A DNA stretch of 64,000 bases, from the NCBI GenBank assembly GCA_008638375.1, contig CM018052.1, positions 9,409,506 through 9,473,505 of the forward strand, read 5' to 3'. This DNA is from Nyssa sinensis. Its lineage: Eukaryota > Streptophyta > Magnoliopsida > Cornales > Nyssaceae. Both the position numbers and the translations under genes were made by a program. Below are positions 1 to 64,000 of the stretch, piece by piece. The stretch's first letter is position 1. Each line of letters starts with the position of its first letter. The notes beneath the pieces were generated by a model. It did not search any database. It was not told the DNA's origin and saw only the letters and a program-made list of their open reading frames with translations.

Positions 1-192
1 GGGCTAGTAATCCAAAGGATTAACTAGTCTTGCTCAGAATGTCGTTTACCTTCAGAAAATTATAATATCAAGGCCTAGTTCTACCGAAATCAGAATTCTA
101 CCGAAACTGTAACTATTGAAAACTAACGATTTTTTGAAAATTTCCAGAACGAAATAAGGATCACAAGAAGCATAAAAACCAAATAGAATCAC
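1..192 (-). other. Internal leader of Athila-like element 1 (partial)
   Basis: Sequence immediately internal to the primer-binding site of a minus-strand gypsy element, so it should be the start of its untranslated leader. No coding potential is visible in the part that is present. The rest of the element lies off the left edge of the window. Confidence 0.6.
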
Positions 193-210
193 TCCCCGAC
201 AATGGTGCCA
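193..210 (-). promoter_or_regulatory. Primer-binding site, tRNA-Asp-like, Athila-like element 1
   Basis: On the minus strand the site reads TGGCACCATTGTCGGGGA. It is a diverged form of the tRNA-Asp complement (TGGCGCCGTTGCCGGGGA) used by many Athila elements. It lies a few bases inside the LTR end, as expected for a 5' LTR on the minus strand. The 62623-62640 site is a better preserved relative. Confidence 0.75.
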
Positions 211-3164
211 AAATTTGGTGTGCTGTCACAAGTAACTAAAAATAAAACCTATACTCCTAAAAATACATGTAGTGGTGCGAGTAAGGATCGTTCCCACGGA
301 GAGTATCTAGCCTAGTTTTATGCTACGTGAACAAGGATGGGGGGCTTTGAGTATAACGAAAACAATTTTAAGAAAAATAACTAAGGAACAATTCAAATTA
401 AAGTATCAAAATCAATCAAAAGAACAAACCTTGGTCTAAGTCAACATCTACCATTAGAATTTTACAATTGATCATCGATGTAAGTATATATCAATTCACA
501 CTTTGAATATTCACCGTTGGAACTATTTTTGTACCTCTCCTTAGTTGCAATTAATTAGAAAACAAGCGATTTAATTAACCCTAACTACTCAACTACTCAA
601 GACAAGCACTAAAGGTTTAATCTAGTAGCAGCATTAAGAATTGGAGAGATCGATGAAGCTAAAAAACACAAGCACAAGCGGTTGTATTTAATTTAGTCGA
701 GTGTTCTTCCTAGGATCTAGTAATTTCTAACGCAGCAAATCATTAATTCTTAGTTGCCTCACAAATTAGAAGGATCAAACAATTACGAATTTGATATCTA
801 ACCTAGCAGTAGATTGCAACGAATAATAAACTAATAGGCCTCCTAGTAGTTAAATGAGACAATCATGAAAATAGGCATAGCAGAACATCTAATACTCAAA
901 GCGTAAATTGAACAACGACAACAAATTAGATCTCACTATTTTATCAATTCCGAGGCTTTCGTTTCCTTCGACCAATTATAAAGGTTTAGCCACGCAGGGC
1001 CATGATGAAAACTCGAAGGAGAAGTTAGAGAAGAGATGAGAGAGAGGTGTGTCCCGACTGTTGCTTTTCTCCTCCTTCCTTTTCACATTAATTCTCCATT
1101 GTAGAAGCCTGTCAACTCCTCAAAATATTCTAAATATTATCCTAAAATAACAATATCCAAATCTGACTAATTAAGAAAAATATTAAAAATAAAATAAAGT
1201 CCTAATATAACTAAGAAAGTGGTGCTTTCAGCTGCAATTTTCGTGTACCCGATCTGGAAACTTCAAAAAATAAATCGCATTAGATCCGCGTATTAGAATT
1301 GCAGGCTAAGGAACGATCCAGAACGTCCGTAGTGCAGGTACAGCAACTTCAAGCCCGATTTCGACCTTGATGCATCCTGTATCTCTCAAAACTCAGAACA
1401 TGAAAGTTGTTGAGAGTTTTCTTGGCATTTCATAGCATCTTTAATCATCTCAATCGGAGCTTGGATGGGAGAGTTATGCCCAGATTATGAAGTGATATTG
1501 ATACTATCCAAAATTACCCAATTAGCTTTGTTTTGCACTTAATGCCTCCATTTGCATCTGTCACATCCCAAACCCCACCCTACGTTGATGTCGAGAACGT
1601 GATGCCAGTCAGCCACCACGCGACTAACCAAAGGAAAATTCTGAACTTACCGACGAATTACATTCCGACTGTAGGGTCAGATGCAGTGGAATTTAAAACT
1701 TTTTGTCACGGGAATGTAACTCACTTATCCACCGTAAGAATATGTACCACAGAGCAAGTCTATTATCCAAACAGATAACAATTCTAACCTCAGAGCATGT
1801 CTATAATCAGGCATATAACAACAGAGCAGATCTAATATCTCTAGAGTACCGTTTAAATCCATGAGCCATGTCTCTATCTAGTGCATTTAAATCAAGTCAG
1901 TCGTATCATGTCACTCATTTGAGTAAACAGATTCAATCCACAATAATCCAGTCTCCATCAATAATGCCGTCAGGTCCTTTACTTGAATACCACTCGGCCT
2001 ATCATGTCATATCATGGTATCATCCAGTCCATCGGAGATATATCCTAAAAAATGTTAGGGAATGGGGTAAGCTTCGAAAAGCCCAATGAGTAACACAGGT
2101 TCCCTGTCATGGGTTTCAAACCATGTTTGTTTATAAAGCATTTTGGTGAAACAGGTATTTCAGAGATAATAATTATACACATGCATTTGATGTAGTATAA
2201 AACAGGAATACAGTTAAAAATGTTAAAATGACAGGGCAGAATCGTGATGAGCAGACCTAAACAGATTAAGCAGATTAAACAGATAGAGTGCACAGATTAA
2301 ATTAATGCGGGGCGCTCTATAGTGCTCAAGACGAAGGTAGTACCAAGAATCAGAATAAAAAAAGAGATAAGTTTATTTCAGATCAAGATATAAAACCAGA
2401 CAGATTGAAATTATGCATTTGAATAAAAGCATGAAATCAGTATATCAGATAAAACAGCACAGTATTTGAAATATAATATCTAGATAGTGTACTTATACAC
2501 CAAGTCAGGAGTCGAGGTTACTCACAAACTGTTCGCTTATCTCCTTGCACAAACAAATCTGATAACCTCTCCGTACGTCAGGCATCTCCATGTATATCCT
2601 AAACAACCATCATCAATCACAGATAGATTAGAATTTATTCATTCAGGTCTTATTTGTCATCTTAGGTGTCTATCGGATTACCTAAGATAGCCTAGTAGCC
2701 TATTGCCCTCTCATCGAGTTTCATCCGGGGCTATTTCATGCTTTAATTAGGCTTAACAGTTATCAGGATTATAACCTAAGTGTCACATCCCCCAGACCCA
2801 CCCTGTGCGGATTTGGGGTACGTGGCAAACGCCAGTTAGGCACCCATCGGGTTTTATCAGTTTTTTTTTTTTTTTGAAAACAAAACCCCGACGGTAATCC
2901 TAACCAAAGGCCATTCCGATCTAAATCCCAAGCATAATGCATTCAACATATATAGTTTAAGCAGCGGAATTTTCACATGAGAATGCATACATATATACTT
3001 GGTAGAGCATTCAAGATATATCATAGTCAGACCTATCTTAATCAAGATTACAAAACAGTTTCACCACAAAAGGTCATAGTCTGTTCAGTTACACAAAAAG
3101 TACAAAAATGTGTTATCATTTTATCTGGGGGTCTCCAACATTTTCCCCCTAAGTTCTGGACCTG

Positions 3165-3951
3165 CTAAACCTGTCCATCTGAGGGTTCCCCTGAAATTAT
3201 TAAAATAATGGAATGAGCTTTAAAAGCCCAGTGAGTAACACAGATATCCAGGCAAGAGTTTCGAATTCAATCTTTGCTTAAATCACATGGTTAAGTAAAT
3301 CAGTTTAGAATTAATAGTTCAATAAATCCAAGTCAAGTTCAATAGATCAAAACAGATAAACGGTTCAGAGTGCTAGCATATCAATCAGAAGTATAGTTAA
3401 TCATTTGAGAAACTAAAAACCATGTCATCGGTGATAAAAGCATGCATTTAAAACAATTGCATTTAAAACATATGGTATTCGAAACAATTTAGCAGATCAA
3501 GGAGCAGTAACTTAAACAGTGTCAGAAGTTACTCACCTTCAATATTTGAGTTTGAAGCTATGAACGGAGCCTTCCTCTTTTTCTCCTTAAGCCTAAAACA
3601 ATTTATAAAGATTTATCAACTCATGACCTTAGACTGAGTAAGTCTACCCTATGATGGGTTTCATGGAACTAACTTATAGTGGCTAGTTCATAGGTTTTAC
3701 CTCTTAAGCATTTGGCTTAGGGTTTCAGTATCTTCCTGTTTTTTCATCTTGGCCTCGGCAATCATTTCCTTAGTACGTGCCTTATATATGAAGGGCTGGA
3801 TGGAAACGATTTCAGTGGACTTAGCTATTCTAATATGGCGCTCAATAACTCTTTGCTGCCTCAGTAATTCTTGCATAAACTCTTGCTGTTTCTTATCGGC
3901 TAACCTCTGGGCCTTAGTCATGATGGTGAATTTCTTGCCCTGTTTGTCCAT
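3165..3951 (-). CDS. Small spliced LTR-encoded gene, copy in L2 (unknown function)
   Basis: I do not recognise this protein. Predicted exons on the minus strand are 3951-3701, 3592-3537 and 3190-3165, joined across GT-AG introns of 108 and 346 bp, giving 110 residues. The start codon has a strong context (CTACCATGG). Exon 1 encodes a hydrophilic, probably helical segment with KKFTIMTKAQRLADKKQQEF near the N-terminus and RTKEMIAEAK near its end. Exon 2 is lysine/arginine-rich (LKEKKRK), resembling a nuclear localisation signal. Exon 3 adds eight acidic/polar residues and a stop. The exon-1 length (251 nt), phases (2, then 1) and exon-3 length (26 nt) equal those of the copies in element A, although the LTRs are strongly diverged. 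The gene is sense to the element. Transcription and splicing are inferred. Confidence 0.7.
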
Positions 3952-4801
3952 GGTAGTTTAAGTGATATTTTTACCTAGAACACAGTTTGACATGTTAGAA
4001 CAGATGCCTTCATATATTTATCGGTTCTGATTTTCATATTATAGACCTAACCATTGAGTTCGGAAGGTTGAAGAAAGTCAATTTAGACTCTCTCGGCTTT
4101 TACATCTGGGTTCGGGTATGTCAGGGGTATTTTGGTCATTTTTGGCCGTCACATAATTTCTGTCTCGGATTCGTCATCTAATCATGTATACAGTCTCACA
4201 AGTGTCAGGTCTACTACTGGTATCAGTTCCGTTGAAATCGGATTTCATTTGGCCTTGTACAAGGTCAGGGGTATTATGGTAATTTCATATGTTGTATTTT
4301 TCGGTACTTTATTTACAGTCACGGACCTCACCATTGAGTCCGGAATGTCCAACATAGTTAAAATGGAATTATCTTTCAGTAAAATTTGGCCCTATGTGTC
4401 ATTAGGGGCAGTATGGTCATTTACCCTTTACATGTCTGTATTTTTCGGGACTTGGTTTCACAAATCGGAGTCCACCATTGAGTCCGGAATGCCTGAAATA
4501 GTAAGATTACACTATTCAATCATTAAATTCGGACTTGGTTTGACTTGTTTAAGGTCCAGGGGCATTATGGTAATTATTCCCTTTTAATAAAATAATTAAA
4601 TTATTATTTTATTATTTTATTTAATTTTTCAGGGGCATAATTGCAAAAGATTTTCAAAATCTGGGCCTTAGTGTAATTCTGTTAAACAGTGGGGGTCAGT
4701 TTGCAAATTTTTAAAAGTTCAAAACTGAACTAAAGGGTTCAGTCTCTTTACAACTGAACCGGTCCGGTTCAGTCCGATCCTGACCGGTTCTGTTACATTG
4801 C

Positions 4802-4820
4802 TGACGTCACGATGACGTCA
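4802..4820 (-). promoter_or_regulatory. Paired TGACGTCA motif in L2
   Basis: Two palindromic TGACGTCA boxes with an 11-bp period, upstream of the LTR gene in the sense of the LTR. Such boxes are classical plant bZIP (TGA-factor) sites, and the pair resembles the as-1 element, which has a 12-bp period. The same spacing recurs in L3, L5, L7 and L8 although the flanking sequence differs. Confidence 0.6.
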
Positions 4821-6086
4821 GCCCTAAAATAATTTAAAACTAGTTTACCCAAAACGACGCAGTTTCATTAATGTGGTGGTAGTCCGGTTGTTTGACACAT
4901 GTCCGAGTTGGCTCGGCCCAACCCATCTCGACTCGATCGACTCGGTCGACTCGGCCGAGTCAACTCCGTCTTCTCCACAAACTGACTCGGTGTTGCCCTA
5001 ATTTCTGCAGATTTTTAGCTTCTATTTCGTGAGTTTTAGGGTACGGTTTCTTGCTGTTTTCGGGTGGTATCGACTCCTGAGGGTCACACCAACACTTTGG
5101 CATCGGTTTTGAGCATCGAATCAACCTAACAAGTTCTGTTTTCAAGAGGATAACCGTGACCTGCAACTCGATCTAGCATCCTTATTTCTCAACCATTTTG
5201 TGTGTGGTTTGAAGCTACGTGACCTACAGATCATAAGGATCAAGACCCTATTTTTATATTTCGGTTTGGTTGCATGTTTTGGTAGATTGCATTTTTGACC
5301 CGTAGCTTTGATTTCAAATTCGTGGGGCTACAGTGAGTCTCGGGGTCACGTAGGTAGATGGTTGAGATCCTCTTGGGGTCTATTTCAGGTCTTGACACTC
5401 AAGGTTCCATTCTGCTATGGTCGATTCAGACCTGGTATTCCAAGGTCCATTAATGGAGGTCGGTTTCGGTTTCCATGGTTCCTGACCATTCTAACACCTC
5501 CAACACACACAGTATGCTCCAAACTAGTTCTTAGGGTTAAAAATAACCATGCATGCAGTCCATACCCGTAGCAACTCATCAAAATAATTCAAAATTTAAA
5601 AATGACAGAATGAGGTAAGTTTGGAGTTTACCTTCAACAGAGACTCTCTTCTCCAATGGCTTGACTCAGGATTTCTCACAGTGCTTCCTCAAGTTCCTCA
5701 GGTCATGCATGTAATTTTCAAGCCTTTACTTCAATTGCCAATTCCCTCTCTCACTTGCATGCACAATCTCCCTTCTCTCTCTCTCTCTCCACACTTCACC
5801 CTCACTCTCTCTCTATCCCTCACGTATGCACTCAGTTTTTAGAATTTCAGAATTCTCTAAAGAGAGAATCTGATGCAAGTTATGTATATATATATGTACA
5901 TATAGGGCTATACACATATGAGTGTATCTCTGCCCTTAGTGGGGTTAGTGACTGCTGACCTGATGGAGGTGATGGAGGGCTATGATGAAGGGAATGCATG
6001 CAAGGCCATTGGCCAATTTGGGTGGTGGCTTGAGCAGATTATAGGTTATATACATATATTGCTGTATTTATGCACAAAGTAACCAA

Positions 6087-6148
6087 CAGCCTAGTTGGTA
6101 ACTTTTTGGGACAAGTTGCTTACCTTGGTAGGTCAAGGGTTCAATTCC
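6087..6148 (+). other. tRNA-like A/B-box module in L2
   Basis: CAGCCTAGTTGG resembles a pol III A box (TRGCNNAGYNGG) and GGTTCAATTCC at 6138-6148 resembles a B box (GGTTCRANNCC), about 51 bp apart. It runs antisense to the LTR. Equivalent modules exist in L1, L7 and L8. No cloverleaf can be drawn, so this is not a tRNA gene; a SINE- or tRNA-derived segment is more likely. Confidence 0.45.
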
Positions 6149-9146
6149 CCTTGGCCTCCCAAGTGACCATTTTTCTCTTATTTTCTGGTTAAGGCCCTGT
6201 TTGGTTGTCGCTGAATTCTAGTTTCACTGTTTTGGCCATAACTTCTAATCTGTAACCTCTTTTTCAGTGCAGTTTCTTTCTGTCACTTCCTACTCAGAAT
6301 ATCTTCCATTGACCAAGGTCCAATGTCAGTTTTTATTTTCTTGAGTTTCCCATAATTAGCTAATTCGAGTTTTATCACTATTAAAATTAGGCATTAAATT
6401 AGCTAAACCTGACATTTCATTCCCAAAACAGTTTTCTCATATACAAAACATGTCAGTTACGAAATTGGGGTATTACACTAAGTCATTTAGACTTCAATCG
6501 TTACCAGTCAGGTACTTATTCAACCTTAAGGGCAAAATGGTACTTTTGGCATTCTTGTCCCGGACCCTGTCGTGGTCCTCAGAATAGTCTTTATATCTTA
6601 AATATAAAGTTCTACATCCTTTGGACTCCAATCGGTATCAGTTAGGTTCTCATTTTAACCATAGGGGCAAAATGATAATTTGTCCATTCTTGCCCCGGAC
6701 CTTGTCGTGGTCCTCGGAATAGTCCATATATCCTATATATGACGTTCTAGGCCTTTTGGACTAAAATCATTATCAGTTAAGTACCTATACATCCTTAGGG
6801 GCAAAATGGTAATTTTACCATTCTTGTCCCGGACCCTATCGTGGTCCTCAAGATGTCCCATATATCTTGTATGTAATTTTCTAAGTCCTTTGGACTTCGT
6901 TCCGTATCTGCTTTTGATCATCGGGTCACATCAGTCATTTCTCGTTTTACGCATTGACTGTTCCGGAGTCTTATTTAGCCCTTCTGTGTTTATAATTATA
7001 CTTATGACAATTTATCAGATCAGATTGACCTTTATTCGACCTCTACTTTGCATTTAATGTGCTTAGGGATATTTTGGTTATTTTAAGTTTCACAAGATTC
7101 TGACTCCGATCCGTCATTTAACCATGTATACAGTTTTACCAGTATCTGGGCTCCTATCGGTATCAATTTCGTCCTAATCGGACTTCATTTAGATTTCGTA
7201 TAGCATTAGGGGCATTTTGGTAATTTTACATTTTATGTGTCTGTATTTTTCGGGACTTCAGTTCATTAAACGGACCTCGTCGTTAAGTCCAGAATGCCCG
7301 ACATAGTCAAAATAGACTGTTTGATATTTTTATTTGGGTCCGGTACCATCAAGGGCAGTACGGTCATTTACCACCTACATGTCTGTATTTTTCAGGACCT
7401 AATTTCCCAAATCGGACTCTACCATTGAGTCCAGAATGCTTGAAATAGTGAAAATACACTATTTATTTAATTTATTTGGACTCCGTGTGAGTTATTTAAT
7501 GTCCAGGGGTAAAATTGTAATTTTACCTATTTAATAAAATAATTAAAATAATTACTTTATTATTTAATTAATTTTTCAGGGGCTTAAATGAACAGTTTTT
7601 CCAAAATCTGGGCCAGTCTGCAATTCCATGAAACAGTTGGGGTTAATATGTAATTTCAAAAAACATTCAGGGTCAAAATATAATTTCATAAATTAGGGGT
7701 TCAGGCCGAAGGGTTCTAGGGTTCAAGAATTAAACTAGTCCAAATTCCTCAAAACCAACCGGTTCACTGTCTTTCAGAAAACCGGGATAAGATATCCCAG
7801 TTATCATTAATTTCCTTTCTTATTCTCAGTTTGGACAGACCCAGTTTAGATCTCAATTTATTAATCGTGTTGCCAAACAGGCCGGATTCAGGTTTTAATT
7901 TAAAACCTTTAACCCAAAACGGCGTAGTTTCAACACAGTGGCCATTCCTCAACTCGGCATGACTCGGTCAACTCGACCGAGTCGACTGCGTCTTCCCTAT
8001 CGAATGCCCTACTGTTGCCTTAATTTCCAATTTCCAATTTCACAATTTCTCAAATTCGTGTCATTTCAAGCACGGTTTTCAACATGTTTTGATCCCAAAC
8101 GGTTTCTGGAAGTAAAGCCAACAATTTGGCATTGGTTTTGAGCTTCGAATCCATGCATGGAGCTCTGTTTCGTCCATTATTGTGCAGGTTTTCAGTTCGG
8201 TCGTGTGGCCCCATTTCTCAACCAAATCTCATGGAATTTGGATTGTTGTATCCCTTGTAACATGGGCTTCAATTCCCCATTTAAATATTTTAGTTTAGAG
8301 GTCTATTTACGAAGTTGGGTCTTTGAACCGCAACCTGCAACTCTGAATTTAAGGGCCTTCCCATGTGGTTTTGGGTCGCGGGTCAGTATGTATGGAATCC
8401 TAGGCCAGGTTTTGATCATCAGAAGTCAGTTTGGTGAAGGTCGAATTAGACCTGCTGTAAGGAGGTCTTCAATGGCAGATTTGCTACAGTTTGGTGTTCT
8501 AGACTGTCTCGGCCTCTAAATTTTCATGCCAAGTTCAAATTGAGACATTTTAAACTTCATGCATGCATTTCATTAGCCTCAAAACTATCAGAAACAGTAG
8601 CCAAAATTCTAAACAGAAAATCAAGCAGTTTGGTATTTTACCTTGGTTTGGTGGGCTTTCTTTCCTCATGGCTTGGTTCAGGCAAGATCTCAGTCAGTCA
8701 TGCCTTAGTTCTCCTTTCTTCCCTTGGTGCATCTCCATAAAGACACATACACACCATGCACACAAGGTTGTATACACATGCAAGCCTCACATGGATTTTC
8801 TCTCTAACAGTTTCTCTCACAGTGCCCCTAACCCTCTCTAATAGACCAGTCTCACATTCTATAACAGTTCCAATTTTACAACTAGTCGCCATTTTTTGAA
8901 GATCTCAAGGTGAGTCCATGTATATATACTAATAACACATTTATACATATACATCTCCACATATATATAGATGTATATACACATCAGAGAATCAGTAGGG
9001 TCATGGGGATGATGTGGGCTGAGGGGAGCTGATTCAGTCAATCATGTGGGGTTTGCATGGGTTGCCATTGGTCAATTTGGGTGGCAAGCTTGGGCAATTC
9101 AGTGTTATATACAATTACGTTGTGTATATAGGCACAAAGGTGCTAG

Positions 9147-9208
9147 TGGCCACTTGGTTAAATTTTTGGATGAGATTAGGTTGCCCTCTTGGTCAAGGGT
9201 TCAATTCC
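9147..9208 (+). other. tRNA-like A/B-box module in L1
   Basis: A weaker A box (TGGCCACTTGG) is followed by GGTTCAATTCC at 9198-9208. It is in the same place and antisense orientation as the modules in L2, L7 and L8, and is followed by the shared phrase TTTGGCCTCCC. Confidence 0.4.
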
Positions 9209-9744
9209 TTTGGCCTCCCATTTGGCTATTTTCCCACATTTTTGGTTAAGGCCACGTTTGGTGGACACCAAATTCTGTTTTGGCTATTTCTGTGATATCT
9301 CCTTATTCGGAGCTCCGTTTTCGACGCCGTTTCTTCCGATAGTTTCGTATTTCAGTTATCTTCAGTGTCAGAGGTTCCGTGTCATTTATTATTTATTTCA
9401 GATTTCTGTAGTTAGCTAATTCGAGTTCCGTTAGTGCTAAAATGACATTATATCACCTAGTCAATCAGTAATTAGGTTCGGGCATCACACCTCTTCTCCA
9501 GATATATTCAGTTATTTTATTGGTCTATTATGACTGCCGAGAAATGATGATTAATTTTTCTTAATCATACCTTAAGTCGATGCTAATTAATAATTAGCAA
9601 CTAATTATTAATTACGCAAAGTCGGGGTGTTACAGCATCCTAAATCAAAATATAAGGATAATGAGTACATTTAGACACCAAATAAGTATAAAATACAAAA
9701 CATTAAGGGAGAAAATATGACATTTTGCATTCTTACCACTAGCA

Positions 9745-10390
9745 AAAGAATAGGATTATTATTACAGCTCAGGGAATGGGTAATGCATGGCTGTCTAAAT
9801 GTTTGGTGGCAAAATCTCATTCTATTAGGTTAGTTGAGTCAATCAAAGATGGTTTTCTGAGGGAAGGAGTTTTTAATATCCAGGTTCAGCCTTTGGGAGG
9901 TTTATGGATGCTTCTTTCATTTAAGGCAATAGAAGATATGAAGGCGATGCTAAATGGGGATATGGAGTGGTTAAGGAACTGGTTTGATAAGGTGTATAAA
10001 TGGAAGGCTGAGCCAAATGTCAATTTTCAACAAATGATCTAGTTAAACTATTATGGTCTTCCACTTAATTTATGGAATGTCAATACTTTTACCAGCATTG
10101 GGAAAAACTAGAGGGAGGTGGTTTGTTTGGATGTTTTTACATATAGAAATCTATCTTTCAGTGTGGGTAAAGTTAAAATTATCACTTCCTTAAATAACCC
10201 AATTAATCAATTTATTCAGTTTGAAAGAAATGAAAGATCTTGTTTAATTAGGGTTGTTGAAGAGCAAGTGGTTGTTGAAAGTATCATGTTCTCATAGTGA
10301 AATTATCGTTGCAACCAAGCTTGGTGTTACGACGATCAACTAGCTATTGAAAATCAGTTGGAGAACTCTATTGATGATGAGGAACTAGTG
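9745..10390 (+). pseudogene. LINE ORF1 fragment (DUF4283-like)
   Basis: Conceptual translation from about 9776 shows the plant L1 ORF1 N-terminal domain: GGLWMLLSFKAIEDMKAML, then a conserved tryptophan-rich stretch and YGLPLNLWN, a hallmark of the DUF4283/zinc-knuckle ORF1 family. In-frame TAG codons at 10040 and 10109 both stand where Trp is expected (TGG to TAG). The 5' end is cut by the Athila-like LTR at 9744 and the 3' side by the copia-like element at 10391. It continues at 20069. It is inactive. Confidence 0.75.
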
Positions 10391-12003
10391 TGTTAAGACC
10401 ATGGGGTCCAATATTGTAATTGGCCAATCCTATTTGACAAAACGTGCTTTGTGTGTAATCCTTACATATGTCCTACGAGTGAGTACCTCAATGACCGTTC
10501 TTCTCCAAGTTCGTCCAATAGATATTTCCGTGCATCACTATCGGTCAACTTGGTTCTCGAAGGGTATATTGGACTTTTGCATTTGATTTGGATCTCACAC
10601 ACTCACATCATGCATGCATTGCATATAGTTTTTATTATAATATCATGTATGTGATTGAGTTGTGGTTGTGAACCAATTTTTCCAAAATGCATCTTTAAAA
10701 TACTTCTGGGAAAAATTTAGTTCACAAGACCAGCAAGAATGAGCAACTCTCTATTGCTTATTCCAACGAAGCCTTAGCTCATTTGAACGAACAACAGAGA
10801 AGTCTGTTCTTGTTTGTTTTCATTCGTTCCAAGGCTCTGTTTCAAACGAATAGCTGGAACCTCAGAGTTGCGCTCGTTTGATATTTGTTCCTTGTTCGTT
10901 CGAGCGAACCCTAAGCGTAAAACATATTTATATTCTATTTTCAAGCCAATTGGGGATTGAACAAGCTCTTTGCAAAAATACACGAAAATACAATTTTGAG
11001 CAGTCAAAAAGAAGGTAAGAGAGTCTTAAATTGTGAGAGCTATATTGTTAATAGATCTTGAAGCTCTTATGAGAGATCATTCATACATGTCATTCATACA
11101 TATCTCTACTCTTGTTCATTGATCGATTTAGATCATCCACTAGATCCAAATCAGATCTAAGAGCCATTGTTTATGTCAATTTCACCATTGACGAAAGTTG
11201 GAGTTCAAGCTTGAGAATTCGGCGTTAAGCGATCGGTGGACATCGAGGTTGTGAAAAGTCATAATTGTTGGGTGGCTTGATTGGAAGAATCTGGGACCGT
11301 CGAGGATTCTGGTATTTTTTTTTTAAGGTTCTGGCTCTTAGATGATTGAGGATTCAAAGGGAATTTGAAGACTTGATCGGGGAGAATGGAGCTTGAGGTA
11401 CTAAGCTTGTTCGTAGATACGTTGTATTTTATTTTTTGTTATAGTGGAAGTCTTCCTTAAGCATTGGCCAGGTTCCAGAGTTTTACTCTAAGGATTATTG
11501 TCTTTAGTGGTTTCTTCGTCATCAAACGGTTTGCAAATCTCTCATTCTCTCCATCTCTTTCAATATACTATTTGTTTTAATTGAATGCTTCCGCTAGAAT
11601 ATTGAAATTGAGTTTTCATGAAATTCATAATTGTTCTTTAATTTGATTAATTGAAAACTTGATTGAGTAAATTAAATGAAATCATAAATTGATCACTTAG
11701 TTGAATTTTTTTGAATTGATAAAATTACATATCTAATTAAGCTAGATTGATCAATTTGGTGAAGGTTGATAGGTTGGTGTATTTGAATGATTCTCGGATA
11801 TTTCATTGGTGGATGGGCATAAATGTTGGATTAATCACATTGAGCGATTTTGTTGATTGGGTCATCTTTTGATTTAGAAAAGAATTTAAATTAACATAGA
11901 AAAAAATTTTATTCTAAGACCTACCTATTCACCACCCCCATTCTAAGTGATATTCGTGCTTTGGGACCTTGAGTGAAATCCAAGTGGTCTCCCTCTGAAA
12001 GAA
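10391..12003 (+). repeat. 5' LTR of gag-only copia-like element
   Basis: Clear homology to 18553-20068 begins near CCGTGCATCAC (about 10528) and runs to the PBS. Shared phrases include GGTTCTCGAA, GAGCAACTCTCTATTGCT and GACTTGATCGGG. The first 130 bp from TGTTAAGACC have no counterpart in the other repeat, so the true 5' border is uncertain. Confidence 0.7.
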
Positions 12004-12005
12004 AG

Positions 12006-12018
12006 TGGTATTAGAGCC
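12006..12018 (+). promoter_or_regulatory. Primer-binding site, initiator tRNA-Met type
   Basis: TGGTATTAGAGCC differs at one base from TGGTATCAGAGCC, the usual complement of the initiator tRNA-Met 3' end. It lies 2-3 bp after the 5' LTR, 44 bp upstream of the gag ATG. Confidence 0.8.
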
Positions 12019-12061
12019 TTCTTTCTAAGGCATTTGATTGATATCCTAAGTAGTGAAATCC

Positions 12062-13022
12062 ATGGAAGGGTTAAGAGAGGGAGGATCGATCACACGACCA
12101 CCTTTATTTGACGGCTCAAATTATGCCTATTGGAAAGCTCGTATGAGAGCATTCTTAAGAGCCGTGACTGAGCAAGTATGGCTTGCTGTCCAAGAAGGTT
12201 AGAGTCCAAGAAGGTTGGACCCCTCTGATCCCAACTACAACTACTACAATTCCCTCTGTAGTTAAGCCTTCAATCACTTGGAATAAGTTAGAGTTAAGGA
12301 TGAATGGCTACAACACCAAAGGGTTGAATGCCATCTTTAACGCGGTAACTCCCGATGAGTTTCACCTCATCATGACTTGTGAGACTTCCAAGGAAGCTTG
12401 GGACATCCTCGAGACTACCCATGAGGGTACATCGATGATAAAAAGGTCAAAATTACAAATGTTGACTTCTAGGTTTGAAGCTTTAAGAACGGAAGAATCG
12501 GAAACCTTTTCTGAGTTCTATACTAAATTGAGTGAAATTGTCAACTAATCATTCAAGCTAGAAGATAAGTTAGAGAGGACCAATATTGCATGGAAAATAT
12601 TGAGATCTCTTCCCAAGAGATTTCAACCTAAGATAACCATTAATGATGAGTTAGCTGGATCACTTCAAACTCTTAAACTAACTCTAGGACAAGCAAAGAA
12701 GACTAAAAGTCTTGCCTTGAAATCAACACAAGGAGAAAGTGAAGAAGATCGTGAAATTGACCCCAAATCCATGAATGATGAGGACTTAGCTCTCTTTGTC
12801 AGAAGGTCTAAAACATACCTCAAGAGTATAATGTCTAACTCCAAGGGATCTCAAAGCTCAAGTAAAATGTCCTTTGGAAATTCTAACTCTTCAAGAAGCC
12901 AACTCCAAAAATATTCTTCCAGTAGTGATAGAAGAATATCTTCTTCACAATCCTCCTTTAAGCCTATTAAATTTTATGAATGCCACAATTTTGGGCATAT
13001 AGCTGCCGATTGTCCAATATGA
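12062..13022 (+). pseudogene. Copia-type gag (UBN2), disrupted
   Basis: The ATG at 12062 begins MEGLREGGSITRPPLFDGSN, the typical N-terminus of a copia gag, followed by YWKARMRAFL. A 16-bp tandem duplication (GTCCAAGAAGGTT repeated, about 12189-12220) puts a TAG in frame and shifts the frame. The UBN2 core then continues with LNAIFNAVTPDEFH, CETSKEAWDILETTHEG and a TAA at about 12546, followed by ILRSLPKRFQPK. The C-terminal zinc knuckle near 12975 reads FYECHNFGHIAADCP: the first cysteine is replaced by Phe, so metal binding is probably lost. No pol follows. Confidence 0.85.
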
Positions 13023-14073
13023 TAAGACATTTGTTGCTTCAAAATGTTCCTCCTACTCCCTAAAGAATTTTAAGACAAATTTGGATAAGGAAGGACAAAT
13101 TAAAAGGTCTTGAGAAAGAGTGTGTATTTACTTCTTCCTCGAGAAGAACAAATTCATCTCTTAGATGTCTAAGATATTCTTTAGCAATTTAGGGATCTCA
13201 CTCTTCACTCTCATCTTAGAGTCTCCTTATGAATTTCTTCATTACATCTTACTCCATTTCCCTCATTGAAATTCATTTTGAGTATGTTGTGTTCTTTCCA
13301 TAGTCTAAGTGATTCTTACATTAACCATCTATTCTAGGTCTATGGATATATTTTTCCTTTTTCGTGGATTTTTGATCCCTCATAGTTTGGTGCATGTCCT
13401 ACCTTTGCAAAGTCAATAATCTAAAAATACTTTTCTTCTATTTTTAAATTGCAAATGGTAATCTATTTTTTTAAAAGAGAATTGTATTAAGTGTATTTTA
13501 ATTGATTGAGCCTTGACTTGTGAACTTTATTCTATCAATATCTTCACTTAGTCTTTTTCACTTGGATGCACATAATCTTTCAAACTACTTGTGATCTCAT
13601 AGGTTTTAGTCTTGCTTAATTCTTGTATAAGATTGTCTTGTAGATAGGATGGGCTTAATGGTTTTATGTTTTCATCTTAATAAGTCTATGGCTACAAAGA
13701 TTGACTTAGTTTGGAAAAATCAAAGGACCAAAAGTAAAAGCCTAAAAAGAAAATGACACACACAAAAAAAATCCAATAGTGGAAGCAAAGGGCTACCCTT
13801 GAGATAGTGTATTTGTTACCATTGATAAATCCTTTGAAAAGAACAGTCCACTCAACTGTGTGAAAGTTGCCTTGCGAAAGGTGAGACAAGTGCAAATTCA
13901 ATTTGTAAAATTTTGCTTTTAACTTGAGAGGGAGTTTTGATTGGAAATAGTAAAAAGTACCTAGGTTGATTGACTATGGTTGTTTGCTGTTATTGATGTG
14001 AAAATCATTTAACACCATATAAAGTCAACCTTGAGACAAAGAACATTTCATGTTTGAAATAAATACATATGTC
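13023..14073 (+). other. Non-coding interior of the gag-only element
   Basis: AT-rich sequence after gag with no recognisable domain in any frame. It runs to the TSD of solo LTR L3 and resumes at 18240 up to the second LTR. Confidence 0.5.
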
Positions 14074-15493
14074 TAGTTTGTAATACCCTGACCCGAGAAT
14101 GTCGGATAAAATGACACAAATTACGAGGTTATGAAAAATGAGAGTAAATATTATGCCCTTAAGAATATGATAAATTAATTTAATAAAAATTAATTTATTA
14201 ATATGAGAAATTAAGTATTAGATATGATTAATATAAAATGATTAATTTATAAAATATAATTAATTGAATAAATAATTTTGTAATAAATTAAACATAGAAA
14301 ATAAATTAAATATATATATATATATAGATCAGCCGTGTGTGTGAGTTTGTTGTGTAGTATGTATATTAAATGTTATATATACATATATATATATAAATAT
14401 ATGAGAAAAGAGACATGAAATTAAGATAGGTAAGGTGGCCATGTACTATGTATATATATTATATATCATTAGGTGAAGATGAATAGGGGGAAGTATGGCT
14501 ACTGATTTGATGGAGTAAGGGGGTGAAGTGAAGGGCAATTAAGTGAAGTGATGGCCATTAAATTTCTCACTTATACATATGGGCATGCATTGTATACACA
14601 CCAAATCTCCACCCGATCAGCCATAGAGAAAGAGAGAGAGAGAGAGTTCTGGACATTCAGAAGAAGAGAAGGGAGGTCTCGAAGGAAGGAGGAAGGAGGA
14701 AGGAGAGAGAGAGCCACTGTTAGAGATAAAACACAAAAACCATCACTTCCTCTCTCTAGAAAATTTGGCTTTGCATGAACTGTTTTAGGTTCTAGATTTT
14801 GTATATATGATGTTTAAAGTAGATAAACATGATTAAGCATAAAATCTAAGCTTGAAAACTCTTAAAAACACAAGACCCCGAAGCTACGGCCATGGAAGAC
14901 CTTGCTTGAAGCAGGTCTGAACCAATGGCAACCAAACTGCATTCGGCCTTTAGGGACCTAAACTAGACCTTCATAACATTCCAAAAACCTATGACCACGA
15001 CCCAGAATCATAAGACAAGACCTCCAAACATGGACTTGCAGGTTACGGGTTTACAACCCAAACCTTTAAACTCGCCCTTAAATCAACATCTATGAACGGG
15101 AACAGAATCCTCATGAAGAGGGGATCAAAACAAGCTAAACCTCATGAAAAATCACCAAGAAATGAGCATGAACGACCCATGTATAGGTCTGGTTATCGCG
15201 ACCTAAACCGAGCCTCTAAGGTAAACTCGAAGCTTAAAATCAATGTAAAAATATACCATAGGGTTTTAGGATGTGATTGAAGAAGAAAACAGAGGAAATG
15301 GGTTCTCAAAACATCACGAAATTAGACTGGAAAAATCCAGGGTTTCGCAGTGAACAGTGTCGATTTCGTGGGGAAGATGACACTGTTCGGGTCGGGTCGG
15401 ATTCGGTTACGGGTCTGGGTTAAATCCGGATTCAACAGGATATTGGGTTTATTTAAACGGTGACGTTTTGTTAAGGTTTTAAAACATTAGGGC

Positions 15494-15512
15494 TGACGTC
15501 ATCATGACGTCA
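15494..15512 (+). promoter_or_regulatory. Paired TGACGTCA motif in L3
   Basis: TGACGTCA at 15494-15501 and 15505-15512, an 11-bp period, about 1 kb upstream of the LTR gene start. Spacing and polarity match L2, L7 and L8. Confidence 0.6.
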
Positions 15513-16490
15513 GCATTATGTCAAGAACCGACCAGACCGGTTGGTTTGCAAGTGAACCGGACCGGTTCAGTTGGATTTGGACCGAACCCATTGGTTTTAT
15601 AATTTAATTAAAAATTAAATAAACTAATACTTTCCTTATTTATGGATTGACCCCAAAATTTCTAAGAAATTCTACTGTGGCCCAACTGAGGGAAAACTTA
15701 TTCAATTTGACCCCTGGAAAATAATTAAATAATTAAATAATTAATTTAATTATTTAATAAATAAAGTAAAATGACTATTTTGCCCCTAGGTCATAAATAG
15801 AGCAAATGAAATCCAAATTGAACATATGAATAGTGAATTTTAACTATTTTGGATATTCTGAGACTAATGGTAGGGTCCGTTTTACGAGACGGGGCTCAAA
15901 AAATAAAGACACGTAAAGGGGTAAATGACCAAAATACCCCTTGACCAAAATTTACAAGTTATTAGTGTATTCTTACTATCTCGGACCTTCTGAGTCCAAT
16001 GGTGAGGTCCACAACATGAGATGAGGTCCCAAAAATAAAGACGCGTAAAGGAGAAAATGACCAAAATACCCCTAGTACCCCTAAAGCCAAATTAAGACCA
16101 GGGAAGGTCTAAATTGACTTTCTTTGACATTCCGGACTCAATAATGGAGTCCAAATTACGAAACGAAGTACAGAAAAATATGACACGTAAAACGACAAAT
16201 GGCCATTTTACCCTTTTACATATAAAAGTCCGAATTAAATTCTAGGGAAGCCTAAACCGACTTTTTTCGACGCTCCGAACTCAATGGTAGAGTCTATTCG
16301 ACCAAAAGAAATGTCTAAAATAAAAAGACATAAAATTTGATGAATAGCATCTGTCAGATGACTATAAATTAAAGTAATGCCAAAGTACTAATCTACGACG
16401 TATACGAGGACATGAATTACGAAAAGACACGACAACACATCAACCTTAGAATAAAATTTCTAACTCATAAATTGATCTTAGGTGATAATT

Positions 16491-16962
16491 ATGGAAGAAC
16501 AACAACCGAAGTTCATGATCATGACCAAGGCCCAGAGGGCTAAGGATCCAAAACAACAGGCCTTCATGCAAGAACTGTTACATCAGCAAAAAGTGATTGC
16601 CAGGTTCATCAGGATAGCCAAGGCGACAGAGGTCGTCTCGGTGAGACCCTTCATTCATAAATCACCCACCAAGGCAATGGTGGCCGAGGCTAAGAAAAAG
16701 AAAGAGGAAGAAAAGAAAAGGAAAGAGGAAGAAAAATAAAACACCGAAACTTTAAACGAGTGGGTCAAAAGGTAATGCGTGTTCTTACTCATTATATACG
16801 ATACCACTATAAGATAAGTTGTAGTTGACTTATGTAGTAGAGGAAAAAGTTAAGTTTTAGTTGATTAATTTCATTGTGCAATTTACGAGTCTTTTTCTAA
16901 AATTGTTTCAGGATAAGAGCAGATAAGGGCAAGACGCCTTAGTAGGGTCTGCTGTGTACGAG
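16491..16962 (+). pseudogene. Decayed copy of the LTR-encoded small gene in L3
   Basis: Exon 1 (16491-16771, 281 nt, phase 2 end) encodes KFMIMTKAQR, KQQAFMQELLHQQKVIARFI and RPFIHKSPTKAMVAEAK, clearly homologous to the copies in L2 and L7. A lysine/glutamate-rich stretch (KKEEEKKRKEEEK) extends it, and an in-frame TAA at 16737 interrupts it before TETLNEWVKR. The donor AAAAG|GTAATG and acceptor TTGTTTCAG|GATAAG (exon 2 from 16912) are intact, but exon 2 meets TAG TAG after RIRADKGKTP and its length breaks the phase to exon 3. The exon-3 acceptor is at 17820. Probably non-functional. Confidence 0.7.
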
Positions 16963-17305
16963 GTGAGTAATCTTGCATTTGAAGTAGAGGCTTAAACTCC
17001 ATGGATTTCAACGAATGTTTTTAAGTTCAAGATATTTACAGCATTGATATATCAAATTTAGTATTCATGATTTCTATTTTCTTAAATATTATGCTATGAC
17101 ATGCTCCACGATTATTTACATATTTATATCCGTAATGTTTCCCTTTCAAAATAGTTAACATGTCTGATTTCCTCAAATATTCTGAATTTGATTATTGCAA
17201 CTATTGAAGCATCACTGCAAAGCTATACGTCACATGTTTTAAATACTCATAAAAGGCTTTTATATAAAAGTCATATGATAAACGTTTTGCAAGATAAATA
17301 ATAAG

Positions 17306-17411
17306 CACATAGGTAGTGTTGTGGGTTGTACGGAACTCAATGGACCTATCATGTGCATCATCACATAGGTAGTGAGGAGGGTTGTACGGAACCCAACGGA
17401 TCTATCATGTG
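17306..17411 (+). repeat. Tandem duplication in L3, 56-bp period
   Basis: Two copies beginning CACATAGGTAGTG and containing GGGTTGTACGGAAC and CTATCATGTG, starting at 17306 and 17362. They lie in what would be the second intron of the LTR gene. L5 has an unrelated 77-bp duplication in a comparable region. Confidence 0.8.
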
Positions 17412-18552
17412 AAATGCCCGGTAGCAGGATCTAATCCCCCAAGAAAATGAGATATCTCCACGTATACGTAAAACGGGAGTCTGGTTTGAAACAGATTCCA
17501 CCTAATTAGAGAGAAAATATGACAAACGATTTTGGAAATTGAAGCAGGTTTTACCCCTATTTTCACTATGCATGTTTACATGACTTTAAGTTACATGTTT
17601 TGAAATACACATACTTTTTTTTTTATGGAAATATATGTTCTAGCTTGAATACCTTGAATGTTTCAAAGCTACATATTTTAAGAATGCATGTTCTCTATGT
17701 TCAAGTATACGACCAATTAGTAGTTGAGTATTTTATAAACTCTCATGTACGAAACCTCTACCAATTAAAAACCCATGACAAATGTAGGAATTACTCACCC
17801 CATTCCCCAACATTTTTCAGGTGACGATAATGGTTGGACCCTTGCTCAATTTGGGCAGCAATGAGTGGCAGCTCTGGTAGGATCTGGAGATATTTTGGAA
17901 GTATTAGGACCCATCATTTGTCAAACTCTTGTAGTTGTAATTTTTAGACAATTATGTACTTAATCCCGAGGGGCACATGGATATGTACTATGTAGAATCT
18001 TTAGTTATTATTATTATGATCTGATTATTATATTTATGTGTACCGCTATGAAGAGTGGCAGTACCGGACGGATGTGCAAATTTTAAAATGAGAAAGAAAA
18101 GAAAAGAAAAAGTTTTTCACGCTTCCATAACCACATGAAGCACGTCCATCCGATACTGCTGCCCGAGGCCCTCGGGCCGAAGGGTGGCAGTCGCGATCCG
18201 GTAATCCGCATAGGGTGGGTTTCGGGTCGTGACATAGTTACCATGATTGAATGAGTAGAGAGTGAGCTTGTATGTATTTTAGTGTTCTAGGATCATTTGA
18301 ATGTATTGATGTTCTTGAGAACACATTTACATCTCTTAAATTCACCTAAAATGTTCTTCAAATTCAGATTTCAACTCAAAAACATTGGGATTAGATTATG
18401 TTTCGGTTAATGTGTTCTACACATTGAGGGCTTTATTTTCACCGATCATTTTGCTATTCCACCCGTTAATGGTGCGGTAAGTCCTCGAGTCTATTTTCCA
18501 CTTTCCTTTGATTTATTTGATTTTGCATTTAGATTTAGGATTTGTCTAAAAG

Positions 18553-20068
18553 ACATTACCGTGCATCACTACTTGTCGACTTGGTTCTCGAAAGGTATAA
18601 TGGACTTTTGCATTTGATTTGGATTTGACACACTTACATCATGCATCCATTGTATATAGTTTTTATCATAACATCATGTATGTAATTGACTTGTGGTTGT
18701 AAACCAACTTTCCCAAAATGCATCTTTAAAATACTTGAGGAAAAATTCAGTTCACAAGACAAACAAGAATGAGCAACTCTCTATTGCTCGTTCAAATGAA
18801 GCCCTGACTCGTTTGAACAAACAATAGAGAAGGTCATTCCTATTTGTTCAAAGGCTCTATATCAAATGAATAGATGCAACCTCAAAGTTGTACTCCTTTT
18901 ATATTTGTTCCATGTTCATTTGAACGAACTAGTGCTCGTTTGAATGAATGATGGTTTGTTTGAATAAACCTTGGGCGAAAGATTGATTTATATTTTGTTT
19001 TCAAGCCAACTGAGGATTGAACAAACTCTTTGCAAAAATACAAAAAAAAAAAAAAAAATACAGTTGAGAGCAGTCAAAAATAGAGTGAGGGAGTCTCAAA
19101 TTGTAAGAGCTAAATTGTTGATAGATCTTAAAGCTCTTATGAGAGATCATTCATACATGTCATTCCTACAAATCTGTACTATTGTTCATTAATCGATTTA
19201 GATCATCCACTAGATCCAAATCAAATCTAGGAGCCATTATTCATGTCAATTTCACCATTAACAAAAGATGGAGTTCAAACTTGAGGATTTGACAGTGAAC
19301 AATCGATGGACAGCGAGGTTGTGAGGATTCACAATTGTTGAGTGGCTTGATTGGAGGATTCCAAGACCTTCTAGGATTCCGGTTGTTTGAAGGTTCCGAC
19401 TATGAGATGCTTAAGGATTCAAGGGAAATTTGAAGACTTGATCGGGAAGAATATAGCTTGAGGTACTAAACTTGTTCGTAAATACATTGTATTTTATTTT
19501 CCATCATAGTGGAAGTCTTTCTTGAGTATTGGCCCGGCTCTGGAGTTTTACTCCAAGGATTGTTGTCCTTGGTGGCTTCTCCGTCATCAATCGATTTTCA
19601 AATTTCTCACTCTCTCCATCTCTTTCAATATACGATTTGCTTTAATTGAATGCTTCTGCCAGAATATTGAAATTGAGTTTTCATAAAATTCATAATTGTT
19701 CTTCAATTTGATTAATTGAAAACTTGATTGATTAAATTAAATGAAATCATAAATTGACCACTTAGTTGAATTTGCTTTGAATTGATAAAATTGCATATCT
19801 AATTAAACTAGATTGATCAATTTGATGAAGGTTGATAAGATGATGTATTTGAATGATTCTTGGATATTTCATTGGTAGATGGACATAAATGTTGGATTAA
19901 TCACATTGAGTGATTCGGTTAATTGTGTCATCTTTTGATTTAGACAAGAATTAAAATTAACATAGAAGAAAATTTTATTCTAAGACTTACTTATTCAACC
20001 CCACCTTTTCAAGTGATATTTACGCTTTGGGACCTTGAGTGATATCTATGTGGTATCCCTCCGAAACA
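18553..20068 (+). repeat. 3' LTR of gag-only copia-like element
   Basis: Homologous to 10528-12003, with many substitutions and small indels, so the insertion is old. It ends CCCTCCGAAACA at 20068, followed by CAGTG. It includes the A-run at 19039-19058 that is absent from the 5' copy. Its 5' border is not defined. Confidence 0.7.
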
Positions 20069-20405
20069 CAGTGGAGACCTAAGAGTTTAGGTTGATGAGG
20101 TAGCAGTAAATGAGGGGAAAAAAATCTAATATTTCTGCCACAATAGAGAATTGTTGTTGGGAAGGACATGCATTGGATGAGAGAGTGGAAATGACATAAT
20201 GGGAATTGTTAATGATGGCATTGTGCCTGATTCTTTAAATTTCGAGGCATCACACAAACAAATTTGAATTTGGGTGACAATGATGGGCTTGGATATTGGG
20301 CTAGTAGTAAAGAAAAAGAAGGGGAATTAGCGATAGTTATTGGGCCAGTCATCAGTAAGATGGTGGATATAATGGAAAAAGATGATTATGGGTTCAGTAT
20401 TTCGA
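20069..20405 (+). pseudogene. LINE fragment between ORF1 and ORF2 (probable)
   Basis: It resumes the LINE interrupted at 10390. Short open stretches such as NLGDNDGLGYW are compatible with the low-complexity C-terminal part of a plant LINE ORF1, but no diagnostic motif is visible. The assignment rests on position between two clear LINE parts. It is cut at about 20405 by the truncated copia. Confidence 0.4.
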
Positions 20406-22277
20406 AGCTTGGAAAAGTTCCAAATCCATATGTGCGACAATTGCTAGGATAAAGCGAATAGAGGCAAACCTCACCACTAGGGAGAATGTTTCTTCATAGT
20501 CTATACCTTCTTTTTGGGTATAACCTTTCGCCACAAGACGCGCCTTATACCTGTCAATTGATCCATCTGCCTTGCGCTTTATCTTTAAAACCCACTTGTT
20601 TCCAATGGCCTTGCGCCCAATAGGAACATTAACTAAATCCCAAACACAATTCTTATCCATGAAACTTATCACTTCCTCTATAGCAATCATCCATTCATTA
20701 CAAGCATGTGAAGAGAGCGCTTCACTAAAAGAAGCAGGCTCATCTGAATCTAGTGAAATAGCCATAAGTGCATCCCCCTCAATCTCAAAACGACGACGAG
20801 GGATAACACCACGCTTACTCTTACGAACTTGACTCTCTTGACAATCTAACTCAATACTCCCACTAGATTGAAGATTACTCCTATCCTCATTGGCGATTTC
20901 CGGATAAGAAACCAATTCCCCACCATCGCCGAGAAGAGCCAGGTTATCCTCAAAATCTACTACTTCATAGAGTTCAAGGTTCATTTTGGCTTCACCAATG
21001 CTCGAAAAATCATTCTCAATGAAATCCACATCGCGTGACTCAAATGTAGTCATTCCTCTATCAGGTTGCTTACCAAGCATCACATAGCCTTTTGAGCTTT
21101 CAGAGTAATGAACAAAAATATTATCGTTTGCTCTTGGGCCCAACTTCCCATACCAATGAGAAGGGTTGTGAAGATAACCTGCCGACCCCCATGGTCGTAA
21201 ATGCCCTAAATCTGGCTTCCGACCATGCCAAAGCTCATAAGGGGTTTTTGGAACTGACTTGGAAGGCACACGATTAAGAATGTAGGTAGTAGTTAATAAA
21301 CCATCTCCCCAGAAGCTGATCGGGAGGTTAGCTTGCGCCATCATTGATCTAACCATGTCTAATAATGTACGATTTCATTGCTCAGCAACACCATTTTGTT
21401 GCGGCATTCTAGATATCGTCAATTGCCTGCGTATCCCCTTTTCCTCACATAATTCCTTGAACTGATCTGATAGATACTAGCGTCCATGGTCAGTGCGAAA
21501 GACCTTAAGTCTCCGCTCGATTTGATTCTCAACCTCAACTAGAAAGCATCTGAAGCAATCCAATGCTTCATATCGGTGAGAAATCAAATAAACATAGCCA
21601 TATCGCGTAAAGTCATCTATAAAAGTAAGGAAATAAGAGGCGCCATTGCATGTCTTCGCATTCATTGGTCCGCAAATGTCTGAATGGACTAGTTCTAGAG
21701 GATGAGCAATCCTAGTAGCCTTTCCAAAAGGCTTATGGCAGCTTTTTCCAGCCAAACAAGACTCACATGTAGGTAGGCTTACTTTAGCGAGAGACCCCAA
21801 TAAGCCTTCTCTAGCCAATCTAACCATCATTTTTTGTCCAATATGGCCAAGTCTAGCATGCCATTTAACAGAATCATCTATATAATCATCACATGCCAAA
21901 CATACAGATGGAGAATTATAATCTAACACATCCAATTGATAAAGATTATTTGAAAGAAAACTATGTCCAAAACAATAACCATCCAAAAACATAACCATTT
22001 GTCTACCATCAATGCTGAAAGAAAAACCAAGTTCAACTAGTGCTGAAATAGAAACTAGATTAAATCGAACACTAGGTGCATAAAGCACATCATGAAGAAT
22101 CAGTGTACGCCTTAAACGCAATCTGAGCTGATAAGCACTAACTCCAAGAACTTCTGCACTTGCACTTTTTCCCATAAAAATGCTTTGGCTACCTACTAGT
22201 ATTTGATGGTAGTCCACGAAACCTACTCTTTCCCGTGCGACATGTTTGGTTGCTCTTGTATCTAATATCCACAAATG
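20406..22277 (-). pseudogene. Copia protease-integrase-RT remnant
   Basis: Starts near LWILDTRATKHV: the copia protease active site DTG reads DTR (one G-to-A change), which should be inactive. The integrase zinc-binding part (WHARLGHIGQ... CESCLAGK) and core (LVHSDICGP, FIDDFTRYGYVYL) follow. A TAG near 21478 stands where Glu is expected after TDHGR, and a TGA near 21379 (AEQ*NRT) where Arg is expected. The second open stretch (21356-20394) gives the integrase C-terminus and the RT start ([40 protein letters not shown]). The catalytic RT half is absent. The copia clade was not assigned. Confidence 0.88.
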
Positions 22278-22341
22278 AGATGAATAAGCAACTAATACAT
22301 GTGAACAAACAAGTGAAAAAGAGGAGTACTGGTTAGTGGAT

Positions 22342-23160
22342 ACCTTCTTTGGCTTAGTGCAATCACGAGCAAAGTGTCACAGCTTCTGACAGTTATAGCA
22401 CTTCACTTTGGCCAAGTTTCTTTTGCCGCCACGCTTACCTCTTTGGAGCTAAGTTATTTGCTTCGCTCTGCTTCTGCTTACCTCCTTGTCTCCTTTGATT
22501 AAGCCCACGGACCTTATCATGGCCACCTTGGGTGACAAGGATAGTAGAGCAATTCGCCTCTTGGCACTCGGCCACTAACTCCAAATTACGCGAAATATCA
22601 ACAAAATTTTTGATATTCTCATTATGGGTCAGGATTTGTTTCATTTGGTTCCATGTTTTTGGCTGGAAACGAATAACTGCTAAGATCTGCGGCTCATCAG
22701 TAAGATCATTTCCAGTAGCCTTAAGATCACGGATCATGGTTGACATCACCCTTAAGTGCTCAACCATGGTGTGCTTGGAATCCATCTTGTATCCCTCAAA
22801 TTTGAGGGTCAAGGCACGTAGCCTTGTGGCAATAGTTCCTCTAAAAGAAATTTTCAGCCTATTCCACATATCATAGGCTATGGGAGAACTTTCAAACTCC
22901 CCAATAAGATCATTATGCAGGCTGCTTAACATAGTAAAACGCGCGCATCAATCTTTCTTTATCCAGTCCTGGTAGACTTCCATGTTTCGATGGTGTTGGG
23001 CACTATTGCCCTCCTCAAGTGGGGTCATGACATTAGTCAAGGTCTCTAGAGCCTATTGCTCATTTAAAAAGTATTGAATTTTCCTATGCCATATGTTATA
23101 GTTGGTACCATCAAGCTTTTCACCCTTTGTGAGGTCAACAATCACATTTTTGGAGGCCAT
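22342..23160 (-). pseudogene. Copia gag remnant (UBN2)
   Basis: The ATG at 23160 gives MASKNVIVDLTKGEKLDGTN, a usual copia gag start. In-frame stops occur near 23053 (TAG) and 22950 (TGA where Arg CGA is likely, a CpG transition). The UBN2 core is open from 22932, with DMWNRLKISF, TRLRALTLKFEGYKM and MVEHLRVMSTMIRDL. A zinc knuckle near 22393-22352 reads CYNCQKL, stop, HFARDC, the glycine codon having become TGA. Confidence 0.85.
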
Positions 23161-24970
23161 CTACATTCAATTTGTACAATGTGACATTTAGCATACATTT
23201 TAATATTTTATTATTTTGCTACCAGAAACCCAATTAAAAATATTGTTCTATATTTATACTATGAGATCGAAAATTTCGCTAGGCTTATAATCATCTCTCA
23301 GTTATGTAAAATAGAAGTATATTTTTAGCTGATTTCAAGCAAAATAAATTTGAATTAAAACTAATTTAATTCGTCCACACAATAATAATAATTGTCAATA
23401 TAAATGGACTCCAATTGAGTCTAATTGGCATTCCAGTACAACATGCCAAGAATAATTTCTGGATATATAAGTCTGCTGCGAAAACACATCCCCTTACAAG
23501 GCTTCCTAAAAATTAATACATCATTTCCCAAAAAAAAAAAGGAATTACATAGCTTCAATCAACCTACTACATCAATCTACTAGTAATAATTAAATAAATG
23601 GGGATGCGTGCCAAAAACTCGTATATTTCCAAATTATCCTTGTAAAATCCAAATATCACACAACACGTGTACTAGAATATCAATTCCATTAAGTACATCC
23701 AAACACATCAAACATAACAATATAATGGGCTTTGTTGGATGACTTTACCACACCTCGCCACAATGGGAGTGAGTATTTGGGTCTCACAGTTAATGGGGAT
23801 TAATATCAAATAAATAAAATGTAACAAGTAATTACCCACATGATAATTAATGCATAAATAATCTAATATGACTCAAAAATATGATCCACACTCACTGTAA
23901 TTATTCCTAATTTTCAGTGACTTTCCAAGAATTTTTCACATTATAAAATTTTTGAAATTTTTAACCAATTTTTGGGATAAAAAACTAATTTTTAAAAGCC
24001 CAAAAATAGGTGAAAATTTACCAAAAAAATATCTTGGACCCAAACAGTGCACTAAACATTTTAATATAATTTTACTCTCAACTATACCATTCAGAAATTT
24101 TTATAAAATTATTTAGTCAAAATTTTAACACTTTTATTTCATAAAAATTAATTTTAAAAAAATTTCTAGAAGCGAAAAAATTACAAAAAATATATCACGG
24201 GGTCACAAACTCAATAAGTGAGGCCCACTCTCCAGAGGTGTCAAAAAATAGGCCCTGAAAGATGATGCACGCACTCCCACACTTCCCGTCGAGAGTGAGG
24301 GTTGCATTTTTCTGTAATTCATCTTCTCCAAAAATAAGGTTTGGCCATGGCTTGCTCTCAAACTTTGGGGCCTTATATCTCATTCATTTTTCGACGAAAA
24401 ATTATGTTTCATATATCGTTGGAAAGATCTCGCGACAAGGAACAATTCGATATAAGTTTCATTCATAATAATCAAGGTTTTATAGATCGTATTAAAACAC
24501 AAAAATTCATATTAAAGTTGTATTTTCTTGAAAAATCAGAACTTTAAACTCAAATCTCTCATTGATCCCACGGTGGATCGTCATGAAATTTTAAAGACTA
24601 CCTTTTGGGGATATTAAGCACATATCCACTGTGGCGGATAGTTTGAAAGGTATTTAAATAATTACCGTTCAAATAACAGTCTATTAAAACCCAAAAATTC
24701 ATATTAAAGTTGTGTTTTCTTAAAAAATCATAACTTTAAAATCAGATTTCTCACTGATCCAACGGTGGATCATCATGAAATTTTAATGACTACCCATTGA
24801 GGATATTAAAAACATATCCACCATGGCAGATCGTCCAAAAGGTATTCAAATTATCACTGTTCAAAGAATAGTCAAGTGGGTAAACCTTTTGATTCAAGTT
24901 ATGCATGATCTAAATAATACTAAGAATATATTCATGCATAATATCATCAAATTACTGAAAACAATTAAAA

Positions 24971-24987
24971 TATGGCTTTGATACCAA
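24971..24987 (-). promoter_or_regulatory. Primer-binding site of minus-strand copia
   Basis: The minus strand reads TTGGTATCAAAGCCATA, the initiator tRNA-Met complement with one change. It directly follows the LTR end TGTCA. Confidence 0.85.
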
Positions 24988-25419
24988 TGACAAAAAGATA
25001 TATAAAAATTGGGTTTGAACCCGATAACCTCTTTCAATCGGGTTCGCAAAAGCGAAAGATCTTGGCTTGTGTCACAACTTTCTGACGACAAGTAGATTCC
25101 CATGGATAGAACTCTCTCATCAATAGAACGGCTGCAATACGAGTCTTCTATGTCTTTCCACAATCTAAATCCAGAGGCGTAGATGGTAGCCTCAGAAGAA
25201 TCTCAGAAAGAACTTGAGAGCTAGGAGAGTTTCACGATCACTAAAATCTCTTTCCACACTTATCCCGCAACTATATCGCAGGATAAATAGTTGCGTTGGT
25301 TCAAATCCAAAACCAACTAGATAATGATAAGATTTTTAATCTTATCACAACTCTCATTCAAACTTTGTGGATGCCCCAATGGCTATGGGTTCGGGTCCAA
25401 CCCGACCCAATATCCAACA
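24988..25419 (-). repeat. 5' LTR of minus-strand copia
   Basis: A 432-bp LTR; the minus strand starts TGTTGGATATTGGG and ends TTTTTGTCA. Its borders come from the PBS on one side and the return of LINE ORF2 on the other. Confidence 0.75.
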
Positions 25420-27407
25420 GTGATGATTCAAGAATCTAAGAGGGCCAGTTCTTTGAGATATTTCATTCAATCATTATGGCCTGGGGTGGATTTTGAGTTT
25501 ATAGAGGTTGGTGCTAATGGGAGTGTGGGTGGTTTATTACGCATTTGGAATTTTGTGGTATTTTGTATGCAGGGTGTTTATTGCAATCCTAACTTTCTTC
25601 TTATCTCAGGTATGGAGAAGCTAAGCTTATCTTGCACCATTGTGATTATTTATGCTCCAAATGATGTTGTTTAGCAAAGATGGTTATAAAAATTGCTAGG
25701 TGATCTCAAAGTTGTTTTTCTTTCTCCATAGTGCATGGGTGGGATTTTAATGAGATTAGAAGATTAGGTGAAAGGCAAGGATGTTCAAGAAGAGATAGGG
25801 GAATGAAAGACTTTAATAATTTCATTTGGGAAATAGAGGTAGTAGACTTATTAATGTTTGGTAGAAAGTATACGTAGTCAAATTCTCAAGATGAAGAAAA
25901 GTGAAGCACAATTAATAGATTTCTACTCCATCCAGAATGGTTAGAATGTGTTCTTTTAAACAATAGGGGTTATCTCATAATCTATCTAATCATTGTCCGA
26001 TTATTTTGAAAATGGATGAAAGGGACTAGGGTCCTAGGCCATTCAGATTCTTGAGTGTCTAGTTTTTACATCCTAAATTCGGAAAATCTTTGAAGGAATT
26101 TTGGGAATGATTTAGGTGGAAGGTTGGGTAAGGTATAAAATTTTTAAGAAACTTCAGGGTTTGAAAAGTAAGCTCAAGATCTAGAACACCTCAGTTTTTG
26201 GTAATATTAAAGTAAATTTCAAAAAGTGGAGGGTGATCTAGATCAGTTAGATCTGCATGTTGAAATGGGTCCTACATCTGAAGAGGAGAAAAAGTTGAGG
26301 AAGGAGTTAAAATCTCAATTTTGGCATCTAAATAGAATAGTCGAAAGGATATGGCTTCAAAATTCTAGGTCTAATTGGTCTTCGAAAGGTGATAAAAATG
26401 CCAAGTTCTTTCAATTGTTAGCTAACTATAGATAGAGAAAAAACATGTTAAATTCTGTTGAAATTGACGGGGAGGTTTTGGAGGCTCCTATGGATGTAAA
26501 AAAGGAAGTTTTTTAGCACTTTCAAAAGTTTTTCACTAAACATTGGGCTAATAAACCTGTTATTAGAGTTGATGTTTTTACGAGCAGAGTGGATGCAGTT
26601 TCAAATTCTTTGTTAGAACGTAAATTTTTTGAACAAGAAGTTTGGGATGTTATTGCTTCTTCTGATGGAAATAAGGCCATGAGGCCTGATGGCTTTACTA
26701 TTTAAGAAAGGCTCAAGGTGGATAAAACAAGAGTTTATGTTATTTATGGAAGAGTTTCATTCCAACACAAAGCTACTTAAAGGTTTGAATTCTACTTTTA
26801 TAGCCCCGATTCCTAAGTGCCCAAATCCTAAGGGATTATGTGATTATAAGTCTTGTAGGATGTGTCTGTAGGATTCTGTCAAAGGTGTTGGCTTAGAGGC
26901 TGAATGTAGTTATTCCAAAGTTAATTGGAGAGATGTAGACAACTTCTGTTGAGGGTAAAAGTATTCATGATAGAGTCCTTATAGGTAATGAAGTTGTTGA
27001 TGAATGAAAAAGAAGAAGAAGAAAAAGGGGTTGGTTTTGAAGCTAGACTATGAAAAGGCATATGATAACTTGAATTGGAATTACTTGTTCTCTATGCTTG
27101 GTAATTTTGGTTTTGGGGAAAAGTGAAAGGCATGGATTGGGGAGTGTGTTACATCGGCCTCCTTGTCCATTTTAGTGAATGGTTCAATGTTATAGGAATT
27201 TAAAATGTAAGAAGGAATTATGCAAGGCAATGCCCTCTCCCCCTTTCTATTTACCATAGCTGCTGAAGGTCTGAATGTTTTATTTAGAAGAGCAAAGGAG
27301 TTGGGACTAATAAATAAAGTATCATTTGGTCATAATGGTGTAAACATCTCGCATCTCCAATTTGCAGATTACATAGTAATCTTCTGTAACGCAAATTGGG
27401 AAGAGGG
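25420..27407 (+). pseudogene. LINE ORF2: endonuclease and reverse transcriptase, heavily mutated
   Basis: Plant L1 ORF2 in pieces. Endonuclease parts are QESKRASSLRYFIQSLW, GSVGGLLRIWN, a GDFNEI-like region at about 25740-25760 (DFNEIRRLGERQG) and STINRFLLHPEW. RT parts are NWSSKGDKNAKFFQLLAN (26350-26430), KLDYEKAYDNLNWNYL (27040-27085), GNALSPFLFTIAAEGLN (27223-27273) and HLQFADYIVIFC (27352-27387). The catalytic FADD reads FADY, so the RT is dead. At least five stops stand at expected Trp codons (for example 25875, 25902, 26027, 26060, 26108). The 3' part is replaced by LTR fragment L4 at 27408. Confidence 0.9.
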
Positions 27408-28195
27408 TGTCACATCCCAAACCCCACTTACGCGGATGTCGAGGACGTGATGCCAGTCAGCCGCCACGCAACTAACCGAAGGCAATTTCTAAACTTTCCA
27501 ATGAATTGCACTCAGACTGTAGGGTCAGATGCAGCGGAATTTAAAACTTTTTTTTTTTTTTTTGTCAAGGGAATGCAACTCATGTATTCACCGTAAGGTT
27601 ATGTACCACAGAGCCAGTCTAAAATCCAACAGCTAACAATTCTAACCTCAGAGCATATCTATAATCTAACAAATAACAACAGAACAGAACTATAATCTCT
27701 AGAGTACCGTTTAAATCCATGAGCCATCTCTATATCTAGTACATATCAGTCAAGACAGTCGTATTACATCACTCACCTGATTAAACAGATTCAATCCTCA
27801 ATAATCCAGTCTCCACAAATCAGTGCCATCAGATCCAATAGATATCATTCCTGAAAAATGTTAGGGAATGGGGTGAGCTTCGAAAAGCCCAATGAGTAAC
27901 ACAGGTTCCCTGTCAAGGGTTTCAAATCCACTTCTTGTTTACAAAGCATAAGGGTAGTTCAGTTGTTTCTGAAATAGCAGTTTTATAAATCTACTTTAAA
28001 TGTAGTTTCAGTAGAATAAAGCAGGACTGAACAAAATAAAACAACAGATCTGAACAGACAGAACATAACAAACCATATCAAGTATAACCGTACAGAACAG
28101 AACACAACAGGTCAGGACGGAGCAGAACCGAGCAGAGCAGGACATAACAAATCAGAATAGGATGAAGCAAAGCACAACAAATCAAAACAGAATAC
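27408..28195 (-). mobile_element. Truncated LTR fragment L4 (Tekay-type, subfamily 2)
   Basis: Starts TGTCACATCCCAAACCCC like L1 and follows L1 to about 28195, including the conserved 3' splice site (acceptor complement at 27851-27853, then AATGTTAGGGAATGGGGTGA) and GCCCAATGAGTAACACAGG. Homology then stops within a CAGAA/ACAAA-rich stretch. It lies inside LINE ORF2. The missing 3 kb and the lack of a second TSD suggest a deletion joined it to the NAC-like fragment. Confidence 0.8.
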
Positions 28196-28249
28196 TGTGT
28201 TTACATCACTCCTTCCCTCTCATTTCCTTTCAAGTATCAGTGATATAAA

Positions 28250-28470
28250 AAAAAATAGACGACTGTAAAGTCTTGCATATCGCCACTTGCGGTCACTCCA
28301 CCAACTTGATCGGTATGAAGAAGACACTGGTTTTCCATAAAGGCTATGCTCTGAAGGGAAAGCGCACAAACTGGATCATGCACGAATTTCGCGCCATTGA
28401 AAAAGATTGCGACGATGCCACTAGGCAAGGTGTTGTTTCTACCATGAACCCAATTTATGGATTGCAATGA
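28250..28470 (+). pseudogene. NAC-domain fragment (host transcription factor remnant)
   Basis: The open frame contains [20 protein letters not shown] followed by [12 protein letters not shown], the conserved D subdomain of plant NAC transcription factors, which forms part of the DNA-binding fold. The usual GRAPKG reads GYALKG. Only this part is present: upstream subdomains A-C are missing and the frame ends at 28468 soon after MNPIYGLQ. The pyrimidine-rich stretch with CAAG just upstream (28208-28234) could be a relic intron end. It sits between the LTR fragment L4 and anonymous sequence, so it is a pseudogene piece or an exon of a disrupted gene. Confidence 0.8.
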
Positions 28471-29113
28471 TCTGCTTGCATGGATAATAATTTTTTTAAC
28501 ATTGTATTAATGTTATTGTCTTTGTTCCTACTTGTTTGGATATTTCTCTTATTAGCCCATTGAGCCACACTGATATTAGCTTTCATATTAGATCAGTTAA
28601 AGCATTTAACCATCATAATTTAGCATATCTCTTTGTTAATTCGCCAGGGTCATTTCGGAGAGTCATTGTTTTCTTTAATCATCGGAGAGTAGACTACAAG
28701 AAACAATGCTGATTATTGAATTTTTTGTTTTTGATTTTCTGAAATTACTTTTTTTTTTTAATTTCTAGAATTTTTTTAAAAAAATCTATTTGTTTTGTCT
28801 ATGGTGTGTTGGGTTGCTTCATACTGCTTTAAAATATGATTTGAAGGTGGCCTTATTGTTCCAAGTGTTTAAGTTGATATTGAGTGCTCTCGAGGGAAGA
28901 GGGCCAGTGAGACCATCCTTGTCTGTAGTCCATAAGGTGAGTTTTTGATCTGTGTTGTTTTTAGTTCTTAGTTTTCTTTGCTTGATTGTGGATTGGTGCT
29001 TATATCATTATCGTGTTGTGTTTCAGTTCTTTCAATTGTGGTGGTATATTGTTTTGAGCTCAAATGATTATCCCTATATGTTCTTAGTTATTCAATTCGA
29101 GGTCTACTAGGTT
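28471..29113 (+). other. Anonymous AT-rich sequence
   Basis: No domain, LTR border or RNA gene is recognisable. A donor-like AAG|GTGAG at about 28935 ends a short open stretch and could be a remnant of the NAC gene, but nothing supports it further. Confidence 0.3.
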
Positions 29114-29675
29114 TGTTAGGATTTCTTTTATTGGCTATTTGTTTTCTTATTTGGTTATTTGGTACTCATAAATTATCATTTGGCTATTTTAGACATTAGG
29201 TCATGCGAACCCGAGTTCATTTGGCTTCCATAAGATTTGTGTGGATCATGATAATTATGATAAGAGTTTGTATGTGGTTAAAACTCTTATCCGACTTAGA
29301 TATTATCACGCAAATCTTGTGGTTATCCCATGAGTTATGGTCATAGGATATGAACATATATGCATTGGTTAAGCGTAATGAGTTCATCCATCTGCAGTCT
29401 TCCAAATGATCACATAAGGTTTTGGGTAACGCTCTCTTTGAGATTCTTCTTGGGTAACCATCATAGTGCCCTTGGTCTTGGATCGTGAAAATATATAGGT
29501 GACTCGATATTGTAGCTGACCTATTTGACGAAGATCTCTTGTAGCATTTCAAGAATCTTCGTGGTGTTCCAAGAAAGCTCGTAATACAAGCTGCCTCTTC
29601 CGTTTTTGCTGTTCTTGATCAAAATAGGTAATCAGGTTAACACCCATTTGTGTTGTTTATTATGCATTTCCTTCA
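29114..29675 (+). repeat. 5' LTR of plus-strand copia (left border approximate)
   Basis: The right border is fixed by the adjoining PBS (...CCTTCA|TTGGTATCAGAGCC). The left border is a guess at TGTTAGGATTTC; another start further right is possible. The element's coding part is not in the window. Confidence 0.5.
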
Positions 29676-29689
29676 TTGGTATCAGAGCC
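29676..29689 (+). promoter_or_regulatory. Primer-binding site of plus-strand copia
   Basis: TTGGTATCAGAGCC is a perfect initiator tRNA-Met complement, directly after the LTR end CA. Confidence 0.88.
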
Positions 29690-30380
29690 ATAGGCTTGTG
29701 TTCGCTAATATATGTGTTGTATGCATGTATAATAGCTAATATATGTATTTATGCATGTATATTTATTAAGAGAGAAAATCATACATTAAACCCACACGGC
29801 TGATTTTCAAAAAATCATTATAAGAACACCTTTTGAACAATCCGCCATGGTGGTTGTGTTATTTAGAAACCTAGTAGATAGCTCTTAAACCTTCATGACG
29901 ATCTACCGACGGATCTATGAGAGATCTAAGTTTAAAGTTCTGATTTTTTTAAGAAAACACAATTGTAATATGAATCTTTGGGTTTTAATACGATTTATAA
30001 AACCTTAATTATTGTGCATAAAATTTATATCGATATGTTCCTTGTTCCAAAAGCTTTCCAACAATATATGGTACACAATATTTCGTTGAAAAATGAATGA
30101 GATATAAGGTCCTAAAGTTTGACAACAGTCATAGAGAAGATGAATTGTAAAGGAATGCAAACCCCACTCTCGGTGAGGCACGTGGGAACATGTGCATCAT
30201 TTTCCGAGGCTTATTTTTGACACCTCCAAAGAATGGGCCTCACTCACTGAATTTGTGACCATGTGATATATTTTTTAGAATTTTTCGCTTCTAAAAATTA
30301 GTTTAAATTAATTTTTATCATGAAAAAATGTTAAAAATATGTTTAAATGCTTTTTCAAAAATACCAGAGAGCTATATTTG
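29690..30380 (+). other. Leader of plus-strand copia, inverted relative to 24181-24900
   Basis: Non-coding leader similar over several hundred bases to the reverse complement of the other copia leader. Both contain versions of GAAGATGAATTGTAAAGGAATG, the GTGCATCAT segment and TGGGCCTCACT. It is cut at 30380 by LTR L5. Confidence 0.75.
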
Positions 30381-31207
30381 TGTCACGACCCGGAACCCGA
30401 CCTAGGCGGATTAAGGATTCGTGATCGGCCACCGAGGCCTTTTTCAATAATCATAATACTTTTCTCATTTTCATTTAATCAAACGTAGTGGAATAAAATT
30501 CTTTTTTTTTTCTTCTTCACATCCACAAAATAAGCTACATAACTTAATCATTCAATTTAAATATTATCATTGAAGATCATAGCTTCTAAGTCAAAGTGTA
30601 GCATAACGTTACATAACTTAATACACAAAATCCAAAATGTCTAGTCTATCTTCGGTCAAAGACTTATCAAAAAGAACTCGCTTCATCCCTTAAGCACTTA
30701 TCCTGCATCACCTAAAAGCAAGTTTGTCTAGTCCTTACCTGAAAAATGTTAGGGGAATGGGGTGAGCTTCAACAAGCCCAGTGAGTAATTCCATAACATG
30801 CCAAGGGTTTCAAAACTATTATGTAGTATAGTTTGAAATGTCTATACTCATATGGAATTCAAGTATATCATATCAAGTACATCATATTAGATAATAGTAT
30901 CAAAGTCATTTTCAATAAATCTCAGTTCAATGACATTCGTAAATCAAAATCGATAACACAGCACAATCAAAATAATGATCCAAAACATAGTTTGATAATG
31001 ATGATTAGCATTATAATTCAAACATGGTTCAAAGTCGTTTTCAATAACAATAGTCATAGTTCAAAATCAGCATCATAGTTCAATAACAATTCCATAGTTT
31101 GATAATCAAAATCGTAGTTCAATAGTTCTTAGTTCCAAGATTCAAAGTTCAATCATAGTTCACATTCAATATTCAAAAAAGTTCAAATCATTAAAAATTA
31201 CTCTTCT

Positions 31208-31361
31208 ATGGCCAACAAATTAGAACCTCGCTGACTGAGATCAAATTCAATAATACCACCAAGATACCCCGTGGTTAGGGTTCAATGGCCAGCAAATTAG
31301 AACCTTGCTAACTGAGATCAAATTCAACAATACCACCAATATATCCCGTGGTTAGGGTTCA
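31208..31361 (+). repeat. Tandem duplication in L5, 77-bp period
   Basis: Two copies starting ATGGCCA(A/G)CAAATTAG at 31208 and 31285, each containing ACTGAGATCAAATTCAA and CCGTGGTTAGGGTTCA. Confidence 0.9.
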
Positions 31362-32596
31362 ATAAGGTCACAACTTATTCAATAATGACCAATCGTAGAA
31401 GGACCAATCATAAAAGGGTGTATCATTCAAAACATCAAAATCATATCCAAAATCAATAACATCAATAACAATCTCAATTATTCAAATAAGAGTTCCATAT
31501 TTAGCCTTTAGTCAAACAACTTAGAGATTGGTAAGAAAAACTATATAGTGTCATGAGTATTTTACAGAATATGTTCTTGAATTAGAGGGAAGACAGTATG
31601 GATATCAATAGGTTATTTAAAACATATATTAGGTACAATGTATTTGCTATCAAGCTATAAGGAATTGGTAATATCAATAAGTTATTCAAATTGATATCAA
31701 ATAGAAGAAGTCTATTTTCAAATAGTAACAGAGTTTGATATTTATATCTATAATGAAAATCCACCTCAACATGGTATGAAAATACTCACCTAAGGTCCCA
31801 AAAGCTAATCCAAAAATCCTTCTTTAATGAGGGTCCCTATAATCACAATTCAAGATCTTGTTACTTTCTTGTTCAAAGTGTCACATAATTTAACTGTTAA
31901 TTTAAAGCCCTCTCTATTCCAATTACCCTCTCCCTATAGCTTCATTATATCTTAGGAAAGCGTTGGTCTTTTTTTTTGTTTGTCACCGGGTCTTATTTTC
32001 CCCACAAGAATGTCACCGTTAAGTTCAAAGTGTCAAAGATAATTGGTTTAAGTTTTTCTAGATCTAAATTTGCGTATCTGTAGTTTCTTTTAAGCCAAGG
32101 GCATTTTTTGTGATTTTATGTTTTTACGTGTCATATTTTTTGGTATTTCGTTTGCCAAAATGGACTTTACCGTTGAGTCTGGATTGCCCAACATAGTCAA
32201 GATAGACTACCTTTTATATTCAATTGGCCCCGAGTATCATTAGGGGTAAAATGGTAATTTTACATTTCACGTGTCTTAATTTTTGAGACTTAATTTCACA
32301 AATCGGACTCCGTCGTTGAGTCCGGAATGCCCAAAAACATTGGGTTACACTATTCTTTTATTTTATTTGGACTTCGTTTGACTAAATTTGGCTTAGGGGT
32401 GTTTTGACAATTTTTCTAATTTAAAAAGGGTTTAAAATTAATTTTTTGGGTAACTTTATAATTAACCAAAAGTTGGGGGGTCAAAATGAAATTTTAGAAA
32501 ACTTTATAATCAACTAACCGGTTCAACCCCTATTAAATTGAACCGGTTTAGTTGGGTTAAAAACCAAACAGTCTGATTTGGTTTGACGCATCATGC

Positions 32597-32615
32597 TGAC
32601 GTCAGGATGATGTCA
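32597..32615 (-). promoter_or_regulatory. Paired TGACGTCA-like motif in L5
   Basis: TGACGTCA (32597-32604) and TGATGTCA (32608-32615), an 11-bp period. The second box has one CpG-type transition. Confidence 0.5.
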
Positions 32616-33710
32616 GTGCATTAATTTTTTTTTCTTTTTCCCAGTTCAATACGCGTCCCACTTATCCGGATCCATTTTGTAACAATCGGACCAACCCGAA
32701 CCCAGATCCAAACCCAACCCAAACAGGGTCGTCTTCCCCATCGCGATAGCCACTGTTCATCCGAAACCCTAGAAATTTTTCTTCCTATTTTGTGAGTTTT
32801 AAGGCTTTATTTTTCTCTGTTTTCAGTTTGGTTCTTCATTAAGGAGTCGAACTAAGGTTTTGGCATTGGTTTTTGTGGATTATGATGGATCAAATATGGG
32901 TTTTGAATGGTTATGCTCGGTTTGGATAATAGGCTGGTTCATGACTGTTCCTTACTAAAAATCAACGAGGTTGGGCTTGTTGTAACCGTATCATCGTGGG
33001 GTTTCATATTCCATTCAAAAAAAAGGTTGGAGCTCAAATGGTGAGATTAATTTGGGTGGCCGTGACCTGTGAGTTTACTTTTCTCTCTCATCTTTGACCC
33101 AATCGATCTTATATTTATAGATTTGGGTTCCTCATAGCCTCTAGTTTAATCCCTAACCTACCAAAACTCATTTAGTTTTGGTCAATACAGACCTGTTCCT
33201 TGAGGCCTATCAATGGTGGTCTGAGGTTTACATGTGGGGTTTTGGGGTCTTTCAGACCAGGTTTGTGCTCTAAAGGTATTGTAAATTAGCAATGAATGGT
33301 AAGCAAGCATGGTACATTGTCAAAACATAAAACTACTACAAAAATCTTAGAGATAGAAAGTTTGGCTTTGAGTTTTTCTTACCTGCACAGTGGCTCCACC
33401 CTTTTCTTGTTTGATCTTCAAGCTCTCTAGGTCACCTCTTATTCTTGCTTCCTTCTTTGCATGTAGGTACACCTCCCTTTTCTTCTTCCACTCTCTCTCT
33501 TTCTCTCTCTACCCAAACCCTACACACTTTCACTCATGTGATTGTTCAGCCATGCACACAACACACACCACATAAAGGTGGTTATCCTATATTGAGGAAG
33601 ACACGGGTTAAGTAGACTATGATTGGATTTGAGTTGCATAAAGATTTCCTTGAGGGACTTCTTGTTTTGTCTTGAGAAATCTATAAGAAATCTTGTTAGC
33701 ATAGTCCTAA

Positions 33711-36700
33711 TGTCACGGCCCTAAACCCCACCCTACGTGAATGTCGAGGACGTGATGCCAGTTAGTCGCCTCGCTGGTTTGCCGACCAATAATGCGACCA
33801 ACCAAAGGCAAACTTCTGAACTTATCAATGAATTTCATTCCAAATGTAGGGTCAGAACAGCGAAATTTAAAACCTTTTTCATATCGGGAATGCAACTCCT
33901 TTACAAATACCATAGAGGTATGTACCACAGAGCAAGTCTAAAACCAAATAACTAATAACTCTAACCACAGAGCACTTCTATAATCAGACATATAACACAG
34001 GGCATATCTAATCTCTCTAGAGTGCCATTACCATGAGCCATGTCTCAATATATCTAGTGCATATCAATCACATCAATTAAATCATGTCACTCACTTGAAT
34101 AACCAGATTCAATCCACAAGAATCCAAGTCTCCCCAAACCAGTGCCATAAGGTCCTTTACTTGGAATGCCACTCGGCCTATCCATGTCACATCATAGTGC
34201 CTTCTAATCCAATGGACATAAATCCTGAAAAATGTTAGGATAATGGGGTGAGCTTAAATAAGCCGAGTGAGTAACACAAGTTCCCTATCATGGGTTTTAA
34301 AAACCAATTCTTGCTTACAAAGCACATAGAGGGTTTAGTTATTTCTGAAATAATAGTTTTATAAATTCACTTAATGCAGTTGAGTAGAATTAAATAGGAC
34401 TGAACTAAATGGAACAACATATTAGAATAGACAAAACAGTGCAGAGTGCCAGTATATAAATCGGAGCATAGGCAAATAAATCAATAATAGAACAAGTCAG
34501 TATTGAGCGGAACAAAACAAAATCATGCCACGTGTATTGCAGTACAAAAGGGTATACATTTGAGTATATGCATTTAAATAGTATGGCACATAAACGGTAC
34601 AGTGTATGAAGATACAATATCTAGACAATGTAACTTATACACCAAGTCAGAACTCCCAAGTTACTCACAAACTGTTCGCTTATCTCCTTGTACAGATAAT
34701 CTGATAACCTCCATATATGTTAGGCACCTCCATGCATTCCCTGAATAACCATCATCAATTACAGACAAATCAGAATTCATCCATTCACGTCTTATTCATC
34801 ATCTTAGGCATCTATCGGATTACCTAAGATAGCCTAATAGCCTATTACCCTTTCATTGGGTTTCATCTAAGGCTATTACATTCTTTAATTAGGCTTAGTA
34901 GTTATCAGGATTATAATCTAAGTCATCTAGACTTCAATCGTTATCACTTGAATACTTATTTAACCTTAGGGGAAAAATGGTAATTTCTTCATTCTTTTCC
35001 CGGACCCTGTTGTGGTCCTCAGAATAGTCCGCGTATCTTAAATATAAAGTTCTAAGTCTTTTGGACTCAAATCATTATCAGTTAAGTACTTATTTAACCT
35101 TAATGGCAAAATGGTAATTTTACCATTCTTGTCCCTAACCCTGTCGTGGTACTCAGAATATCCCATATATCTTATATATAAATTTTTAAGTCTTTTGGAC
35201 TTCATTTGGTATCTGTTTTTGATCATCAGGACATATCAGTCATTTTCTATTTTACACTTTGCCTGTTTTGAAATCTTATTTGGCCCTTCAATGTTCATAA
35301 TTATGCTTATGACAATTTATTGGATCAGATCGGCCTTTATTCGGCCTCTACTTTGCGCTTACCATGCTCAAGGGCATTTTGGTCATTTTACATTTCATGA
35401 AATTCTGACCCCAATTCGTTATTTAACCATGTGTACAATTTCACGAGTATCTGGGCTTCTATTGGTATCAATTTCATCCTATTTGGACTTCGTATAGCAT
35501 CAGGGGCATTTTGATAATTTTACACTTTCACGCGTCACATTTTTCGGTACTTTGTTTGCTAGTACGGACTCCACCGTCGAGTCTAAAGTGCCCAATATAA
35601 TTAAAACGGACTATCTTTTATTTTTATTTGGCCCTAGGTATCATTAGGGGCAATACAATCATTTACCATTTGAGTATCTATATTTTTTGGGACTTGATTT
35701 CACAAATCGGACTCCACCGTTGAGTCCAGAATGCCCAAAATAGTAGAAATACACTATTTATTTATTTATTTTGGACTTCAATTGACCTATTAAATGTCCA
35801 AGGGTAAAATGGTCATTTTACCCAATTAATAAAATAATTAAATAAATTATTTTATTCATTATTTATTTTTTAGGGGCTCATATGCATTAATTTTTCAGAA
35901 GCTAGGCCAGAATATAAATATTCAGAACTGTTGGGGTCAAAATGCAATTCAGGAAAATACTAGTTTAATTTCTTTTCAATTAAGCCCTTGAACCGTTGGG
36001 TTTACTCGGTTAAACCCTAGACCGGACTAGAATTCTTATGAACCAGCCGGTTCAGTTCATCCTCACTGAACCGGAATAACATATCCCTGTTATTCCAATT
36101 TGGCCCCTTATCCGTGTTTCAGTTATCCCTAATTCCCATTTTAATTTATAATTCGTGTTACCAAACAGACCCGTTTTGGTTTTAAATTTTAAAACCTTTA
36201 AACGCAAAACGGTGCTATCCTACTTAAATCGTTTATGAGATAGGTCGGGTCCCGACCCGAACCCGAAACCGACCCGAACCGATCCAATCACTGTTCACCT
36301 TCTTCCCCAACTCACCCATTATGTTGCCCTAATTTCTAGTTTTCATTTTTTTTCTATTTTCGTGGGTTTTCCAACACCGATTCCCTCTGCTCTTCATTCC
36401 AAATCATTTCTGGGAGCCTAAGGATCATTTTGGCATTTGTTTGGAGCATTAGATCGAGCTCAAACGTTTGGCCTGGGATTGAATAACCGAACCTGCAACT
36501 AGCTCGTAAATCCCCATTTCATCACTAAAACTCGCGTGGTTTGGCTCAAAATGACCCTCAGTCCATTGGCTTCCAAGCCACATTCCAAGAATCAGTTTTG
36601 GGGCTCGATTTCAAGGAACTCGTTTCTCAAGCCGCGACTGTAAATGGGATTTTCTTGCCTATCTCTTGACCATTTGAAATGATTCCAACGGATTTGGAAT

Positions 36701-37192
36701 CCTGGGAGGGTCTTGTTTCAGTCCCAAATGAAACAGTGGTGTTCTGCTTCGATCGGTTCAGACCCAACTCTAAGGTGGTCATCCATGGAGGTTGGATGTG
36801 CAGTGCACTAATTTGGATCATTTAGGGTCCAAGTTTGTTCCTATTTCTTACCCTCAACCCTTCAGTTACATGCATGTTCTCATAATGCTCTAAAACAGTA
36901 TGTGTAATGGGAAATTTTTAGAGAGAGAAAAATGTATTTTGGTTGTAGGGTTTCTTGTGTGTTTATGGTCCAAATTTCGTGCCCTATTTCAAGTTCACAT
37001 ACTTCAATATCATGCATGCAACACCAAAAAATCTCAAAACTGTTTGTGCATGAAGAAATATTTAGAGAGAGAAATCTTTGGGTTTGTTCTATACCTTCAA
37101 ACAGCGTTTCTCTTACATTTTGTTCTGCTCCTTTGGGTTCCTTTAGAGATCAGCCTCGACCTTGATAACTGGTTAAAAAGTGCATATTTATT
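33711..37192 (-). mobile_element. LTR L6 (Tekay-type, subfamily 2), left part
   Basis: Starts TGTCACGGCCCTAAACCCCACC and follows L1 (GATGCCAGTTAGTCGCC). It contains the conserved splice site at 34225-34227, GTTCGCTTATCTCC, and two GGACTC/GAGTCC stem-loops at about 35565 and 35705. At about 34911-34930 it preserves the site into which L2 inserted in L1. The end (GTGTTACA and a CCTAA duplicate) is not found before about 37190, where Athila-like LTR sequence begins, so its remainder is probably beyond the window. Confidence 0.75.
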
Positions 37193-38111
37193 TTGTTAAC
37201 CCTAGATATTCTTGCACTTTTATTATTTTAATTTCTTCTATCATATGCATTTGCTAGTTAATTCTTGTTTTGTCTCTTTGTAGAGAAAGCTTGTCAAAAT
37301 TGATGATTTAGTGGTGGATTTGGAGCAAAAGAAAAATATTGGGCTTTGAAGTGCTAAAAAAAGTGGAAAACAAGTGATTTTGGGTTAGAAGAGAGGCTTG
37401 ATCCATATATAGGTGGACCATGGCCCATTTTAGCATTATAGGCTTTATTTTGGAACACTTTAGACTCCCTTTTTGGGCCCCTAATGTCTAATGACGGGAT
37501 TTTACTATATTTTCCTGATTTTCTTATTTTGTGGGGGTAATTTTGAAAAAAGGGGGATAATATTGGGAGCTAGGGTTTTAGAAAAGAAGGAAACCGTCTT
37601 AGGGATCTGGACGAAGGGAGAAAGGAAGGAAACGACTCTAAAGAAGAAGATGAAGAACTCCATGGCTATGGTGGTCTCCTCTTCCACTATCATGGGCTAA
37701 GTTTCTCTCATTCCTACGGTTTAGATGAAACCCTAGTCAAGTAATATTGCTTCTCTGTGTCACATCCCCCTTACCCATCCTGTGCGGATTAGGGGCATGC
37801 AACCGGCCAGTTAGGCACCCATCGATTTTTTTTTTTTTTTGAAATCAAAATGCCGACGGTAATCCTAACCACAGGCCATTCATCAGTAACATCCAAGTAC
37901 AATGCATTCAATTAATATAAGTTGCAGCGGAACTAAGGAAATGCATAACACCTTGGCAGAGCCATTAATACATCCATGGTTAACTATTACATCATTGTCC
38001 TACAAAAGATACTAGTCTTAGGTTTCAGTACATCATATTCAAAAATGGAGTTAGGTACAAAAATGGTTAATTCATAAGTTCTTCAAAATAGTTCTCCGGG
38101 TCTCCAACCCG

Positions 38112-39065
38112 CTAATCCTGGTCGTTGGGTCCCTCACCTGAAAAATGTTAGGGAAGGGGTGAGCTTTAAAAAGCCCAGTGAGTAACACGGGTCCCCTGTC
38201 ATGGGTTTCAAACCATTGTTGTTTATAAAACAGGTGGTCGGATCAGACATTTCAGAGGATGTAGTTAAATCCGTATGTTTGAACAATATTTAAAACAAGA
38301 ATACAGTCAAAACATCATAGCAACAAAACAGTTCAATAATGAGCGGAGCAGAACAGTATAACAGGATAACAGTACAGTATGCACAATTTAAATAGTGCAA
38401 TATGCTCATACAGTGTTCAAGACTGAGTTCGGTACCATGAGTCAGTTATTCTTTTAGTAAAAACAAGGATAATTTCATTTCAATACGGAACAGTGAAATT
38501 GGACAGGGTAAAATATAGTCATGCATTGAGTAAAAGCATGGAAGACAGTATATCAGTAGGGACAGTACAGTACAGTATAAAAATACAATAACTAGACGGT
38601 GTACTTATACACCAATTCAGGAGTCTAGGTTACTCACCTTGTGCGGTAACGGGACTTAACTGAGAAGCCTTTCTCTTCTTCTTATCCTTCTTTATCCTAG
38701 AAAATTTAGGAACATTTCGTAAATGTCACATGAATCTTAACTTGGTTTATTTAAAATTCAACCTGAGTTAGACTATCTCGCTGTCTATGTGTTTTTATGA
38801 TAATTGAAATTCACCTTTGCACCCACTCTTTCAGGGTTTCCGTGTCTTCTTGTTTCTTTAGTTTAGCCTCCGCGACCATTGCCTTGGTACGCATCTTGTA
38901 TATAAACGGTCGAACGGAGACTACCTCGGTTGTTTTGGCTATCTTTATGTTCCGTTCGATAATCTTTTGTTGCCATAAGAGTTGTTGCATGAACTCCTGT
39001 TGCTTCTTGTCAGCTAGTCTTTCGGCTTTAGACATAATGGTAAATTTCTTGTTTTTCCCTTCCAT
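38112..39065 (-). CDS. Small spliced LTR-encoded gene, copy in 3' LTR of element A
   Basis: Unknown protein. Predicted exons are 39065-38815, 38696-38638 and 38137-38112, with introns of 118 and 500 bp and splice sites CAAAG|GTGAAT, TTTCTAG|GATAAA, ACAAG|GTGAGT and TTTTTCAG|GTGAGG. The product is 111 residues: exon 1 with NKKFTIMSKAERLADKKQQE, EVVSVRPFIYK and TKAMVAEAKLKKQ, exon 2 with KKDKKKRK (NLS-like), exon 3 ending GEGPNDQD. The 84 residues of exon 1 are identical in the two LTRs of element A; at least one difference there is synonymous. No signal peptide or membrane segment is seen. It could be a regulatory protein acting in the nucleus, but that is inference. A translated unspliced ORF would stop right after exon 1. 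Confidence 0.72.
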
Positions 39066-39886
39066 GACTGGCTTGAGTTTTTATCCTATAGCATGATCCC
39101 AAGAAGTCAGGTTGTGTACTACCTCTAGGCAGTCCGGTTATGAAATTATTTAAGCTTTCATTGGTTAGTTCTTAGTTCATTCGGATGTTATCTAACTTGA
39201 TACAGGGTTAGGGGTATTTTTGTCATTTCACAGTTGTGAAGTTTCGACTCCGATTCGTCATCCAATCACGTGTATAGTCCCCTACGTGTCAGGGTTTCTA
39301 TTGTTTTCAATTTCGTCTCAATCGGACGTTGTTTGGGTTCTAAACAATGTCAGGGGCAATTTGGTAATTTCGTGTGTTGTATTTTTCGGCACTTTATCTG
39401 CTAATACGGACCTCACCGTTGAGTCCGGAATGTCTGACATAGTCAAAATAGACTATCTTTTAGTTGTATTTGGGTTCGAGTATCATCAGAGGTAGTATGG
39501 TCATTTACTCCTACGTGTTTGTATTTTTTCGGGACTTAATTTCCCAAATCGGACTCCACCATTGAGTCCGGAATGATTGAAATAGTGAAAATACACTATT
39601 CGTTTGACTTATTTGGACTTCATTTGACCTATTTATGACCTAGGGGTAATTTGGTCATTTTTATTTAATTAATAAATTAATTAAATAATTTAATTTATTA
39701 TTTATTAAATTATCAGGGGTATAAATGAATTAAAACATCAGAAACTGGGCCACAGTGTAATATTTAGAACTGTTGGGGGGTTGGTTTGCAATTTCCAAAA
39801 GGTTTGAACTGAACCGAAGGGTTCAGTCCTTAAGCAATTGAACCGGACCGGTCCAATCCGGTTCTGACCGGTTCAGGGTAATGTGC

Positions 39887-39905
39887 TGACGTCATGCTGA
39901 CGTCA
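39887..39905 (-). promoter_or_regulatory. Paired TGACGTCA motif in L7
   Basis: TGACGTCA at 39887-39894 and 39898-39905, about 820 bp upstream of the small-gene ATG. Next to it lies an ACCGGT-rich palindromic stretch (CCGGACCGGTCC, at about 39844). A probable bZIP-responsive promoter or enhancer. Confidence 0.6.
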
Positions 39906-41164
39906 GCCCTAGAATTTAAAAGTTAAAATCAGTTATGCTAAAACGACACATTTGGTTTTAAACGGGTTATCCGTTTCTCGGTCGGGTCGGGACCCGACCC
40001 GAAAACCCGATCCATGCCCGACCCGTACTGTTCATCGTCTCCCCCACCGTTTCACCCTACTGTAGCCCTAAAATTCTGGGTTTTATTTCTTCTATTTCGT
40101 GGGGTTTTGTGCATCCATTTTCACTGCTTTCCACCTTAATCGACTTCTGGTAGTCATATTAACAATCTAACATCAATTTGGAGCTTCAAATCGAGCTTAA
40201 TGGCTCTGTTCAAGGCGATAATCCGAAACCTGCAACTGACTCGTGATGGCCCATTTTTGGTCCAAATCACTTGGGGTTTCTTGCGTTGCGACCTACGTGT
40301 GATGGGGTTTCGATCCCCATTTTCATAACTTAGCTTGGTTGCGGTTTCAGTGGGGTTGGGTTTGGAACCCGTGACCTGCAACTCACGGTTTGGGGGTCAA
40401 GGTTGAGGTTTTGGGGTTGCGACCTAGGGTTTTTATGATCCTAGGGAGGTCTATTTCATGTTTTGATCATTAAAAGCTCGGTTGGTTGAGGTCGGATCAG
40501 ACCTGCAACCTCAAGGTTCAACAATGGCGGTTTGCCTACGGGTTGGTGGTTTGGGTAGTTTTATGGGTTCAAATCATTCGTAAACAACCCAGTTTTGATT
40601 ATTAATCTACTACGCATGCATTAACAGTCTTAAATCTATAAAACAGTAGCTAAATAGAGCAGGAAAAATTTTTAAAAAGTTTTTGAATACTGGCCTTTGA
40701 ACAGTGGCCTCTTCACTGTTGAGCTCGAGCAGAAGCTTCAAGGGTTGGATTTGGGTCCCCTCTCAGTCGTGCAGCCCCTCAGTTCCAGCCTCTAGCTTCT
40801 TCTAAGCTCCTTCAATGGATTCCCAAAACTCAAGCTTTCTCTCTCTAACTTCCTTTCTCTAACCCACTTTCTCTCTCTAACTTCCTCTCTACAGTTCTGA
40901 TCTTTCCTCCATGCATAAATGGAGATTGTATATCAATAATCAGATTTCTTTTCTTGATGTTTCATCTCCCCCAAGTGCATGATGGGTTTGCATGCAATTT
41001 GGTTGGGAGGAGATGTAATCATGGTGGGATAGGCATGATGGCTATAGCATAGGGTGATGCATGCTGATGTGTTGCATGCATGGCTATTGGTCACTTTGGG
41101 GAGAGGCCAAATCTGATTTATACTTATATACATATCTTTGTACATATATACACAAAAGTGTTCC

Positions 41165-41227
41165 TAGCCTAGGTGGTAATTTTTTGGTAAACCAAATTTT
41201 TCCTAGTTTGGTCAAGGGATCAAATCC
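41165..41227 (+). other. tRNA-like A/B-box module in L7
   Basis: TAGCCTAGGTGG (41165-41176) matches the pol III A box at all but one consensus position; GGATCAAATCC (41217-41227) is a weakened B box. It runs antisense to the LTR, about 350 bp inside its 5' end. Confidence 0.45.
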
Positions 41228-41549
41228 TCTTGGCCACATTTTTGGTCTTTATCCCATATTTCGGGCTTAGGCCCTGTTTGGCTGCGCATTAATGCAGTTT
41301 CACTGTTTTCTTCTTATCTTTCATTCTGTAGTTTATTTTTCGACGCGGTTTCTTTCAGTCAACTCCTAGTTAGGTTAGCTTCAGTGTCTGAGGGTTCAGT
41401 GACAGTAATCAGTTTCTCAGAATTTTTAACATTTCCTAACATGGGTTTGATCAGTATTAAACAGTTGAATTTAAACAGTTAAATGCCAGATCAGATTTTA
41501 AGAAGAGTTTTTCATTACATAATTTAATAATTCAGTCTGGGGTGTTACA

Positions 41550-41559
41550 TCCTCCCCTC
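41550..41559 (-). promoter_or_regulatory. Polypurine tract of element A
   Basis: The minus strand reads GAGGGGAGGA directly before the 3' LTR start TGTAACACC, the expected plus-strand priming site. Confidence 0.9.
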
Positions 41560-41594
41560 ATTCAAAAGAGTTTTGTCCCCAAAACTCAGCCTAA

Positions 41595-44500
41595 CTACAC
41601 TCCAGTGAACAACTCTGGGTACAATTCACGCATTTCTGCTTCGCGCTCCCACGTGGCTTCCTCAGTCGTGTGGTTCTTCCATAAAACCTTCACCAGTGGG
41701 ATTACCTTGTTGCGCAAGGTCTTTTCCTTATGATCCAGAATTTGCACCGGTTGTTCCTCATATGACAAATCCTCCCTCAGCTGGAGTGGCTCATGTTCAA
41801 TAACTTGTCCGGGTTCAAGTACACACTTCCTCAACATCGACACATGGAAAACATGGTGTACTTTATCTAGCTCGGGTGGTAGCGCCAAACTATACGCGAC
41901 TGGTCCAACTCTTTTCAGGATCTTGAATGGACCGATATAGCGAGGACTTAACTTGCCCTTCTTCTCGAACCGGAGTACTCCTTTCAATGGTGACACTTTA
42001 AGGAACACAAGGTCACCTACTTCAAATTCCAAATCCTTTCTTCTGTTGTCTGCGTAACTCTTGTATCGGCTCTGGGCCGTTTGTAACCTACTCCGAATTT
42101 TCTGAATCTGTTCAGTGGTTTTTTGTACTAGATCCGGCCCAAGTAGCTTCTGTTCACTAGCTTCAGCCCAGCAGAGTGGAGATCGACACCTCCTTCCGTA
42201 CAGTGCCTCATATGGTGCCATTTTAATGCTGGCCTGATGACTGTTGTTATAGGCGAACTCGACCAATGGCAAATGTTCTGCCCAATTTCCTTTGAAATCC
42301 AGTGCACACAGTCGTAGCATATCCTCCAACATCTGTATTACTCTCTCAGACTGTCCATCCGTCTGTGGGTGATATGCCGTACTAAACTTAAGCTCGGTGC
42401 CGAGTGCCTTCTGCAGGCTTTTCCAGAAACGTGACACAAATCTTGGGTCTCGGTCAGAAACGATGGACAAGGGTGTGCCATGTAAGCGTACAATTTCTTC
42501 AATGTACAACGTGGCTAACCTTTCCATGCTGAAAGTCATTTGTACGGGTAGAAAGTGTGCAGATTTGGTCAATCGATCAACGATGACCCAGATGGCGTCA
42601 AAGCCTTTCGAAGACTTGGGAAAGCCGGATACAAAATCCATGGTGATGTGGTCCCACTTCCATTCTGGAATAGGGAGTGGTTGCAAAAGTCCACTAGGGC
42701 GTTGGTGCTCAACCTTTACTTGTTGGCAACTTGTACAGTGAGTGATAAAATCAGCCACATCCCTTTTCAAGCCGGGCCACCAATACAGTTCCCTAAGGTC
42801 ATGGTACATCTTTGTGTTTCCGGGGTGTACCGTGAACCTTGAAGTGTGGGCTTCCTCCAAAATTTCCTTCCTCAACTTGTCTATCTTAGGCACACATAGC
42901 CTGCCTTGATACCGCAGAATTCCCTCTTGAATATCAAAATCAGTCTTTCCAATTGTCTCTACTTCCTTGTAGATTTTGACTAACTCCTCATCCTGAGCTT
43001 GTCCTGCTTTGATCCGTTCTACCAATGTAGACTCAACCGTTAGATTGGCCAAATATGCCGTACCACCTGGTGGGATCACCTCAATGCCCATCTCGTCCAG
43101 GTCTCGAATCAGCTCCTCTTGGGTAGTAATCATATAGGCAAGATTGCTAGACTTTCTGCTCAAAGCATCGGCTACTACATTAGCCTTGCCAGGATGATAC
43201 TGGATCGTCACACCATGGTCTTTGATTAATTCGAGCCAACGCCGTTGCCTCATATTCAGCTCCTTTTGTGTAAAGAAGTACTTCAGGCTCTTATGGTCAG
43301 TAAAGATCTCACATACCTCCCCATATAGATAGTGGCACCAGATTTTTAGAGCAAATACTACCGCCGCTAATTCCAAATCATGGGTTGGATAATTCTGTTC
43401 ATGTGGTCGAAGTTGTCTAGAGGCGTAGGCAATGACTCTACCGTCTTGCATTAAGACACATCCCAAACCCTTGTGGGAAGCATCACAATAAATGACGAAC
43501 TTTCCCTCCTTGGTGGGAATAGTCAGAACTGGTGCTGTAGTCAACTTCTCCTTGAGTAGTTGGAAACTCCGTTCCTGCTCATCCGTCCAAATGAATGGCA
43601 CCTTGTTCTTAGTCAAGTGGGTGAGCGGCTTTGCTAACTTAGCAAAATCCTTAACGAAGCGTCGATAATAACCTGCCAACTGAAGAAAACTTCGGATCTC
43701 GGTCACGGTGGTTGGTTGAGGCCAATTCAGTATAGCCTCTATCTTATGCGGGTCTACAGCAACACCTTCCTCAGAAATCACATGGCCCAAAAAGGAGACG
43801 CTGGGTAGCCAGAATTCACACTTTTTGAATTTTGCATATAACTTGTGCTCCCTCAGGGTCTGTAACGCCATTCTCAAGTGCCTTTCGTGCTCCTCTTCAC
43901 TCCATGAGTACACCAATATGTCATCAATGAAAACAATGATGAAATCATCCAAATATGTCTTGAAGACCCGATTCATTAAATCCATAAATGCAGCAGGAGC
44001 ATTGGTCACACCAAAAGGCATGACCAAGAACTCGTAATGACCATATCGGGTTCGGAAGGCTGTTTTCGATATGTCAGTATTCTTGACCTTAAGTTGATGG
44101 TATCCAGTCCGTAAATCAATCTTAGAAAACACACTTGCTCCTTGCAATTGATCAAACAGCTCATTGATGCGTGGGAGCGGATACTTGTTCTTCACTGTCA
44201 CTTTATTGAGTTCTCGGTAATCGATACAAAGTCTTAGAGAGCCATCCTTCTTCTTCACAAATAATACTGGCGCTCCCCAGGGTGACACACTGGGTCGGAT
44301 GAATCCCTTCTCTAACAGCTCTTGTAATTGAGCCTTCAGCTCTTTTAATTCTGATGGAGCCATTCGGTACGGGGCTTTAGATACCGGTTGAGTTCCGGGA
44401 ACGAGGTCGATAGAAAATTCAATCTCTCGATCAACCGTCCCACTCGGTAAGTCCTCAGGGAACACATCAGGAAATTCACAGACAACTGGCACTTCTGACA

Positions 44501-46112
44501 ACGGGGGAGTTTGGGCTTGGGTATCCAGAATGCTACACAGGTATCCAAGACAACCTTTCCTTAATAATCTTCCTGCCTGGATGGCAGAGATGAGGTAGGG
44601 TGGAGAAACAACGCCTTTTCCACTAAATACAAATTCGGGTTGCCCCGGGCGTTGAAACAACACCTTCTTCTCAAAACAGTCAATGGTGGCGTGGTTGCGA
44701 GACAGCCAATCCATGCCTAAGATCACATCGAATCCCTTGATGTCCAAGGGTATTAGGTCTACTGACAGCTCTTGGTCCCCAATTTCTACACTACAGTCCT
44801 TCAGGATTTTGGACCCAATCATTCGTTTCCCAGAGGGGGTTTGTACAGACAATAGTTCATTCATAGGTTCAGGTGTTCTATGTAGTTTATCAGTAAACAG
44901 TGGAGATATAAAAGAGTGTGTGGATCCGGAATCAATAAGCACATGTGCAGAAGTTTCACAGATCGGGAGTGTACCTGCTACCACAGTATTGGCAGTAGAT
45001 GTCTCCCCTGGCACTAGGGCAAACACCCTCCCTGGTCGTCCTTGAGGTGCCTTGCCCTTATCTCTGGTGGGGGCTGCTGGAAGGAGCCTCTGTGTCGTAG
45101 CAGTGGTAATCGGAGCTGGGGCTCTTATATCGGGTGGTGGCTGCGGGCAGTCTTTGACCAGGTGTCCCTTTTCCCCGCACCGGTAACATGCACAGGTCAA
45201 CTTGCGGCATTCTCCTGGATGAGACTGTTGACAATGTGGGCACTTAGTCACCTCCCTTGCTTTCTTCTGACCTTTCTCCCCTTTGCCTCGACCTTCAGTT
45301 TTCTGCTTCTTTGAAGGTTGGGATTTCTGGAAACTTTTCCCCTTGTTCTTCCGTCCTTGGTCTTTGAGTTGATTATAGTCCTCCATGTCCTTTTCGATGA
45401 CAAGGGCCTTGTTCAACACATCCGAATAAGTGTATAGCTCAAAAGCAGATACCCTTGTTCGAAGTCCTAGGCGAAGGCCTCCTTGGAACTTCCTTGCCTT
45501 GTCCCTTTCTCCCTGTATTAGAGAGGGGGCGAATCTGGACAGGGCTGAAAACTTTGCAGCATACTGGATCACTGACATCTCTCCTTGCTGCAGATTTGTG
45601 AACTCCTGAATTCTCCTCTCACGGACTGTCGACGGAAAGAACATGCTGTAAAACCTTTCCACAAAACCCGCCCATGTCATAACTGGGTTCTGCCGTTGCA
45701 CCTCTAACCACCAATTATACGCCTCCCCATGAAGCATATAAGTGGCTAGCCTCACCTTCTCCTCCCCGGTACATATTAGAAGTCCAAAAGCTTTCTCCAT
45801 TGCCGTCACCCATTTTTCGGCCTGCTCAGGCTCTGTGACTGTCTCGAAGGATGGAGGTCTCAACTTGTGAAACCTATCCAGTAGTTCGTTGCGGATGCCA
45901 ACTCCAACAGGTGGCACCAGAGCAGGCGGGGGTGGCATAGCTGGGGCTTCAGCCGGGTTATTGACTGGTCCGGTTTGGTTCTGCTGCAGGGTTCTATTCA
46001 ACCCCTCTATCGCTCGAGCGAACTGAGCCAAAGTTGCCCGCATTTCACGTATAGCAGCACTCTCTGTCGGGGCTTGCGGTTCCCTATTGCAGTTCCTTGT
46101 CCGTGGCGGCAT
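41595..46112 (-). CDS. Gag-Pol polyprotein of element A (Tekay-type), intact
   Basis: A single uninterrupted frame of 1505 codons that makes the capsid protein and replication enzymes as one precursor. Order: gag domain about residues 95-230; CCHC zinc knuckle [15 protein letters not shown] from C309; aspartic protease [10 protein letters not shown] with D394; RT with the catalytic FIDD at 728-731; RNase H with [10 protein letters not shown] (D877); integrase with its HHCC region from about 1087 ([10 protein letters not shown]... CTSC) and a DDE core (MDFVSGF, SDRDPRF, DGQSERV); a chromodomain-like tail from about 1452 ([16 protein letters not shown]). No frameshift or stop is present, and all catalytic motifs I can check are intact. 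Expression would start from the split 5' LTR, so this copy may not be transcribed normally. Confidence 0.97.
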
Positions 46113-46281
46113 CTGAGACAGAATAAAGTAATTTTCAGTACCCTTGTTCAGTGTATCTTCATAGGTCGATACTTAGATCACTGTTAGCTCAAGGTTCCTC
46201 CCACTCGAGCATATACTCCCTAAAGGTTCAGTTCTTCGGTGACCCTAAGGTTCTGTTCTATGTTCGGGATGTAAAACCTAA

Positions 46282-46294
46282 GGCTCTGATACCA
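46282..46294 (-). promoter_or_regulatory. Primer-binding site of element A
   Basis: The minus strand reads TGGTATCAGAGCC, a perfect initiator tRNA-Met complement, separated by 4 bp from the 5' LTR end. Confidence 0.92.
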
Positions 46295-46359
46295 ACCTTG
46301 TCACATCCCCCTTACCCACCCTGTGCGGATTAGGGGCATGCAACCGGCCAGTTAGGCAC

Positions 46360-47033
46360 TGATGCTGCACTTTTTGACTCGCAACACTTGAGGGCTCCGT
46401 GACCTGTAGAACACTCAGAGAGATGATCAGAGGACCACCGGATTGGCTCCGGCGGTAGCCGCTCCGATGCTTAAGTAAGTAAGGGAATTGAAAGACTGTA
46501 TTGAAAGTCAAAGAATGAGCATAAGAATCCAAAGCGTACCTCTAGGGTTTAATATATAAGCCGTGGTTCTCCTAATTTTGATTAGGTTTTGCTGCCACGA
46601 ATATCGGGATTTGATCATCAGAGATTTGCAGTTACCTTGTGGAGCATTGAATCGTAGATGGAGATAACAGTAGATAGTAGTTTCCGTGTTGAAGGCTGTT
46701 TCCTTATTCCCCGCTTAACGGCTGTTAAGGAAACCATATATGCAGTGTCGAATAAATACTGTCCAGAACAGGAGGTCTGGACGATGTACATGAGAATATC
46801 CTGAATGCTCCATCTGTACTGTATGACCGAGTTCATCGGTTCTGAATGATATATAAATAAGAATGCCCCGAAGGCTTATGGCTGCTCTGTATGATAGACA
46901 TATATGAGAATACCCCGAAGGCTTGTAGCTGTTCTGTATGACCGGAATATACGAGCTCTGTAGGATCGAGATTTGTTAATCTGATAGGCACACGCGTCTC
47001 AAATTGATTGGTGTGTCTGTTTATGGTATATCA
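46360..47033 (-). repeat. 3' LTR of element B
   Basis: Plus-strand ends TGATGCTGC...TATATCA. Differences from the other LTR include CACTTGAGG against CACGTGAGG, GCGTACC against GCATACC, and CACGCGTCTC against CACGCATCTC. Confidence 0.97.
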
Positions 47034-47051
47034 GCTACTCCCCCCCCCCGA
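47034..47051 (-). promoter_or_regulatory. Polypurine tract of element B
   Basis: The minus strand shows a long G-run followed by GGAGTAGC directly before the LTR start TGATATACC, the expected site for plus-strand priming. Confidence 0.8.
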
Positions 47052-47106
47052 GCCCTTGTCAAAAGCTAGGGTTTTAACTAGGGTTGAGGGTTTTGTGAAG
47101 AGTCAT

Positions 47107-47243
47107 ACGTTTTGCCTTCCTATTTCTCAAGACGCTGGTTTAACGCGTCATTTATTGCGCAGCCGATACTCGAGAACTCATCATTACTTTCAACCGTTGT
47201 GTCGGCTCGTCTTGGGAGGCTCATATTTCGAATGTGTATATAG
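47107..47243 (+). promoter_or_regulatory. Promoter P1 of the antisense gene in element B
   Basis: A TATA box (TATATAG at 47237-47243, followed by AGAGAGG) lies about 185 bp upstream of the ATG at 47428. The preceding 130 bp is homologous to the sequence before a second TATA box at 49987 (shared GGTTTAA, CATTTATTGC and CGTTGTG). Confidence 0.55.
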
Positions 47244-47427
47244 AGAGAGGGAAAAGCCTTTCATACCTTTCTTCTGCATTTACTTCCACAGTACCAGACC
47301 GCCATTCGACATATCTTGAAGTTTTGGAGGATCCCCGGTGTTCATAACTCTTTCTTGGTTTCAGGTTTGACTTTTAGTCCCCTTCTTCATTCCTTCTTGT
47401 TTGTTTCATCTCTTTCTCTTGTTCGCC

Positions 47428-49335
47428 ATGTCTGGCTTAGAATCACACTCTGGTTTGGGAAGTCCTTCTGAGACTGATCGTCAAATGCAATTAGTGAATG
47501 TTGATGAAAATAGAATGGTAGTTCCTCCCTCTAGTCTGGGGGTCAGGATTGTCGATGCTTTTGATGATCCCCCGAACAGGGCTGGCGAAACCTCTGGTCG
47601 GTCTGATCGCAGAGAAGAGGGTGAGAGTGTAATTACTGAAAGTATGCTGAAGGAGTTATGGGCAAAGTTCAAACTTCCCAAAAATGTCGCTTTCAGGGTC
47701 CCAGATTCTCAAGCTCGCCCGGGCGATGTTAGAGATGGAGAAATCTGTGCCTATCTGGCCTGGTTTGAACTGGGTCTTACACTCCCCTTTCCTGATATAA
47801 TAAAACAATTCTTTTGTTGGTTTGATTTGTGCCCCGCAGACCTGAACCTTAACAGTTGGAGCCATCTGTTGAGCTTTATCGTATTAGGGCATATGAATAA
47901 TGTCGAGGTGTCCCTTGACCTGATCCGTAGCAATATGGATCTAAAACTTCAAAAGGCGGAAGGCCTTTATTACATGTCTTTTGATAGTGGGTTCAGACCC
48001 CTTACTTCTGTGCCCTTCTCCAACAAGACCTGGAAGAAATGGTACTTCTTTATTAAAGGAGGATGGGAATTCAAGGACTTCGAGGGTCAACCTTCCACAT
48101 TCCCTCGAACCACTGGGCCAAGGGGTGAGGTTTAACTTTTCCGTGGCTGCGTTGACTCTGTTTTGTTTGCCAATTTGTTGAACTGATCAATTTCTGTGTT
48201 TGCTTTGCAGTTAAGAGTGCGTGGAAGAGACCAGATTTCTCTCCCGCAATTCAGAAGCAGTATAAGAAGCTTTTGAAGCCCAGTATTAGGGATCATTCTT
48301 CCATTGTCAACCCTGATAAATTAATGGCTGCCAGGGGTAATGTCGAGGAGATAGCTGATAATGTGATGGCTCAGTGGGAGTCCGGGCCACCACCGCCTGC
48401 GGTGGGGGAGGCTTCTTCTCCAGTGGTCCCTCCCATTCCGAAGAAGCGGAGGCTGATTTCGTCTTCTCCCGGGCCTGCTGAGAGGGAGGAAGAGGCTCCC
48501 GTTCCTATCACGGTGGTTCCTCCAATCCCGTCTCGTCGAGCGGGTAAGGAGGCGTCATCATCGGTGGCTCCTGACGTTGCTGGTCAGGGAGCCAAGAAGA
48601 TTCTGAGTGAGTTCTGGGCCAAAAGCCCAGTTAAAATTAAGCCTCAGGCGTCTGGGAAGCTGCTTGCTGACTTGACCGCTCTTCAGGTTAAGGTGAGCTC
48701 GTTAGGACCATATTTTCCCTACCTTTAAGCGTTTCTACTGGTGTTTGAGTCATTTTCTTTGTGTTATGCAGACCTTGCATACCCTTTTTGCTTTGGTGGA
48801 GGTTTCTCCATCTGTGGAGGAGCTCGACCAACTTAGGGCCAATCTGGACGAACTGGGACTCCAGTTGGGTACTGCTCGGTCGGAGGCTCACGATTCTGCG
48901 GAGAAGTTGAAGGAGTGTCAGAACTCCTTGATAATGATGGAGTCGGAGAGGAACCTTGCCGTTGAGCGGGCGAGGAGGTTGCAGGTGGAGATGAACGGCT
49001 TGCGGTACCAGCACAGTAGGCAGCTCGATGCAGCCGTGGAGCAGGCATTGGTGGATAATGAGGAAGAGATGAGGTCGAAGCTGGAAGGAATGGCCCATTG
49101 TTTGATTACGTTTGGGTTTAATAACTTCCGCTCTCGGCTTCTTGCCAAGTTTCCTGACCTAGACGTTTCCTCCATTGTGCCGCCTGGGTCTGAACCTCCA
49201 GAGGTCAACCAGGGCGAAGTGGCTGATGTCCTCCCGGCCGATCCCACGGAAGTGGTTGTACCGACTGAGGTGGTTGATACTGTACCTGCCAAACCTTCTC
49301 CTGTCGTTGATCCTGTTCCTGCTGATCAGGCTTAG
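47428..49335 (+). CDS. Antisense three-exon gene of element B (Tat aORF type)
   Basis: Predicted exons 47428-48124, 48211-48692 and 48772-49335 with GT-AG introns of 86 and 79 bp (AGGG|GTGAGG, TTTGCAG|TTAAG, TTAAG|GTGAGC, TATGCAG|ACC) give 580 residues in one frame; translation stays open through both junctions. The ATG is in GCCATGTC context. The N-terminal half (about residues 70-230: WAKFKLPKNVAFRVPD, AYLAWFELGLTLPFPDIIK, NSWSHLLSFIVLGHM, WKKWYFFIKGG) is the domain often annotated as putative plant transposon protein and found as antisense ORFs in Tat elements. The middle is Pro/Ser-rich with basic patches (PKKRRL); exon 3 is predicted coiled coil (EELDQLRANLDELGLQLG onward). Its role is unknown. 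It is convergent with pol. Confidence 0.8.
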
Positions 49336-49856
49336 GATCCATATTTTGTTATTTTTCAATGTACTTGAGACATACATTTGTTTAATGGAACAGTCTTTTG
49401 GTTAATGCTCGCCTCTTTGGTTATATTGCTTTGTAGCATTTGTGCGTATCTTTGAGTTATGTAGCTCTGTAGTGCCTTAACGTGTAGTTGATGGTAATAA
49501 TTGTTGCAAGTTACCCTGCTCTGGAGTTTAGTGTATACCAGATCAGATTTTCTTCTGCAGGAAGCTGTGTTCCGAACTTCTTTACTTGCCTTAGGCCAGT
49601 AATTGGAGACTTCTGTTTTGAAGTATTTCAAAGCTGACCGTTCTGAATTCGGGGACATAATAATAAATGGATATCTTTGCGGTTGTAGTTTGGTTGATCA
49701 GATCTTCTGTCTCCAGATCTGTTAGAAATCAAGAAACGTCATAGTTGATGGACCTCTGTTGTACACGTGGTCCTGTAAGTGTCAATGACATGGAGAAACC
49801 GTCACATCACATACATGGGAAAGATTAAAAGCCTGTGTATTACGTGTATGGCCCTG
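49336..49856 (+). other. 3' flank of the antisense gene, non-coding
   Basis: AT-rich sequence after the aORF stop. No domain is visible. It probably includes the 3' UTR and polyadenylation region of the aORF and leads into the second promoter-like segment. Confidence 0.4.
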
Positions 49857-49996
49857 CCTTTTGTTTCTCCCGAGAAGGTGGTTTAATACTCCATTTATTG
49901 CACCTCCGCCGTTTGGGATTTCGAAGCTAGCACTTCGCTTAATCGTTGTGACGGTTCAACTGGGTGGCCTTTGGTCTTCCAGTGTCTATATATATG
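49857..49996 (+). promoter_or_regulatory. Second promoter-like copy P2 in element B
   Basis: Homologous to P1 at 47107-47243: GGTTTAATACTCCATTTATT and ATCGTTGTGACGG, followed by a TATA box TATATATATG at 49987-49996. It suggests a duplicated transcription unit. Confidence 0.5.
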
Positions 49997-50094
49997 GAAA
50001 CGAGGGCATATGGTTGTGCTCAACCCTTTTGCTCCCTGAATTGTTTGTAAGAGAGGTTTTTATATGCTGCCGGAGTTCTTCCACTCGTCCGGAG

Positions 50095-50514
50095 ATGATG
50101 GATGATTCCTTGCCTGAGTTAGGAATAATTAAACTGTGGCCAAAAGTTAACCCTCCCCTATTTTCAGTCTCCAAGGAAGGATTGAAGGAGGCACAAGTCT
50201 TCTCGTTTCCTCTGGTATCTAGTCGAGATTTCTCAGATTGGTGGTGGCCCCTCCCTGATTCAACCGAGGCCTGGAGCGTTGGTGATGAAGACGAAGGTGA
50301 GTTGCCTCCTCTTCCTTACGCCCTGTCAGAGACCCTTGCTCCAAGTGGCTGGGGTGAAACAGACGGTGTGAAGAAGAAGATTGAAGGTGGGTTGCCTCCT
50401 CCCGCTTATAACTCGGCAGTGACAACTGCTCTAAGGGAGATGAATGGGGGCCGCCTCCTCCCCTTTCTGACTTGGCAGGAACCCTTGCTTCAATTGGCTG
50501 GGGCGTTATGCTGA
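50095..50514 (+). CDS. Hypothetical ORF downstream of P2 in element B
   Basis: The frame is open from 49861, but the first ATG after the expected start of transcription is near 50095 (MMDDSLPELGIIKLWPK), giving about 139 residues. The sequence is acidic and Pro/Trp-rich, with internal repeats around LPPLPYALSETLAPSGWGE and GGLPPPAYNS. I do not recognise it. It could be a diverged or truncated second antisense protein, or simply open repeat sequence. Confidence 0.3.
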   Translation: MMDDSLPELGIIKLWPKVNPPLFSVSKEGLKEAQVFSFPLVSSRDFSDWWWPLPDSTEAWSVGDEDEGELPPLPYALSETLAPSGWGETDGVKKKIEGGLPPPAYNSAVTTALREMNGGRLLPFLTWQEPLLQLAGALC

Positions 50515-50737
50515 TTACAAAGGTGGAGAATGAAAAAGTCTCCTAAGGCTCAGAGCCCTCATCATCCGTTGGTCATGGGACCAGTGATAGTGATGATGAA
50601 ATGGCCTGGGCACCACTTGATGCAGACTGGGGTTCAGGGTTCCTTCCTTTCAAATGGAGCCGATGAAGGCGGTTTTGAAGGTTTTGGATTTTGTGCCCCT
50701 TTATCATCCCAGGAGAAGAGCCATTATGTTGCCAAGC

Positions 50738-50860
50738 GTAGCTTCTGTAATAGCTTCTGTAATAGCTTCTGTAGTAGCTTCTGTAATAGCTTCTGTAGTA
50801 GCTTCTATAATAGCTTCTGTAATAGCTTCTGTAGTAGCTTCTGTAATAGCTTCTGTAGTG
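50738..50860 (+). repeat. 12-bp tandem repeat array in element B
   Basis: About ten copies of AGCTTCTGTAAT/AGCTTCTGTAGT in tandem. The period is a multiple of three, so all frames are open on both strands (for example TEAITEA on the minus strand), which explains several long spurious ORFs here. Confidence 0.95.
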
Positions 50861-51186
50861 TCTTGGTACTGATGTAAATCTTTTGAGTTATCAATAAAGT
50901 TGAATTTCTTCTTCTCAGATCTGATATTTTCTGTGAATGTGCTCTTTTGAAACTTAAGCACCTTCTAATGCATTGCCGATTGTTCTGAAAATAAATCAAA
51001 AACTTAGAAAAATGCCAGAATCGAAGTACTTCACCTTTGGTTGAAACCATGGTGCTGGTTTGTTTGACAGATAAGTCAAATAATGTAAGTGTCAGATCCG
51101 AGGTATTCCGTTCTAGGAAACTTTAGTTGACAAATGCTCGGAACTTCTACCTTTGGATAGACTGGATCACAGAATCCGCTAGTTGA

Positions 51187-51762
51187 AGATGGACCAGGCT
51201 TTGAAGGCCTGTGCATTAATAGATGGACCAGGCTCTGAAGGCCTGTGCATTAATAGATGGACCAGGCTCTGAAGGCCTGTGCATTAATAGATGGACCAAG
51301 TCATAAGACTTGTGCATTAATAGATGGACCAGGCTCTGAAGGCCTGTACATTAATAGATGGACCAAGTCATAAGACTTGTGCATTAATAGATGGACCAAG
51401 TCATAAGACTTGTGCATTAATAGATGGACCAGGCTCTGAAGGCCTGTACATTAATAGGTGGACCAAGTCATAAGACTTGTGCATTAATAGATGGACCAGG
51501 CTCTGAAGGCCTGTGCATTAATAGATGGACCAAGTCATAAGACTTGTGCATTAATAGATGGACCAGGCTCTGAAGGCCTGTGCATTAATAGATGGACCAG
51601 GCTCTGGAGGCCTGTGCATTAATAGATGGACCAGGCTCTGGAGGCCTGTGCATTAATAGATAGACCAAGTCATAAGACTTGTGCATTAATAGATGGACCA
51701 GGCTCTGAAGGCCTGTACATTAATAGATGGACCAGGCTCTGGAGGCCTATGGATTAATAGAT
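51187..51762 (+). repeat. 33/34-bp hairpin minisatellite in element B, 17 units
   Basis: Units begin AGATGGACCA and end GCATTAAT or ACATTAAT. There are two main types: one with CAGGCTCTGAAGGCCTG (34 bp) and one with CAAGTCATAAGACTTG (33 bp), in mixed order (11 and 6 units by eye). Each type contains its own inverted repeat (CAGGC/GCCTG or CAAGTC/GACTTG). The array lies between the end of integrase on the minus strand and the end of the plus-strand units. Confidence 0.95.
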
Positions 51763-51797
51763 GAATAGTTTTAAGGAAGTAAAAGAAAAAAAAATCT

Positions 51798-54700
51798 TCA
51801 TTGATAATACTTCCGCAAGTGTTCTACGTTCCATGGCCTAGGAACAGGTTTCCCAGTTGTGTCTTCAAGCCAGTAAGTGGTAGGTCGAACGACCTTCGTT
51901 ACTTTGTAGGGGCCCTCCCAATTTGGTGACAACTTTCCCATGGTGGGATCCTTGGTGTTCTGAAAGACTCTTCTTAAGACGAAGTCTCCAACTTGAAAGC
52001 TGACTGTCTTGAGTCCTATCCTGGATTTATTGATCATTCTTTGTTGGTAGGCTTCCATCCTGATGCTGGCCTGATCCCTTCTCTCTTCGAGCAAATCCAA
52101 GTTCTCCATCAGCTGTTGATCATTGGATTCTTGCTCAAAGGCCTCAGTCCTCAGAGTTGGCATACCGATTTCAACCGGAATTACTGCTTCTGTCCCATAG
52201 GCTAATGAGAAGGGTGTTTCAGAGGTGGGAATTCTTCTGGTTGTACGGTAGGCCCAAAGGACTCCTGGGAGCTCTTCTGCCCACTTCCCTTTGGCTTGTT
52301 CCAACCTTTTCTTTAACCCATCAAGGATTGTTCGGTTGGTGACCTCTGCCTGCCCATTTGCTTATGGATGGCCTGGAGAGGCAAAGTGCTGCCTGATGTT
52401 GAGATTTTCGCAGAATGCCTTGAAGCCTTTACCAGTAAATTGTGTCCCATTATCCGAGATAATTACACGTGGTATGCCAAACCTGCAGACAATGTTCTTC
52501 CAGGTGAAGCTTTCGACTTCCTTTTCTGTAATATGCGTTAAAGGCTCGGCTTCGGCCCATTTAGAGAAGTAGTCGATAGCCACCAAGAGGTACTTCTTGT
52601 TTGGAGGTGCTCGTGGTAACGGGCCCACAATATCCATTCCCCATTGAGCAAAGGGCCAAGGACTAGGAATCGGGATGAGCTCGTGCTGAGGCTGGTGTTG
52701 GTACGAGGCGAATCTCTGACATTTGTCACACTTCCGAACATATTCTTTAGCCTGTTTCAGCATGCCGGGCCAGTAGTAACCCTGTGATAGAGCTCGGTGG
52801 GCTATAGTTCTGCCCCCATTGTGATTCCCGCAAATTCCCTCATGAATTTCAGCCAAAACATATTGTGACTCGTCTGGAGCCAAACACTTTAACAGAGGTT
52901 GAGAATAAGACCTCCTATAAAGTTTGTTGTTCAGGATCAGGTACCGAGCTGCTCTGATTCGGATTCTCCTGGCTTTGTTTTTATCCTCTAGGAGGAGCCC
53001 GGATCTTAGATACAGGAGGATTGGGGTCATCCAGCTCTGGGTCTGTTCATCACTTTGAGCAACTGATGCTTCCTCAATGCTGGATCCTGGCTGAAAAGAG
53101 ATTTTAACGGTGGAGTCTGTTTCAGACTTGAGGCGGGAGGCCATGTTAGCCAGAGCATCTGCTCTGCAGTTCTGACTTCTCTCAATCTTCTGGATAGTGA
53201 AAGTCTGGAAAGAATGCTTTAAATGGTTCACCAATTCGGAGTACCGAAGCATCCTGTCATCCTTAATGGCAAACTCTCCCAAAACTTGGCTTACTACCAG
53301 TTGGGAGTCAGAGAAGACATCGAGGTTCTGAGCCTCGCATTCCAGGGCAAGCTTCATCCCTAAGATTAGGGCCTCATATTCAGCTTCATTATTAGAAGCT
53401 CTAAATCCCAGGCTGATTGCTTTTTCCGATGTAAGTCCATCAGGGGACTGTAGTACCAGTCCTACCCCTGATCCTTGATCGGTTGACGATCCATCAATAT
53501 ACAGCAGCCAGGTTCCTGTAGTTTCGGCGATTTGTGCTTCGTTTTGCAATGCCGGGGTGAACTCGACTACAAAGTCAGCTAAGGCCTGCCCTTTAATGGA
53601 GTTTCGGGGTACATATGCTATGTCAAACTCCCCTAGCTCCACAGACCACTTGACCAATCTTCCCGATACCTCGGGTTTCCTCAGTATTGATTTTAGAGGA
53701 TAGGCAGTTGGAATCTCAATTGGATGGGCCTGGAAGTAAGGTCGAAGCTTCCGGGCTGATATGACCAAGGCATAGGCCAGATTCTCTACTTCTGGGTATC
53801 TTTTCTCCGTGTCAAGTAGTGCCCTACTGACGTAGAATATAGGCCTCTGTACTCCTTTGTCCTGTCTGATTAGTGCGGAACTGACCGCGTTCTCAGAGAC
53901 TGCTAGGTACAGGAGCAGCTTTTCTTCTTGTACAGGTTTTGACAGGAGCTCTGGAGAGGCTAGGTACTCCTTTAGTTCTTGGAAGGAATGCTCGCATCCT
54001 TCTATCCATTGCAAAGCCTTGCTGCCCTTTAGAGCTTTAAAGAAAGGTAGGCAGCGATCGGTGGACTTGGATATAAATCTGCTCAATGCGGTGACTCTAC
54101 CGTTCAGTGTCTGAATCTCCTTTCTGGTCTTTGGCGACTTCAGTCCAATCAGGGCTTGGATCTAAGTGGGATCTGCTTCGAAACCTCTTTGAGAGACGAT
54201 GTACCCCAAGAATTTTCCCTTCGTAACTCCGAAGGTACATTTCGAGGGGTTGAGCTTCATCTTGTGCTGTCTGAGGATATCAAAGGTCTGGGCTAAGTGC
54301 TGGAGGTGGCTGCCTTTCTGGAGGCTCTTTACCAGCATGTCGTCGATGTATACCTCCATGGTGCTGCCAAGCAGTGGGCTGAACATCTTGTTCACCAACC
54401 GCTGGTAAGTGGCTCCAGCATTCTTCAAACCGAAAGGCATCACTCTGTAGCAGTAGAGTCCTCTTTCGGTTATGAAGGCAGTCTTTTCCTGATCTGGAGG
54501 GTACATCTGGATCTGGTTGTATCCAGAATAGGCGTCCATGAAACTCATCAGCTCATGCCCTGCAGTGGCGTCAACCAGTTGATCTATTCTCGGCAGTGGA
54601 AAGCTGTCCTTGGGGCATGCTTTGTTGAGGTCTGTATAGTCAACACAGACTCTCCACTTGCCGTTCTTCTTCTTGACGAGCACAGTGTTGGCTAGCCACT

Positions 54701-55085
54701 CGGGATAGAAAACTTCCCGTATCATCCTGGCGTCTAGCAGCCTCTGGACTTCTTCGTCTATAACCCGATGCCGTTCGGGAGCGATCGGTCTTCTCTTCTG
54801 TCTGACTGGGGGGTGATCTGGATCTACCATCAGTTTGTGAGTTATCAGATTAGGATCTATCCCCTCCATGTCCCTGGTTTCCCAAGCAAAGATAGAGAGG
54901 TTGCTCTTCAGAAACCTGACTATCTTTTCTTGCTCGGCAGGCGTAAGGTCTGGGTCGATGTACAAATAATGCCCCTCTGCTTCTGAACTGACCAGTATCT
55001 TGATGGGCTCGCCAACAAGCTTGGCTCGGCTATCACGTCCCCTTGGGCTCAGGGGCTCTTCAACGCCGGATGGGCAATCTTCCAC
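51798..55085 (-). pseudogene. Pol of element B: RT, dual RNase H, integrase (three in-frame stops inside or at its borders)
   Basis: RT: WRVCVDYTDLNKACPKDSFP, MPFGLKNAGATYQRLVN and catalytic YIDDMLVKS are intact. The first RNase H region (ILRKPEVSGRLVKW, YVPRNSIKGQALADF) is followed by a second one with WLLYIDGSS, NNEAEYEAL, FSDSQLVVSQV and RADALANMAS, the dual RNase H layout known for the Tat lineage. Integrase: HHCC region (HEGICGNHNGGRT... CDKCQRF), core MDIVGPLP, ISDNGTQFTG, and a C-terminal GPYKV domain ending VEHLRKYYQ. Stops are TAG at 54162 (between RT and RNase H) and TAA at 52362 (PGHP, stop, ANGQAEV, where CAA is expected). All parts are in the same frame, with no frameshift. Confidence 0.92.
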
Positions 55086-55133
55086 CTCGGGAGTGTGAGT
55101 GAAAACCGGATCCGCACAGTCCCGAGTGTACTG

Positions 55134-55142
55134 TAATTGCTA
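55134..55142 (-). promoter_or_regulatory. TAG-CAA-TTA stop context between protease and RT of element B
   Basis: On the minus strand the protease frame ends AAA TAG CAA TTA. UAG followed by CARYYA is the tobamovirus-type leaky stop context known to allow readthrough in plants. The frame stays open into the RT after the stop, so readthrough would make Gag-Pro-Pol. Confidence 0.5.
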
Positions 55143-55733
55143 TTTTGGAGCTGTCTCCTTGAGGGCAATAGCGTGACATTCTCGTGAGGTTGGCTGACAT
55201 CCTCGGACCGAGTGCATGCTCTGATTGTGGACGTACTTCAGACACTGATGAAGGGTCGAAGTGACCGCCCCTATCTGGTGTAACCAGGGTCTCCCGATGA
55301 TGACGTTGTATGGAGACTTCATGTTCAACACCATGTATTCAGAGATGGTGGTCTTCTGCCCTTCACCTTCCCCAATAGTGGTAGGAAGGTCAACTCTCCC
55401 CAGGGGGGTGCTCAGGTTGCCATCAAAAGCTGCCATTACGGCAGTGGTGGGCTTGACGCTGTCCTGGTCTATGCCCATCCGCTTAAGCGGTTCATAGAAT
55501 AGAATGTTAACTGAGCTGCCAGTGTCGACTAGGACTCTTCTAGTTTCGAAGTTGGCGATTCTGAGGGTGATAACAAGGGCATCACTGTGAGGGCAGTGTA
55601 CCCCTGCTAGATCTTGCCCGGTGAACTGGATCTCTGGCCCTGGCTTGAGCTTCTTTTTGACGTTGGAGACCTGCAAGATGTTTGGGGCGGTTCTGGCCTC
55701 CCGAGCATATCTTTTTCTTGCCCTGTTGGACAT
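55140..55733 (-). CDS. Aspartic protease region of element B
   Basis: Contains the protease signature VLVDTGSSVNILFYEPL with the catalytic DTG and the downstream NVIIGRPWLHQIGAV. It begins with a basic stretch (NRARKRYAREA). It is in the same frame as gag and RT, bounded by TAG codons at 55782 and 55140. The stretch between the gag stop at 55848 and 55733 also translates in a conserved-looking way (NHVIYVLHADSPVTG), so the upstream stops may be recent or suppressed. Confidence 0.85.
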   Translation of the reverse strand: MSNRARKRYAREARTAPNILQVSNVKKKLKPGPEIQFTGQDLAGVHCPHSDALVITLRIANFETRRVLVDTGSSVNILFYEPLKRMGIDQDSVKPTTAVMAAFDGNLSTPLGRVDLPTTIGEGEGQKTTISEYMVLNMKSPYNVIIGRPWLHQIGAVTSTLHQCLKYVHNQSMHSVRGCQPTSRECHAIALKETAPK

Positions 55734-55847
55734 TCCTGTAACAGGGGAGTCAGCATGGAGGACGTAGATAACATGGTTGTTCTACCTCTGAGGCTCGTTT
55801 CGTCCTTCCCGCTGCTCTTGCCTCTGTTCGGGCCTCTGATCTGGCCG

Positions 55848-57503
55848 CTACTGAGGCTTGTCTTCTGGGGGGTTCTGCCTTCCGTCTTGTTTGACGAACT
55901 CCTGAAGACGTCCCTTCTTTATGAGCTGTTCTATCTCATATCGGAGGGTCCTGCAAGTGTTAGTAGTATGCCCATGATCTTTATGGAAATTGCAATACTT
56001 ACTTTGGTCCCGCAGGCTGGGATCTCCTTTGATCGGCTCTGGCCACCTCAGGTTCTCCCGATCTCGGATCTGCCGGAGTACCTGATTCGGAGTGGTGTTC
56101 AAAGGCGTGAAGTTGGTGAACTCCCTTGGTGCGGAGTTGTACACAGCTCTGGGAGCTGTTTTCTTCTCTGGGCTTCTGACCCTCTTTTTGTTAGAGTCTT
56201 TTCTGTGATCCTCCTTCTTATGGTCCTCCCGCTTCGGATTATCCCTCTGGGTCTGATCCTTGCCCTTCTGGGCTGAGCGGTTGGCTTCTTCCAGGTTGAT
56301 GTATTTTTTGGCCCGATCCATCAATGCTGCCATATCGACCGGGGGGCTCTTTGTCAAGGAATCTCTGAAGCCACCTTGGGCAAGCCCGGCAGTAAGGGCC
56401 GCAACCAGGAATTTCGGGCTACAATCTGTGATCTCAGTGAGCTCGGTGTTGAAGCGGGCAATGTAGGCCCGGAGGGATTCCTCCCTGGTCTGCTTAACAT
56501 TCAGCAGGAATTCTGGCCCCCTTCTGAGCCTCCTGCTGGTCATAAATCTATCCAAGAACTGTCTACCGAGCTCGTAAAAGCTGGCAACGGAGTTCGGAGG
56601 GAGGTTGTGGAACCACTTCAGAGCTGTTCCCTTCAAGCTGGTGATGAACGTTCGGCATATGAAAGCATCTGAAGCTCCGTGAAGGGCTATCGTATGCTGA
56701 TAATGAGATAGGTGATCCCCTGGATCTCCAGATCCGTCATAGAGAGTGAATTTGGGCACCACGAACTTTCTAGGCCTCTCTTCGGACATGATGGCGTGGG
56801 TGAACGGAGTGGCTAGTCTTCCGAGCAGCCTGGCCAGTTCGTCTTGCTCTGGAGGGTTCTGAGGTCCTCTTAAGCCGATTGTCCGGTCCATAGACTCGGC
56901 AATCTCCTCTACCCTTCGCGGGTCTCTGAGTCTGACATCTTGTGAACCCTGCCTGACAGCCTCGGCTTCAGGGTAGTAGGGTGGAGTGCACCCTTCGGAT
57001 GGAGGAGGAATCCGAACCGGTGGGACTGGCGCTGCATGATAAGGTTCCTGTGGTGCCGGGGGTGCTCCCGAAACCCTAGGAGTTGGGGCTCGAGTAGTGC
57101 TCCGGTAATGCACGTCAGGGACAAAAGCGGATGTTCCCCAGCCAGGGACTGTTGATGGCTGTGGATCTCGGCCAGCGTGAGCAACGCCTGAGGGGTGCCC
57201 AGACTGGTTAGTGGGGGCCGGCCCACGAAGTTCTTCATTCCCCGTGGCAACCGGGGGTTGCGTTCCTGCAACGAAGTTGACCGGCGGGCTAGGAGAAGCC
57301 GCCGATTGGTTCTGCGTGAGCGTTGCCAGCGTTCTAGTAATGGCTAGCAACTGCTCCTGCACCAGTTCGTTGTGTCGTTTTATTGCTTCGATCTCTTGTC
57401 GCATAGGCTTGGCCGCTGGTCCCCTTGTGCGTAGAGCAGGCGGCTGACGCTGAGCGTTTTGCAAACTCTGAGTATTCTGTCGGGGTCGGAGATTTGGTGC
57501 CAT
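55848..57503 (-). CDS. Gag of element B (Tat-type)
   Basis: 551 residues starting MAPNLRPRQNTQSLQ. The N-terminal third is Pro/Gln-rich. The retrotransposon gag domain follows at about 255-400 (FVVPKFTLYDGSGDPGDHLS, ALKWFHNLPPNSVASFYELG, YIARFNTELTEI), then a lysine-rich linker and the Tat-type zinc-binding motif YCNFHKDHGHTTNTC near 510. It ends at TAG 55848; the same frame remains open toward the protease except for a second TAG at 55782. Confidence 0.93.
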   Translation of the reverse strand: MAPNLRPRQNTQSLQNAQRQPPALRTRGPAAKPMRQEIEAIKRHNELVQEQLLAITRTLATLTQNQSAASPSPPVNFVAGTQPPVATGNEELRGPAPTNQSGHPSGVAHAGRDPQPSTVPGWGTSAFVPDVHYRSTTRAPTPRVSGAPPAPQEPYHAAPVPPVRIPPPSEGCTPPYYPEAEAVRQGSQDVRLRDPRRVEEIAESMDRTIGLRGPQNPPEQDELARLLGRLATPFTHAIMSEERPRKFVVPKFTLYDGSGDPGDHLSHYQHTIALHGASDAFICRTFITSLKGTALKWFHNLPPNSVASFYELGRQFLDRFMTSRRLRRGPEFLLNVKQTREESLRAYIARFNTELTEITDCSPKFLVAALTAGLAQGGFRDSLTKSPPVDMAALMDRAKKYINLEEANRSAQKGKDQTQRDNPKREDHKKEDHRKDSNKKRVRSPEKKTAPRAVYNSAPREFTNFTPLNTTPNQVLRQIRDRENLRWPEPIKGDPSLRDQSKYCNFHKDHGHTTNTCRTLRYEIEQLIKKGRLQEFVKQDGRQNPPEDKPQ

Positions 57504-57559
57504 GGTTTTCCGGTGGGGAAAAAGATGAGTTTACGAATAAAGCACGTAGAGATTAGTCG

Positions 57560-57577
57560 TTCCCACAGACGGCGCCA
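57560..57577 (-). promoter_or_regulatory. Primer-binding site of element B
   Basis: The minus strand reads TGGCGCCGTCTGTGGGAA, 3 bp inside the 5' LTR. This form is common in Tat-type elements. I did not assign the tRNA with certainty. Confidence 0.75.
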
Positions 57578-57580
57578 AAC

Positions 57581-58254
57581 TGATGCTGCACTTTTTGACT
57601 CGCAACACGTGAGGGCTCCGTGACCTGTAGAACACTCAGAGAAATGATCAGAGGACCACCAGATTGGCTCCGGCGGTAGCCGCTCCGATGCTTAAGTAAG
57701 TAAGGGAATTGAAAGACTGTATTGAAAGTCAAAGAATGAGCATAAGAATCCAAAGCATACCTCTAGGGTTTAATATATAAGCCGTGGTTCTCCTAATTTT
57801 GATTAGGTTTTGCAGCCACGAATATCGGGATTTGATCATCAGAGATTTGCAGTTACCTTGTGGAGCATTGAATCGTAGATGGAGATAACTGTAGATAGTA
57901 GTTTCCGTGTTGAAGGCTGTTTCCTTATTCCCCGCTTAACGGCTGTTAAGGAAACCATATATGCAGTGTCGAATAAATACTGTCCAGAACAGGAGGTCTG
58001 GACGATGTACATGAGAATATCCTGAATGCTCCATCTGTACTGTATGACCGAGTTCATCGGTTCTGAATGATATATAAATAAGAATGCCCCGAAGGCTTAT
58101 GGCTGCTCTGTATGATAGACATATATGAGAATACCCCGAAGGCTTGTAGCTGTTCTGTATGACCGGAATATACGAGCTCTGTAGGATCGAGATTTATTAA
58201 TCTGATAGGCACACGCATCTCAAATTGATTGGTGTGTCTGTTTATGGTATATCA
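57581..58254 (-). repeat. 5' LTR of element B
   Basis: 674 bp, the same length as the 3' LTR and about 98.8% identical by eye. The CACGTG core at 57606 is a G-box palindrome; the 3' LTR has lost it (CACTTG). Confidence 0.97.
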
Positions 58255-58552
58255 GGCACCCATCGGTTTTTTTTTTTTTTTGAAATCAAAATGCCGACGG
58301 TAATCCTAACCACAGGCCATTCATCAGTAACATCCAAGTACAATGCATTCAATTAATATAAGTTGCAGCGGAACTAAGGGAATGCATAACACCTTGGCAG
58401 AGCCATTAATACATCCATGGTTAACTATTACATCATTGTCCTACAAAAGATACTAGTCTTAGGTTTCAGTACATCATATTCAAAAATGGAGTTAGGTACA
58501 AAAATGGTTAATTCATAAGTTCTTCAAAATAGTTCTCCGGGTCTCTAACCCG

Positions 58553-59506
58553 CTAATCCTGGTCGTTGGGTCCCTCACCTGAAAAATGTTAGGGAAGGGG
58601 TGAGCTTTAAAAAGCCCAGTGAGTAACACGGGTCCCCTGTCATGGGTTTCAAACCATTGTTGTTTATAAAACAGGTGGTCGGATCAGACATTTCAGAGGA
58701 TATAGTTAAATCCGTATGTTTGAACAATATTTAAAACAAGAATACAGTCAAAACATCATAGCAACAGAACAGTTCAATAATGAGCGGAGCAGAACAGTAT
58801 AACAGGATAACAGTACAGTATGCACAATTTAAATAGTGCAATATGCTCATACAGTGTTCAAGACTGAGTTCGGTACCATGAGTCAGTTATTCTTTTAGTA
58901 AAAACAAGGATAATTTCATTTCAATACGGAACAGTGAAATTGGACAGGGTAAAATATAGTCATGCATTGAGTAAAAGCATGGAAGACAGTATATCAGTAG
59001 GGACAGTACAGTACAGTATAAAAATACAATAACTAGACGGTGTACTTATACACCAATTCAGGAGTCTAGGTTACTCACCTTGTGCGGTAACGGGACTTAA
59101 CTGAGAAGCCTTTCTCTTCTTCTTATCCTTCTTTATCCTAGAAAATTTAGGAACATTTCGTAAATGTCACATGAATCTTAACTTGGTTTATTTAAAATTC
59201 AACCTGAGTTAGACTATCTCGCTGTCTATGTGTTTTTATGATAATTAAAATTCACCTTTGCACCCACTCTTTCAGGGTTTCCGTGTCTTCCTGTTTCTTT
59301 AGTTTAGCCTCCGCGACCATTGCCTTGGTACGCATCTTGTATATAAACGGTCGAACGGAGACTACCTCGGTTGTTTTGGCTATCTTTATGTTCCGTTCGA
59401 TAATCTTTTGTTGCCATAAGAGTTGTTGCATGAACTCCTGTTGCTTCTTGTCAGCTAGTCTTTCGGCTTTAGACATAATGGTAAATTTCTTGTTTTTCCC
59501 TTCCAT
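58553..59506 (-). CDS. Small spliced LTR-encoded gene, copy in 5' LTR of element A
   Basis: Exons 59506-59256, 59137-59079 and 58578-58553, each exactly 20441 bp from its partner in the 3' LTR. All splice dinucleotides are kept and the exon-1 protein is identical. At least one nearby substitution is synonymous (CAA to CAG). In this LTR element B sits downstream of the gene's last exon (toward gag), so a transcript of this small gene could still be complete while full-length element mRNA would run into B. Confidence 0.72.
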
Positions 59507-60327
59507 GACTGGCTTGAGTTTTTATCCTATAGCATGATCCCAAGAAGTCAGGTTGTGTACTACCTCTAGGCAGTCCGGTTATGAAATTATTTAAGCTTTC
59601 ATTGGTTAGTTCTTAGTTCATTCGGATGTTATCTAACTTGATACAGGGTTAGGGGTATTTTGGTCATTTCACAGTTGTGAAGTTTCGACTCCGATTCATC
59701 ATCCAATCACGTGTATAGTCCCCTACGTGTCAGGGTTTCTATTGTTTTCAGTTTCGTCTCAATCGGACGTTGTTTGGGTTCTAAACAGTGTCAGGGGCAA
59801 TTTGGTAATTTCGTGTGTTGTATTTTTCGGCACTTTATCTGCTAATACGGACCTCACCGTTGAGTCCGGAATGTCTGACATAGTCAAAATAGACTATCTT
59901 TTAGTTGTATTTGGGTTCGAGTATCATCAGGGGTAGTATGGTCATTTACTCCTACGTGTTTGTATTTTTTTGGGACTTAATTTTCCAAATCGGACTCCAC
60001 CATTGAGTCCGGAATGATTGAAATAGTGAAAATACACTATTCGTTTGACTTATTTGGACTTCATTTGACCTATTTATGACCTAGGGGTAATTTGGTCATT
60101 TTTATTTAATTAATAAATTAATTAAATAATTTAATTTATTATTTATTAAATTATCAAGGGTATAAATGAATTAAAACATCAGAAACTGGGCCACAGTGTA
60201 ATATTCAGAACTGTTGGGGGGTTGGTTTGCAATTTCCAAAAGGTTTGAACTGAACCGAAGGGTTCAGTCCTTAAGCAATTGAACCGGACCGGTCCAATCC
60301 GGTTCTGACCGGTTCAGGGTAATGTGC

Positions 60328-60346
60328 TGACGTCATGCTGACGTCA
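60328..60346 (-). promoter_or_regulatory. Paired TGACGTCA motif in L8
   Basis: TGACGTCA at 60328-60335 and 60339-60346, the same 11-bp period as in L7. Confidence 0.6.
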
Positions 60347-61606
60347 GCCCTAGAATTTAGAAGTTAAAATCAGTTATGCTAAAACGACACAGTTTGGTTT
60401 TAAACGGGTTATCCGTTTCTCGGTCGGGTCGGGACCCGACCCAAAAACCCGATCCATGCCCGACCCGTACTGTTCATCGTCTCCCCCACCGTTTCACCCT
60501 ACTGTAGCCCTAAAATTCTGGGTTTTATTTCTTCTATTTCGTGGGGTTTTGTGCATCCATTTTCACTGCTTTCCACCTTAATCGACTTCTGGTAGTCATA
60601 TTAACAATCTAACATCAATTTGGAGCTTCAAATCGAGCTTAATGGCTCTGTTCAAGGCGATAATCCGAAACCTGCAACTGACTCGTGATGGCCCATTTTT
60701 GGTCCAAATCACTTGGGGTTTCTTGCGTTGCGACCTACGTGTGATGGGGTTTCGATCCCTATTTTCATAACTTAGCTTGGTTGCGGTTTCGGTGGGGTTG
60801 GGTTTGGAACCCGTGACCTGCAACTCACGGTTTGGGGGTCAAGGTTGAGGTTTTGGGGTTGCGACCTAGGGTTTTTATGATCCTAGGGAGGTCTATTTCA
60901 TGTTTTGATCATTAAAAGCTCGGTTGGTTGAGGTCGGATCAGACCTGCAACCTCAAGGTTCAACAATGGCGGTTTGCCTACGGGTTGGTGGTTTGGGCAG
61001 TTTTATGGGTTCAAATCATTCGTAAACAACCCAGTTTTGATTATTAATCTACTACGCATGCATTAACAGTCTTAAATCTATAAAACAGTAGCTAAATAGA
61101 GCAGGAAAAATTTTTAAAAAGTTTTTGAATACTGGCCTTTGAACAGTGGTCTCTTCACTGTTGAGCTCGAGCAGAAGCTTCAAGGGTTGGATTTGGGTCC
61201 CCTCTCAGTCGTGCAGCCCCTCAGTTCCAGCCTCTAGCTTCTTCTAAGCTCCTTCAATGGATTCCCAAAACTCAAGCTTTCTCTCTCTAACTTCCTTTCT
61301 CTAACCCACTTTCTCTCTCTAACTTCCTCTCTACAGTTCTGATCTTTCCTCCATGCATAAATGGAGATTGTATATCAATAATCAGATTTCTTTTCTTGAT
61401 GTTTCATCTCCCCCAAGTGCATGATGGGTTTGCATGCAATTTGGTTGGGAGGAGATGTAATCATGGTGGGATAGGCATGATGGCTATAGCATAGGGTGAT
61501 GCATGCTGATGTGTTGCATGCATGGCTATTGGTCACTTTGGGGAGAGGCCAAATCTGATTTATACTTATATACATATCTTTGTACATATATACACAAAAG
61601 TGTTCC

Positions 61607-61669
61607 TAGCCTAGGTGGTAATTTTTTGGTAAACCAAATTTTTCCTAGTTTGGTCAAGGGATCAAATCC
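61607..61669 (+). other. tRNA-like A/B-box module in L8
   Basis: A box TAGCCTAGGTGG (61607-61618) and B-like GGATCAAATCC (61659-61669), identical to L7. Confidence 0.45.
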
Positions 61670-62622
61670 TCTTGGCCACATTTTTGGTCTTTTTCCCATA
61701 TTTCGGGCTTAGGCCCTGTTTGGCTGCGCATTAATGCAGTTTCACTATTTTCTTCCTATCTTTCATTCTGTAGCTTATTTTTCGACGCGGTTTCTTTCAG
61801 TCAACTCCTAGTTAGGTTAGCTTCAGTGTCTGAGGGTTCAGTGACAGTAATCAGTTTCTCAGAATTTTTAACATTTGCTAACATGGGTTTGATCAGTATT
61901 AAACAGTTGAATTTAAACAGTTAAATGCCAGATCAGATTTCAAGAAGAGTTTTTCATTACATAATTTAATAATTAAGTCTGGGGTGTTACACTCTGTATT
62001 TTATTTTTGGGTTAATTAGTTCTAGATGTTGATTGTATAACGTTGGGATTTTATTAATGCAATGATCGTATTATTTAGTTTCACATAATCAATTTCTGTG
62101 ATTTTGTTTATGTGGGTATACAATAGTAATATGTGTACATACATGAAAACCGTAGGACGAGTCATAACTCAAGAAAAACAAATTGTGACTATGACCTTAG
62201 AATTAACGTAGACAATTTGTGTTGACCAAAGATGATTTGTGCTTAGGGCTTTGGTGCGTGATTTTCTTGATGATTGTATTGAGGCTTGTAGCAAAAAAAC
62301 AACATCTTTTATATCCAAATTTAATGGCCCAAGAATTAATACAATTGAAGCTAGTTACAAGATTAGTGGTGGATTCAACACCCTAGGAATCCTCTTTTAA
62401 TTAATTCATCATTAATTCAGTTAAATATTTGCTTTAATTATAATTCTTATTTAATTTTAGAAAGAAAATCAACAACAATCAATCTTTGTTATTTTGAATT
62501 AAAATTAATCTCAACTTTGGTTTTTAAACAATTAACAGTCTCTGTGCGTTCGACCCTTACTTCTCTACTATACTAGTAGTTTAGTTTGGTAATTTGATTG
62601 ATTTCCACGACAGATCAATTTT

Positions 62623-62640
62623 TGGCGCCGTTGCTGGGGA
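62623..62640 (+). promoter_or_regulatory. Primer-binding site, tRNA-Asp type, Athila-like element 2
   Basis: TGGCGCCGTTGCTGGGGA differs at one base from the tRNA-Asp complement. It follows the LTR end (...AGATCA) by 5 bp. Confidence 0.88.
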
Positions 62641-63022
62641 CTGTTGAATTGTTAAAAAATTTAGTATTTGATTTTTATTTTAATGCTTTATTTTTTGCTA
62701 TTATTCTTTTTCTTTGTATTTGGTGTGCAGCAATTATAAAAAGCTAAAGAGAAGCGGAGTCGATTGGAGCAAATGCGGGTTGATAAAAAAAAAATTCTAC
62801 CTACTTTGCAATCTGTCATGGTGAAGTTTTTCCCTTCTCTTTGCATTTTATTTTTGCTATAGTTGGTATACTTGATTAGGTAGGTTTATTTGTTTTATGT
62901 TTGGATGCCATTCGTGCAACCCAGACTTAGAAAAATTAGACCTTGAGCTAGAAAGAACTTTGAGAGTTTTTCGTGGTTTGTCCATTAACTCTGGAGTTTT
63001 AGGAAATCCTATTTCTATAGAC
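62641..63022 (+). other. Leader of Athila-like element 2
   Basis: Untranslated AT-rich leader between PBS and gag. Nothing else is recognisable. Confidence 0.6.
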
Positions 63023-64000
63023 ATGGCTAATAATGGTGGACAATAATAACCACAACCTCTTAAGGCTCATTTTGTTCCTACAACATATACCAACCCTTCA
63101 TGTATTCAAATGCCTACTGTAACTGGGCATTATGAAATCAGACCCCAAACAATGGCTCGGTTCTTTGCCTACAAATTCCATAACAACTTGGACTCAACTC
63201 CAACAAGAGTTTTTAAAAAAATACTTTCCTATAGGCAAAACCAATGATATGAGAAGAGCCATCACAAATTTTACTCAACTCGATGGCGAGTCTTTTCATG
63301 AAGGTTGGAAGAGATTTTTGGACCTTCATAGGAAGTGTCCACATCATGATATCATGCGTTGGCAGTTGATACAGAGTTTTTATGACGGTATCACAGAACA
63401 AAACCGTCAAATGATTGACTCTACTTGTGGAGGGACTTTCCTCAACAAGAATCAGGATGAGGCATGAGATCTTTTTAAGACCCTTAGTGAGAATTCACAG
63501 CACCATGCCTCAGCAAGTCGAAGAGCTCTACCCACCTCCTCTAGTGTCCCTAAAAGAGTTGGCATTTATGAAGTTGGACAAACTGTGGATGTCCAAGAGC
63601 AAGTTGCGGCGTTGTATAGGAAACTAGACCAAGTTTTGGCTAGGGGACAAGTTTCTATTTCTGCTCCTGCCACTCAAGAGGTGTGTGCTTTATGTTCATG
63701 CCCAACTCATTATGTGTCAGACTGTCCCTTAGCCTCGCAATATCCAGAGTTTGTGGAAGAGCAAGTTAATGCTCTTCATGGTTTTTCCAAACCGGCTAAT
63801 GATCCATATTCTAGCCAGTACAACCCGGGATGGAGAAACCATCCAAATTTTTCTTGGAGGCCTCAAGCCTCAAATCCTCCATTCTCACAAAATTCAAGGC
63901 CAAACGTGCCTAATTCTTTTCCATCATCATTTTACCGTCCTCTTCCTCAACAATATCAACAACCACCTCCTCCCCCTAGAAATTCAGCTTTTGAGGACAA
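63023..64000 (+). pseudogene. Gag of Athila-like element 2, defective and cut by the window end
   Basis: The ATG at 63023 (MANNGGQ) meets TAA TAA at 63044. Its frame then shows the conserved pre-domain (PSCIQMPTVTGHYEI), after which about 60 residues of the usual gag domain are missing and the frame changes. From 63132 the domain continues with WLGSLPTNSITTWTQLQQEF, FPIGKTNDMRRAI and CPHHDIMRWQLIQSFYDGI. A TGA at 63465 stands where TGG (Trp) is expected; the frame then stays open to the window end, with the zinc knuckle CALCSCPTHYVSDC near 63690 and a Pro/Gln-rich tail. Not functional. Confidence 0.9.

What the first reader, a model, noticed from the sequence alone, without database searches (positions are those of the whole stretch)
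38112..39065. A three-exon small gene is carried inside the LTRs of a Tekay retrotransposon
LTRs L7 and L8 of intact element A and solo LTR L2 contain the same gene in sense orientation; L3 has a decayed copy. Seen directly: exon 1 is 251 nt in L2, L7 and L8 and ends in phase 2 in all four; exon 2 is 56-59 nt in L2, L7 and L8 and lysine-rich; exon 3 contributes 26 coding nt in L2, L7 and L8. All introns have GT-AG ends. Protein similarity (KKFTIM, KAxRLADKKQQEFMQ, RPFIYK, AEAK) survives although surrounding LTR sequence has diverged strongly, which points to purifying selection. Retroelement genes inside an LTR are rare (mouse mammary tumour virus sag is the classic case). I know of no described plant counterpart. 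Function is unknown; an NLS-like exon 2 suggests a nuclear role.
Basis: partly seen in the sequence, partly recalled or inferred. Interest (0 to 1): 0.93.

Follow-up and report, generated by a model that had tools for sequence, protein, structure and literature searches.

The report
Intron-bearing gene inside retrotransposon end repeats
A jumping element in this plant genome carries a small gene inside each of its two end repeats; related copies have kept its protein through purifying selection, some copies lack its first intron exactly at the predicted splice sites, and the protein is likely a nuclear helper of the element's own RNA.

Summary
Both LTRs of an intact chromovirus-type element (5-bp target duplication, gag-pol with chromodomain) and a solo LTR carry the gene at the stated coordinates; a fourth copy (16.5 kb, + strand) is decayed. 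In the plant's own genome 150 relatives were scored; 127 have no stop in the matched stretch. Across 59 copies median dN/dS is 0.12-0.23, with no value above 0.83 in 1240 usable pairs. Splicing of intron 1 has natural support: four copies of the window's own family, and six of a second family, lack intron 1 exactly at the predicted GT..AG borders while their flanks stay colinear. Corrections: coding is exons 1+2; exon 3 is optional, because reading into intron 2 ends almost at once and most other copies inspected stop in exon 2. A further 5'-UTR intron with its acceptor just before the ATG is likely. No RNA data were available. The protein (84-111 aa, pI 10, predicted helical, basic tail) matches no described family in the libraries searched. 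Best mechanism, inferred and untested: a nuclear RNA-handling factor of Rev/CERV type for the element's intron-containing genomic RNA.

The parts
37758..41549 (-). 3' LTR (L7) of element A, TGTAACACCC...TGTGACA, 3792 nt
   Evidence: LTR ends and flanking CAGAG on both sides of the element; 99.2% identical to the 5' LTR over 3738 aligned positions
58254..61991 (-). 5' LTR (L8) of element A, main part
46299..46359 (-). last 61 nt of the 5' LTR, cut off by the nested insertion; primer-binding-site-like sequence TGGTATCAGAGC follows
46360..58253 (.). second retroelement nested in the 5' LTR
   Evidence: interrupts the LTR between 46359 and 58254; gag-pol-like ORFs on the minus strand
41595..46112 (-). 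gag-pol ORF, 1505 aa, with C-terminal chromodomain
   Evidence: chromodomain and integrase core hits are below Pfam's cut-offs
38815..39065 (-). L7 exon 1, 251 nt, coding
38697..38814 (-). L7 intron 1, 118 nt, GT-AG, phase 2
   Evidence: exactly absent in L068-L071
38638..38696 (-). L7 exon 2, lysine/arginine-rich tail
38138..38637 (-). L7 intron 2, 500 nt; donor GTGAGTAA, last ~96 nt conserved in other LTRs
38112..38137 (-). L7 exon 3, 26 nt up to the stop; optional, since retained intron 2 stops after two further residues (GE)
39086..39087 (-). proposed 3' splice site (AG) of a 5'-UTR intron, 20 nt before the ATG
   Evidence: inference from the upstream sequences
41116..41150 (-). TATA-like cluster of the LTR, conserved in L2 and L3
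58553..59506 (-). L8 copy of the gene (exons 59506-59256, 59137-59079, 58578-58553), same protein as L7
   Evidence: 4 differences in 954 nt
3165..3951 (-). L2 copy of the gene (exons 3951-3701, 3592-3537, 3190-3165)
2781..6477 (-). solo LTR L2, flanked by CTTAG
   Evidence: flanks printed
16491..17846 (+). decayed copy (exon 1 16491-16771, exon 2 16912-16962, acceptor 2 before 17821)

Best explanation
Each LTR of this chromovirus-type (likely Tekay/Del) retrotransposon carries a small gene, coding exons 1 and 2 plus an optional exon 3, that is under purifying selection, is likely transcribed from the LTR and spliced, and is predicted to make a basic helical nuclear protein that would act on the element's own genomic RNA. 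Shown here: position in both LTRs, conserved frame and phase-2 intron 1 in several families, low dN/dS, and relatives that lack intron 1 exactly at the predicted borders. Inferred: LTR-initiated RNA passes through a 5' non-coding exon, exon 1 and exon 2; removal of intron 1 replaces an immediate in-frame stop by a lysine/arginine-rich tail. LTRs keep their introns in most copies seen, so the RNA that is reverse transcribed would usually leave the nucleus unspliced. A protein that is completed only after splicing and that helps the unspliced RNA to be exported or packaged, as Rev does for HIV and CERV for Cer1, would fit; the intron-less copies would be occasional failures. This function is untested.
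For: Gene: 58 of 83 residues kept against 34.2 neutral; 127 of 150 scored relatives (of 3683 candidates) without a stop in the match; median dN/dS 0.12-0.23 and maximum 0.83 in 1240 pairs. Splicing: L056 and L068-L071 lack intron 1 exactly; joined-junction probes found 9 and 4 places, 0 in reversed controls. LTR position: both LTRs of element A, other same-strand pairs of this family spaced 8545 and 8531 nt against 8547 nt here without the nested insert, and an LTR-start motif 2301-2610 nt upstream in 15 of 22 copies looked at. Protein: pI 10, one predicted helix of modest confidence, conserved basic tail in 47 of 59 copies in which it was recognised. Precedent: CERV (PMC10309623, abstract).
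Against: No RNA or protein evidence. No canonical export signal was seen by eye, and no binding domain was found. L068-L071 and L056 kept intron 2, so the RNA that was copied was only partly spliced. L7 lacks the upstream donor that 8 of 12 copies have, and 35 ATGs lie between the presumed start and the gene. Intron 1 is itself conserved (K 0.087, below dS 0.35), and dN was not below intron-1 divergence in 37 of 160 pairs. Two LTR groups in the window (L1/L3 and 34-36 kb) lack exon 1, so the gene is dispensable to some.
Confidence: 0.42

Rival explanations
1. The LTR gene is real, conserved and spliced, but its protein does another job: countering host silencing, regulating LTR transcription, or acting as a nucleic-acid chaperone.
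For: The same sequence evidence; a basic helical protein fits any of these. Nuclear prediction and possible RNA-silencing roles have been proposed for unrelated Tekay 5'aORF proteins (PMC11728184, abstract and section 2.5).
Against: None of these explains by itself why the protein's tail depends on splicing of the element's own leader.
Confidence: 0.45
2. The gene is a one-exon ORF of 84-94 aa ending at the conserved stop; the donor-like AGGTAA/AGGTGA is only Arg-stop, and the intron-1-less copies arose by microhomology deletion between the AGG triplets.
For: Phase 2 makes the donor read as a stop in the three families compared; AGG occurs at both borders.
Against: Exact loss at the predicted site in two families, where about 557 microhomology deletions of 60-250 nt would be possible in a 351-nt stretch of L7; frame kept into a tail that is conserved.
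Confidence: 0.06
3. The conservation is of LTR DNA or RNA, not of a protein.
For: Other LTR blocks are conserved too (up to 77% between families; intron 1).
Against: Codon-position pattern and dN/dS below 1 in 1240 of 1240 usable pairs; frame-preserving length change in exon 1.
Confidence: 0.02
4. A host gene fragment captured recently by one element family.
For: Two introns, as in a host gene.
Against: Present in deeply diverged LTR families (saturated dS) at a similar place in the LTR; no Pfam family above threshold. The host genome was searched only for the best-scoring copies, so a host relative is not excluded.
Confidence: 0.05

Closest known systems
Additional ORFs (aORF/eORF) of plant Ty3/gypsy elements, including 5'aORFs of Tekay elements (PMC7264820 passages; PMC11728184 section 2.5)
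   Same: Extra conserved protein of an LTR retrotransposon, no known domain, nuclear signal predicted for some.
   Different: Those are described in the internal region, before or after gag-pol, as long uninterrupted ORFs; this gene is inside the LTR, small and intron-bearing. Surveys seen used limits of 250 codons (PMC6317226) or a minimum length of 300 (PMC11728184), which the 251-nt exon misses.
Mouse mammary tumour virus sag (recalled)
   Same: A gene carried in the LTR of a retroelement.
   Different: Sag is a membrane superantigen of an animal retrovirus; no sequence relation was found (Pfam scan), and here at least one intron splits the coding part inside the LTR.
Cer1 CERV (PMC10309623, abstract) and HIV Rev (recalled)
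   Same: Protein from a spliced RNA of an element whose genomic RNA must stay unspliced; proposed nuclear role.
   Different: CERV and Rev are not described there as LTR-encoded; RNA binding and export are not shown here; no sequence relation found.
Spliced isoforms of plant LTR retrotransposons, e.g. sunflower Tyran and Varan (PMC7730604, passages)
   Same: Splicing of retrotransposon RNA to make a second protein.
   Different: Those splice within gag-pol to give short GAG; here the exons and introns lie in the LTR.

Membership tests
Chromovirus (Ty3/gypsy LTR retrotransposon) | gag, protease, RT, RNase H, integrase in that order with a C-terminal chromodomain | tested here: met
   chromodomain E 5.7e-4 and integrase core are below Pfam's cut-offs but in place
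Chromovirus (Ty3/gypsy LTR retrotransposon) | LTRs with TG..CA ends, 5-bp target duplication, primer binding site | tested here: met
   the tRNA assigned to the binding site is recalled
Tekay/Del lineage | placement by a tree of RT or integrase | not tested
Plant aORF/eORF proteins | ORF conserved in many copies of a family | tested here: met
Plant aORF/eORF proteins | located in the internal region, upstream or downstream of gag-pol | tested here: not met
   the gene lies wholly inside both LTRs
MMTV sag-like LTR gene | coding sequence within the LTR | tested here: met
MMTV sag-like LTR gene | homology to sag | tested here: not met
   no Pfam family above its cut-off; no PDB sequence match
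MMTV sag-like LTR gene | gene lies in U3 | not testable with these tools
   transcription start and poly(A) site unknown
Rev/CERV-type export factor | encoded by a spliced RNA of the element | tested here: inconclusive
   intron-less genomic copies imply splicing of intron 1; no RNA seen
Rev/CERV-type export factor | nuclear localisation, RNA binding and export of unspliced RNA | not testable with these tools
   only a basic tail and pI 10

The most novel reading that the evidence does not exclude
Plant chromoviruses run a Rev-like regulatory circuit encoded wholly inside the LTR: elements and solo LTRs alike are sources of a small nuclear factor made from spliced RNA that gets the intron-containing genomic RNA out, and its failures are fossilised as intron-less LTRs.
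Probability: 0.33. Interest if true: 0.92.

Novelty: new variant of a known kind. Interest (0 to 1): 0.8.

Why it matters
LTRs are treated as control regions, not as coding DNA. A selected, intron-bearing gene there means that surveys with long-ORF limits miss a conserved element protein, that solo LTRs could still supply it, and that reverse transcription must usually take unspliced RNA; the intron-less LTRs give a natural record of exceptions. It makes accessory-protein control of plant retrotransposons directly testable.

Tried and rejected
Relatives outside this genome: viral contigs and bacterial/archaeal genome contigs gave none; the protein collection gave the same three unnamed ENA proteins in three searches. 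Pfam gave only a sub-threshold hit to DUF2014 (E 0.013) and PDB none. The AlphaFold model is one long helix, mean pLDDT 72.7, pTM 0.37, so no fold search was run. An antisense gene was considered and rejected on codon positions and stops. A one-exon reading was considered and set low.

Not answered or not sent: protein searches of the genome with the L2, L7 and L040 proteins, the joined exon 2|exon 3 junction, the joined junction of the 16.5-kb family, and the counts of intron-bearing copies of the L7 and L050 families were sent but did not complete; the L043 and L2 family junctions were planned and not sent. The frequency of intron loss is therefore unknown.

Rows dropped: the dN/dS set left out L001, L002 and L009 (window copies again), L054_3660 and L040_6452 of 64 copies; of 1711 pairs 13 had dS under 0.02 and 458 saturated dS, leaving 1240. 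Codons with stops were skipped, not mended. The tree left out L001, L002, L009 and L063 (the same place as L056). One search scored 150 of 3683 candidates, ranked by protein words, which favours intact copies; 23 of 150 rows list a stop (counted from the table). The 20 stretches were picked by me from those 150. In one search a loose rule picked a wrong first acceptor (10 or so nt too far) for seven L7-family copies; one search used anchored patterns. That call also recognised introns in 50 of 59 copies and sampled 160 pairs.

Full report
The element. On the minus strand the window holds an intact chromovirus-type element: 5' LTR 61991-58254 plus a 61-nt tail at 46359-46299, gag-pol ORF 46112-41595, 3' LTR 41549-37758. 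The two LTRs are 99.2% identical (29 mismatches, 3738 aligned positions), the element is flanked by CAGAG on both sides, and a second retroelement is nested in the 5' LTR (46360-58253). Pfam finds gag, zinc knuckle, protease, RT, RNase H, integrase and a chromodomain in that order, the last one and the integrase core below Pfam's cut-offs. The Tekay/Del label was not tested by a tree.

The gene. Solo LTR L2 (2781-6477, flanked by CTTAG; flanks) has the same arrangement with introns of 108 and 346 nt instead of 118 and 500. The + strand copy at 16.5 kb has ten extra codons in exon 1 and an in-frame stop. In these copies the length change in exon 1 is a multiple of three, whereas intron lengths differ freely.

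Selection. L7 and L2 differ at 83 of 249 aligned exon-1 bases, 22/9/52 by codon position, with 58 of 83 residues kept against a neutral mean of 34.2 (maximum 45 of 5000). The plant's own genome (1.0 Gb, unnamed) could be searched: 40 copies of the whole gene at 97-100% identity were scored of 2576 candidates, and 150 relatives of the 16.5-kb protein of 3683 candidates, 127 of them without a stop in the match. In 59 copies the median dN/dS is 0.23 (dS 0.02-0.1, 98 pairs), 0.14 (0.1-0.3, 396), 0.16 (0.3-0.6, 497), 0.14 (0.6-1, 235) and 0.12 (above 1, 14 pairs); the maximum of the 1240 usable pairs is 0.83. Pairs share ancestry and are not independent. Second positions changed more often than first ones in each dS class (183 against 96 in the lowest), which I put down to a few residue switches; the third position leads in each class. 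The first 300 nt of intron 2 diverge about as fast as synonymous sites (K 0.30, dS 0.35, medians of 160 sampled pairs), but intron 1 only 0.087; dN was below intron-1 divergence in 123 of 160 pairs and below intron-2 divergence in 145. The slow intron 1 is unexplained.

Splicing. In a relative at C5 (L056) the frame runs on past the donor. Aligned with L050, L024 and L028 it lacks intron 1 exactly between CGTCGNAG| and |GCTAAGGAAGG, and keeps the intron 2 donor. A 31-base probe for this joined junction has nine matches in the genome (eight exact, one with two mismatches; one is L056 itself) and none when reversed. Six of the nine places (L059-L064) carry an L050-type exon 1 and form a clade nested among intron-bearing copies; two of these pairs look like one duplicated region (L059/L061 98.7%, L060/L062 97.7%). 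Three (L065-L067) carry a much more diverged exon 1. The corresponding probe for the window's own family has four matches (two exact, two with two mismatches), none when reversed. All four are colinear with L7 on both sides of the 118-nt gap, run in frame into exon 2 and keep intron 2; three are open, one has a stop in exon 1. Two of them are 14 kb apart on one strand, as the LTRs of one element can be. Reverse transcription of RNA from which intron 1 had been spliced is the simplest source. About 557 microhomology deletions of 60-250 nt are possible in a 351-nt stretch of L7, so chance deletion at the predicted site in two families is unlikely but not excluded.

What the exons encode. With intron 1 removed the frame gains a basic tail (L7 RIKKDKKKRKAS, L2 RLKEKKRKAPFI, others RIRADKGK[K/T]PQ or RLRKEKGKGKAP, tails recognised in 47 of 59 copies). 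Reading on into intron 2 ends in GE-stop in both L7 and L2, and most copies of the other families stop within exon 2 (L039 reads on), so exon 3 is optional. Intron 2's donor and acceptor are also found in LTRs without exon 1, which suggests a use of its own in the RNA leader.

Place in the LTR. Of 22 gene copies in the 20 stretches, 15 have an LTR-start motif 2301-2610 nt upstream of the ATG (L7 2484, L2 2526); in 7 it was not found. L056, the intron-less copy, is one of the 7, with only 2499 nt of upstream sequence held.

A likely further exon. In the 17 copies printed, a TAG or CAG lies within about 25 nt before the ATG, mostly after branch-point-like sequence (AG within 40 nt in 63 of 64 copies, a weak test because AG is common). 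Eight of 12 copies have a donor-like AG|GTAAA 551-889 nt after the LTR start; L7 does not. If real, this 5'-UTR intron would remove the 35 upstream ATGs counted in L7. Transcription start and poly(A) site are unknown.

Mechanism. The introns survive in most copies seen, so the RNA that is reverse transcribed is likely unspliced as a rule. A small basic protein that is completed only after splicing is the pattern of Rev (recalled) and of CERV, which is required for export of Cer1 genomic RNA (PMC10309623, abstract). I commit to this as the single most likely function, at about two in five; a silencing, transcription or chaperone role is as open. No relatives outside this genome were found except three unnamed ENA proteins of 76-90% identity; these collections hold few plant sequences.

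Prior work. What I saw places extra ORFs of plant elements in the internal region (PMC7264820, passages; PMC11728184, section 2.5 and passages) and uses size limits above this exon (PMC6317226, passage; PMC11728184). Del LTRs are reported to have conserved and variable zones (PMC4029996, abstract and one section), with no gene mentioned there. Alternative splicing is reported for expressed sunflower elements (PMC7730604, passages), and Tekay elements were under-represented among expressed ones (4 of 34; PMC9784723, passages). Seven listings (titles and abstract openings only, up to 20 rows each) showed no plant gene inside an LTR; the library lacks most subscription journals.

Noticed in passing
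window 38697-38814 and intron 1 of relatives: Intron 1 diverges far more slowly than synonymous sites or intron 2 (K 0.087 against 0.35 and 0.30); unexplained, perhaps a regulatory or structural RNA.
   Followed up: partly
window 38138-38233 and the matching ends at 2044, 27850, 30733 and 34224: The last ~96 nt of intron 2 (TTACTCACTGGGCTT..AAGCTCACCCC..TAACATTTTTCAG) are among the best conserved LTR parts, and similarity in BLAST ends at or within a few bases of the 3' splice site, also in LTRs without the gene.
   Followed up: partly
window 6478-6924 and 34918-35229: Two LTRs without exon 1 carry ~134-bp tandem repeats in the region where the gene would lie.
   Followed up: no
window 1559-9634: One older LTR (start 9634, end 1559) is interrupted by solo LTR L2 (6477-2781) with target duplication CTTAG.
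   Followed up: partly
window 51153-51835: Array of ~34-bp tandem repeats inside the nested element.
   Followed up: no
L040 at 6452 (+) and L065-L067: Deeply diverged relatives of the protein (about 50% identical to the common form), also without intron 1.
   Followed up: partly
window 38814-39065, antisense: One antisense frame of exon 1 is open in L7 and L2, as can happen when its third positions fall on the sense third positions.
   Followed up: yes
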